Part shown: positions 1-33,686 of the stretch, one piece after another | Layout of the letters: every line of letters begins with the position of its first letter | Numbering within the stretch: position 1 is the first letter of the stretch | Translations under genes and position numbers: made by a program | IMG/VR virus record: IMGVR_UViG_3300047554_000408 | Span: 1-33,686 of that record | Origin: a virus | DNA: 33,686 bases | Direction: 5' to 3' (one strand) | The notes under the pieces: model-generated | What the model saw: only the letters and a program-made list of their open reading frames with translations | What the model was told of the DNA's origin: nothing | Databases searched by the model: none

Positions 1-79
1 CATTTCACGCCCCTAGCAAGGCAATCACCCTGCCAGCACCCCTAAAGCCCGCCACGAGGCGCACAGAGGCGTATAGACC
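1..79. repeat. Left copy of imperfect terminal direct repeat
   Basis: This stretch matches the last 79 bases of the window (33608-33686) at 73 of 79 positions by direct comparison. The differences are scattered substitutions without indels. Because the copies are not identical, this is unlikely to be a simple assembly overlap of a circular molecule. The repeat is C-rich and non-coding. It could mark the packaging or end region (cos or pac side), which is inference. Confidence 0.8.
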
Positions 80-81
80 AT

Positions 82-138
82 TCGAACAAACTTTCGAACA
101 AACGAGGGGGGAGTGGGGTAAATCGAACAAACTTTCGA
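82..138. promoter_or_regulatory. Two LexA-like (SOS box) operators upstream of the terminase genes
   Basis: Two identical boxes, TCGAAC-AAAC-TTTCGA, lie at 82-97 and 123-138. The known actinobacterial LexA box is TCGAAC-N4-GTTCGA, so each copy differs by one base. A third copy (TCGAAC-AGAT-TTTCGA) lies at 32772-32787, near the other genome end. Host LexA may therefore bind here, but a terminase recognition role for repeated TTCGAACA is an alternative. I could not place a convincing sigma promoter between the boxes and the start at 222. Bases 139-221 hold only the leader and the Shine-Dalgarno sequence. Confidence 0.5.
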
Positions 139-221
139 CTAACTCACACCCCGCCCGCCATAGTTTGCACACATCCGCAGTTCAAACCATTTTAGGGTTA
201 TGCTTTAAGAAAGGAGTGTGT

Positions 222-668
222 ATGCCAAATCCACCGAAGCCGATTGAGCAGAAGCGTTTGACGGGTAATCCTGGTAAGCGGGCTATGCCTAAGGATGGGC
301 AACTTGTGGCTATGCCTCAGGTTGAGAACCCTAAACCGTTGCGCCCGTTGGGTGAGACTGGGCTTGCTTTTTGGGATGAGGCTTGGGGTAAGGGTCAGTT
401 GTGGTTGGGTCGTACTGATAAGTGGTTGGTGCAGTTGACGGCTGAGATGTTGGATGAGCGTGAGTCGTTGCGTTTGTCGGTTTTGGCTAATGCGGATGCT
501 GAGGATTCGTGGCGTGACCGTAGGCAGTTGCGTGACTTGGAGCGTTCTATTGTGTCTAACCTGTCGTTGTTGGCTTGGACTCCTGTTGACCGTAGCCGTT
601 ATGGGTTGGCTGAGGTGAAGGCTAAGTCGAAGTTGGCGGAGTTTATGGAAAAGCATGGCAACGGCTAA
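222..668 (+). CDS. terS: Terminase small subunit, P27-like
   Basis: 148 aa. It is the DNA-recognition subunit expected to deliver phage DNA to the large terminase. The N-terminus (MPNPPKPIEQKRLTGNPGKR) is typical of P27-family small terminases, as is the following helical body. ATG at 222 is preceded by AAGGAG at 211-216; an upstream in-frame start at 165 lacks a ribosome site and adds an unlikely leader. It overlaps the large subunit gene by 14 bases, indicating translational coupling. It sits first in the rightward structural operon. Confidence 0.82.
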   Translation: MPNPPKPIEQKRLTGNPGKRAMPKDGQLVAMPQVENPKPLRPLGETGLAFWDEAWGKGQLWLGRTDKWLVQLTAEMLDERESLRLSVLANADAEDSWRDRRQLRDLERSIVSNLSLLAWTPVDRSRYGLAEVKAKSKLAEFMEKHGNG

Positions 669-2181
669 AGCCTGGCCACCTGCTTGGTTGACTCCCGTTC
701 CTGAACCTGCGATTTTGGCGGGCAAGGGCGAGTCGGTTATTGATTTTGCTGAGATTTTCGGCATTATCACTAAGGATTCGATTGCTGGTCGTGCAGGTTC
801 GCAGTTGGTGTTGCGTGAGTGGCAGAAGGAACTGTTGCGTCACGTTTTCGCTAGGGATGATGATGGCGGGTTGCGCCACCGTATCAACCTAATCGGTATG
901 CCCCGTAAGCAAGGCAAGTCAGCCCTTGCGTCTACGCTCGGCGTGTACAGTCTTTACGCTGCTGGTATCAAGGGTGCTGAGGTTTATTCCTGTGCTGCTG
1001 ACCGTGACCAGGCCCGCATCGTGTTTGCTGACGCTAAACGCATGGTTGAAGCGTCTCCTGATTTGATGTCTATGGCGAAACTGTACCGTGACGCTATTGA
1101 AATCCCTGAAACTAACTCTGTGTACCGTGTGCTGTCGTCTGAGGCGTTCACGAAGGAAGGTTTGTCACCGACTACCGTAATCTTTGACGAGTTACATGCA
1201 CAGCCGAACCGTGAACTTTTTGACGTTATGTCGCTCGCTCAGGGTGCTAGAGGTTCTATGGCGAACCTGATTGCGATTACTACTGCTGGTGTCAAAACAG
1301 ACTCCACAGGCAAGGACTCTATTTGCTACTCGCTTTACCAGTACGGTCAGCGTGTGGCTCGTGGCGAGGTTGACGACCCGACATTCTTTATGGCTTGGTG
1401 GGAAGCACCACAAGAAGCAGACCACAGGTTGCAGGAAACGTGGGAAATCGCTAACCCTGGCATTAGCGACATTTGTGCGCTATCGGACTTTGAGTCGTCT
1501 GTGCGCCGAACCCCAGAGGCAGAGTTCCGCACTAAGCGTTGTAATCAGTGGGTGTCGTCTCAACTATCTTGGCTACCGACAGGTGCGTGGGATGCTTGCG
1601 AAACTGTGCAAGAACTAGACCCTGACGCTGACTATGTTCTCGGTTTTGACGGCTCGTTCAACGGTGACACGACTGTAATCATCGGTTGTAGGTTGCCTCG
1701 TGACTCTGAAGATAAACCTCACCTGTTCTTGGTTAAGGCGTGGGAGAAACCTGCCGATAGTGACGATTCTTGGCGAGTGGACATTCAAGACGCTGAGAAC
1801 GCTATTCTCAACTTTTGTGGGCGTTACACGGTGCGTGAGGTTGCTTGTGACCCGTTCCGTTGGCAACGGTCTATGGAAGTGTTGCAAGACGCTGGTGTTC
1901 CGATTGTGGAATGGCCGTCAACGTCTGCTAAACGTATGGTTGTGGCTTGTGCCAAGTTTTATGACGCTGTTATGGAGAAACGCCTCACGCATGATGGCGA
2001 CCCGCTACTAGCCCGTCACTTGGATAACGCTGTGGTGAAGATTGACAATCTAGGTCCACGCATTGTGAAAGAGAACCGTGCATCGAATCGGCGCATTGAC
2101 GCTGCCGTTGCATCAGTGATAGCGTATGACCGTTCAGGGTCTACAATAGAAGAAGCAATAATACCAGGATTTTTTATTTAG
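655..2181 (+). CDS. terL: Terminase large subunit
   Basis: 508 aa, normal for the family. It is the ATP-driven DNA packaging motor and nuclease. The Walker A-like segment GMPRKQGKSA lies at about residues 81-90 and the Walker B segment TVIFDEL at about 174-180. The C-terminal RNase H-like nuclease begins with GFDGS near residue 328, and an RIDAAVA segment near the C-terminus supplies a further acidic residue. The gene overlaps terS and is followed closely by a small membrane protein gene and the portal gene. Confidence 0.93.
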   Translation: MATAKAWPPAWLTPVPEPAILAGKGESVIDFAEIFGIITKDSIAGRAGSQLVLREWQKELLRHVFARDDDGGLRHRINLIGMPRKQGKSALASTLGVYSLYAAGIKGAEVYSCAADRDQARIVFADAKRMVEASPDLMSMAKLYRDAIEIPETNSVYRVLSSEAFTKEGLSPTTVIFDELHAQPNRELFDVMSLAQGARGSMANLIAITTAGVKTDSTGKDSICYSLYQYGQRVARGEVDDPTFFMAWWEAPQEADHRLQETWEIANPGISDICALSDFESSVRRTPEAEFRTKRCNQWVSSQLSWLPTGAWDACETVQELDPDADYVLGFDGSFNGDTTVIIGCRLPRDSEDKPHLFLVKAWEKPADSDDSWRVDIQDAENAILNFCGRYTVREVACDPFRWQRSMEVLQDAGVPIVEWPSTSAKRMVVACAKFYDAVMEKRLTHDGDPLLARHLDNAVVKIDNLGPRIVKENRASNRRIDAAVASVIAYDRSGSTIEEAIIPGFFI

Positions 2182-2189
2182 GTGGTCAG

Positions 2190-2327
2190 TTGATTGCAAC
2201 AATAATTCAGGCGGTTGGTATCGCTGTAATGTCAATAGGGGTTGGCATGGCTTGGCTGCCTGCTGGTGTGATTGTCGCTGGTGTGGGGCTAGTTTTGTTT
2301 GGTTTGGCTTTGGAACGGAGTAAGTAA
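2190..2327 (+). CDS. Small membrane protein, unknown function
   Basis: 45 aa, TTG start with AGGTGG just upstream. Almost the whole chain is hydrophobic (IIQAVGIAVMSIGVGMAWL, then VIVAGVGLVLFGLAL), predicting two membrane passes or a hairpin, and it ends in a basic tail ERSK. It fits exactly between terL and portal: its TAA shares one base with the portal ATG (TAATG). Similar tiny membrane proteins are common beside terminase genes in actinophages. The function is not known. Confidence 0.6.
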   Translation: MIATIIQAVGIAVMSIGVGMAWLPAGVIVAGVGLVLFGLALERSK

Positions 2328-3667
2328 TGCTCGGAAATCTTTTTGGTGAGGAGAGGGCATTATCGTATCAGCAGGTCTTCGCTAACGGTGAGGACTTTGT
2401 TACTCAGACTGAGGCTGGCGTTGTAATCAACTCTGAGACTGCGTTCAAGATTGTTGCGTTCTTCTCTGCCGTGTCGCTATATTCGGACACTATCTCAACT
2501 TTGCCTGTTGACGCTTTTATTCGCCTTGACGGTGACCGTAAGCCTTACCGCCCGAAGCCTACTTGGATTGACCAACCTGACGTTGACCTGCCACGTCAAG
2601 CACACTATGGTCAGGTCGTTACCTCGCTGCTAGTGAACGGCAACTCGTACACTCGTGTCTACCGTGACCGTAACGGTGACGTTGTAAACCTTGTTGTTGT
2701 TGACCCGACAAAGGTGCAGGTTGAGCGTTCTGCTCTTGGTCGCAAAATGTTTATTATTCAGGGCGAACCTAAGCCTCTAACTAGCAAAGAAGTTTTGCAC
2801 ATCATTGACTTGGCTGTGCCAGGGTCGCTGTACGGTATGAGCCGTGTAGAGAAACTGAAGGATGCGCTTGGTGTGGCTACTGCGTTGCAGAACTTTGCTG
2901 CACGTTTCTTCCAGCAGGGCGCAACCACTAACGGCGTTATCGAGTTCCCTGGCAACTTGACCCCTGAGCAACTGCGTGCTTTGCAGGAAGGCTTCGACAG
3001 CCGTCACAAGGGTTGGCGTAAAGCCCACAAGACAGGCGTACTGTTCGGTGGCGCACAATACAAAGACACTAGCGTTCCAAACGACAAGGCACAGTTCCTT
3101 GAGTCTCGCCGTTTTGCTGTTGAGGAAATGGCTCGTGCGTTCAACGTGCCACTACACATGATGGGTATTCCAGGCACTAACACTTACGCCTCTGTGGAAC
3201 AAAACAACTTGCAGTGGATTAGCCACTCGCTTCGCCCTATCTTGGAAAAGATTGAATGGGCTTATTCACAGTTGTTGCCAGGCAACGCTTTCATCAAGTT
3301 CAACTTCAACGCTCTACTGCGTGGTGACCTACAATCTCGTGCTACCGCTTACAGCATCATGCTTCAGCAGGGCGCAAGCACCATCAACGAGGTTCGTAGA
3401 CTTGAGGACTTGCCACCTGTTGAGGGTGGTGACACTCCTCGTGTTCCTCTAGCGAACGTGAGCCTGTCGGCTGCTAACTTGCAGGAAACGAAACTTCGTG
3501 TAGACATGGCTGACACTCTTATCAAGGATGGTTTTGACCCGTCATCTGTTCTTGACGTGTTGAGCCTGCCTGAGATTGAGTATGCAGAAACCCCTGAGGT
3601 TGAGGTGCAAGAGGGCGAAATGGGCAGCCCTGACGATGAAATGATGCAGGAAGACGAGGCGCAGTAA
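2327..3667 (+). CDS. Portal protein, HK97 family
   Basis: 446 aa, typical for HK97-type portals. It forms the dodecameric ring at the capsid vertex through which DNA enters and to which the tail attaches. The N-terminal region (FKIVAFFSAVSLYSDTISTL), the central FFQQGATTNGVIEFP and the segment around MARAFNVPLHMMG are characteristic of phage portals. The C-terminus is acidic and methionine-rich. Start and stop overlap the neighbours by single bases (TAATG), so the head genes are translationally coupled. Confidence 0.92.
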   Translation: MLGNLFGEERALSYQQVFANGEDFVTQTEAGVVINSETAFKIVAFFSAVSLYSDTISTLPVDAFIRLDGDRKPYRPKPTWIDQPDVDLPRQAHYGQVVTSLLVNGNSYTRVYRDRNGDVVNLVVVDPTKVQVERSALGRKMFIIQGEPKPLTSKEVLHIIDLAVPGSLYGMSRVEKLKDALGVATALQNFAARFFQQGATTNGVIEFPGNLTPEQLRALQEGFDSRHKGWRKAHKTGVLFGGAQYKDTSVPNDKAQFLESRRFAVEEMARAFNVPLHMMGIPGTNTYASVEQNNLQWISHSLRPILEKIEWAYSQLLPGNAFIKFNFNALLRGDLQSRATAYSIMLQQGASTINEVRRLEDLPPVEGGDTPRVPLANVSLSAANLQETKLRVDMADTLIKDGFDPSSVLDVLSLPEIEYAETPEVEVQEGEMGSPDDEMMQEDEAQ

Positions 3668-3924
3668 TGCTCACCACTGGTCAAACAACTGCGGGAACTG
3701 TCGCCGTGCAACTTGACGGCACAAGCAATAGCAACTGGCAGATTCACATTTCTAACGATGACAACACTGATACTCTTTACATTGGTAACGGTGACGTGAC
3801 CACCTCTAATGGTTTGCGTTTGTACAAACTAGAGAAACTTGTTTTGAACATGAACCCTGGTGAAAGTTTGCACGTTATCTCCACCAAAGATGGTCACACC
3901 TTAAGTTGGATGAAGCAGGTCTAA
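3667..3924 (+). CDS. Putative head decoration or fibre-like small protein
   Basis: 85 aa, mostly predicted beta strands, with Asn/Asp/Thr-rich turns (SNDDNTDTLYIGNGDVTTSNG). Small beta proteins at this position between portal and protease are often head-associated or contribute to receptor-contacting structures, but no specific family is recognised. The ATG overlaps the portal stop, and its own TAA overlaps the protease ATG at 3924, so it belongs to the head operon. Confidence 0.6.
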   Translation: MLTTGQTTAGTVAVQLDGTSNSNWQIHISNDDNTDTLYIGNGDVTTSNGLRLYKLEKLVLNMNPGESLHVISTKDGHTLSWMKQV

Positions 3925-5231
3925 TGCCATACTTTATTACCGACAGTGCTGAGGGTTGCGAAGGTTGGGCAACTGTCAAAGACGATGGCGAAGTCATGGG
4001 TTGCCACACCACTAAGCAGGCTGCCGTTGACCAAATGGTTGCTATCTCGCTTGCTGAGGACATTGAACCTGGTGGCGAACGTTCTGAGGTTCGTGCCATT
4101 GATGTAGCCCCACCCTCATACATGAGGGCTGCTGCCCGCCGTGGACTCAAGTATTACGAAGAAGGAAAAGGTGGCGCAGGTCTAGTCCCTGCCACTATTC
4201 GTGAAGCCCGTGAGATGGCTGCTGGTCGTGTTTCTGCCGACAAGTGGGTGCGTCTCTCTGCGTGGATTGCCCGCCACCTACCAGACCTTGATGCCCCTAA
4301 AAACAAGAACGCTACTGACCCTGACTATCCTGGTGCTGGTTTAGTGGCTCATCTACTATGGGGTTCAGGGCCTACAAAGCGTCAAGCGTTGCGGGCTAAG
4401 GCATTTGCTGATTCTGCTGTTGCTAGGATTAAAGCATCTGATGAAAGAGAAACTATGACTGAAATCAACGAACAGCGCAACAAGTGGCTTTCGGCTTCTT
4501 GGGCTATCAAGGCTCGCATTGAGGGTCTATCTGATGAGGCTCGCTCTGTGGGTGGTCACGAGGTTCGCACTACGCCTACCGAGTTTGAGATTCGTGACGA
4601 GAACGATGGCATGACCATTAGCGGTTACGCTGCCGTGTTCAACAGTGAGAGCGAACCACTACCGTTCATTGAACGTATCGCCCCTGGTGCGTTTACTCGT
4701 TCGCTAAAGTCTCGCAACGAGATTAAGTTGTTGTGGAATCACGACAGCGGTGAGCCTATGGCTTCGTTGCGTGGTGGCAGCCTACGCCTATGGGAAGACG
4801 ACAAGGGTTTGGCTTACGAAGCGAAACTTGCTAACACTACTCGTGGTCGTGACGTTGCTGAACTTATCCGCAGCAAAGTAATTGATGCTATGTCGTTTGG
4901 GTTCAACGTTATCAAGGACACTTGGGATGAGCGTGGAAACCGCACTCTTGAGTCTGTCAGGATTCACGAAATTTCAGTGGTTTCTTACCCTGCGTACACG
5001 GCTACTGCTGGCACTGTGCAGGTTCGTTCCGCTGAGGGTGGCATTGACGCTGAGGCTCTCGCTGACGCTCTGCTACGCCTAGAGTCTGGTGAGGAACTAG
5101 AAACTGACCACGCACAACTAATCAAAGACGTTGTTTCTAAACTAGAGAAAACTCCAGAGGTCGAAGAAGTATCTGGCAACATCCTAGACTTGAAGCAGAA
5201 GCAACTTGACCTACTTATGAAACGAGTCTAA
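3924..5231 (+). CDS. Capsid maturation protease with N-terminal extra domains
   Basis: 435 aa. The C-terminal half is an HK97-type prohead protease (S78/U35): ISGYAAVFN, then the catalytic His in LLWNHDSGEP (about residue 273) and the catalytic Ser in DAMSFGFNV (about 324). The N-terminal half is extra. It has a small MPYFITD...AVDQM module and then a helical module with RRGLKYYEEGKGGAG, WVRLSAWIARH and PGAGLVAHLLWG, a pattern I recall from other phage head-gene fusions. An internal ATG at 4455 could give a separate protease of about 258 aa. The chosen start overlaps the upstream stop as TAATG. Confidence 0.85.
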   Translation: MPYFITDSAEGCEGWATVKDDGEVMGCHTTKQAAVDQMVAISLAEDIEPGGERSEVRAIDVAPPSYMRAAARRGLKYYEEGKGGAGLVPATIREAREMAAGRVSADKWVRLSAWIARHLPDLDAPKNKNATDPDYPGAGLVAHLLWGSGPTKRQALRAKAFADSAVARIKASDERETMTEINEQRNKWLSASWAIKARIEGLSDEARSVGGHEVRTTPTEFEIRDENDGMTISGYAAVFNSESEPLPFIERIAPGAFTRSLKSRNEIKLLWNHDSGEPMASLRGGSLRLWEDDKGLAYEAKLANTTRGRDVAELIRSKVIDAMSFGFNVIKDTWDERGNRTLESVRIHEISVVSYPAYTATAGTVQVRSAEGGIDAEALADALLRLESGEELETDHAQLIKDVVSKLEKTPEVEEVSGNILDLKQKQLDLLMKRV

Positions 5232-5232
5232 A

Positions 5233-5403
5233 TTGGCTACTAAAGAACAGATTATTGAAGCAATCTTGAAGGTCGCTGGCGAACCTGCTGTCGGCCCGAT
5301 TAAGGACATGGCAGGCGATTTCGCTGATGCCATCGTTGCCCTTGATGCACCAGTACAAGAAGTTGAAGAAACTCGTGTAGTCAAGGCGAAAGAAACTCGC
5401 TAG
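5233..5403 (+). CDS. Small protein after the protease, possible scaffold-like helper
   Basis: 56 aa, TTG start directly after the protease stop with no strong ribosome site, so probably coupled. It begins MATKEQIIEAILKVAGEP and continues as an amphipathic helix with a charged tail (EVEETRVVKAKETR). It is the last gene before the terminator at 5425. The position next to protease and capsid genes suggests a head-morphogenesis role, but no family is recognised. Confidence 0.55.
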   Translation: MATKEQIIEAILKVAGEPAVGPIKDMAGDFADAIVALDAPVQEVEETRVVKAKETR

Positions 5404-5424
5404 TCCCCCTTCCAAGCGAGTTCA

Positions 5425-5463
5425 CCCCCACAGGTTTTCCCCTTTTCCCTGTGGGGGTTTCGC
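5425..5463 (+). terminator. Intrinsic terminator ending the packaging/protease block
   Basis: A perfect 10-bp stem, CCCCCACAGG at 5425-5434 and CCTGTGGGGG at 5448-5457, encloses a pyrimidine-rich loop and is followed by TTTCGCTTT. It separates the head-assembly genes from the capsid gene, allowing independent capsid expression. Confidence 0.85.
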
Positions 5464-5508
5464 TTTGTCTGGGGCGTGTATAAAACGTTATGTAAACTTT
5501 TAGTTGTG

Positions 5509-5554
5509 GTTGAGTGTTAGCACCGCTACCTTGTCTGTTGAGTGTCAGCACCGC
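5509..5554 (+). repeat. Two 18-bp direct repeats in the capsid gene leader
   Basis: GTTGAGTGTTAGCACCGC (5509-5526) and GTTGAGTGTCAGCACCGC (5537-5554) differ at one base and repeat every 28 bp. They lie between the terminator and the capsid start, where a promoter is needed. A TATAAA at 5479-5484 and TTGTCT at 5531-5536 are nearby, but no well-spaced promoter is clear. The repeats may bind a regulator or be a duplicated promoter segment. Confidence 0.5.
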
Positions 5555-5586
5555 AGAATCATTGTTCATTTCTATTTAGGAGATTC

Positions 5587-6756
5587 ATGTCTGAATTTGC
5601 AAAATTTCAGTCTGAGGCTCGTGCTAAGGCTTGGGAAGCAGCAAAGGTCATCCTTGACCGTGCTGCTGCTGAGAAGCGTGACCTCACCGCTGAAGAAAAC
5701 GTTCAATACGAACGTATTTCGGCTGAACTAGACGAGCGTGCTGCGCTTATCGAATCAGCAAACAACCTCGCTGCTCGTGAAGAGCGTGCTGCTGAGGCTG
5801 CGTCTGCTTTCATCCCATCGAACACCCGTTCGCTAGATGACAGCGACATCCTTCGTGCTATCGCTATGGGCGAGCAGCGTGGACACGAGTTCAACTCGGA
5901 GAAGCGTACCCTTGTTCCAAGCGACAACACTGTACCTAAGTCGTTCTACAACCAGGTATTCCAGATTGCCCGCCTTGCTGGCCCAATGCTGGATGTTTCG
6001 GATGTTATCAACACCACCACTGGTGAGTCGCTAACCATCCCAACCCTGACTGCTCGTTCGACTGCAACCATCAAGGGTGCTGGAACTGCCATCTCAGAGT
6101 CTGAGCCAACGTTCTCGTCAATCACTCTTGGTGCGTTCAAGTACTCGTTCCTTGTTCCAGTTGCTAACGAACTGCTAACTGACGCTGGTTTCGACCTGTC
6201 GGCACTTATCGCAGAGCAGGCTGGTAACGCTATCGGTTTCGCCGTCAACAACGGTCTAACCAACGGAACTGGCACTGTTGAGCCAACTGGTATCCTTACC
6301 GCTGCATCGTCTGCCGTCACTGGTGGAACTGGTGTTTCGGGTGCTGCAACCTACGAGAACCTCGTAGACCTTGTGTACGCACTTGACGGTCAGGCTCGTC
6401 TACTTCCAGGCGTGGGCTTCCTCGCTGGCAAGTCGGCTATTGCCTCTATCCGCAAGATTAAGGATGGTGCAGGTAACTACATCTTCACCCCTGCCACTGC
6501 TGGTCAGCCAGACCAAATCCTCGGCTACCGTCTCATTGAGAACCCTGCTATGCCTGCTGTTGCTACTGGTGCGAAGTCGGTCCTATTCGGACACCTACCT
6601 TCGTACAAGGTTCGCACCGCTGGTGGTATCCAGGTTGCTCAGTCGGGCGACTACGCTTTCGACAAGGATGTGACCACTTTCCGTGTGACCATGCGTGTTG
6701 ACGGTAACCTAACCCACTCGGCTCACGCCGTATGGTTCAAGGGTGGCGCAAGTTAA
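5587..6756 (+). CDS. Major capsid protein, HK97 fold
   Basis: 389 aa. It is the shell-forming protein. The first about 90 residues are charged and helical (FQSEARAKAWEAAKVILDR and onward), like the HK97 delta/scaffold domain removed by the protease. The rest carries typical capsid features, such as VIEQAG-like SALIAEQAGNAIGFAVN and a C-terminal beta-rich region. ATG at 5587 follows TTAGGAGATTC; an upstream in-frame start at 5542 has no ribosome site. Codons are strongly C-ending (ATC, ACC, CTC) compared with neighbours, as expected for the most abundant protein. It is flanked by terminators on both sides. Confidence 0.93.
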   Translation: MSEFAKFQSEARAKAWEAAKVILDRAAAEKRDLTAEENVQYERISAELDERAALIESANNLAAREERAAEAASAFIPSNTRSLDDSDILRAIAMGEQRGHEFNSEKRTLVPSDNTVPKSFYNQVFQIARLAGPMLDVSDVINTTTGESLTIPTLTARSTATIKGAGTAISESEPTFSSITLGAFKYSFLVPVANELLTDAGFDLSALIAEQAGNAIGFAVNNGLTNGTGTVEPTGILTAASSAVTGGTGVSGAATYENLVDLVYALDGQARLLPGVGFLAGKSAIASIRKIKDGAGNYIFTPATAGQPDQILGYRLIENPAMPAVATGAKSVLFGHLPSYKVRTAGGIQVAQSGDYAFDKDVTTFRVTMRVDGNLTHSAHAVWFKGGAS

Positions 6757-6777
6757 CCCTTAGCCCTCAAAGGCTGG

Positions 6778-6820
6778 ACACCCCTCAGAGTTGCGTAGGA
6801 CTCTGGGGGGTGTTCTTTTG
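6778..6820 (+). terminator. Intrinsic terminator after the capsid gene
   Basis: ACACCCCTCAGAGT (6778-6791) pairs with ACTCTGGGGGGTGT (6800-6813), 14 positions with one T-G wobble, followed by TTCTTTTG. It insulates the glycosylation genes from capsid transcription. Confidence 0.85.
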
Positions 6821-6827
6821 CTATTAT
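6819..6827 (+). promoter_or_regulatory. Extended -10 promoter for the glycosylation cassette
   Basis: TGCTATTAT provides TG-n-TATTAT at 6819-6827, a good extended -10 element without an obvious -35. Transcription would start near 6834, giving a leader of about 19 bases that contains GAAAGG before the ATG at 6853. It overlaps the tail of the capsid terminator, so the three-gene cassette appears to be an independent transcription unit. Confidence 0.55.
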
Positions 6828-6852
6828 GGGATTACTACGAAAGGTATAAAAA

Positions 6853-8034
6853 ATGGGTTCTAAAAAGGTTGTGTCTGTTTGGTCAAATAGCCCGTATCAG
6901 CCGACAGGTTATGGTGTGCAGGCTGGTTATCTGGTTGACCGTTTGAAGCGTGACGATTATGCGGTTGCTGCTTTGTCTAACTATGGCCTTGAGGGTAACA
7001 ACTCTACGTTGGAAACCCCGTATGGCACTATCCCTCATTATGCTCGTGGCATGGAAGCGTACTCTAACGATGTAGCCCCTATGCACCATGCTCACTGGTT
7101 GCAGCAAAACCCTGACGCTAAAGACGTGTTCATTAGCCTGTATGACGTGTGGGTGTTGAAGGGTTCTGCTTGGGACAAGATGCGTAAGATTGCGTCTTGG
7201 ACTCCGCTTGACCATGTGACGATGCCACCGAAGGTTGAGGCTTGGTTGCGTAAACCTAACGTGACTCCTATCGCTATGTCGCCGTTTGGTGTGAAGCAGA
7301 TGAATGATAAAGGCATTGACTGCCTATACATTCCGCATGGTGTTGACACTAAGGTTATGAAACCAACCTATGAGATTAACGGTGTACCTACCCGTGAGTA
7401 TCTAGGGTTCGGTAAGGATGATTTTGTGGTTGGCATGGTTGCTGCGAACAAGGCTTCTGGGCTTGTGCATCGCAAAGCGTTTAGCGAGAACATTATGGCT
7501 TTCAGCGTGTTCTTGCAGTCGCACCCTGACGCTAAGTTGTATCTGCACACTGACCCGCTAGGTTCTGCTGGTGGCTGGAACTTGTTGAAACTGCTTGAGG
7601 CTTGTGGTGTTCCTGAGTCTGCTGTGCGTTTCCCTAATCTGGTTGATTACAAGTATGGTATTTCGCCTGAAATCTTGGCAGCGTTTATGACCACTATGGA
7701 TGTGTTGCTTGCCCCGTCTTACGGTGAGGGTTTTGGTGTGCCACAGATGGAAGCGCAGGCTTGTGGTACTCGTGTGATTGGTTCTGACTGGGCTGCTGCG
7801 CCTGGCCTGTTGTCGGATGATTCGTTCTTAGTTGAGGGCCAACCGACTTGGGATAGCGGTCAGGATTCGTGGTGGATGACTCCGCTTGTGCCGTCTATCG
7901 TGTCTGCGCTTGAGGCTGCTTATGCTGCGCCTCGTGAACGTTCACAGGCAAGCATTGACTTTGCTGCCGACTTTGATGTTGACGTGGTGTGGGAGAAGTA
8001 TTGGATTCCTGCGCTTGACGAGTTGTTTGCATGA
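6853..8034 (+). CDS. Glycosyltransferase, GT-B fold (GT4-like)
   Basis: 393 aa, the full length of a GT-B enzyme. It is likely to transfer a sugar from a nucleotide-sugar donor. The N-terminal Rossmann half begins with VWSNSPYQPTGYGVQ. The C-terminal donor-binding half contains YLHTDPLG and the E-x7-E motif in PSYGEGFGVPQMEAQACG (near residues 289-306). It is the first gene of a cassette with another transferase (4-bp overlap) and a cytidylyltransferase. Placement between capsid and connector genes suggests virion glycosylation or late host-surface modification. Donor and acceptor cannot be read from sequence. Confidence 0.85.
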   Translation: MGSKKVVSVWSNSPYQPTGYGVQAGYLVDRLKRDDYAVAALSNYGLEGNNSTLETPYGTIPHYARGMEAYSNDVAPMHHAHWLQQNPDAKDVFISLYDVWVLKGSAWDKMRKIASWTPLDHVTMPPKVEAWLRKPNVTPIAMSPFGVKQMNDKGIDCLYIPHGVDTKVMKPTYEINGVPTREYLGFGKDDFVVGMVAANKASGLVHRKAFSENIMAFSVFLQSHPDAKLYLHTDPLGSAGGWNLLKLLEACGVPESAVRFPNLVDYKYGISPEILAAFMTTMDVLLAPSYGEGFGVPQMEAQACGTRVIGSDWAAAPGLLSDDSFLVEGQPTWDSGQDSWWMTPLVPSIVSALEAAYAAPRERSQASIDFAADFDVDVVWEKYWIPALDELFA

Positions 8035-8678
8035 TTCCCGTTGTTGGCTTTGCTACGGTGAACAGGTTTGACCTTGCTGACCGTTTAGTGAAGTCTATTG
8101 ACTATCCTGTTGAGCATTTGGTTATTGTTGACAACTCTGGCACTGGCACTTATCTGCCACCTGAGAATGACTTTGTGCAGAACGTGTGGGTGTTGCCTAT
8201 CCCGTTCGGTCTTGGCCTTGTGGGTGCATGGAATCTGATTATCAAGTCCACGCCTTACGCCCCGTATTGGGTGTGTGTGAATGATGATGCTTGGTTTGCG
8301 CCTGGCTCGTTAGAGAAGATTGCTGCTGAGGCTGACCCGTCAACTATCTCGTTCCCTAGCATTGTGCCTCACTGGTCGTGTGCCATTTTCGGTGAGGAGA
8401 TGATTGCTAAGGTTGGCTTGTATGACGAACGTTTCTACCCGTTGTACTTTGATGACAACGACATGGAACGCCGTCTAAAACACGCTGGCTTTGAACCTAA
8501 ATGGATTGACGCTAAAGTAAACCATGACAACAGTTCTACGTTGAACTCTGGCTTTCAGGAACAGAATGGTCGCACTTATGGAACGAATCAAGCACTTCTT
8601 AATGACAAGATTGCGTCTGAGGACTTCTCCGAGGGCCACTGGAGTTTGCAAGTGCGAAGGGACAACCGTTGGGACTAA
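8031..8678 (+). CDS. Glycosyltransferase, GT-A fold (GT2-like)
   Basis: 215 aa. The N-terminus VVGFATVNRFDLADRLVKSI and LVIVDNSG match the nucleotide-binding start of GT2 enzymes. VCVNDDAWF provides a DxD-type metal/donor site (near residue 85), and LYFDDNDMERRLKHAGF matches the acceptor-side ED-like region. It is short but has all the core elements. The ATG overlaps the upstream stop by 4 bases and the 3' end overlaps the cytidylyltransferase by 10 bases, so the three genes are coupled. Confidence 0.8.
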   Translation: MIPVVGFATVNRFDLADRLVKSIDYPVEHLVIVDNSGTGTYLPPENDFVQNVWVLPIPFGLGLVGAWNLIIKSTPYAPYWVCVNDDAWFAPGSLEKIAAEADPSTISFPSIVPHWSCAIFGEEMIAKVGLYDERFYPLYFDDNDMERRLKHAGFEPKWIDAKVNHDNSSTLNSGFQEQNGRTYGTNQALLNDKIASEDFSEGHWSLQVRRDNRWD

Positions 8679-9097
8679 AGGTGTACACTGGTGGGACTTT
8701 CGATTTGTTCCACAGCGGTCATGTAGCGTTTCTGAGGAAATGTGCGCTAGTCGGCTCTGTGACTGTTTCGCTGAACACTGACGAGTTCATTAAGAACTAT
8801 AAAGGTAATTCGCCTGTGATGTCGTATGCAGAGCGTGAGGCTGTGCTGTTGGCTTGTCGCTATGTGGATGCGGTTGTGCCGAATGTTGGTGGTGCTGATT
8901 CTACTGTGGCTATTGACTTGGCTCAACCTGACATAATAATTATCGGTTCTGACTGGGCTAGGCGTGACTACTATAAGCAGATGGGTTTCACTCAGGACTG
9001 GTTGGATGAGCGTGGTATCGGTTTGGCTTACATTCCATACACGCAAGGCATTTCTACGACTGAACTCAAGAAGCGTATTGCTGAACGAGTAAAATAG
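8669..9097 (+). CDS. Cytidylyltransferase-like nucleotidyltransferase
   Basis: 142 aa, matching the size of glycerol-3-phosphate cytidylyltransferases (TagD) and related enzymes that make CDP-alditols or activate sugar phosphates. The HxGH site is in TGGTFDLFHSGH (residues 7-18), and the ISTTELKKR C-terminal signature matches the RTxGISTT motif. TTG at 8669 is chosen because AAGGGA lies 6 bases upstream; the GTG at 8681 has no room for a ribosome site. It probably supplies an activated donor for the two transferases upstream. A second homologue lies at 22933-23361. Confidence 0.85.
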   Translation: MGLKVYTGGTFDLFHSGHVAFLRKCALVGSVTVSLNTDEFIKNYKGNSPVMSYAEREAVLLACRYVDAVVPNVGGADSTVAIDLAQPDIIIIGSDWARRDYYKQMGFTQDWLDERGIGLAYIPYTQGISTTELKKRIAERVK

Positions 9098-9115
9098 GTT
9101 TGGTAAGGAGTTTTT

Positions 9116-9739
9116 GTGGCAATTACTAATGGATATTGTACTTTGACTGAGGTCAAGGCTGCTCTGCGTATTTCCGACACGGTTGACGATTCGCTGCTTG
9201 AGATTGCTATTGAATCTGCGTCTCGTGCGATTGATACTTACACTGGTCGTTACTTTTACAATGCTGGTACTGCTTCTCGTGTGTTCGTTGCAGACAGCAA
9301 CTTTTACACCGTGATTGATGACGCTATTACTATCACCGAGGTTGCCACTGCTGATGACCTTGACGGCAACTTTAACAACGTTTGGGAATCTAACGACTAC
9401 CAGAAAGAACCGTTGAACGGTGTCTCTGGCGGTATCACTGGATGGCCTACAACGGCTCTACGAGCCATTGACGATAAAGTGTTCCCTACTAGCGGTTCGT
9501 TGAACTGGTCTGGTCAAGAGGCTTGTGTGCGTATTACAGGCACTTGGGGCTGGTCGGCTGTACCTATGGCTATCAAGAAGGCAACCATTTATCAGGCTGC
9601 ACGTTTCTTTAAGCGTGACGAGTCACCTCTAGGTGTTCTCTCTAGCCCTGACCTCGGCTTTATCCGTGTAGGCACTAAGGTTGACCCTGACGTGGCTATG
9701 CTGATTGACCCTTACAGAACTATGAGGCAGTATTACTAA
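9116..9739 (+). CDS. Head-tail connector (adaptor) protein
   Basis: 207 aa, GTG start with AAGGAG at 9105-9110. The N-terminus TLTEVKAALRISDTVDDSLLEIAIESAS and YTGRYF are typical of HK97 gp6-like adaptor proteins, which dock under the portal. A later APMAIKKA-like segment (VPMAIKKATIYQAARFFKR) also fits the family. It restarts the structural operon after the glycosylation cassette, and its stop overlaps the next ATG (TAATG). Confidence 0.8.
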   Translation: MAITNGYCTLTEVKAALRISDTVDDSLLEIAIESASRAIDTYTGRYFYNAGTASRVFVADSNFYTVIDDAITITEVATADDLDGNFNNVWESNDYQKEPLNGVSGGITGWPTTALRAIDDKVFPTSGSLNWSGQEACVRITGTWGWSAVPMAIKKATIYQAARFFKRDESPLGVLSSPDLGFIRVGTKVDPDVAMLIDPYRTMRQYY

Positions 9740-10146
9740 TGGCAACTTTGTCGGAAATCCGTGACGGTATTGCCACTAACCTTGCCACTATTACTGGGCT
9801 TCGCACCTCTGGTGTTATCCCTGGGCAGGTCAACCCGCCTTACGCTGTGATTAGCCCAGAAGGCATTGACTATCACCGTGCGTTTCATAACGGGTTCAAC
9901 ACTTACAATTTTACGATTACTGTTGTAGTCGGACAGGCTGATTCACGTTCTGCACAGAACACCCTTGATGCTTACTGTTCACCTTCTGGTGCGTCAAGTA
10001 TTAAGAGTGCGATAGAATCAGATAAGACACTAGCAGGTAAAGCATTTGACGTGATGGTGTCTGAAATGAGAAACTACGGCTCAACAACCATTGGAGAAAC
10101 AACCTATTTGGCAGCAGAGTTCACCTGTGCTGTTCAATCTACTTAA
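9739..10146 (+). CDS. Putative tail terminator / head-tail joining protein
   Basis: 135 aa. The pattern MATLSEIRDGIATNLATI followed by PPYAVISPEGIDYHRAF and a beta-rich core resembles tail terminator proteins that cap the tail tube. Its position between connector and tail tube genes is the usual one. It is coupled to the upstream gene by TAATG and followed after 9 bases by the tube gene. Confidence 0.65.
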   Translation: MATLSEIRDGIATNLATITGLRTSGVIPGQVNPPYAVISPEGIDYHRAFHNGFNTYNFTITVVVGQADSRSAQNTLDAYCSPSGASSIKSAIESDKTLAGKAFDVMVSEMRNYGSTTIGETTYLAAEFTCAVQST

Positions 10147-10155
10147 GGAGTCAAA

Positions 10156-10569
10156 TTGGCAGTTTATGCAGCCACAGACCACAAGATTACCGTTAACGGA
10201 ACGAACCTTTCGAACGTTCTTCAGTCGGTAAGCCTTGACCTATCATCAGACGAACTTGAAACCACCGCTTTCGGTGGCGGATGGCGCACTCGTGTTGCTG
10301 GCTTGAAGTCGGGTTCTGTAACCCTAAACTTCTTCCAGGACTTCGGTGCTGCTGCTGTTGATGCAACGATTCACCCTCTTTACAACGGTGGCTCATACGC
10401 TACTGTTGTAATCACCCCGACCAGCACCGCAGTATCGGCAACTAACCCTGCCTACACTGCTGTATGCTTGGTTTCGCAGTACCAGCCGTTTGCTTCGTCA
10501 GTTGGCGACATCGCCACCCTGTCGGTTACTTGGCAGACCAGCGGTACTGTATCTCGTGCCACAGCCTAA
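10156..10569 (+). CDS. Major tail tube protein
   Basis: 137 aa, TTG start with TTAAGGAG upstream. The segment MAVYAATDHKITVNGTNLS, the TAFGGGWRTRVAGLKSGSVTL strand pattern and a C-terminal SVTWQTSG strand are typical of tail-tube subunits. Its position before the chaperone and tape-measure genes agrees. The codons are relatively C-ending, consistent with high expression. Confidence 0.8.
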   Translation: MAVYAATDHKITVNGTNLSNVLQSVSLDLSSDELETTAFGGGWRTRVAGLKSGSVTLNFFQDFGAAAVDATIHPLYNGGSYATVVITPTSTAVSATNPAYTAVCLVSQYQPFASSVGDIATLSVTWQTSGTVSRATA

Positions 10570-10585
10570 TAACTAAGGACAAAAA

Positions 10586-10837
10586 TTGAAAATCAACCTA
10601 CGCATTGAGTTCCTCAGTGGTGAGAGCAAAGAAGTTGTTTGTTCTGCTGCTGACCTTGTAAAGTTCGAATCGAAGTTCGACATCAGTATCGCAACTTTGG
10701 AATCTGGCCTGAAGTACACTTACCTGTGTTTCTTGGCTTACAGTTCTGAGGCTCGCACTAAGGCTACTGACCTAGACTTCGATGCTTGGATGGAAACAAT
10801 TTCATCAGTTGGAACGAGTGACAAAGACCCAAAATAA
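10586..10837 (+). CDS. Tail assembly chaperone, short form (gpG-like)
   Basis: 83 aa, TTG start with TAAGGAC upstream. MKINLRIEFLSGESKEVVC leads into an acidic helical domain. Size and position immediately before the tape measure match tail assembly chaperones, which coat the tape measure during tail assembly. A slippery heptamer lies over its last two sense codons (see 10828-10834), so it also encodes the front part of a longer fusion. Confidence 0.8.
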   Translation: MKINLRIEFLSGESKEVVCSAADLVKFESKFDISIATLESGLKYTYLCFLAYSSEARTKATDLDFDAWMETISSVGTSDKDPK

Positions 10838-10989
10838 GGGGTTTGGGCGATGAATCTGCTCATTGGTACATCGCCTCGCTTGCTTGTGAAACTGGCATCA
10901 GTCCTCGTGAGTTGATGATGCTAGACGACAGAATGTTATGGACTTTAGGTCGGTATCTTATCTGGCGTAATCAGAAGCAATCTCAGTAG
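10586..10989 (+). CDS. Tail assembly chaperone, frameshifted long form (gpGT-like)
   Basis: In the zero frame the end reads C CCA AAA TAA. The heptamer CCCAAAA (10828-10834) has the canonical X-XXY-YYZ register for a -1 slip. After slippage, reading resumes at 10834 with ATA AGG GGT and continues to TAG at 10987-10989, adding 51 aa (a segment including DEAHWYIASLACETGISPRE) for about 134 aa in total. The extension has no convincing start of its own. This G/GT arrangement is widely conserved in long-tailed phages. The region ends at a terminator. Confidence 0.82.
10828..10834 (+). other. -1 ribosomal frameshift site
   Basis: CCCAAAA lies exactly in the register needed for tandem tRNA slippage on CCA-AAA, with the zero-frame stop TAA immediately after. 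The downstream GC-rich stretch AAGGGGTTTGGGCG may help pausing, although no strong pseudoknot is evident. Confidence 0.8.
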
Positions 10990-10991
10990 GA

Positions 10992-11021
10992 AACCCCTCT
11001 GCCGTAAGGTGGGGGGTTTTT
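10992..11021 (+). terminator. Terminator between the chaperone and tail genes
   Basis: AACCCCTC (10992-10999) pairs with GGGGGGTT (11011-11018) with one wobble and is followed by a T run ending at 11021. It lies inside the tail operon, so the genes that follow probably need their own promoter (see 11031-11036). Confidence 0.75.
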
Positions 11022-11030
11022 CTCATTGGG

Positions 11031-11036
11031 TAGAAT
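11031..11036 (+). promoter_or_regulatory. -10 box with leaderless start for the next gene
   Basis: TAGAAT (11031-11036) lies right after the terminator and exactly 7 bases before ATG at 11044. This is the TANNNT-N7-ATG arrangement known for leaderless transcripts in actinobacteria. No Shine-Dalgarno sequence is visible. The -35 region is not recognisable, so the call rests on the -10 spacing. Confidence 0.5.
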
Positions 11037-11043
11037 GGTTGGT

Positions 11044-11721
11044 ATGGTTCAGGTCATTTCTCGCAATAATCGTGATGGGGTTTCCATCCCTGATTATCGT
11101 GACTTGATTAAGACTATGCGTGAGGTTGAGCCTGCTCTTGTTACTGAGTTGAAGCGTGATTTGCGTAGGGTTGCGAAGCCTTTGGTTGATGGTGTGAAAA
11201 AGGGTATTCCTAAGCAGCCACCGACTCGTGGTATTCACATTAGTCGCCCGCAGAACACGCCGTCTGGTTTTAACCCTCGTGTGATTCCTGGTCGTTTGAC
11301 TTGGGGTGCTAACTCGCAGAACCGTAACAAGAATGTGCGTTCGGTGTTGGCTAAGACTCCTCGTGTGCGTACTAAGTTGCGTAATGGGGCTACTGAGACT
11401 TCTATTGCTCGTGTGCAGGTTGAGAACGCTGCTGTTGTCATGGCTGACATGGCTGGTCGTTCTGGTGCTTGGGTAAATAAACGCCCTCAGACTCGTGAGT
11501 ATCGTTATAGCCGTTCTCGTACTGGTACAAGGGTTCACAAAGTGAATGGTCAGGGTCGTGCGATGATTGATGCGTTGAAGTCTGCTCGTGGGGCTAAAGC
11601 GTCTAATGGTTCTCGTTTTGTTTACCCTTCTGCTGAGGCTTCGCTACCTATGGTTAGGTATCAGGCGTTGAATGTGCTTAAGGGTGGTTTCGATAAGGTC
11701 AATATGAAGTTGAGGAGTTAA
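11044..11721 (+). CDS. Basic tail-associated protein before the tape measure
   Basis: 225 aa from ATG 11044 (alternatives: ATG 11035, TTG 11026). It is strongly basic, with many Arg residues and a glycine-rich region (GRSGAWVNKRPQTREY). It lies between the tail assembly chaperones and the tape measure, where minor tail or tail-completion proteins are usual in actinophages, and it has a faint HK97-gp10-like start (DYRDLIKTMREVEPALVTEL). Codons are T- and G-ending, unlike the tail tube gene. Exact function is uncertain. Confidence 0.65.
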   Translation: MVQVISRNNRDGVSIPDYRDLIKTMREVEPALVTELKRDLRRVAKPLVDGVKKGIPKQPPTRGIHISRPQNTPSGFNPRVIPGRLTWGANSQNRNKNVRSVLAKTPRVRTKLRNGATETSIARVQVENAAVVMADMAGRSGAWVNKRPQTREYRYSRSRTGTRVHKVNGQGRAMIDALKSARGAKASNGSRFVYPSAEASLPMVRYQALNVLKGGFDKVNMKLRS

Positions 11722-11722
11722 C

Positions 11723-14191
11723 GTGGCTGGAAGAATTCTTATTCCGATTGTTACAGCGTTCCAGTCGCAGGGCATCAAGGATGCTGTTGGTCAGTTAGAC
11801 AAACTGGGTGGCAAGATTAAGGCCACTAGCGGTCTTGGTGCTAGTCTTTCTCGCAGCCTGTCTGTTGGTGCTATTGGTGCTGGTGCTTTTACGTTCTTTA
11901 AGGGTGCTATTACTGAGGCTCGTAACTATGAGCGTGAGTTGAAGGCTCTTGAGACTATTTTTGGTGCTTCTGCGCCTCAGATGCAGGAGTTCGCTAAGGG
12001 TGCTTCTGACATTGGTTTGTCTACGTCTGCTGCTGCTAAAGCGTCTACCTTCTTGGGTTCGGTTCTAAAGCAGTCTGGTATGCCGATGGAAGATGTTATC
12101 GGCAACACTAAGAACCTTGTTGGTCTTGCGTCTGACTTGGCTACTGTTTACGGTTATGACGTTCAAGAAGCGTTGACTGGTATGACGGCTTTGTTCCGTG
12201 GTGAGTATGACCCGATTGAAAAGTTCGGTGTCGCTATGAAGCAGGCTGAAGTTAACGCTTTAGTCGCTGCTCGTGGTCAGTCTAAGTTGACTGGCGAGGC
12301 TAAGTTGTACGCACAGCAGGTTGCTCGTCTTGACTTGCTTATGGAACGTTCTGCGGATGCTCAGGGTGCGTTCTCTCGTGGTCAGGGAACGTTGTTTGTT
12401 GAGCAGCAGAACTTGAATGTTGCGTTTAAGAACTTCCAGGCTATTATTGCTCAGGCTGTTATCCCACCTTTGGCAAAACTTATGGGTGTTTTGTCTGACC
12501 TTGTTACAACTAACCAGGACACGCTTGTAAAAGTTTTTGATGACTTGGCTAAGGTTGCTGAGGAGTTCATTAATACTCTTGTAGATAACAGTGGCGACAT
12601 TCAAAAGATTGTTGAACTTATGGGTCAACTCTTTGGCGTGGCTAAAGATGGTGCTATTTTCATTTTGAAGTATGGCAAGGCTGTCTTGTTTCTTGTTGCT
12701 GCGTTTAAGGCTGCTCAGTTTATGATGAAGGCTTGGGTCGCTATCCAGCCTTTGATTGTGGCAGCAACTTATTCTTCGCAGGGTGCGATGGTGGCTTTGG
12801 GTTACGCTGCGGACATGGCTAAAGTCAAGGTTGCTGCTGCAACTCTTGGTTTGTCTTTGCTTGTTGCTGGCCTTGTTGAAGTTGGTATGGGTATTGCAGA
12901 CCATCAGAAAAAGATGGGCGACCTTGAGGCCGAACTAGCCAAGTATGGTTACACGTCAGATGAAATCCTTGATGCTTTGCCTCTTTGGGGTGCGCACACT
13001 AACGCTGTTGAGGATTTGGCTGATGCGATTGCCTATTTGGAGTCACGAGCAGCGCAGTATCACGATAGAACTCGTTTGCGTGAGAAGGCTAAGAAGGCGC
13101 AAGAGGACAGGGCTGCTAAGGCACTTCAAGAACAGGCTGAGGCTGCTGATGAGTTGATGAAGAAACTCGCAGAGTTTAAAAAGAAGATGACTGAGTTGCT
13201 TGCTGCGACTGTGCCTGCACGTTTGGTTACTCGTCAGTTGGGTGAGTTTGAGAAGGCTGTTGTTAGTGCTTTTGATGCTATTACGAAGCAGGTCAATGAG
13301 GGTATTGCTGACAAGTTAATCACTAAGAGTGCTGGTAAGGCTCTTAAGGATTACGCAAACTTGGTCAAGAATCAGTTGTCGAAGATTGCTTCTGAGCGTG
13401 ACAAGTTGGCTACCAAGTTCCAACTTGGTAAGGCTTTGATTGCTGATACTAAGAAGGCTGTTATTGAGTTTGCTAACTTGGCGAGCATCATGGCTAACGT
13501 GGGTGATGAGGTTACTCGTACAACGTCTTACATGGTTGGCGAGTTTATGATTACGACTACTGAAACTGTGAAGTCTTTGGCTAATGCTGAGACGATTATT
13601 AGTAAGTATCGTGACATTCTTGGTCAGACTCGTGCGTTTGCTGACAACTTGGGCAAGTTGAAGGCTTTGGGCATTTCTGGTGAGTTGTATTCTCAGATTC
13701 TTGCTGGTGGCCTTGAGCAGGGTGCTGCTATTGCTGATGCGCTTGTTGCTGGTGGTAAGGCTTCGGTTGATGAGTTGAATGGTTTGTTTGGTCAACTTGC
13801 TGCTGAGGGTGGCAAGTTGGGTGAGCAGGCTGCACAGGTTATGTATGGTGCTGGTATTGACTTGTCTGATGGTTTGATTGCTGGTTTGTTGTCTGCTGAT
13901 GAGAAGTTGCGTAAGGCTGCTGAGACGTTGGCTAAGTCGTTCCGTGAAACGTTTGATAAGACGATTACTGGTAAGAGTGTGACGAGTAAGTTTGTTGCGC
14001 CTAAGGTTGATGCTAACTATGCTGCTAGTGCGATTGCTGGCTCTAAGGCTTCTGCATCTACACCTATGGTGTTCAACGTTACTGTGAACGCTGGTGTTGG
14101 TGCTAACGGTGCTGCTGTCGGTAAAGAAATTGTAGACTTGATTCAGAAGTATGAGCGTACTTCTGGCAAGGTCTATGCAAGGGCGTACTAA
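11723..14191 (+). CDS. Tape measure protein
   Basis: 822 aa, the longest gene, as expected for the protein that sets tail length. GTG start with GAGGAG upstream. The N-terminal QLDKLGGKIKATSGLGASLSR and the alternating Ala/Gly-rich and coiled-coil regions are typical. Hydrophobic segments (AVLFLVAAFKAAQFMMKAW and ATLGLSLLVAGLVEVGMGIA) in the middle could form membrane segments during DNA ejection, followed by a Lys/Ala/Glu-rich coiled coil. It overlaps the next gene by one base. Confidence 0.93.
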   Translation: MAGRILIPIVTAFQSQGIKDAVGQLDKLGGKIKATSGLGASLSRSLSVGAIGAGAFTFFKGAITEARNYERELKALETIFGASAPQMQEFAKGASDIGLSTSAAAKASTFLGSVLKQSGMPMEDVIGNTKNLVGLASDLATVYGYDVQEALTGMTALFRGEYDPIEKFGVAMKQAEVNALVAARGQSKLTGEAKLYAQQVARLDLLMERSADAQGAFSRGQGTLFVEQQNLNVAFKNFQAIIAQAVIPPLAKLMGVLSDLVTTNQDTLVKVFDDLAKVAEEFINTLVDNSGDIQKIVELMGQLFGVAKDGAIFILKYGKAVLFLVAAFKAAQFMMKAWVAIQPLIVAATYSSQGAMVALGYAADMAKVKVAAATLGLSLLVAGLVEVGMGIADHQKKMGDLEAELAKYGYTSDEILDALPLWGAHTNAVEDLADAIAYLESRAAQYHDRTRLREKAKKAQEDRAAKALQEQAEAADELMKKLAEFKKKMTELLAATVPARLVTRQLGEFEKAVVSAFDAITKQVNEGIADKLITKSAGKALKDYANLVKNQLSKIASERDKLATKFQLGKALIADTKKAVIEFANLASIMANVGDEVTRTTSYMVGEFMITTTETVKSLANAETIISKYRDILGQTRAFADNLGKLKALGISGELYSQILAGGLEQGAAIADALVAGGKASVDELNGLFGQLAAEGGKLGEQAAQVMYGAGIDLSDGLIAGLLSADEKLRKAAETLAKSFRETFDKTITGKSVTSKFVAPKVDANYAASAIAGSKASASTPMVFNVTVNAGVGANGAAVGKEIVDLIQKYERTSGKVYARAY

Positions 14192-15345
14192 TGGCTGTTC
14201 CTTCAACTGAAGTTCTTTTAATCAGTGTTGATGGGTTTTCTACTTATGATGTGACTTCTTATGTGAAGTCTATTAGCACTGACCGTGGGCGTAGCCGTGA
14301 GTTGGATAGGTTTGAGGCTGGCACGTTCAGTATCGCTTTTGAGAACCGTAACCGTGTTTTTGACCCGCTAAACACTTCATCTCCTTTTAATGGGCTAATC
14401 GTGCCTAATGTTGGTGTGCAAATCACTACTGAAGGCGTAGGGCGTATTTACGGCTTCATCAAGGACTGGAACTTGATGTATGACGTGAGTGGCGAGTCTA
14501 CTGCTGTCGCTACTGGTACTGATGCGTTCTCGTTTTTGGCTAATCAGACTACTTCGGCATCCTTGTCTCCTGCCGAGCAGACCGCTGGTAACCGTATTGG
14601 TTATGTTTTGGGTCAACCTGACGTTGAATGGCCTTATGGTGGCCCTAACTGGGTTTTGGACACTACTGGCACTATGCTGGTGCAGTCTCACACGATTGAT
14701 GCTGGCACTAACATCCTTGAGTATGCTCAGTTGGTTGAACGTACTGAGGGTGGCTACTTTTTTGTCAATCAGACTGGTGTTATAGAGTTTCAGAAGAACA
14801 GTTACGAGTTAGTAAACAATGTTGTGTTTACTGATGATAATACGGATATTCCTTATCAGGGTGTTGAGATTATTTATGGCTCTGAATTGCTATACAACAC
14901 TATTAACCTGACTCGTTTGGGTGGGGCTAAAAAAACTGTTAGTCGGCCTGTATCTATTGCTGCTTATGGTAACTCTGTGTATGAGGATGATGGGTTGTTG
15001 TATGTTGATGATACTGCGACTCAAAACGCTGCTGAGGTTTTGGCTGCTAAATACTCTGAACCTGAGTATCGTTTTGACACCGTGACTGTGTTTTTAAATC
15101 CTTTAAATAACGCAAAGCAGCAGCGTGTTTTGGGCATTGATTTGGCTCAGATTATTACAATCAAATTTAGACCGAACAACACAGGTTCAAGAATTACAAA
15201 GTTTGCTCGTGTAATTGGTGTAAGTGAAAAGATTGACATTGACGGTCACACTATCACGTTCAAGTTGGCAACGATTGAGAATGAAGTTTTGACCTTAGAT
15301 GGCGATGTCTTTGGTTTGCTAGACTATAACGTATTGGGTTTCTAG
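14191..15345 (+). CDS. Minor tail protein (distal tail / tip-like)
   Basis: 384 aa. The N-terminus with SVDGFSTYDVTSYVKSIS and the DRFEAGTFSIAFENRNRVFD segment is a pattern seen in minor tail proteins that follow the tape measure in actinophages. The rest is beta-rich, ending in a domain with VIGVSEKIDIDGHTITFKL. It probably forms part of the tail tip. It is coupled to the tape measure by a one-base overlap. Confidence 0.78.
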   Translation: MAVPSTEVLLISVDGFSTYDVTSYVKSISTDRGRSRELDRFEAGTFSIAFENRNRVFDPLNTSSPFNGLIVPNVGVQITTEGVGRIYGFIKDWNLMYDVSGESTAVATGTDAFSFLANQTTSASLSPAEQTAGNRIGYVLGQPDVEWPYGGPNWVLDTTGTMLVQSHTIDAGTNILEYAQLVERTEGGYFFVNQTGVIEFQKNSYELVNNVVFTDDNTDIPYQGVEIIYGSELLYNTINLTRLGGAKKTVSRPVSIAAYGNSVYEDDGLLYVDDTATQNAAEVLAAKYSEPEYRFDTVTVFLNPLNNAKQQRVLGIDLAQIITIKFRPNNTGSRITKFARVIGVSEKIDIDGHTITFKLATIENEVLTLDGDVFGLLDYNVLGF

Positions 15346-15354
15346 GAGTTTATT

Positions 15355-15963
15355 TTGGCTGGTGCTGGTTTCAAAAATTTCGCAGTAGGTGAAAAACTTA
15401 CCGCTAACAACGTCAACACTTATTTGATGCAGCAAAGCGTCATGGAGTTTGCAGATTCGGCTACTCGTGATTCTGCTATTGGTACTGCTTTGGCTGAGGG
15501 TATGACTTCGTATCAGGCTGACGCTAATGAGTTGACTATTTATGATGGTTCTGCATGGAGACCGTATAACACGTCTTGGACTGCTTATACGCCTACTTTG
15601 ACTAACGTGACGTTGGGTTCTGGTGGGTCTGTGGTAGGTTTTTACACTACTTCTGGGCGTATGACTATCGCTCATGTGTTTATTACGCTTGGTACTGCTG
15701 GTTTTAGCGTTTCAGGCATTATTACTGCTTCTTTGCCTGCTAACCGTGCTTATGCTTCTACTGCTCGTTTTACTGGTACTGCTCGTATGGCTGTTGCTGG
15801 TACTACTTATCCTGGTTCGGTTATTGCTTCTGGTGGCAACATGCTAGTTTATGCTCACAATGCTTCTGCAACGTATTTGAGCGTTACAGGAACTTCAAGC
15901 ATTATTCCTAATACTTGGGCTGCTTCTAACACTTGTCTTATTCAGGCTATTTACGAAAGTTAA
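15355..15963 (+). CDS. Minor tail protein / putative fibre
   Basis: 202 aa, TTG start with CTAGGAG upstream. The N-terminus GAGFKNFAVGEKLTANNVNT is a frequent tail-attachment start in actinophage minor tail proteins, and a YDGSAWRPY segment follows. The C-terminal part (about residues 75-202) is a Gly/Ser/Thr-rich beta domain that may contact the receptor. It is the last clear tail gene. Confidence 0.75.
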   Translation: MAGAGFKNFAVGEKLTANNVNTYLMQQSVMEFADSATRDSAIGTALAEGMTSYQADANELTIYDGSAWRPYNTSWTAYTPTLTNVTLGSGGSVVGFYTTSGRMTIAHVFITLGTAGFSVSGIITASLPANRAYASTARFTGTARMAVAGTTYPGSVIASGGNMLVYAHNASATYLSVTGTSSIIPNTWAASNTCLIQAIYES

Positions 15964-16083
15964 ATGATGTTTATTTGTGACGCTGATGGTTGCCCTAATA
16001 AGGGTGTTGAGTATGTTTGGCCTGAAGATGTGCCACCTTTTGCTGAGTGTGGCGGTTGTGGTGCAAGGCTGGTTGCTCAATGA
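15964..16083 (+). CDS. Tiny zinc-finger-like protein
   Basis: 39 aa, starting ATGATG directly after the previous stop. Cys residues at CDADGC and CGGC give two pairs, as in small zinc ribbons. It overlaps the next gene by 4 bases (ATGA). Unknown function; proteins like this are frequent near phage lysis genes. Confidence 0.6.
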   Translation: MMFICDADGCPNKGVEYVWPEDVPPFAECGGCGARLVAQ

Positions 16084-16295
16084 GTGACGAGAGACATCCA
16101 ACTAATCAGGCACTTCTCCTACGCATTGAGAGTAGGTTAACTGTGATTGAGTCTAAGATTGACCAACTCGCTGACCATGAGGATAGGTTGCGTGAGTTGG
16201 AGAAGGCCCGTTACCAGTCGGCTTGGATAACTTCTATCTTGTCGTCTGCTATTGCTTCTGCTGTTGTTTACATGATTGTTAAGGTGTTTGTATGA
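16080..16295 (+). CDS. Small coiled-coil protein with C-terminal membrane anchor
   Basis: 71 aa. Residues 14-44 are a charged heptad region (RIESRLTVIESKIDQLADH...). The C-terminal third (WITSILSSAIASAVVYMIVKV) is one membrane segment. The start at 16080 uses an ATGA overlap with the previous stop, and the next gene also overlaps by 4 bases. Position beside the endolysin suggests a lysis or holin-like role, as proposed for similar tail-anchored proteins. Confidence 0.65.
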   Translation: MSDERHPTNQALLLRIESRLTVIESKIDQLADHEDRLRELEKARYQSAWITSILSSAIASAVVYMIVKVFV

Positions 16296-16735
16296 GCGTT
16301 TTTAAAGAACCGTTCCCTAAGAGCCTTCGTGGTGACGAGTTTGGCAATCTTGCCCCGTACCGTAATGGTCGCCCTCATCGTGGTCAGGACTGGTCTCCTA
16401 AGGAACTAGCACCGCTTGTTGCTATTTGTGACGCTAAGGTTCACAACGTGTTTTGGACTGATGTGCTTGGTTGGGTTATTGAGTTGTGGGTGCAGGAAGA
16501 AAAGATTTTCGTGCAGTATGCTCACGTTGCGCCTGACACTGTTGTTGTCAAGAAGGGTGACATGATTAAACTTGGTCAGGTTATTGGCAAGGTTGGTGGT
16601 GGCAAGAACACTAAATCTGGTTCTGCTTCTACTGGCGCACATTTGCACATGCAGGTTTCTAAGAAGGTTAACGGTCATTTGGCTGCTTACAGTGACCTTA
16701 TTGACCCTCTAACGCTGTTTGGAAAGAAGAAGTAA
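16292..16735 (+). CDS. Endolysin-like M23 peptidase
   Basis: 147 aa. It is a zinc metallopeptidase expected to cut peptidoglycan cross-links. The motif RPHRGQDW supplies H29 and D33, YAHV supplies H78, and GAHLHMQ supplies the H117-x-H119 pair. The enzyme is a bare catalytic domain with no signal peptide or cell-wall-binding repeats, so it needs a holin for release. It overlaps the upstream and downstream genes by 4 and 1 bases, forming a compact lysis operon. Confidence 0.85.
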   Translation: MSVFKEPFPKSLRGDEFGNLAPYRNGRPHRGQDWSPKELAPLVAICDAKVHNVFWTDVLGWVIELWVQEEKIFVQYAHVAPDTVVVKKGDMIKLGQVIGKVGGGKNTKSGSASTGAHLHMQVSKKVNGHLAAYSDLIDPLTLFGKKK

Positions 16736-17007
16736 TGTACCGTTTGAAAGCGATTCTAAAACTGGTGGGCTGGTTTCTTTGGTTCACTATTGCTTTGCTG
16801 CTTGTAACCGTGTCTGCTGGTGCTGCGGTGGGTGCTGTGACTGGTAACTGGATGAACGGTGTTGTTGTCATGTTTGGTGGTGCGATGCTGCTCGTGTTTG
16901 GTGAACTTGGTCGTACCATGATTCGCCGTATGCGGATTATGCTTGAGGACATTCAGCGAGCGTTTATTAAAGCGTCTGACTCTGTTGAGGAACAGGCTAA
17001 GAAGTAA
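16735..17007 (+). CDS. Putative holin
   Basis: 90 aa. Two hydrophobic segments (LVGWFLWFTIALLLVTV and GVVVMFGGAMLLVFGEL) are separated by a short turn and followed by a charged helical tail ending EEQAKK. This fits a two-span holin that would open the membrane for the M23 peptidase. The start overlaps the peptidase stop (TAATG). It is the last gene of the rightward late operon and is followed by a terminator. Confidence 0.7.
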   Translation: MYRLKAILKLVGWFLWFTIALLLVTVSAGAAVGAVTGNWMNGVVVMFGGAMLLVFGELGRTMIRRMRIMLEDIQRAFIKASDSVEEQAKK

Positions 17008-17012
17008 AGTTG

Positions 17013-17037
17013 ACCCCTGCTAGTTGCGGGGGTTTTC
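17013..17037. terminator. Bidirectional terminator between lysis genes and whiB
   Basis: ACCCCTGC (17013-17020) pairs with GCGGGGGT (17026-17033) around loop TAGTT, with T-rich sequence to the right and A-rich sequence (AAGAAGTAAAG) to the left. It can end both the late operon and the converging whiB transcript, whose stop codon lies in the same hairpin. Confidence 0.8.
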
Positions 17038-17346
17038 TTTTTCTTGGTGGTATTTTTGTCTGCGTCTTGCTCGCTTGTCGGTGTCTAGTATCCATCGGCG
17101 TTCTTCTGCGGTCATTCCGCCCCATACGCCGTATTCTTCTTCTGCTAGTAGTGCATAGTCTAGGCAGTCTCTTACTAGCGGGCAGGTGTCGCAAATGAAC
17201 TTTGCCATTTTGAGTGAGAGCCTGTTGTCGGGCTCTGCATAGAATTCTTCGGTGTATCCGTCACAGGGCGCACCGTGTTTCTGGATTCCTTCATTTAGTA
17301 GTCGTTGTGCTGCTTGCACTCTTGCACTTTGTCGTAGGGTTGTCAT
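17020..17346 (-). CDS. whiB: WhiB-family iron-sulfur transcription regulator
   Basis: 108 aa, the only convincing minus-strand gene. The four cluster-binding cysteines are C28, C52, C55 and C61 (ICDTCPLVRDC). They are followed by GVWGG at residues 73-77 and a basic C-terminal tail (RARRRQKYHQEK) for DNA contact. WhiB proteins occur only in actinobacteria and their phages and act with the primary sigma factor. On its strand, TAAAGT ends 6 bases before the ATG and TTGCAT lies 18 bases further upstream, suggesting a leaderless transcript. It is a strong candidate for controlling early or late switching. Confidence 0.92.
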   Translation of the reverse strand: MTTLRQSARVQAAQRLLNEGIQKHGAPCDGYTEEFYAEPDNRLSLKMAKFICDTCPLVRDCLDYALLAEEEYGVWGGMTAEERRWILDTDKRARRRQKYHQEKENPRN

Positions 17347-17352
17347 ACACTT

Positions 17353-17382
17353 ACTTTACAAACAAATGTTTGGTAAATGCAA
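17353..17382. promoter_or_regulatory. Divergent whiB/exonuclease promoter region with palindrome
   Basis: For whiB (minus strand) the -35 TTGCAT (17382-17377) and -10 TAAAGT (17358-17353) are spaced by 18. The perfect palindrome CAAACA-AA-TGTTTG (17359-17372) lies in the spacer, with TTTA and TAAA further out. A protein bound there would affect whiB and the rightward recombination operon, so autoregulation is possible. Confidence 0.5.
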
Positions 17383-17395
17383 ATCGGGAGTGATT

Positions 17396-18271
17396 ATGAA
17401 TAAATGGGAAATTACTGAGTTGCCGTCAGCGAGGCTGATTGGTGATTTTGAGAATGGCTCTGAGGAGTGGCATGAGTTGCGTTCTCAGGGTGTGGGCGGT
17501 TCGCAGGTTGGTACTTGTTTGGGCTTGAATCCGTGGGAGTCTGCGTTTAGTGCGTGGGCTAGGGCTGTTGGTGCTTTTGAACCTAAAGAGTCGTCTTTGG
17601 CTATGCGTTTGGGTAACTTGTTTGAGCCTGTAATTAAAGACGCTTGGTTGTCTGAGAATCCTGGTTGGACTATTTATGAGACTGGTACTTGGCAGTCGTC
17701 TAAGCCTGGTTTTGAGTGGTGTCACGCTAACCCTGACGGCATCATGGTTGATGAGAATGGCGAGTTGCACATTCTTGAGGTGAAGATGTCTCGTTATCCG
17801 TGGGATGTTGTGCCTGCTCATTATCGGGCGCAGGTGTTGTGGTACATGAACATTCTTGGTATTCATAAGGCTAAGTTGGTGGCTTTGTTTGGTGGTAATG
17901 ACATTCAAACGTTTGACATTGAGTGGTCTGAGTTTGAGGCTGAAACTAATGTGATGTTGGTGAAGCGTTGGTGGGATTGTGTGCTTGAGGAACGTCAGCC
18001 TGAGTGGGATGGTTCTACGTCTACTTATGAGATGGTGCGTTATTTGCATCCTGACATTGACCCTGATGCTTCTGTTGAGTTGGGGCAGTTGGGTGTAGAG
18101 TTGTCGTTGGCTCAGGCTGAGTTTGACAAGGCGGATACTTTTTTGAGAGAGTTGAAGTCTCGGACTTTGGATGCTATGGGGTCTGCGAAAACGGGAACTG
18201 TTGATGGGTTTACGGTTGCTACGAGGTCTGCTCGTGGTGGCGGTTTGCCTTATTTGACGGTCAAAAAGTAA
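17396..18271 (+). CDS. YqaJ/lambda-exonuclease-type recombination nuclease
   Basis: 291 aa. It is a 5'-3' DNA exonuclease of the PD-(D/E)XK class that prepares single strands for annealing. Visible motifs: GVGGSQVGTCLGLNPW near residue 30, GNLFEPVIKDAW, the catalytic NPDGIM and ILEVKMS (D and E-x-K), then HYRAQVLWYM with the QxxxY-like segment. ATG at 17396 follows CGGGAG; the longer reading from 17252 lacks a ribosome site and crosses the whiB promoter. It is the first gene of the recombination operon and is followed by an annealing-like protein, the usual exonuclease-annealase pair. Confidence 0.85.
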   Translation: MNKWEITELPSARLIGDFENGSEEWHELRSQGVGGSQVGTCLGLNPWESAFSAWARAVGAFEPKESSLAMRLGNLFEPVIKDAWLSENPGWTIYETGTWQSSKPGFEWCHANPDGIMVDENGELHILEVKMSRYPWDVVPAHYRAQVLWYMNILGIHKAKLVALFGGNDIQTFDIEWSEFEAETNVMLVKRWWDCVLEERQPEWDGSTSTYEMVRYLHPDIDPDASVELGQLGVELSLAQAEFDKADTFLRELKSRTLDAMGSAKTGTVDGFTVATRSARGGGLPYLTVKK

Positions 18272-18284
18272 AAGGAGAAATAGA

Positions 18285-18845
18285 GTGGCTCAGTTCAATT
18301 TGAACGATTATGAAACTGTTGAGGAACGTCTGCGCAGGTTGTATGACTTGCATCCTGACGCTCGTGTGATTACTAAGAATCTGACTACGTTGCAAGACCG
18401 TCAGGTGTCTACTTGGGTTGTGCAGGCCGAAATTTGGTTGCCTGCATGGACTTTGAGTAGGGATTCGTATGAATGGTTTGTTGCTGACCGTGATGCGTCT
18501 CCGTGGTATTTGAAGGCTACTGGGTTAGCGTTTGAGGTTGATGGTACTGGTATGGCTAATAAGACGAGTGCTTTAGAGAATTGTGAAACGTCTGCTATTG
18601 GTCGTGCGTTGGCTAACATGAACTTGTCGGGCAATAAGCGTACTAGCCGTGAGGAGATGCAGAAGGTTGCTAAGGCTGTTGAACCTAAGCCTGCTCGTTC
18701 GTGGGAGTCTGAGGCTGAACAGTTAGCGTTGGCTTACAACATTGATGCTTTGCGTGCGTTGTATGCTGAGGCTCGTTCTGCTGGTGCGAACGCTGACGTG
18801 TTGAAAGCGATTGAGGGTTGGGCGAATGCCGCTGGAAAGTCCTGA
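18285..18845 (+). CDS. Putative single-strand annealing (ERF-like) recombination protein
   Basis: 186 aa, GTG start with AAAGGAG upstream. The segment KTSALENCETSAIGRALANM (residues about 96-115) is shared by many phage proteins placed beside YqaJ nucleases. The family is likely to be a single-strand annealing protein, but residues outside this motif do not settle it. The C-terminal part is Ala-rich and helical. It overlaps the next gene by 20 bases. Confidence 0.6.
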   Translation: MAQFNLNDYETVEERLRRLYDLHPDARVITKNLTTLQDRQVSTWVVQAEIWLPAWTLSRDSYEWFVADRDASPWYLKATGLAFEVDGTGMANKTSALENCETSAIGRALANMNLSGNKRTSREEMQKVAKAVEPKPARSWESEAEQLALAYNIDALRALYAEARSAGANADVLKAIEGWANAAGKS

Positions 18846-19164
18846 TGCAATCATTGGTCGTTTGAAGACCATTATTGACGAGTCTGCTAAGGGTGCTGAC
18901 GCTTTGTACAATGCTGAGGTGAATTTGGCTGAGTTGGAGATGAAACTGGATACGGCGTATCAGCAGAAGTTCATTGAGGCTGGTGGTACGGTTGCTGACC
19001 GTCAGGCTGTGGCTCGTTTACAAACGGCTGAGTTGCGCTTTGAGGTTGATGTGGCTAAAGCACAGGTGAACCGTGTGAAGACTAAGATTCGACAGTTGTC
19101 GGATTCTGGTACTTTGACGGCTGTTATGGCGAAGCAACTTGAGTTGACTTGGAAGCACGCATGA
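18826..19164 (+). CDS. Helical coiled-coil protein in the recombination operon
   Basis: 112 aa from ATG 18826, which is preceded by GAGGG. Nearly all predicted helix with heptad spacing (NLAELEMKLDTAYQQKF, then LQTAELRFEVDVAKAQ). No catalytic motif. It is coupled to both neighbours by overlaps, so it is probably an accessory factor of recombination or replication. Function unknown. Confidence 0.6.
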   Translation: MPLESPDAIIGRLKTIIDESAKGADALYNAEVNLAELEMKLDTAYQQKFIEAGGTVADRQAVARLQTAELRFEVDVAKAQVNRVKTKIRQLSDSGTLTAVMAKQLELTWKHA

Positions 19165-19484
19165 CCCCGAAACAGTTTCGTAAGTTCCTAGACCGTGATG
19201 GTGGTTGTTGGCATTGTGGGGATGCTGAGACCGCTGTACCGCATCACAGGGTAAACCGTGGCATGGGTGGCTCAAAAGCCCGTGACGAGGCTTCTAACGT
19301 GATTGTGATGTGTTCTAGGGTCAATGGGTTGATGGAGTCTGACCCGATTGTGGCTGAGATGGCTCGTGAATTTGGTTGGAAGTTGGAATCGTGGCAGATA
19401 CCTGCTAATGTTCCTGTCTATAATGCAGTATCTAATAAATGGTTTGATGTGAAAGGGTTTGAGATTAATGTTCGAAAGTTTTGA
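19161..19484 (+). CDS. HNH-like small nuclease or zinc-binding protein
   Basis: 107 aa, start with ATGA overlap of the previous stop and GGAAG upstream. Zinc-binding CWHC (C16, C19) is followed by VPHHR (H28, H29), NVIVMC (N46, C51), and a GLMESD segment. This spacing fits a compact HNH/treble-clef fold. The C-terminal half lacks recognisable features. It may act in DNA processing or packaging; the nuclease call is a fold-level inference. Confidence 0.62.
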   Translation: MTPKQFRKFLDRDGGCWHCGDAETAVPHHRVNRGMGGSKARDEASNVIVMCSRVNGLMESDPIVAEMAREFGWKLESWQIPANVPVYNAVSNKWFDVKGFEINVRKF

Positions 19485-19701
19485 TGAATGGTTGCGTTAC
19501 GGCTACAACAAGGGTTGGTGTGGGCCTGATGTGTGTGAGACGCATGATGGAGTGCCTATGAGCGAGGCTGAGGCTTTGGAGTTTGAGGAGTCTGACCCTT
19601 GTATTCCGATTATTCGCTTGTATGACAGTGTTGAGACTAAGCGGGCTGTTGAGGAAGCGCATAGCCCGTCTCAGTGGCGTGCAAGCAATCAGGGCTTGTA
19701 A
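19468..19701 (+). CDS. Conserved acidic small protein of unknown function
   Basis: 77 aa from ATG 19468 (GAAAGGG upstream), overlapping the HNH-like gene by 17 bases. The sequence FDEWLRYGYNKGWCGPDVCETHDGVPM and a following Glu-rich stretch (EAEALEFEESDPC) resemble a small protein family common in actinophages. Three cysteines may bind metal. It ends the first recombination gene block. Confidence 0.65.
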   Translation: MFESFDEWLRYGYNKGWCGPDVCETHDGVPMSEAEALEFEESDPCIPIIRLYDSVETKRAVEEAHSPSQWRASNQGL

Positions 19702-19709
19702 TTTTTGTT

Positions 19710-19796
19710 TGATAAAATAAGAGCGGGCCAGAAGCGTAAACTCCTGACCCGCAGAACCGATAAAGCGACTATCGGCATTTCTATTTTAATGCCGAT
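19710..19796 (+). ncRNA. Structured leader RNA with alternative hairpins
   Basis: An extended -10, TGATAAAAT (19710-19718), would start RNA near 19724. The RNA begins with GCGGGCCAG (19723-19731) pairing CTGACCCGC (19744-19752), one mismatch. Next, CCGATA (19757-19762) can pair TATCGG (19770-19775), but bases 19771-19775 are also part of a stronger 9-bp stem, ATCGGCATT (19771-19779) with AATGCCGAT (19788-19796), loop TCTATTTT. The two folds exclude each other, as in attenuators or switches. The GIY-YIG gene starts 20 bases later. Ligand or partner is unknown. Confidence 0.55.
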
Positions 19797-19816
19797 TCTT
19801 ATAGATAGGCAAGTAA

Positions 19817-20314
19817 ATGGAACATTTATACAGATTTTATGACCAATCTGGCGCATTACTTTACGTGGGCATTAGCAATGATTTTGCTGGCAGACTACGA
19901 GCGCATGAGCGTAGTAGCGGATTTTTTAAAGACGTTCAAAGTATAACTTTAGAGCGTTATTCAACTAGAGACGAAGTTATTGCTGCTGAAAAACTAGCAA
20001 TTCAAACTGAACTGCCTTTACACAATAAAGCGTGGAACATCTACCATGAAAACGTAAATACTCATTTTCAGCGCATCAAAAACTGGTACTTATATGATGA
20101 TGCAGATGATACGCACGCAAACTTAATTTCTCTGATGCGTGAAGAAATAAGTGTTGAATTCAAGCCAAAGCATTTAAAACCAAAGCACATAGCAGCAGCA
20201 TTAATTGACCAGTGCTATGGAGATGTAGTAGAGTGCGAACTCTGTCACATGATTGCCGACAGTCCGTTTTATGAAAGCATTGCTAACTACGCATGGAAAG
20301 AGGAAATGCAATGA
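19817..20314 (+). CDS. GIY-YIG nuclease-domain protein
   Basis: 165 aa. The N-terminus LYRFYDQSGALLYVGIS shows the GIY-YIG strand pair, with R in FAGRLRAHER and a later E in IAAEKLAI matching catalytic positions. The C-terminal part has a CELCHM pair. Such proteins cut DNA as homing endonucleases or act in repair. Codons are A-rich (TTA, GCA, AAA), unlike the G/T-rich genes before it, suggesting recent transfer. It overlaps the replication initiator by 4 bases. Confidence 0.75.
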   Translation: MEHLYRFYDQSGALLYVGISNDFAGRLRAHERSSGFFKDVQSITLERYSTRDEVIAAEKLAIQTELPLHNKAWNIYHENVNTHFQRIKNWYLYDDADDTHANLISLMREEISVEFKPKHLKPKHIAAALIDQCYGDVVECELCHMIADSPFYESIANYAWKEEMQ

Positions 20315-21141
20315 AGCCTGGAATCTATCGCCCACAACTATCTTTTGAGGGCAACTTTACAACAATTCCGAATAACTGGATTCGTAACACTGGCCTATCT
20401 GTGAAGGCTAACTTTTTGCTTATTTATTTACTAACTCACGAGGTTGGATACAACATTACGTTCAGTCAGATTGAGCGAGAAATAGAACTTGGTGAGACTG
20501 CAATTCGTAATGCTATGGAAGAACTTAAAGACGCTGGATGGCTACGAACTGAGCGCACAACCGATAAGCGTGGCTACAACGCTGGTCTGGCATGGTTTTT
20601 GAGCGAACCATCTGACGAAAATCCAACCCTCGCAAATCCAGACCTCGCAAATCCAGCCCTGGAAAAGCGAGGTGCATTAGAAAACAACTTAACTAAGAAA
20701 ACAACTATTAAAGAAATATATACGTCAGATTTCCAAAACTTTTACAACTCGTATCCTCGTAAGGTTGGTAAGCAGGCTGCTTTGAAGGCTTTTGTGAAAG
20801 CGTTAGAGATTGCTTCTGTTGACGAAATCCTTTCTGGGGCTATCAGGTTTGCTCACGACCCGAACTTGCCTGTGGAACAGTTCATTCCGCATCCTGCTAC
20901 TTGGTTGAACGCTGGCAGGTGGGAAGATGGGCCTTTGCCTGAACGTCAAATGACTCCTGAAGAACGTGAGGCTCGTCAACTTGCTGACCTTGAGCGTAGA
21001 CGTGAACGTGACCGTAAACACTCTGAGGAGTTGCGTGAGCAGGAACGTCTGGCTCGTGCAAACGCTGAGGCTGCACCTCGTTGTGAGCATGGGCGTATTA
21101 TTGCTGCCTGTATGCCTTGCATCAAAGCGGGAAAAGTTTAG
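20311..21141 (+). CDS. Replication initiator (lambda O / DnaD-like) with internal origin repeats
   Basis: 276 aa. Residues about 1-95 form a winged helix domain (LSVKANFLLIYLLTHE..., FSQIEREIELGETAIRNAMEEL, DAGWLRTERTTDKRGY). A low-complexity linker (NPTLANPDLANPALEKRG) follows, then a C-terminal domain starting FQNFYNSYPRKVGKQAALKAF, a segment shared by phage replication proteins. The C-terminus is highly charged with a CEHGR...CMPC pair. ATG 20311 overlaps the previous stop and follows AAAGAGG. The linker DNA carries origin-like repeats. Codon use changes from A-rich to G/T-rich near 20740, so the N-terminal half seems newly joined to an older C-terminal half. Confidence 0.78.
   Translation: MKPGIYRPQLSFEGNFTTIPNNWIRNTGLSVKANFLLIYLLTHEVGYNITFSQIEREIELGETAIRNAMEELKDAGWLRTERTTDKRGYNAGLAWFLSEPSDENPTLANPDLANPALEKRGALENNLTKKTTIKEIYTSDFQNFYNSYPRKVGKQAALKAFVKALEIASVDEILSGAIRFAHDPNLPVEQFIPHPATWLNAGRWEDGPLPERQMTPEEREARQLADLERRRERDRKHSEELREQERLARANAEAAPRCEHGRIIAACMPCIKAGKV
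20620..20755 (+). other. Candidate replication origin inside the initiator gene
   Basis: Iteron-like repeats: AATCCA at 20620, 20635 and 20650 (period 15). Two units are identical over 14 bases, CCTCGCAAATCCAG (20628-20641 and 20643-20656), and an inverted imperfect copy follows at 20659-20672 (CTGGAAAAGCGAGG). The next about 75 bases are strongly AT-rich (AAAACAACTTAACTAAG and onward), suitable for unwinding. Lambda has the same plan: iterons and an AT-rich tract within the O gene linker. Function is inferred from this layout. Confidence 0.6.
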
Positions 21142-21154
21142 GTAGTCTTAGTAT

Positions 21155-21421
21155 GTGGATGACAACAAGATTATTTGTGAGCGTTGTGGGTCGTCTTGGG
21201 CGGTTAATCAAGAGAAACGTCACAGGACTGACTTGCAGTGCGCTTCGTGTCGTGCGAAGCCGTCTATCGTCATTCAGTATGGGTCTTTGCGTTGTTTACC
21301 GTGGAGTGGTGCGTTCGCTGATGATGGCACTACACCAATGTTGGATGGAATCCCGTTTCTGCCAGGGGAACGGGTTTGTGGTCACAAGGATTGTTGCAAT
21401 CCGAAACATATTGTGGCATAG
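21155..21421 (+). CDS. Small zinc-binding protein
   Basis: 88 aa from GTG 21155. Two CxxC pairs (ICERCG and CASCRA) form a ribbon, followed by LRCLPWSGAF and a C-terminal RVCGHKDCCNP. I recall a similar protein family in many actinophage early regions. No ribosome site is visible; TAGTCT (21143-21148) lies 6 bases before the GTG, so a leaderless transcript is possible. A competing frame (ATG at 21153) gives no Cys pattern and is treated as a shadow. Confidence 0.6.
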   Translation: MDDNKIICERCGSSWAVNQEKRHRTDLQCASCRAKPSIVIQYGSLRCLPWSGAFADDGTTPMLDGIPFLPGERVCGHKDCCNPKHIVA

Positions 21422-21450
21422 TGGTATTACCTACTTGAAAGGGGTATGAA

Positions 21451-21729
21451 ATGTCTGGTGAAGTTCGTTTCGCTAACGTTGAGGTTGTTCGCACACACAA
21501 GGGCGGTTTCACTGTCGTTGACGTGTTCAAGAAGCGTGATGGTGGTGAAGGCAAAACTTATGTGAAGGTTTGGTCGAACACTAGCGTTGCTGAGGGTGAG
21601 AAGGTCACTGTTATTGGTGAACCGTCTGCTCGTATTTCTGAGTACACGGATAAGCAGGGTCAGCACAAGGTTGTTGCAGAGTTGCATGTCAACAATGCAG
21701 TTGTGTCTGGTCAGAACGCACCGTTCTAA
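21451..21729 (+). CDS. Single-stranded-DNA-binding-like OB-fold protein
   Basis: 92 aa, start preceded by GAAAGGGG. The beta pattern (VRFANVEVVRTHKGGFTVVDV, YVKVWSNT, EKVTVIGEPSAR, HKVVAELHVNNAVV) fits a minimal OB fold like SSB, and the acidic tail seen in bacterial SSBs is replaced by GQNAPF. It is next to recombination and replication genes, so ssDNA binding is likely. Its TAA shares a base with the next ATG. Confidence 0.62.
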   Translation: MSGEVRFANVEVVRTHKGGFTVVDVFKKRDGGEGKTYVKVWSNTSVAEGEKVTVIGEPSARISEYTDKQGQHKVVAELHVNNAVVSGQNAPF

Positions 21730-21890
21730 TGTTGGCTACGCTGATTATTGCAGTCAATGTGACGGTGCTTATGTTGCTGTCTGTTTCTGCGACTAACGAT
21801 GTGTTGAAGTTTACGGCTTGGGCTTTGTCTGTGCTGTTCACTGTTTCGATTATTCAAACTGTGGTGACGAAACTTTTTGGTCGCCGTTAG
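21729..21890 (+). CDS. Small two-span membrane protein
   Basis: 53 aa. Two hydrophobic segments (LATLIIAVNVTVLMLLSV and FTAWALSVLFTVSIIQTVV) are joined by a short polar turn and end in KLFGRR. It fills the gap between the SSB-like gene (TAATG overlap) and the RusA-like gene (14-base overlap). Function unknown. Confidence 0.6.
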   Translation: MLATLIIAVNVTVLMLLSVSATNDVLKFTAWALSVLFTVSIIQTVVTKLFGRR

Positions 21891-22269
21891 TTTTGATGTT
21901 GTGGGCAGACCTGCCCCGCAGGGTTCTAAAAAGAGCGTTGGTAACGGCAGGTTTGTTGAGGCATCGAAGTATCTTCCTGCTTGGCGGGCTGCTGTTGTTT
22001 CGGCAGCCCGTTTAGCGTATTCGGGTGAACCTATCGCTACGCCGTGTCGTTTGCGTGTGGTCGTGTTTTTAGATAAACCTAAGAAACCAAAGTTTGAGTC
22101 TGCGCCTGGGGTTATGCCTGACGTGGATAAGTTGGCTCGTGGAATTGCTGACGCTCTCAAGATTGGTGGCGTGATTGAGGATGATGCTTTGGTCGTGTCG
22201 TTGGAGATTGACAAAATGTGGGCTGTTGACAGACCTGCGGGGGCTTGGATTCACATTGTAACAATTTGA
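21877..22269 (+). CDS. RusA-like Holliday junction resolvase
   Basis: 130 aa, TTG start. The start GRPAPQGSKKSVG and the core PDVDKLARGIADALK (D82, D84 and K85) with EDDALV match RusA, which cuts branched DNA. It overlaps the upstream membrane protein gene by 14 bases. With the exonuclease and annealing-like genes it completes a phage-encoded recombination set. Confidence 0.85.
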   Translation: MVAVSFDVVGRPAPQGSKKSVGNGRFVEASKYLPAWRAAVVSAARLAYSGEPIATPCRLRVVVFLDKPKKPKFESAPGVMPDVDKLARGIADALKIGGVIEDDALVVSLEIDKMWAVDRPAGAWIHIVTI

Positions 22270-22308
22270 TAACGGTGCTTGACTTTTACCGTTACTTGTT
22301 TATAGGCT
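22257..22308 (+). promoter_or_regulatory. Promoter with GTTAYC-type sites for the early gene block
   Basis: TTGACT (22279-22284) and TATAGG (22301-22306, spacer 16) or TAGGCT (22303-22308, spacer 18) form a promoter upstream of 22337. TGTAAC (22257-22262) and GATAAC (22268-22273) are 11 bp apart, the same spacing as in the right-arm promoters, but in the reverse orientation (GTTACA, GTTATC on the minus strand). This links the early operon to the right-arm promoter family. Confidence 0.6.
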
Positions 22309-22336
22309 GTATGTAAGCCAAATGAAAGGGGCGAAA

Positions 22337-22645
22337 ATGAGAGCAAGAAAATCACATCCGATTACCTCACACGAGGCAGGGGAACAGGTCAAGAACCTGA
22401 GCGAAACTAAGAAGGCTATTCTGGTTGTGTTGTCTAAGGGCGACATGGTTGACACTGCCATCTATAACGAGTATCAAAAACTGGTTCTATCAAACAAAGC
22501 ACCTATGGCTTCTGAATCTGGTGTTCGTGCCAGACGTTCGGAACTTGTCACTGATGGGCTTGTTGAGGGTGTCGGTTTCGGTAAGACAGTGTTTGGGCGT
22601 AGGTGCATCATTTGGGGATTGTCTCGTGGCGAAGCACAAGGCTAA
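22337..22645 (+). CDS. Winged-helix-like DNA-binding protein
   Basis: 102 aa from ATG 22337, preceded by AAAGGGG. A basic N-terminus (MRARKSHPITSHEAGEQ) precedes a helix-turn-helix-like body: TKKAILVVLSKGDMVDTAIYN, SGVRARRSELVTDGLVE, then a beta wing GFGKTVFGRRCIIWGL. This is the fold of small phage regulators that sense host replication or repress transcription. It follows the promoter at 22257-22308 and is therefore the first gene of the early operon. Confidence 0.65.
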   Translation: MRARKSHPITSHEAGEQVKNLSETKKAILVVLSKGDMVDTAIYNEYQKLVLSNKAPMASESGVRARRSELVTDGLVEGVGFGKTVFGRRCIIWGLSRGEAQG

Positions 22646-22772
22646 GTACAGTCGCCGTTCGGTGCGTCAATGTTTGTTCGCTTGGAAGCATCGGCTGTTC
22701 AACACTTGGGTAACAGTGAAAGAGGAGTGGGCTTGCTTGAGACAGGATTGGTTCACTTGGAAGAACAACTAA
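22626..22772 (+). CDS. Tiny basic tryptophan-rich protein
   Basis: 48 aa from GTG 22626, which follows TTGGGGA and overlaps the previous gene by 20 bases. It begins VAKHKAKYSRRSVRQC and contains six Trp residues (FAWKHRLFNTWVTVKEEW...). Codons fit the phage. It overlaps the next gene by 40 bases, which is unusual, so one of the two could be a shadow. Unknown function. Confidence 0.5.
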   Translation: MAKHKAKYSRRSVRQCLFAWKHRLFNTWVTVKEEWACLRQDWFTWKNN

Positions 22773-22933
22773 ATAACTGGCGTGAGGCTGGTAAAGAAAT
22801 TGGTCGTAAGTTAGGCGTTGTTGAGGAACGCAAACGTAATAAGAAGGAGATACAAATGTTTAAATGGATTCTGTTGTTCAATCAGGTCATTATTCTGGCT
22901 TTGCAACTGTTGATTATGATTGGGGAGTTTTAA
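22733..22933 (+). CDS. Small helical protein with C-terminal membrane segment
   Basis: 66 aa from TTG 22733, with AGAGGAG just upstream; an earlier ATG at 22670 gives a less typical N-terminus. Helical EEQLNNWREAGKEIGRKLG is followed by a hydrophobic C-terminus (ILLFNQVIILALQLLIMI). ATG 22856 has its own strong site (AAGGAG), so the 25-residue membrane tail may also be made separately. The TAATG overlap couples it to the next gene. Confidence 0.5.
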   Translation: MLETGLVHLEEQLNNWREAGKEIGRKLGVVEERKRNKKEIQMFKWILLFNQVIILALQLLIMIGEF

Positions 22934-23361
22934 TGTCTAAGTTTGTTTTGGTTACTGGCGGGTTTGACCCGCTACACAAGGGTCACATCGCTTACCTTGA
23001 GGCTGCTTTCAGACTGGGTGACGGCCTGATTGTTGGTTTGAACAGTGATGCTTGGTTGCAACGCAAAAAGGGCAAACATTTTATGGACTTTGATGACCGT
23101 AAGGCTGTGCTAGATGCGCTGTGGATGGTTGACGAGGTTTGGGACTTCGATGATTCTGACGGCTCTGCGTCTGCCTTTATTCGCAAGTTCCTTGACGAGT
23201 TCCCTGATTCACGAGTAGTGTTTGCTAATGGTGGTGACAGAACTGAGCAGAACATTCCTGAGATGGCGGTTGATGATTACCGTGTGGAGTTTGCGTTTGG
23301 TGTTGGTGGGGATGACAAGTTGAACAGTTCGTCAACTATTTTGAAACGGTGGGCTGAATAG
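22933..23361 (+). CDS. Second cytidylyltransferase-like nucleotidyltransferase
   Basis: 142 aa, same length as the cassette enzyme at 8669. TGGFDPLHKGH (residues 8-18) is the HxGH active site, GLNSDAWLQRKKGK is the second signature, and SSSTILKRW near the C-terminus matches the ISTT motif. VLDALWMVDEVWDFDD differs from the first enzyme. It probably activates a phosphorylated sugar or alditol. Being in the early block, it may supply substrate long before the late glycosyltransferases are made. Confidence 0.82.
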   Translation: MSKFVLVTGGFDPLHKGHIAYLEAAFRLGDGLIVGLNSDAWLQRKKGKHFMDFDDRKAVLDALWMVDEVWDFDDSDGSASAFIRKFLDEFPDSRVVFANGGDRTEQNIPEMAVDDYRVEFAFGVGGDDKLNSSSTILKRWAE

Positions 23362-23432
23362 TGTTTATGTTTGCTTTTGTTGTTTCGTTTGTTGGTGGTC
23401 TTATTTACTGGATTTGGAGAAAAAATGGGTAA
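23361..23432 (+). CDS. Very small membrane peptide, tentative
   Basis: 23 aa, GTG at 23361 sharing a base with the previous stop. One hydrophobic segment (MFAFVVSFVGGLIYWIW) ends in RKNG, as in small membrane proteins. It overlaps the next ORF start by 8 bases. Tiny size makes the call uncertain. Confidence 0.35.
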   Translation: MFMFAFVVSFVGGLIYWIWRKNG

Positions 23433-23700
23433 GAACTTTGAAATTATTTTTAAGGAGTTTCACAACTCGGAAACGTTTGTTATGAGTCGTGCGTTGCTTG
23501 AGGATTACAAGGCTAAGGCTGCTCAAGAGGAACGTGACCGCATCATCAAACTGCTAGAAAGTGAAGCAAAGAACCGTAAGCAGATTGCAGAGAGTATCGA
23601 AATGGATGAGTTTATGAGTGAATCGGATTCAGAGTATTTTGAAACAGAATCAAAATTCGCTATTGAACTTATTGCTCTTATCAAGGGAGAGAACAAGTGA
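23425..23700 (+). CDS. Helical early protein ending in the KGENK junction
   Basis: 91 aa from ATG 23425 (GGAGAA upstream). A central EERDRIIKLLESEAKNRKQ helix and an acidic stretch (ESDSEYFETES) are visible. The last residues IKGENK come from the repeated junction sequence that holds the next gene's ribosome site. Overlap with the next gene is GTGA. Function unknown. Confidence 0.6.
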   Translation: MGKNFEIIFKEFHNSETFVMSRALLEDYKAKAAQEERDRIIKLLESEAKNRKQIAESIEMDEFMSESDSEYFETESKFAIELIALIKGENK

Positions 23701-23843
23701 GCGAATACAAAGTGCCAACAGGAAAACTAAGCCTATTTATCTATAACTGGCGTGAGTGGGGCCTGAAACTTGCTTGGTCAATGCTGACTAAGCCTAAGAT
23801 TTGGGAGCCTGTTCCAGTTGAACTAGAGGGAGAGAACAAGTGA
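23697..23843 (+). CDS. Small early protein ending in EGENK
   Basis: 48 aa, GTG start in the junction repeat. Trp-rich (YNWREWGLKLAWSML), with a Pro-rich middle (KPKIWEPVPVELEG). It overlaps both neighbours by 4 bases. No family recognised. Confidence 0.55.
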   Translation: MSEYKVPTGKLSLFIYNWREWGLKLAWSMLTKPKIWEPVPVELEGENK

Positions 23844-23950
23844 GTCACCACCACGGTTTTGATTTTGAACTAGACCAGCCTTGGGCAGTCTGCAACTGTG
23901 GCGAGATTAGGACTAATCCATCATTCTTTATCAAGGGAGAGAACAAATGA
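23840..23950 (+). CDS. Tiny His/Cys protein, paralogue of the gene at 24177
   Basis: 36 aa, GTG start. SHHHGFDFELDQPWAVCNCG and then TNPSFFIKGENK resemble HHCGFDFSDGLATATCNCG and TNPYYM in the gene at 24177-24548. The HH-x2-F-D-F and CNCG pattern may bind a metal. It appears to be a shortened duplicate, directly fused to the junction tail. Confidence 0.55.
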   Translation: MSHHHGFDFELDQPWAVCNCGEIRTNPSFFIKGENK

Positions 23951-24180
23951 GCATACACGACAGGATGAAGCCACGCAGTAATCGTGAAAAGGATTTGCTG
24001 AAGTATGGTCGTAGGCAGGGCAGGGAACAAGTTATCGAGGTTGCTAGGCAATGGCTTGCGTATGACGGAGACCACGACAGCCTGATTAACTTTCTAAGCG
24101 ACAAGTCTTGGTATGTAGAGGGTCAATGGACACCGCTATTTGACCGCCTAAAGGACTTTATCAAGGGAGAGAACAAGTGA
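23947..24180 (+). CDS. Small early protein ending in IKGENK
   Basis: 77 aa, ATG in the junction repeat. Helical and charged (NREKDLLKYGRRQGREQVIEV), with a Trp-rich C-terminal half (SDKSWYVEGQWTPLFDRL). It overlaps both neighbours by 4 bases. No recognised family; the first half resembles helix-rich small proteins elsewhere in this block. Confidence 0.6.
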   Translation: MSIHDRMKPRSNREKDLLKYGRRQGREQVIEVARQWLAYDGDHDSLINFLSDKSWYVEGQWTPLFDRLKDFIKGENK

Positions 24181-24548
24181 GCGACCCAATCGAAGAAGGC
24201 TACAAACACCTCGCTAACGACCCAGAGATGTATAGGCGAAGAAACCCGAGCCATCACTGCGGATTTGACTTCAGCGATGGGTTAGCGACTGCGACCTGTA
24301 ATTGTGGGTCGGTGGCTACGAACCCTTACTACATGGAGCAACCAGCAAGAACGCCAAAAGAACTATGGGATGAGGCGATTGCTTATGGCAAAGCAGTAGA
24401 ACACGACATGATTCTTGACCGCACCTACGATGACGAGATAATGCACAATATTTGGTGGGTCATCAAGCGTGAGGACAAGTTTCCATCTCAGGACTTTATT
24501 GCTGATGTTATTAGGCACTTTCTGCTTATCAAAGGAGAGAACAAATGA
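24177..24548 (+). CDS. Early protein with HHCGFDF/CNCG metal-site-like motif
   Basis: 123 aa, GTG start. NPSHHCGFDFSDG and TATCNCGSVATNPYYM form a His/Cys-rich N-terminal module, followed by a helical C-terminal part (KELWDEAIAYGKAVEHD, IMHNIWWVIKREDKF). Ends LLIKGENK through the junction repeat. The N-terminal module is repeated in the 36-aa gene at 23840. No known family. Confidence 0.6.
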   Translation: MSDPIEEGYKHLANDPEMYRRRNPSHHCGFDFSDGLATATCNCGSVATNPYYMEQPARTPKELWDEAIAYGKAVEHDMILDRTYDDEIMHNIWWVIKREDKFPSQDFIADVIRHFLLIKGENK

Positions 24549-24715
24549 ATAAAGACGAGTTCAATGAATGGTCTAAATGGCTTGTAGAAAACTATGACGC
24601 AAGGCTGCCAATTACGATTACCGTTCCATTTCGGCAGGGCAAATTTGTAGTAGACGCACAACTGGATGCAGCAATCATGATTCTAGAAAAACTTATCAAT
24701 GGAGAGAACGAATGA
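24545..24715 (+). CDS. Small early protein ending in INGENE
   Basis: 56 aa, ATG start in the junction repeat with AAAGGAG. Begins NKDEFNEWSKWLVENYD, then a beta stretch LPITITVPF and a helix DAAIMILEKLI. Ends with the junction tail variant. Overlap ATGA to the next gene. Unknown function. Confidence 0.6.
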   Translation: MNKDEFNEWSKWLVENYDARLPITITVPFRQGKFVVDAQLDAAIMILEKLINGENE

Positions 24716-24954
24716 GAGAGTTCACTAACCCAACGTATGACGGCAAAAAGTGTGCCTGCTGTAAACCAACCATAGATAACGCTGCAAACTTGCTACTTGA
24801 CGATAATCTGGTTTGGGATGCAGACTTTGAGGCTATCCGTGAGGACTTGGGCCAGTTGCTTATCAGCATTGACCGTTACCTCTCGGTTGGGGCTAAGAAA
24901 ATGCTTGAACCAACACTACAAAATCTGGTACAAAAACTAACCAAAGGGGAATAA
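24712..24954 (+). CDS. Small early protein with CACC motif
   Basis: 80 aa. CACC near the N-terminus (KKCACCKPTIDN) is followed by an acidic helical body (DADFEAIREDLGQLLISID). Ends LTKGE from AAAGGGGAATAATG, a looser version of the junction in which the ribosome site is still read as KGE. AATCTGGT repeats occur at 24805 and 24922. Overlaps the next ATG by one base. Confidence 0.6.
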   Translation: MREFTNPTYDGKKCACCKPTIDNAANLLLDDNLVWDADFEAIREDLGQLLISIDRYLSVGAKKMLEPTLQNLVQKLTKGE

Positions 24955-25178
24955 TGTTAGAGAACCTGAAACCACCACCTAGAACGTTCAGTTGCCGTGT
25001 AGCGACTATCCTAGAAACGTTAGATGACAAAGATAAAAAGATTCTGACCGATGCAGTTATGAACCCTGAATGGCAGTTGCTCACTTTGGAGAACTCTCTA
25101 CGGGATTTGGGTATTCAGTTATCAGCATCAACTATTAAACGTCACCGAACGAAAGCCTGTTCATGCTCGAAAGCCTAA
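24954..25178 (+). CDS. Helix-turn-helix-like small protein
   Basis: 74 aa. ATILETLDDKDKKILTDAV, ENSLRDLGIQLSASTIKRHR and a C-terminal TKACSCSKA are a pattern I recall from a family frequent in actinophages beside phosphoesterases; it looks like a homeodomain-type DNA-binding fold. The N-terminus MLENLKPPP resembles that of the next protein (MLESLKPAP). It overlaps the next gene by 16 bases. Confidence 0.62.
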   Translation: MLENLKPPPRTFSCRVATILETLDDKDKKILTDAVMNPEWQLLTLENSLRDLGIQLSASTIKRHRTKACSCSKA

Positions 25179-26308
25179 AACCCGCCCCTGTCAATCCGCC
25201 GTCACCTTTCGGGGCTGTGTCGGTAGAGTTTGACGGTGTTGATGGTGTAGCGACTACTCCTGGGATGCCTGACGGTGCAGATTTCCGTGACTTCCTAATT
25301 GATGCAGGTTATTCACCTGACGAGTATGAAGTTGTGGGTAATCCTCGCACTAGCCGTTGGCAACGTTATGACGGTTCATGGTTGACCAGTTACAGGTTCA
25401 ACTTTCGACTCAAGAACAAAGACATTGACCTTCCTACGCTTTATGCTCAGGCGAAGCGCACTAAACCTGTCACGCCTAAACCTGTGCAGGGCAAAGCGTT
25501 CGTTATTTTGACTGCTGACTTTCAGGTGGGTAAGGTTGCGTCTCGTGGCGGTACAGAAAATCTGGTCGCCCGTATTCAGGCAGCCTACAACCGTATCGAA
25601 GCGCATTTGAAAAAGAACAAGTATGAACGTATCGTTGTGCTTGACGGTGGTGACATTGTTGAGGGTATTGAGAACGCTGCGAACATGGCTCAGTTGCAGT
25701 CGAATGATTTGTCTCCGATGCAACAGGTTGACCTTGCTGCTGCCCTGATGTGGGACTTACTGAAGTTGACTACTAAGTATGCGCCTGTGTCGTATGCGTC
25801 TGTTGGTTCTAACCACTGTCAATGGCGTGTAGCGAAGCAGGCTGTTGGTAAGCCTGGTGTGGATGACTGGGGCATTGTTATTTTGCAACAACTCCGCAGG
25901 CTTTCCACTGAGGTTGGGTTGGATGTGACGTATTACATTCCGCAACCGCATGACGAGTCGCTCACTGTTGACGTGTTTGATGATGGCTTCCACATTCTCG
26001 GACTCGCTCACGGTCATCAAGTGAACAGACCTGACAGTATGCAACGCTGGCTAGAGAAACAATCGTTTGGTCGTCAACCGTTGGCTGGCTTTACCGTGTT
26101 CTGTTCAGGTCACTTCCACCACACTCGCATTGAGGAACTTGGGCCTGCACATAACGGCGGTTCACGTTTCTGGGTGCAGGGTAGCACTATGGATAACGGC
26201 TCTGACTGGTATCGTCTCGCTGGCGGTTCTGGTGATTCACAAACTGGCATTACGGCGTTTGAGTTGGAACGGGATGTTCCGTTCGCTGGCACTGTAAAAA
26301 GATTTTAA
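25163..26308 (+). CDS. Metallophosphoesterase (calcineurin-like, Mre11-type)
   Basis: 381 aa. It is a two-metal phosphoesterase likely to act on DNA or nucleotides. Motifs in order: TADFQVGK (about 117-124), LDGGDIVEG (160-168), VGSNHCQWR (near 225), GLAHGHQ and GHFHHTR (near 318), which match D-x-Q/H, GDxxE, GNH, GH and GHxH. The N-terminal about 110 residues are extra: an acidic stretch and a beta region. It ends just before the promoter at 26328 and overlaps the HTH-like gene, hinting at a functional pair. Confidence 0.85.
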   Translation: MLESLKPAPVNPPSPFGAVSVEFDGVDGVATTPGMPDGADFRDFLIDAGYSPDEYEVVGNPRTSRWQRYDGSWLTSYRFNFRLKNKDIDLPTLYAQAKRTKPVTPKPVQGKAFVILTADFQVGKVASRGGTENLVARIQAAYNRIEAHLKKNKYERIVVLDGGDIVEGIENAANMAQLQSNDLSPMQQVDLAAALMWDLLKLTTKYAPVSYASVGSNHCQWRVAKQAVGKPGVDDWGIVILQQLRRLSTEVGLDVTYYIPQPHDESLTVDVFDDGFHILGLAHGHQVNRPDSMQRWLEKQSFGRQPLAGFTVFCSGHFHHTRIEELGPAHNGGSRFWVQGSTMDNGSDWYRLAGGSGDSQTGITAFELERDVPFAGTVKRF

Positions 26309-26327
26309 AAAAAGTTTGCAAATGGGC

Positions 26328-26357
26328 TTGACTTTTCTGGTTCGGTTCGTTTAGACT
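26328..26357 (+). promoter_or_regulatory. Promoter for the tRNA-like RNA region and following genes
   Basis: TTGACT (26328-26333) and TTAGAC/TAGACT (26351-26357, spacer 17-18) make a strong promoter; the same TTTAGACTT box recurs in two right-arm promoters (31011, 33048). Transcription would start near 26364, directly before the hairpin at 26365. No GTTAYC elements precede it, unlike those promoters. Confidence 0.7.
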
Positions 26358-26364
26358 TTAGTTG

Positions 26365-26549
26365 TTGGTGGTTTTTCCTTCATTTGTACCACCAATCGGG
26401 TTACTGGTTAGTCAGGGGCTATCCCTTCTCTCCTGGTCAGGTTCGATTCCTGGCAACCCACGAGTGTTTCTGTCGAAGTAGTATCGGCGGGACTATCCAT
26501 CTGTAAGGGCTTGAAAAGAAAGCCGTGGGTTCGACTCCCACAGCAGGAA
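26365..26549 (+). ncRNA. tRNA-like structured RNA (two T-arm-like elements)
   Basis: Hairpin TTGGTGGT (26365-26372)/ACCACCAA (26388-26395). Then GGGTT (26398-26402) can pair AACCC (26455-26459) around a perfect-register T-arm (TCAGG-TTCGATT-CCTGG, 26437-26453). A second T-arm, GTGGG-TTCGACT-CCCAC (26525-26541), follows a class-II-type variable arm GGCTT/AAGCC (26508-26524), a D-arm-like TAGT/ACTA (26479-26495) and a possible acceptor TTCTGTC (26468-26474)/AGCAGGA (26542-26548). Neither unit gives a full canonical anticodon arm: the first is too short (65 nt). They may be degenerate tRNAs or a tRNA mimic. Confidence 0.45.
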
Positions 26550-26573
26550 CACTTACTTTTAGAAGGGAAATTT

Positions 26574-26720
26574 ATGTGCCTTTGCTGTAAGCAGGCTATT
26601 GCTGAAACATTTTGTGACCCGTGCAAACTCACGTTGGAACAGTTTGACATCTCGTACCGTACAGGCGTAAAGTTAGCAACGTTAGATGGCATAAAAAAAC
26701 TGCGGAAAGAGGGTCGCTAA
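26574..26720 (+). CDS. Tiny zinc-ribbon-like protein
   Basis: 48 aa from ATG 26574 with AGAAGGGA upstream. CLCC and CDPC are a clear CxxC pair set (MCLCCKQAIAETFCDPC). The remainder is helical and basic (TLDGIKKLRKEGR). First protein gene after the tRNA-like RNA, overlapping the FmdB-like gene by one base. Confidence 0.6.
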   Translation: MCLCCKQAIAETFCDPCKLTLEQFDISYRTGVKLATLDGIKKLRKEGR

Positions 26721-26899
26721 TGCCTGTGTATGACTACAAATGTGAGTGTGGTAAAACTCGTACTCAAACAGTCAGCATTAAAGAGGAAGATTTTCGTGCC
26801 GTGTGTGACTGCGGTAAAGACATGAAACGTGTGTATAGCGCACCAAACATCAAGTTCAATGGTTCAGGGTTCTATACAACAGATAAGGGCAAGAAATGA
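26720..26899 (+). CDS. FmdB-like zinc ribbon protein
   Basis: 59 aa. MPVYDYKCECGKTRTQTVSI, CDCGKDMKRVYSAP and GSGFYTTD are the FmdB-family zinc ribbon pattern (CxC, CDC and a C-terminal GFY segment). FmdB-like ribbons are often transcription-associated. ATGA overlap with the next gene. Confidence 0.75.
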   Translation: MPVYDYKCECGKTRTQTVSIKEEDFRAVCDCGKDMKRVYSAPNIKFNGSGFYTTDKGKK

Positions 26900-27090
26900 C
26901 AGAGTACAAAGTTACTTTTGAAAAAGACGTAGATTTTGGTTGGCATTGGTCTGTTCACAACGGCAAGTATGAAATCAGCGATTATGCCTTCACTAAATTT
27001 GGTGCTATCCGTAAAGCAAAGCGTTACATAGCAAGGCAAGAAAAAGAAAAGAACCTATACTCTGAGTCGTTTATTGTGAAGGGCGAATAA
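26896..27090 (+). CDS. Small early protein of unknown function
   Basis: 64 aa. Begins TEYKVTFEKDVDFGWHWSVH, with a beta-rich first half and a basic helix (FGAIRKAKRYIARQEKEK). It ends FIVKGE, formed by the in-frame GAAGGGCGAATAATG ribosome site of the next gene, as in the junction array. No recognised family. Confidence 0.55.
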   Translation: MTEYKVTFEKDVDFGWHWSVHNGKYEISDYAFTKFGAIRKAKRYIARQEKEKNLYSESFIVKGE

Positions 27091-27416
27091 TGAAAAGACC
27101 GTGGGGCGAATACAAAGTCTTGGGCGAAAATCCAGTTTGCGTCAAACTAATAACAGTGAACGGCAACAGTCGCCTATCGCTACAATCACATGAGCATCGT
27201 GACGAAATCTGGTTAGCGTTACAACCTGGCTTATACGCTCACGTTGACGGTAACGTGCATGAACTTGGTGTGATGCAACGAATGTTTGTTGGTCGTGGTG
27301 TCGAACACCGCATTGAAAACCCGACAGATGCACCTATTCAACTAATTGAGTTGATGTATGGCAAGTATGACGAGGATGACATCTTCAGGATTCAGGATGA
27401 TTATGGGCGAAACTAA
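27090..27416 (+). CDS. Sugar-phosphate cupin (mannose-6-phosphate isomerase type II-like)
   Basis: 108 aa. RPWGEYKVL, NSRLSLQSHEHRDEIWLAL, GRGVEHRIENP and YGKYDEDDIFRIQDDYGR closely follow the cupin domain found at the C-terminus of mannose-1-phosphate guanylyltransferase/mannose-6-phosphate isomerases; HEHRDE gives metal-binding residues. Free-standing cupins of this kind isomerise sugar phosphates. It supports a phage-encoded sugar route. AATCCAGTT (27129) and AATCTGGTT (27206) repeats lie inside. Confidence 0.82.
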   Translation: MKRPWGEYKVLGENPVCVKLITVNGNSRLSLQSHEHRDEIWLALQPGLYAHVDGNVHELGVMQRMFVGRGVEHRIENPTDAPIQLIELMYGKYDEDDIFRIQDDYGRN

Positions 27417-28134
27417 ACTGTTCGTCTTTGACCTTGACGACACTCTCGCACCGTCTAAACAGGCGATGCCTAAAGAGTTAGCGCATGAACTTGTTATCTT
27501 GTCGCAAAAGTATCAAATCGCTGTACTCACTGGCGGTCAGTATAAGCAGATAGTGAAGCAAGTGTTCAATCAGTTGCCGTTGACTGTCGCTGCCCGTATG
27601 CACGGATTTGGTTGCTCAGGGTCACAATACAAGACCGCTAACGGCACTCTCACTACTGACATGATTCCTGCTGCTAAACGAGCGCATCTAAAAAATCTGG
27701 TCGAAAAAGTTGCTATCGAATTTGGTTACTGGTGTGAGAACCCTGTGGGTGACATTATTGAGGATAGGTTGTCGCAGGTCACGTTTAGTGCGTTAGGGCA
27801 GGAAGCGTCACCTAAGGCTAAATCTGGTTGGGATGTGGATAAGGCGAAACGTCAACGTATGGTTGATAGGTTGCGCCCGCTTGCGCCAGAGTACGAGTTT
27901 CGTATCGGCGGTAGTACAAGCATTGATGTTACGCCTGTTGGTCGTGACAAAGCGTATGGAATGTTGCGTGTGTTAAATCTGGTTGGAGTGGAGTCGTATG
28001 AAACTGTTTATGTGGGTGATTCGTTCAGTAATGCTGGCAACGATTTTCCTGTTTTGTCTACTGGTGTTTTCTGCTTAGAGGTTTCTGGTTGGGAACAGAC
28101 TCTAAATCTGGTTCGTTGGTTTAACCGTGGGTAA
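27397..28134 (+). CDS. HAD-superfamily phosphatase/phosphomannomutase-like
   Basis: 245 aa from ATG 27397 (ATG 27403 is an alternative). Motif I is FDLDDTLAP (nucleophile and acid/base Asp), motif II TGGQYK; the region QVTFSALGQEASPKAKSGWDVDK with RIGGSTSIDVTPVGRDKAYGM is the cap/substrate segment of HAD-type phosphomannomutases; motif IV is YVGDSFSNAGND. It probably makes or removes a sugar phosphate, fitting the adjacent cupin gene. AATCTGGTY repeats recur at 27694, 27831, 27976 and 28105. Confidence 0.8.
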   Translation: MIMGETKLFVFDLDDTLAPSKQAMPKELAHELVILSQKYQIAVLTGGQYKQIVKQVFNQLPLTVAARMHGFGCSGSQYKTANGTLTTDMIPAAKRAHLKNLVEKVAIEFGYWCENPVGDIIEDRLSQVTFSALGQEASPKAKSGWDVDKAKRQRMVDRLRPLAPEYEFRIGGSTSIDVTPVGRDKAYGMLRVLNLVGVESYETVYVGDSFSNAGNDFPVLSTGVFCLEVSGWEQTLNLVRWFNRG

Positions 28135-28456
28135 GTTTCCTAAGCCGTGTCTTGATTGTGGGCGTTTGACTACGCTTGGTAATCGGTGTCTTGAGCATAA
28201 AAATCTGGTTGAACGGTTGCATGATGCTAAACGGGCGCAGGTGAAGCGGGAGTCTGGTCAATATTCTGGTTCGTATCAGAGACGGGCTAGGCAGGTTCGT
28301 GAGACTGCTCTTGTTTGCCACATTTGCGGTGACGGCTTTCGTGCTACTGACCCGTGGGTTGCTGACCATGTTGACCCTGCTAGTCACGGCGATACTGCCG
28401 ATTTGCGGGCTGCTCACCGTTCCTGTAATGCGAAGCGTGGCAATAAGCCGTTGTAA
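28127..28456 (+). CDS. HNH endonuclease
   Basis: 109 aa, GTG start, overlapping the HAD gene by 8 bases. Zinc-binding CLDCG near the N-terminus and CHICGDGF in the middle precede the HNH core ADHVDPASHGD...LRAAHRSCNAKRGNK. It is probably a DNase: packaging-associated or homing. The last codons lead directly into the first iteron-like array. Confidence 0.85.
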   Translation: MGKFPKPCLDCGRLTTLGNRCLEHKNLVERLHDAKRAQVKRESGQYSGSYQRRARQVRETALVCHICGDGFRATDPWVADHVDPASHGDTADLRAAHRSCNAKRGNKPL

Positions 28457-28457
28457 A

Positions 28458-28535
28458 AATCCAGTTGCAGAAAATCTGGTTAGAAAATCTGGTTCAAAAA
28501 TCCAGTTGGAAAAAATCTGGTTGAAAAATCTGGTT
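28458..28535 (+). repeat. Iteron-like array 1 (six AATCTGGTT/AATCCAGTT repeats)
   Basis: Nine-base units start at 28458, 28473, 28486, 28499, 28514 and 28527, with spacings 15, 13, 13, 15 and 13. Four read AATCTGGTT and two AATCCAGTT; the core tetramer CTGG/CCAG is reverse-complementary between the types. Spacer A-runs keep the units in a similar helical face. Likely a protein-binding array: replication, partition or transcription control. Confidence 0.85.
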
Positions 28536-28592
28536 GAACCCGTAACGGGTCACTTGCCCTAGTTGCGGGCTATCCCCTATGCCGTTGTAGGC

Positions 28593-28669
28593 GTTATCAA
28601 AATGTTATCAAAATAACTTGCCTTTTTCGTGTCTGGCGTTTCATAATGGTTAGGTAGCAACAACGCTAC
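28593..28669 (+). promoter_or_regulatory. GTTATC promoter P1 and 5' hairpin of the 28690 gene
   Basis: GTTATCAAA at 28593 and 28604 (11 bp apart), -35 TTGCCT at 28618, -10 CATAAT at 28642-28647 (spacer 18). The RNA would begin near 28654 with GTAGC-AACAAC-GCTAC (28654-28669), a hairpin with A-rich loop, then GAAGGGA before the ATG. The second element is 14 bp from the -35, as in the other members. Bases 28536-28592 hold only a small hairpin, ACCCG/CGGGT. Confidence 0.75.
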
Positions 28670-28689
28670 GCAAATGAAGGGAAAACAAA

Positions 28690-28893
28690 ATGAACGAATT
28701 ACGAGTTACTTCTTATGGTTGGTTTATGGATAACAACGGCAACGCCTTTCCGCCAGAGTTTCCAACTATGGAAGCGTATAGAGATAAACTACGCAACGAT
28801 TATGTGGAAGCCCGTGAAAAGGGTATGGCTACTAATCCTGAAGGTTGGCGACACGCTAACTGTGACCACGCCTACGGAATTTGTGGGGGCTAA
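28690..28893 (+). CDS. Small early protein of unknown function
   Basis: 67 aa, GAAGGGA upstream. Starts NELRVTSYGWFMDNNGN with acidic, aromatic-rich composition and ends HAYGICGG. No family recognised. First gene of the P1 unit; the next gene starts 3 bases after its stop. Confidence 0.6.
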   Translation: MNELRVTSYGWFMDNNGNAFPPEFPTMEAYRDKLRNDYVEAREKGMATNPEGWRHANCDHAYGICGG

Positions 28894-28895
28894 CA

Positions 28896-29099
28896 ATGTC
28901 TAAAAAAGTCACTGTTACTTACACGATTACTTACAACCTAAGCAGTAAATCGCAATCGGGTAGAGAGTATTTGGAATGGCTTGACGGCGATAAAGACGCT
29001 AAAAATCTACGCAAATGGTTTGTGATTGACCGCTTTATTGGTCACGATAACCTATGGCGTTTTGATAGGAACGCAAAACTTACTGTTACGGAAGAATAA
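28896..29099 (+). CDS. Small early protein of unknown function
   Basis: 67 aa from ATG 28896. Begins SKKVTVTYTITYNLSSKSQ, a beta-strand start, then a DGDKDAKNLRKW helix. No clear function. Possible partner of the upstream gene because of the 2-base gap. Confidence 0.58.
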   Translation: MSKKVTVTYTITYNLSSKSQSGREYLEWLDGDKDAKNLRKWFVIDRFIGHDNLWRFDRNAKLTVTEE

Positions 29100-29106
29100 A
29101 AAAACT

Positions 29107-29182
29107 GTTATCGTTTCGTTACCTAATGGGCTTGACTTGCCTAAACGGGTTAGCGATACTAGAACTGTTAGCAAACGCTAAC
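29107..29182 (+). promoter_or_regulatory. GTTAYC promoter P2 and 5' hairpin
   Basis: GTTATC (29107) and GTTACC (29118), -35 TTGACT (29132-29137), -10 GATACT (29155-29160, spacer 17). RNA starts near 29167 with GTTAGC-AAAC-GCTAAC (29167-29182), a 6-bp hairpin. Leader continues to AAGGGAA and ATG 29207. Confidence 0.78.
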
Positions 29183-29206
29183 GAAACTAAATGAAGGGAA
29201 ATACAA

Positions 29207-29455
29207 ATGAGCGCAACAGGAACACTAGAAATTCTTTTCCAAGAACTACGGGAAAGTATCCAAAACTGTGAAGGCACAGAAGCAATACAGGAACGCTACC
29301 AAGCCGTTGTTGAGGAATTTCCACAACTATCTATGACTGATGTTGTCGAGTATTTTGAGGAATGGTTGAAAGCCCGTGAAGATGAAGAACGGGTAGAGCG
29401 TGAGAAGGCTCGTAACTTTATGAATGACCATTTCAAAATTATTTCGGTAATGTAA
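29207..29455 (+). CDS. Small acidic helical protein
   Basis: 82 aa. Starts SATGTLEILFQELRESIQ and is almost all helix (VVEYFEEWLKAREDEERVE). Its leader carries GAAGGGAAA. No known family. Confidence 0.6.
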   Translation: MSATGTLEILFQELRESIQNCEGTEAIQERYQAVVEEFPQLSMTDVVEYFEEWLKAREDEERVEREKARNFMNDHFKIISVM

Positions 29456-29480
29456 CTAAGCGAATTGAAGGGAAAACAAA

Positions 29481-29666
29481 ATGACTAAGTACGAGGGAAC
29501 TCTAACTTTAGGGTTTGAGGTTGATTTAGATGAGAGTGTTGATTACAACACTTCTAGGGGTGAACGCCTAATCCTTGAAGCGATTTATGAGTATTTGGAT
29601 TGGGATTATTTTAGGGAAGCCCGCCTTACTGATGTTGAGGTTACGGAAGGGGAAAATGATGATTGA
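29481..29666 (+). CDS. Small acidic protein
   Basis: 61 aa, start preceded by TTGAAGGGAAA. The sequence TKYEGTLTLGFEVDLDES is beta-rich, then an acidic helix (EYLDWDYFREA). Ends EGENDD, where the in-frame ribosome site of the next gene again spells G-E-N. Overlaps the next gene by 11 bases. Confidence 0.6.
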   Translation: MTKYEGTLTLGFEVDLDESVDYNTSRGERLILEAIYEYLDWDYFREARLTDVEVTEGENDD

Positions 29667-29886
29667 CGAAAAGTGTTACAACTGTGGTTATGAAACTGAC
29701 CCCGAAAGCCTTGACGCTATGGGTTACTGCTATAACTGCCAAATGGCTTATGAGGTTGGTCACGAGGTTGGTTTCATGTCGGCGTTACAACAGTTAGCGG
29801 GTAAGAACCCTAGCGAGTTGGCTAACTTGGATAAGTTGTCTGGTGATGAACGCTATACCTTGTTTGCGAGGTTGCTAAATGGCTAA
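29656..29886 (+). CDS. Small zinc-ribbon protein
   Basis: 76 aa from ATG 29656 (GGAAGGGGA upstream; ATG 29659 also possible). CYNCG and CYNCQ are CxxC pairs near the N-terminus (EKCYNCGYETDPE), followed by a helical tail. It overlaps the next gene by 8 bases. Likely a metal-binding small protein; function unknown. Confidence 0.6.
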   Translation: MMIDEKCYNCGYETDPESLDAMGYCYNCQMAYEVGHEVGFMSALQQLAGKNPSELANLDKLSGDERYTLFARLLNG

Positions 29887-30067
29887 CCTTGTCTATGCTT
29901 TCGATTGTATTGGTTGTTACAACTATTACGGCGAGAATAGCCTAACGATTGACGGCAAACTTTACTGCCCAAATTGCTTACACGAAATCGCTACCGATAG
30001 CCCGTATGTCGAACAGATAGCGGTGCTTTACCCTGTTACACCTTTTAGCCTAGAAGGGGCTTACTAA
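29879..30067 (+). CDS. Small zinc-ribbon-like protein
   Basis: 62 aa. FDCIGCYNYYGEN and LYCPNCLHEI give two CxxC pairs, a classic small ribbon. It overlaps the previous gene by 8 bases and shares one base with the next (TAATG). Unknown function. Confidence 0.6.
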   Translation: MANLVYAFDCIGCYNYYGENSLTIDGKLYCPNCLHEIATDSPYVEQIAVLYPVTPFSLEGAY

Positions 30068-30168
30068 TGAATAAAGAAAAAGACGCTGCCGTTTTCGTGC
30101 TTGAAATGTTTGGGGCGGTAATGCTTGCTGCTCTTGGGTCACTTCTCAGTTTTGCTAGGGGGAAGTGA
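30067..30168 (+). CDS. Very small membrane protein
   Basis: 33 aa: a short charged start (NKEKDAA) and one hydrophobic segment (VFVLEMFGAVMLAALGSLL) ending FARGK. Both ends overlap neighbours by one base, so it is probably translated by coupling. Confidence 0.5.
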   Translation: MNKEKDAAVFVLEMFGAVMLAALGSLLSFARGK

Positions 30169-30368
30169 TGCCTGTAACGATTACACGCTTGAAAGAGATT
30201 GAATTAGTTAGAAGCCCGTATGGTTGCGGTCTTGAGGTTTGCGAAGCCTGTTACCCTGTTCAATACGCTTGCGAGAATTGTTTTGAGGCGTTTGAGTTGC
30301 CGATAGTGAACGGCGAACAGTTTACTTGTGAGGCTTGCGATTGGGTGAATAACGAAATCTGGTCGTAA
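30168..30368 (+). CDS. Cys-rich zinc-binding protein
   Basis: 66 aa from ATG 30168. CGLEVCEACYPVQYACENC and TCEACDW give seven cysteines, suitable for two ribbons. The last codons (GAA ATC TGG TCG TAA) hold the first AATCTGGTC repeat of array 2, so the array begins inside the gene. Confidence 0.6.
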   Translation: MPVTITRLKEIELVRSPYGCGLEVCEACYPVQYACENCFEAFELPIVNGEQFTCEACDWVNNEIWS

Positions 30369-30444
30369 TCTGGTCAAAAAATCCAGTCGAAAAAAATCTG
30401 GTCGGAAAATCTGGTCGGAAAAAATCTGGTCATATAATCTGGTC
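30356..30444 (+). repeat. Iteron-like array 2 (seven AATCTGGTC/AATCCAGTC repeats)
   Basis: Units start at 30356, 30367, 30380, 30395, 30408, 30423 and 30436 (spacings 11, 13, 15, 13, 15, 13). Six read AATCTGGTC and one AATCCAGTC. Compared with array 1 the ninth base is C instead of T in every copy. Confidence 0.85.
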
Positions 30445-30458
30445 AGATTGTAGGCAAC

Positions 30459-30488
30459 CCCTAGCCCGTAACAGGGCAGGGGCTAGGG
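30459..30488 (+). terminator. Strong GC hairpin after array 2, terminator-like
   Basis: CCCTAGCCC (30459-30467) pairs perfectly with GGGCTAGGG (30480-30488) with a 12-base loop that can itself pair GCCC/GGGC. No T run follows, so it may stop transcription by structure alone or protect the RNA end. Bases 30489-30606 show no gene. Confidence 0.5.
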
Positions 30489-30606
30489 CAGGGCTAACGC
30501 CTTGCCCGTTGCCAATTTCACGCCATAGGTTCACCCTTCCAGATAGTGGACTGCCAGAAGCAAACCACAGACACGCCCGAAACGCAAGCCAAGCGGGGCT
30601 AAAAAA

Positions 30607-30657
30607 GATAACAATATTGTTATACAAATTCGCTTGACTTTTTAGCGTGGATAGGCT
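30607..30657 (+). promoter_or_regulatory. GTTAYC promoter P3 with perfect 16-bp palindrome
   Basis: ATAACAATATTGTTAT (30608-30623) is a perfect palindrome of two GTTAT half-sites. TTGACT (30634-30639) is 15 bp from the right half-site. The -10 is unclear (TAGGCT at 30652 is too near). No gene of convincing quality follows before P4; the RNA may be non-coding. A weak minus-strand -35 (TTGCGT) lies 25 bp to the left. Confidence 0.5.
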
Positions 30658-30718
30658 AGGGCGAGAGGGTTAGGATTGTTTGGATACGAACGATTTTTGA
30701 GGCATATTGTCGGGTGAT

Positions 30719-30749
30719 TGTCAAGGGGTTTAGGTAACGATTGGGTAAC
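30719..30749 (-). promoter_or_regulatory. Minus-strand GTTACC element pair with TTGACA
   Basis: GGTAAC at 30733-30738 and 30744-30749 are two GTTACC sites on the minus strand, 11 bp apart. TTGACA on that strand (30724-30719) starts 14 bp from the nearer one, the same geometry as the plus-strand promoters. The -10 is poor. RNA from here would run leftward across the hairpin and array 2, with no gene on that strand. Confidence 0.5.
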
Positions 30750-30881
30750 AATGTCTAAAAATGGCATATAGCCCTGAAACGCCTTGTAAGCCCCGTAGAC
30801 GGCTTGACCCCCCTAAAATGACCTATCTATCACGGCTAGGTCTGAAATGCCCGCTACGGGCGTTCTACGAGGTCACTTTTC

Positions 30882-30935
30882 GTTATCAAACTGTTATCAA
30901 AGTTGCTTGACTTCTAAACGGCTATGGTTTATATG
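30882..30935 (+). promoter_or_regulatory. GTTATC promoter P4
   Basis: GTTATC at 30882 and 30893, TTGACT at 30907-30912 (14 bp from the second site), -10 TATATG at 30930-30935 (spacer 17). P5 follows about 80 bp later, so P4 and P5 drive the same gene in tandem. Bases 30750-30881 contain hairpins (GACCTA/TAGGTC, GCCCG/CGGGC) but no supported gene. Confidence 0.7.
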
Positions 30936-30962
30936 GCATGGGGTAGAAGTGGCTAAAAAATC

Positions 30963-31040
30963 GTTACCATTTCGTTATCAAAATGACTTGACATCGGGGC
31001 GGGCTATCGTTTAGACTTGTAGTAATGCCAGAGAACGGCA
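30963..31040 (+). promoter_or_regulatory. GTTAYC promoter P5 and 5' hairpin
   Basis: GTTACC (30963) and GTTATC (30974), TTGACA (30988-30993) at 14 bp, -10 TTAGAC/TAGACT (31011-31017, spacer 17-18). The RNA begins near 31024 with TGCC-AGAGAAC-GGCA (31026-31040). The leader ends GAAGGGATATCGAATG at 31051-31066. Confidence 0.8.
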
Positions 31041-31063
31041 GATAACAAACGAAGGGATATCGA

Positions 31064-31228
31064 ATGTCTAAAATCACCTGTGAAGATTGCTATGAGGCAG
31101 AAGCACAGATTACTTACCTAATCGGCAATACTGATTGGGCGAGTTGTTTCGAGTGCCTAAAGCACGCCATAACCGACAAGGATACTATCCGCCTAATGGC
31201 GCAAGCCGTTCCAGAGAGCGAAGACTAA
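31064..31228 (+). CDS. Small Cys-containing protein
   Basis: 54 aa, too short for usual gene tracks. ITCEDCYEAEAQ and CFECLKH give two CxxC pairs, a zinc-ribbon pattern shared with several genes to the left. The strong leader (P5, GAAGGGA) supports translation. Followed by the terminator at 31243. Confidence 0.62.
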   Translation: MSKITCEDCYEAEAQITYLIGNTDWASCFECLKHAITDKDTIRLMAQAVPESED

Positions 31229-31242
31229 CCGCCACCGCCTAG

Positions 31243-31264
31243 CCCCCGCCCAAATCGGCGGGGG
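31243..31264 (+). terminator. GC-rich hairpin, terminator-like
   Basis: CCCCCGCC (31243-31250) pairs with GGCGGGGG (31257-31264), loop CAAATC. No T run follows. It ends the P5 unit just before P6. Confidence 0.6.
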
Positions 31265-31270
31265 TGAAGC

Positions 31271-31347
31271 GTTACCAAACTGTTACAAAACGGGGCTTGA
31301 CATTAGCCCCAAAACTTAGACAAAATAGACACACGGCAACACCGCCG
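31271..31347 (+). promoter_or_regulatory. GTTACM promoter P6 and 5' hairpin
   Basis: GTTACC (31271) and GTTACA (31282), TTGACA (31297-31302) at 15 bp, -10 CAAAAT (31321-31326, spacer 18). The RNA starts near 31333 with CGGC-AACACC-GCCG (31334-31347). Leader ends with GAAGGGATACAAAATG. Confidence 0.75.
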
Positions 31348-31367
31348 ACAAATTGAAGGGATACAAA

Positions 31368-31946
31368 ATGGAATTGCTAGAAGTGCCAGAACTAACCGCT
31401 AGGCAAACGCAACTAAAAGCGCAACTATCAGAGTTGGAAAAACTGAAGAGCGAAATTAACTATTTACGCCTGAATGAAGACCCTACGGGCTACCAAGAGC
31501 AAAGCAAATTTTTAGAGCGTTACACCGAACAGTTGGCAGAATTGGCTAAGAAGGCAGACGGCTATAAACGCCTTCTTGAAGGCTGGCAAGAACTAGAGGC
31601 ACACTACGGAAGCCCTGAGAAGTTATACAAGGCACTAGGCGAACTAGGAACGGCAGAGGCGAACATTAGTTACGCTAAACGCCGTAACCAAGAACTAGAG
31701 CGAGCCAAACAAGAGCCAGAGAAGGCACTACTCGCCTACGCTAAATCCCTAGTGCTAAACAATCACCCCGCTAAGTCTGTTCGCCATTTCGGGCAGGGTT
31801 ATCTTGATTGCCGTTTAGAGGAAATCGCCTACGCCTACGGGATAACAACCGAACGGGCAGACGCTAAAGCAAGGCAACTAATCAAAGACACTCGCCTAAG
31901 TTACAACGCTAAAAGCGACAAGTGGACTCAGACTCTTAGCGTATAA
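31368..31946 (+). CDS. Coiled-coil protein with possible DNA-binding C-terminus
   Basis: 192 aa, the largest right-arm protein. Residues 10-110 are heptad-rich (QTQLKAQLSELEKLKSEI, TEQLAELAKKADGYK). The C-terminal part (LDCRLEEIAYAYGITTERAD, then KARQLIKDTRLSYNAKSDKW) could be a winged helix. This makes it a candidate DNA-organising or regulatory protein for the repeats and GTTAYC elements around it, which is a guess. Codons are A/C-ending (CTA, GCC), unlike the structural genes. Confidence 0.65.
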   Translation: MELLEVPELTARQTQLKAQLSELEKLKSEINYLRLNEDPTGYQEQSKFLERYTEQLAELAKKADGYKRLLEGWQELEAHYGSPEKLYKALGELGTAEANISYAKRRNQELERAKQEPEKALLAYAKSLVLNNHPAKSVRHFGQGYLDCRLEEIAYAYGITTERADAKARQLIKDTRLSYNAKSDKWTQTLSV

Positions 31947-31955
31947 GCGGGGCGA

Positions 31956-32068
31956 TGTCAAGCGAATTAGGCAAAATAAATATAACAATATCGTTACCAA
32001 AATTAGCCTAAATAAACTTGACTTGCTCACCGCCTAGCCCGTAAACTTTAGGTAATGGCAAACCGCCA
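31956..32068. promoter_or_regulatory. Divergent GTTAYC promoter pair P7 and 5' hairpin
   Basis: Between 31981 and 31998 TATAACAATATCGTTACC holds a near-palindrome of two half-sites. To the right, TTGACT (32018-32023) starts 25 bp from its half-site, -10 TAAACT (32042-32047, spacer 18). To the left, the minus-strand TTGACA (31961-31956) also starts 25 bp from its half-site. The rightward RNA begins near 32054 and forms TGGC-AAACC-GCCA (32056-32068) before GAAGGGATATCAAATG. Confidence 0.75.
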
Positions 32069-32091
32069 GAAAACAATTGAAGGGATATCAA

Positions 32092-32379
32092 ATGACTTAC
32101 TACGAACTACTAGAAACCCCGCCCGCTAATTGCGAGCCTATCGCCCGCTTGTGGACTTGGAGTGAAAACTACAACTACCCGACACCCGCCACGCTATTTC
32201 TTGACATTACGGGATATAGCGAAGACGAACTAGGGGAACGCCTATGCCGTGACACTATGCCCGCTATCGGCTACCTTGAGGCGGGAATGTTAGGCGAAGC
32301 CTTGACCGCCTACGCTGATTACCCTGATACGGTTATGGCTTATGTTCGGGAACTACTAGCGGGAGAGGCGAACGAATGA
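32092..32379 (+). CDS. Small acidic early protein
   Basis: 95 aa. Begins TYYELLETPPANCEP; the middle DITGYSEDELGERLCRD and the C-terminal helix EALTAYADYPDTVMAYVREL are predicted helical. An earlier in-frame start (32077) would place the ribosome site inside the gene, so ATG 32092 is used. Overlap ATGA to the next gene. Unknown. Confidence 0.6.
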   Translation: MTYYELLETPPANCEPIARLWTWSENYNYPTPATLFLDITGYSEDELGERLCRDTMPAIGYLEAGMLGEALTAYADYPDTVMAYVRELLAGEANE

Positions 32380-32519
32380 AGACCGCCTACATTACGGGGC
32401 TACTATCTGCCCTAGCAATCGTTACCGCTTGGGGCAACACAGGGATTACAGACCCCGCCTTTCTAGTGTTGGGCTTGTCTGCCGTGTATGTCGTAATGTC
32501 CAAAGGGGCTAACAGATGA
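32376..32519 (+). CDS. Small two-span membrane protein
   Basis: 47 aa. Two hydrophobic segments (YITGLLSALAIVTAWG and AFLVLGLSAVYVVM) end in SKGANR. Overlaps both neighbours by 4 bases (ATGA), so it is probably real though short. Unknown function. Confidence 0.55.
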   Translation: MKTAYITGLLSALAIVTAWGNTGITDPAFLVLGLSAVYVVMSKGANR

Positions 32520-32632
32520 GCCAAGACTTTACACTTTGGGAAGTAGTAAACGCTAAAGGCGAAGTGGTAGACATAATCACAGGGGCAACACCCGAAGCAA
32601 TTTTTGGAAGCGTAGCCGTTTCTTATCCCTGA
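32516..32632 (+). CDS. Very small early protein
   Basis: 38 aa. SQDFTLWEVVNAKGEVVD and then a Gly-rich end (ITGATPEAIFGS). ATGA overlap with the gene before. The end is followed by array 3. No known family. Confidence 0.5.
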   Translation: MSQDFTLWEVVNAKGEVVDIITGATPEAIFGSVAVSYP

Positions 32633-32673
32633 ACGGCTAACACCTGAACAAGTGTCTAAAAGGTTCACCCTAA

Positions 32674-32741
32674 AATTTGGTCGGAAAAAATCTGGTCGAA
32701 ATCTGGTCAAAATCTGGTCAGAATTTGGTCACAATCTGGTC
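32674..32741 (+). repeat. Iteron-like array 3 (six AATCTGGTC/AATTTGGTC repeats)
   Basis: Units start at 32674, 32689, 32700, 32711, 32722 and 32733 (spacings 15, 11, 11, 11, 11). Four read AATCTGGTC and two AATTTGGTC. The regular 11-bp phase places the last five on one face of the helix. Followed by C-rich DNA and the third LexA-like box. Confidence 0.85.
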
Positions 32742-32771
32742 AGACCCTAGCCCATCCCTAGCCCGCGCCAT

Positions 32772-32787
32772 TCGAACAGATTTTCGA
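32772..32787. promoter_or_regulatory. Third LexA-like box
   Basis: TCGAAC-AGAT-TTTCGA, one mismatch from the actinobacterial LexA consensus TCGAAC-N4-GTTCGA. It lies just left of P8 and about 0.9 kb from the right end, mirroring the two boxes at the left end. Confidence 0.5.
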
Positions 32788-32818
32788 ACAGCCCAAATCG
32801 GGCAGGGTATCGTTTCAA

Positions 32819-32913
32819 GATATACAACACACACCGCCAGAATGTCAAGCGAATTTAGATAACGATATTGTTACCAAAATAGTCTTGACATTTCACCACG
32901 CATCACCTAAGGT
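32819..32913. promoter_or_regulatory. Divergent GTTAYC promoter pair P8
   Basis: GATAACGATATTGTTACC (32858-32875) has a half-site on each strand. Right: TTGACA (32885-32890) 15 bp from its half-site, -10 TAAGGT (32908-32913, spacer 17). Left: minus-strand TTGACA (32848-32843), also 15 bp from its half-site, with TATATC at 32824-32819 (spacer 18). The leftward RNA would cross the LexA-like box and array 3. No convincing gene follows P8 to the right before P9. Confidence 0.7.
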
Positions 32914-32962
32914 CACGCCCGCCACACACCCGCCCGCCCGAAATAACATATGAACGCAAGCA

Positions 32963-33075
32963 AGTCAAGCGAATTTCAAAAAAACTTTATAACGATATCG
33001 TTATCAAAATTGTTGCGTGAAATGTTGCGCTAGACGCAGGCACGGGGTTAGACTTGTCTCAATGGCAAACCGCCA
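32963..33075. promoter_or_regulatory. Divergent GTTATC promoter pair P9 and 5' hairpin
   Basis: ATAACGATATCGTTAT (32989-33004) is a perfect 16-bp palindrome. Right: weak -35 TTGCGC (33025-33030) 25 bp from its half-site, -10 TTAGAC/TAGACT (33048-33054). Left: minus-strand TTGACT (32968-32963), also 25 bp from its half-site. The rightward RNA starts near 33060 and forms TGGC-AAACC-GCCA (33063-33075) before GAAGGGATATCAAATG. Confidence 0.75.
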
Positions 33076-33097
33076 GACGCAAACGAAGGGATATCAA

Positions 33098-33232
33098 ATG
33101 AACTACGGAAGACGAACAAGGGTTACACCTACAAGGGCGGGTGTCGTAACGGACACTTATTTTATTTGCTACTACTGCCCCGCCGAATTTGACACCGAAG
33201 CCGAGGCAACCTGCCACGCTTGCGAGAACTAG
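33098..33232 (+). CDS. Small zinc-ribbon protein
   Basis: 44 aa from ATG 33098. Basic N-terminus (NYGRRTRVTPTRAG), then FICYYCPAEFDTEAEATCHAC with two CxxC pairs. The P9 leader supports this start. Unknown function; same general type as the other Cys-rich right-arm proteins. Confidence 0.62.
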   Translation: MNYGRRTRVTPTRAGVVTDTYFICYYCPAEFDTEAEATCHACEN

Positions 33233-33244
33233 AAGGGATAACAA

Positions 33245-33436
33245 ATGACTAACTACCTAAACGAAGAAGAACTAGAAGCCCTAGCGTACCTAGTAGACGA
33301 AGTGAAAGACACCGCCAGATTTCTAACCCTAGACAAGGCAGAAACCCGTGAGGATATCGCCCGCCTTTGGGGTGACCTTGACTACCTCAAGGAGCAACTA
33401 GAGAAGGCTCTAGACCTCACCCGTTCACACCTCTAG
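33245..33436 (+). CDS. Small acidic helical protein
   Basis: 63 aa, preceded by GAAGGGATAACAAATG. All helical and charged (EEELEALAYLVDEVKDTAR, REDIARLWGDLDYLKEQLEKAL). It is the last gene; a terminator follows. Confidence 0.62.
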   Translation: MTNYLNEEELEALAYLVDEVKDTARFLTLDKAETREDIARLWGDLDYLKEQLEKALDLTRSHL

Positions 33437-33452
33437 CCACCACCTAAGCAAG

Positions 33453-33485
33453 CCCCCTGCCAATCGGCGGGGGGTTTTCTTTTTA
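33453..33485 (+). terminator. Intrinsic terminator of the right arm
   Basis: CCCCCTGCC (33453-33461) pairs with GGCGGGGGG (33466-33474) around AATC, followed by TTTTCTTTTT. This is the most convincing right-arm terminator. Confidence 0.85.
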
Positions 33486-33505
33486 CCCTGAGCCAAGCTT
33501 GTTAT

Positions 33506-33520
33506 TGAGAATGATTATCA
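33506..33520. promoter_or_regulatory. Fur-box-like palindrome
   Basis: TGAGAAT-G-ATTATCA is one base from the 7-1-7 Fur/Zur-type consensus TGATAAT-N-ATTATCA. It lies in non-coding DNA between the last terminator and the terminal repeat, with no gene immediately downstream inside the window. Bases 33521-33607 contain no other recognised signal. Confidence 0.45.
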
Positions 33521-33607
33521 ATAGCAATAAGCCTCACCCCCGCCCCAAAGCCCGCCACGCCTAGCCCCGCCTACCAAAAGGCAACGCCACAGAAGCCCCG
33601 TAGAAGC

Positions 33608-33686
33608 CATTTCACACCCCTAGCAAGGCAATCACCCTGCCAGCACCCCCAAAGCCCGCCACAAGGCGCACAGAGCCTTACAGACC
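33608..33686. repeat. Right copy of imperfect terminal direct repeat
   Basis: Matches 1-79 at 73 of 79 positions. See the left copy. The window ends exactly at the end of the match; whether the following bases would also match (such as the TTCGAAC boxes) cannot be seen. Confidence 0.8.

Follow-up and report, generated by a model that had tools for sequence, protein, structure and literature searches.

MtrA, an OmpR-family response regulator, is essential in Mycobacterium tuberculosis and conserved across actinobacteria. In cyanophages, phage genes are reportedly placed under the host PhoB system, in connection with phosphate genes. For alphaproteobacterial phages that bear CtrA sites, lytic deferment has been proposed (PMC9437464). 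The MtrA consensus in Corynebacterium glutamicum is (A/G)TAACAATttn(A/G)TAACAAT, and sites located upstream of the -35 box activate while those near the -10 box repress (PMC3353115). Streptomyces MtrA sites read GTnACC-N5-GTnAC (PMC5650626, PMC13189361), and the top fragment of 294 for M. tuberculosis MtrA, with a KD of 4.6e-8 M, includes GTTATCAAATCGTTATG (PMC10609481). In S. venezuelae an MtrA site has also been reported before mtrA itself, a feature that is neither universal nor defining.

The window analysed here, that is the whole stretch of 33,686 nucleotides, corresponds to positions 1 to 33,686 of IMG/VR record IMGVR_UViG_3300047554_000408, from a freshwater phage. No RNA family or tRNA was found within the window, and its positions 1-25000 gave no nucleotide match in the annotated phage collection. 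A preliminary description had claimed that the right-arm promoters P1 to P9 carry GTTAYC elements at a fixed distance from the -35 box, and this was confirmed, since GTTAYC starts 14, 15, 25 or 26 bp ahead of TTGAC at 12 places, all to the right of 28456, whereas dinucleotide shuffles of the right arm gave a mean of 0.012 and a maximum of 1 such placements. Five exact GTTAYC-N5-GTTAYC pairs, with copies 11 bp apart, are present (P1, P2, P4, P5 and the minus-strand box announced near 30719; Table 1), a number reproduced in 0 of 500 shuffles (expectation 0.00).

Other parts of that description needed amendment. The TTGAC-type -35 box is found at most of the nine promoters, the exceptions being P1 (TTGCC) and P9 (TTGCG), and the distances of 14-15 and/or 25 bp apply overall, with P6 at 26/15 bp. 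The tandem spacing of 11 bp stands for the five exact pairs, but P3, P7, P8 and P9 carry a palindrome (ATAACRAT joined to ATYGTTAY) instead, and at P6 two copies are indeed present, the second reading GTTACA rather than GTTAYC. Each half of the palindromes at P7, P8 and P9 is oriented toward its own promoter, and the divergent promoters at these places therefore share one site.

Table 1. Candidate MtrA-type boxes and neighbouring genes in the window (positions of the whole stretch; scores from a matrix made from other phages' sites)
Feature	Position	Strand	Sequence	Placement or content	Score
Early-operon MtrA-type box	22257..22273	-	GTAACAAT-TTG-ATAAC on +	reversed; just before -35 TTGACT 22279-22284	22.1
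P1 box	28593..28609	+	GTTATCAAAATGTTATC	25/14 bp before -35 TTGCCT 28618-28623; -10 CATAAT 28642-28647	27.5
P2 box	29107..29123	+	GTTATCGTTTCGTTACC	25/14 bp before -35 TTGACT 29132-29137; -10 GATACT 29155-29160	25.9
P3 palindrome	30607..30624	.	GATAACAATATTGTTATA	right half 15 bp before -35 TTGACT 30634-30639	
Minus-strand box	30733..30749	-	GTTACCCAATCGTTACC	25/14 bp before -35 TTGACA 30724-30719; good -10 not seen behind this -35	24.3
P4 box	30882..30898	+	GTTATCAAACTGTTATC	25/14 bp before -35 TTGACT 30907-30912; -10 TATATG 30930-30935	26.5
P5 box	30963..30979	+	GTTACCATTTCGTTATC	25/14 bp before -35 TTGACA 30988-30993; -10 TAGACT 31012-31017	27.3
P6 box	31271..31287	+	GTTACCAAACTGTTACA	26/15 bp before -35 TTGACA 31297-31302	21.3
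P7 palindrome	31981..31998	.	TATAACAATATCGTTACC	divergent; 25 bp upstream of both -35 boxes, + 32018-32023 and - 31961-31957	
P8 palindrome	32858..32875	.	GATAACGATATTGTTACC	divergent; 15 bp upstream of both -35 boxes, + 32885-32890 and - 32848-32843	
P9 palindrome	32988..33005	.	TATAACGATATCGTTATC	25 bp before + -35 TTGCGC 33025-33030 (-10 TAGACT 33049) and 25 bp before - -35 (32968-32964)	
Small genes downstream of P1 and P2	28690..30368	+		ORFs such as 28690-28893, 29207-29455, 29481-29666, 29575-29886, 29879-30067, 30165-30368	
Short gene modules downstream of P5-P9	31064..33436	+		31064-31228, 31353-31946, 32077-32379, 32376-32519, 33098-33232, 33245-33436	

The earlier proposal of one regulon under an activator rather than a repressor is supported by the phasing of the sites relative to the -35 box (14, 25 and 36 bp), by the fact that in the right arm they never overlap the core promoter, and by the well-formed sigma-70-type promoters that accompany such boxes in many phages. 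The pair in reversed orientation said to precede the early-operon promoter was likewise found; its upstream half overlaps the end of the RusA gene, half of the box lying in RusA codons. In L003-L005, L033, L009, L011, L029-L032 and L086 the box is kept in the equivalent position behind RusA. Right-arm boxes are absent from the close relative L009 and from phiPsal1. No known family was recognised among the ORFs scanned in the small genes behind P1 and P2, and the majority of the genes in the P5-P9 modules have a GAAGGG-type leader immediately ahead of the ATG. The AAAT tracts of the boxes lie one turn apart, near the positions usually contacted by the alpha subunit of RNA polymerase, as UP-element-like DNA needing no dedicated regulator would; the GTTAYC core, on the other hand, is sequence-specific and conserved and occurs also inverted and as a palindrome, which makes this explanation barely credible.

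In the viral collection, 57 contigs carry the exact box architecture followed by a -10 box, compared with 0 for a control pattern with the -35 box half a turn off, 0 with the copies half a turn off and 1 with the half-sites inverted. The positions left free in the search yielded an 11-bp tandem unit, YGTTAYCAAAT, together with a -10 box at 17-18 bp spacing, and when only one half-site was required the other emerged as GTTAY with an AAAT-type spacer. Outside the seed match, distances from GTTAYC to TTGRC in other phages peak at 15, 25-26 and 36 bp, and GTTAYC copies are spaced by 11, 22 and 33 bp. As with CtrA, the sites are concentrated in promoter regions in more than one phage lineage.

Tight layouts of this kind abound in phages but are seldom seen in chromosomes, as would be expected if an activator encoded by the phages themselves read the sites; candidates would include WhiB and, at 22322-22645, a small winged-helix-like protein. 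WhiB, an actinobacterial marker, is common among these phages, being encoded by the window and by 25 of 50 box-bearing contigs. Against such an activator, phiPsal1 and L011 encode WhiB yet have no boxes in the right arm, and WhiB gave no match in several of the large contigs that bear boxes. Box-bearing contigs as a whole vary in size between 4 and 137 kb, and host chromosomes contain the motif as well; a phage activator is considered very unlikely. WhiB was rejected as the regulator since it does not track with the boxes, about half of the 50 contigs, some of them fragments, having no match to it. A phage protein of the OmpR type was also rejected, no such domain being encoded in the 51 phage records.

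The preliminary description had given no regulator name. The sequence agrees with the binding site of MtrA, a master switch in actinobacteria, the Corynebacterium consensus fitting position by position. Like MtrA sites, the phage boxes are direct repeats in which a 5-bp spacer separates two 6-bp half-sites, giving a period of about 11 bp, and they agree in half-site and spacer with RTAACAAT, GTnACC and the best M. tuberculosis sequence. When the matrix made from phage sites only was applied to five M. tuberculosis MtrA fragments, the scores (18.3, 12.3, 8.6, 5.8 and -3.2) ranked exactly in the published affinity order (KD 4.6e-8, 2.5e-7, 1.1e-5 and 1.8e-4 M, and none; fragments from PMC10609481). 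MtrA was found above the cut-off in 10 of 11 genomes checked of Microbacteriaceae, the family of a related phage's host, and the recognition-helix core DTRLVNVHVQRLRAKVE is the same in the host compared and in M. tuberculosis MtrA. The window's own host is probably of a similar kind. The regulator is thus most likely a host protein, MtrA, rather than a phage protein, and the sequence evidence points, with a probability of roughly 0.7, to the boxes being candidate sites at which host MtrA would activate the early-operon and right-arm promoters. Two MtrA DNA-binding domains would sit head-to-tail on two 11-bp YGTTAYCAAAT units, one helical turn apart and immediately ahead of a -35 box close to consensus, and the pair would recruit or stabilise host sigma-A RNA polymerase. 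Where promoters diverge, a palindrome made of two half-sites would serve both directions. Binding, activation and the signal conveyed at the phage boxes are all inferred. The match suggests that this phage and many unrelated ones leave the activation of their genes to a regulator of the host, and early and accessory gene expression would in this way be tied to an essential host protein, linked to the cell wall, cell division and osmotic state, with no activator of the phage's own being encoded.

In host chromosomes the pair occurs several-fold above the reversed control, with NlpC/P60, DivIVA and FhaA genes among its neighbours. Loose box matches lie upstream of NlpC/P60 orthologues in about 13 of 30 loci, a footprint that is no more than suggestive, about 3 being expected by arithmetic. 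The tight promoter form, unlike classical MtrA targets, stands for the most part in front of genes for sugar ABC transporters (8 of 11 promoters in 400 Microbacteriaceae genomes, as read from the downstream ORFs); a scan of GTDB genomes for the full promoter gave 21 matches, near a chance estimate of about 15, of which about 7 were actinobacterial and mostly at sugar-transporter promoters. Because of this layout, the main rival to MtrA is another host OmpR-family regulator, for example an AfsQ1-like paralogue or a so far unnamed sugar-uptake regulator. Several OmpR-type regulators are encoded by the hosts, and no box was found within 420 bp upstream of mtrA in 10 hosts, which also favours a paralogue; 20 other host response-regulator genes, however, likewise have no such box. 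A RegX3-like host gene is preceded by a different one, GTTTACC repeats, and the affinity order and Corynebacterium consensus given above fit MtrA, so that a paralogue appears rather improbable.

The boxes of the nitrogen regulator GlnR likewise have a spacing of about 11 bp (GTnAC-n6-GTnAC in S. venezuelae; PMC10704036, PMC3662644). In Streptomyces there is overlap among the sites of MtrA, GlnR and AfsQ1, which was counted against the MtrA reading. GlnR was nonetheless rejected because the amtB boxes of the same host family differ: they read GTAAC-n6-GAAAC, with the b-site GaAAc six bases after gTnAc, and have no GTTAYC pair, a pattern that is not that of the phage boxes and leaves GlnR a slight chance at best. 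Also counted against MtrA were the sugar-transporter layout, the missing mtrA box, the lack of right-arm boxes in L009 and phiPsal1, the indirect assignment of the window's host and the RusA overlap.

If the phage promoters are wired to MtrA, infection would depend on host physiology in a testable manner, the boxes would flag actinobacterial phages in metagenomes, and the compact phage promoters would be natural MtrA reporters. A non-exhaustive search of the open-access literature found no report of phage use of MtrA, and the literature surveyed gives no description of a palindromic MtrA box. It may tentatively be proposed that phages of freshwater actinobacteria, in several lineages, adopted MtrA as a common activator, making infection responsive to the host's envelope, division or osmotic condition. 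This would be the equivalent, in actinobacteria, of CtrA lytic deferment, and the palindromes would act as shared bidirectional MtrA switches.

Taken together, the phage boxes resemble those of C. glutamicum, M. tuberculosis and Streptomyces in their direct repeat of 11-bp period, their GTTAY / RTAAC half-site and AAAT-type spacer, and their position upstream of the -35 box at activated genes; they differ in being many, near the high-affinity consensus, fixed in phasing (14/25, 15/26 or 25/36) and in some cases palindromic. As in the cyanophage PhoB case, a host two-component response regulator would be placed over phage genes, here early and right-arm genes without known function rather than phosphate genes. 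The nearest precedent is the CtrA-bearing phages of alphaproteobacteria, in which sites for a host master OmpR-type regulator likewise stand in phage promoters of several independent lineages; phylum, regulator and motif are different, and binding and regulation were demonstrated there by experiment, whereas the present case is made from sequence (PMC9437464).

The window (33.7 kb) carries a siphophage left arm of standard type (terminase, portal, capsid), followed by a replication block; its right arm contains numerous small genes. The capsid is most similar to that of Pontimonas phage phiPsal1, with 49.5% identity, whose host family, the Microbacteriaceae, is actinobacterial. A WhiB-family gene was detected on the minus strand, where several relatives also have a WhiB match. 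To our knowledge, WhiB is found only in actinobacteria and their phages, and among 14 control genomes a match was obtained in Corynebacterium only. Given the capsid match and the WhiB gene, the host is very likely an actinobacterium; it is probably one of the Microbacteriaceae.

GTTAYC lying 14, 15, 25 or 26 bp before TTGAC was found 12 times, and exact GTTAYC pairs at 11-bp distance five times, all within 28456-33686, compared to means of 0.012 and 0.00 respectively in dinucleotide shuffles of that region. The fixed distance to the right-arm -35 boxes claimed in the preliminary description was thereby borne out, and its minus-strand pair and the pair before the early-operon promoter were both recovered. 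Phased GTTAYC elements were likewise seen at the nine right-arm promoters (P1-P9), but those at P3, P7, P8 and P9 are palindromes (ATAACRAT/ATYGTTAY) and not tandem pairs. At P7-P9, each of the two palindrome halves points towards a separate -35 box, 15 or 25 bp away, an arrangement absent from the earlier description.

A scan of IMG/VR with GTTAYCN5GTTAYCN8TTGAC matched at least 119 stretches. Among the matches listed, with the seed match excluded, GTTAYC-to-TTGRC distances peaked at 15 (32), 26 (30), 25 (16) and 36 (16) in these loci, against about 4 to 5 in the background, and the spacing between GTTAYC copies peaked at 11 (64), with more copies at 22 (6) and 33 (10). Extension of the pattern by a -10 box left 57 contigs, while control patterns gave 0 (-35 off by half a turn), 0 (copies off by half a turn) and 1 (half-sites inverted). 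Several unsearched positions were also strongly conserved, namely C ahead of the -35, TANNNT at a spacer of 17-18, and a pyrimidine 5' and AAAT 3' of each half-site, so that the unit is an 11-bp tandem repeat, YGTTAYCAAAT. When only one half-site was demanded, the second emerged as GTTAY (57-95% per position), and more distant relatives (contig L031) have the pair at 25/36 instead of 14/25 with helical phase kept. The architecture is a solid observation and a widespread one.

Among related phage contigs, the early-operon box TTGTAACARTYTRATAAC, which sits where the RusA gene ends, is found again in L003-L005, L033, L009, L011, L029-L032 and L086; since it is partly coding (Val-Thr-Ile/Val-stop), its conservation should not be put down wholly to a role as a box. 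Right-arm boxes vary from contig to contig, being found in L029, L031, L032, L085 and L086 and missing from L009, L011 and phiPsal1.

Another repeat, AAATCTGGTY, accompanied by AAATCCAGTY variants, has 19 plus-strand copies and none on the minus strand, a bias suggesting a role at the RNA level. It is shared with the close relative L004, and in L009 the corresponding place is taken by TTTGGTTCGG-type arrays. The leader common to right-arm transcripts also occurs in L009 near 9400, there without predicted MtrA boxes. An extra L009 reading frame (14110-14690), which separates the small terminase gene from the large one, might, as a guess, resemble an adenine-methyltransferase.

Coordinates of features in the window
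Feature	Position	Strand	Remark
WhiB-family gene	17020-17346	minus	Pfam, 62 bits; set between plus-strand genes
Pair before early-operon promoter	22273-22257	minus	
AAATCTGGTY, scattered copies	24805-28202	plus	
AAATCTGGTY arrays	28457-28535, 30355-30445, 32688-32740	plus	about 13-bp spacing; after gene blocks
Stretch between P3 and P4	30640-30880		has a minus-strand promoter; gene not evident
GTTAYC pair	30749-30733	minus	
Minus-strand promoters	30724, 31961, 32848, 32968	minus	would yield antisense or short RNAs
Leader of right-arm transcripts	31051, 31355, 32079, 33085, others		roughly GGCAAACCGCCAGA...GAAGGGATATCAAATG

On the host side, 10 of the 11 Microbacteriaceae genomes tested, small ones of 1.2-1.8 Mb included, gave a match to the response regulator MtrA that exceeded the cut-off, the exception being a genome of 0.9 Mb. 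The recognition-helix core DTRLVNVHVQRLRAKVE of one host protein is identical in M. tuberculosis MtrA (PDB 2gwr). MtrA was not found in the 13 phage records checked, nor an OmpR-type DNA-binding domain in 51. GTTAYCN5GTTAYC in 200 host genomes stood roughly four-fold above a reversed-pattern control, its sites including NlpC/P60, DivIVA, FhaA and rhodopsin genes (from ORF reading). The tight promoter form occurred in 11 of 400 host genomes (control 0), mostly ahead of sugar ABC-transporter genes, a placement unexpected for MtrA and the main reason why the probability that host MtrA reads the predicted boxes, the most likely assignment, is held at about 0.7. The same layout, often followed by a LacI-type operator, precedes such genes at actinobacterial chromosome loci L336, L337, L340-L344, L346, L219, L221, L223, L224 and L228, which suggests that sugar uptake has a general activator in Microbacteriaceae, Propionibacteriaceae and Bifidobacteriaceae. 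GlnR was ruled out as reader, as far as sequence allows, because host amtB promoters carry GTAAC-n6-GAAAC.

In half-site, spacer and position, the predicted phage boxes fit MtrA. The C. glutamicum consensus (A/G)TAACAATttn(A/G)TAACAAT (PMC3353115), reverse-complemented to ATTGTTAY-naa-ATTGTTAY, agrees with the phage consensus position by position, and the Streptomyces sites (GTnACC-N5-GTnAC) were counted as fitting half-site and spacer. Of 294 M. tuberculosis fragments, Rv2524c, which contains GTTATC-AAATC-GTTATG, binds MtrA tightest (PMC10609481). A matrix built from phage sites only, with heavy pseudocounts, scored five of these fragments at 18.3, 12.3, 8.6, 5.8 and -3.2, their respective KD being 4.6e-8, 2.5e-7, 1.1e-5 and 1.8e-4 M and no binding (PMC10609481); the order is exactly the same, with a 1 in 120 chance in this small set, and is the strongest single argument for MtrA as the predicted reader.

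The boxes occupy roughly -61 to -45, on one helix face immediately upstream of a good -35, and the earlier proposal of one regulon under an activator rather than a repressor is supported. In C. glutamicum, MtrA sites upstream of the -35 activate and those near the -10 repress (PMC3353115); judging from this activation and the site position, head-to-tail MtrA would touch sigma-A or the alpha subunit of the polymerase. What the phage gains may be a strong and dependable activator supplied by the host, or information on host state, in the way suggested for CtrA in alphaproteobacterial phages (PMC9437464).
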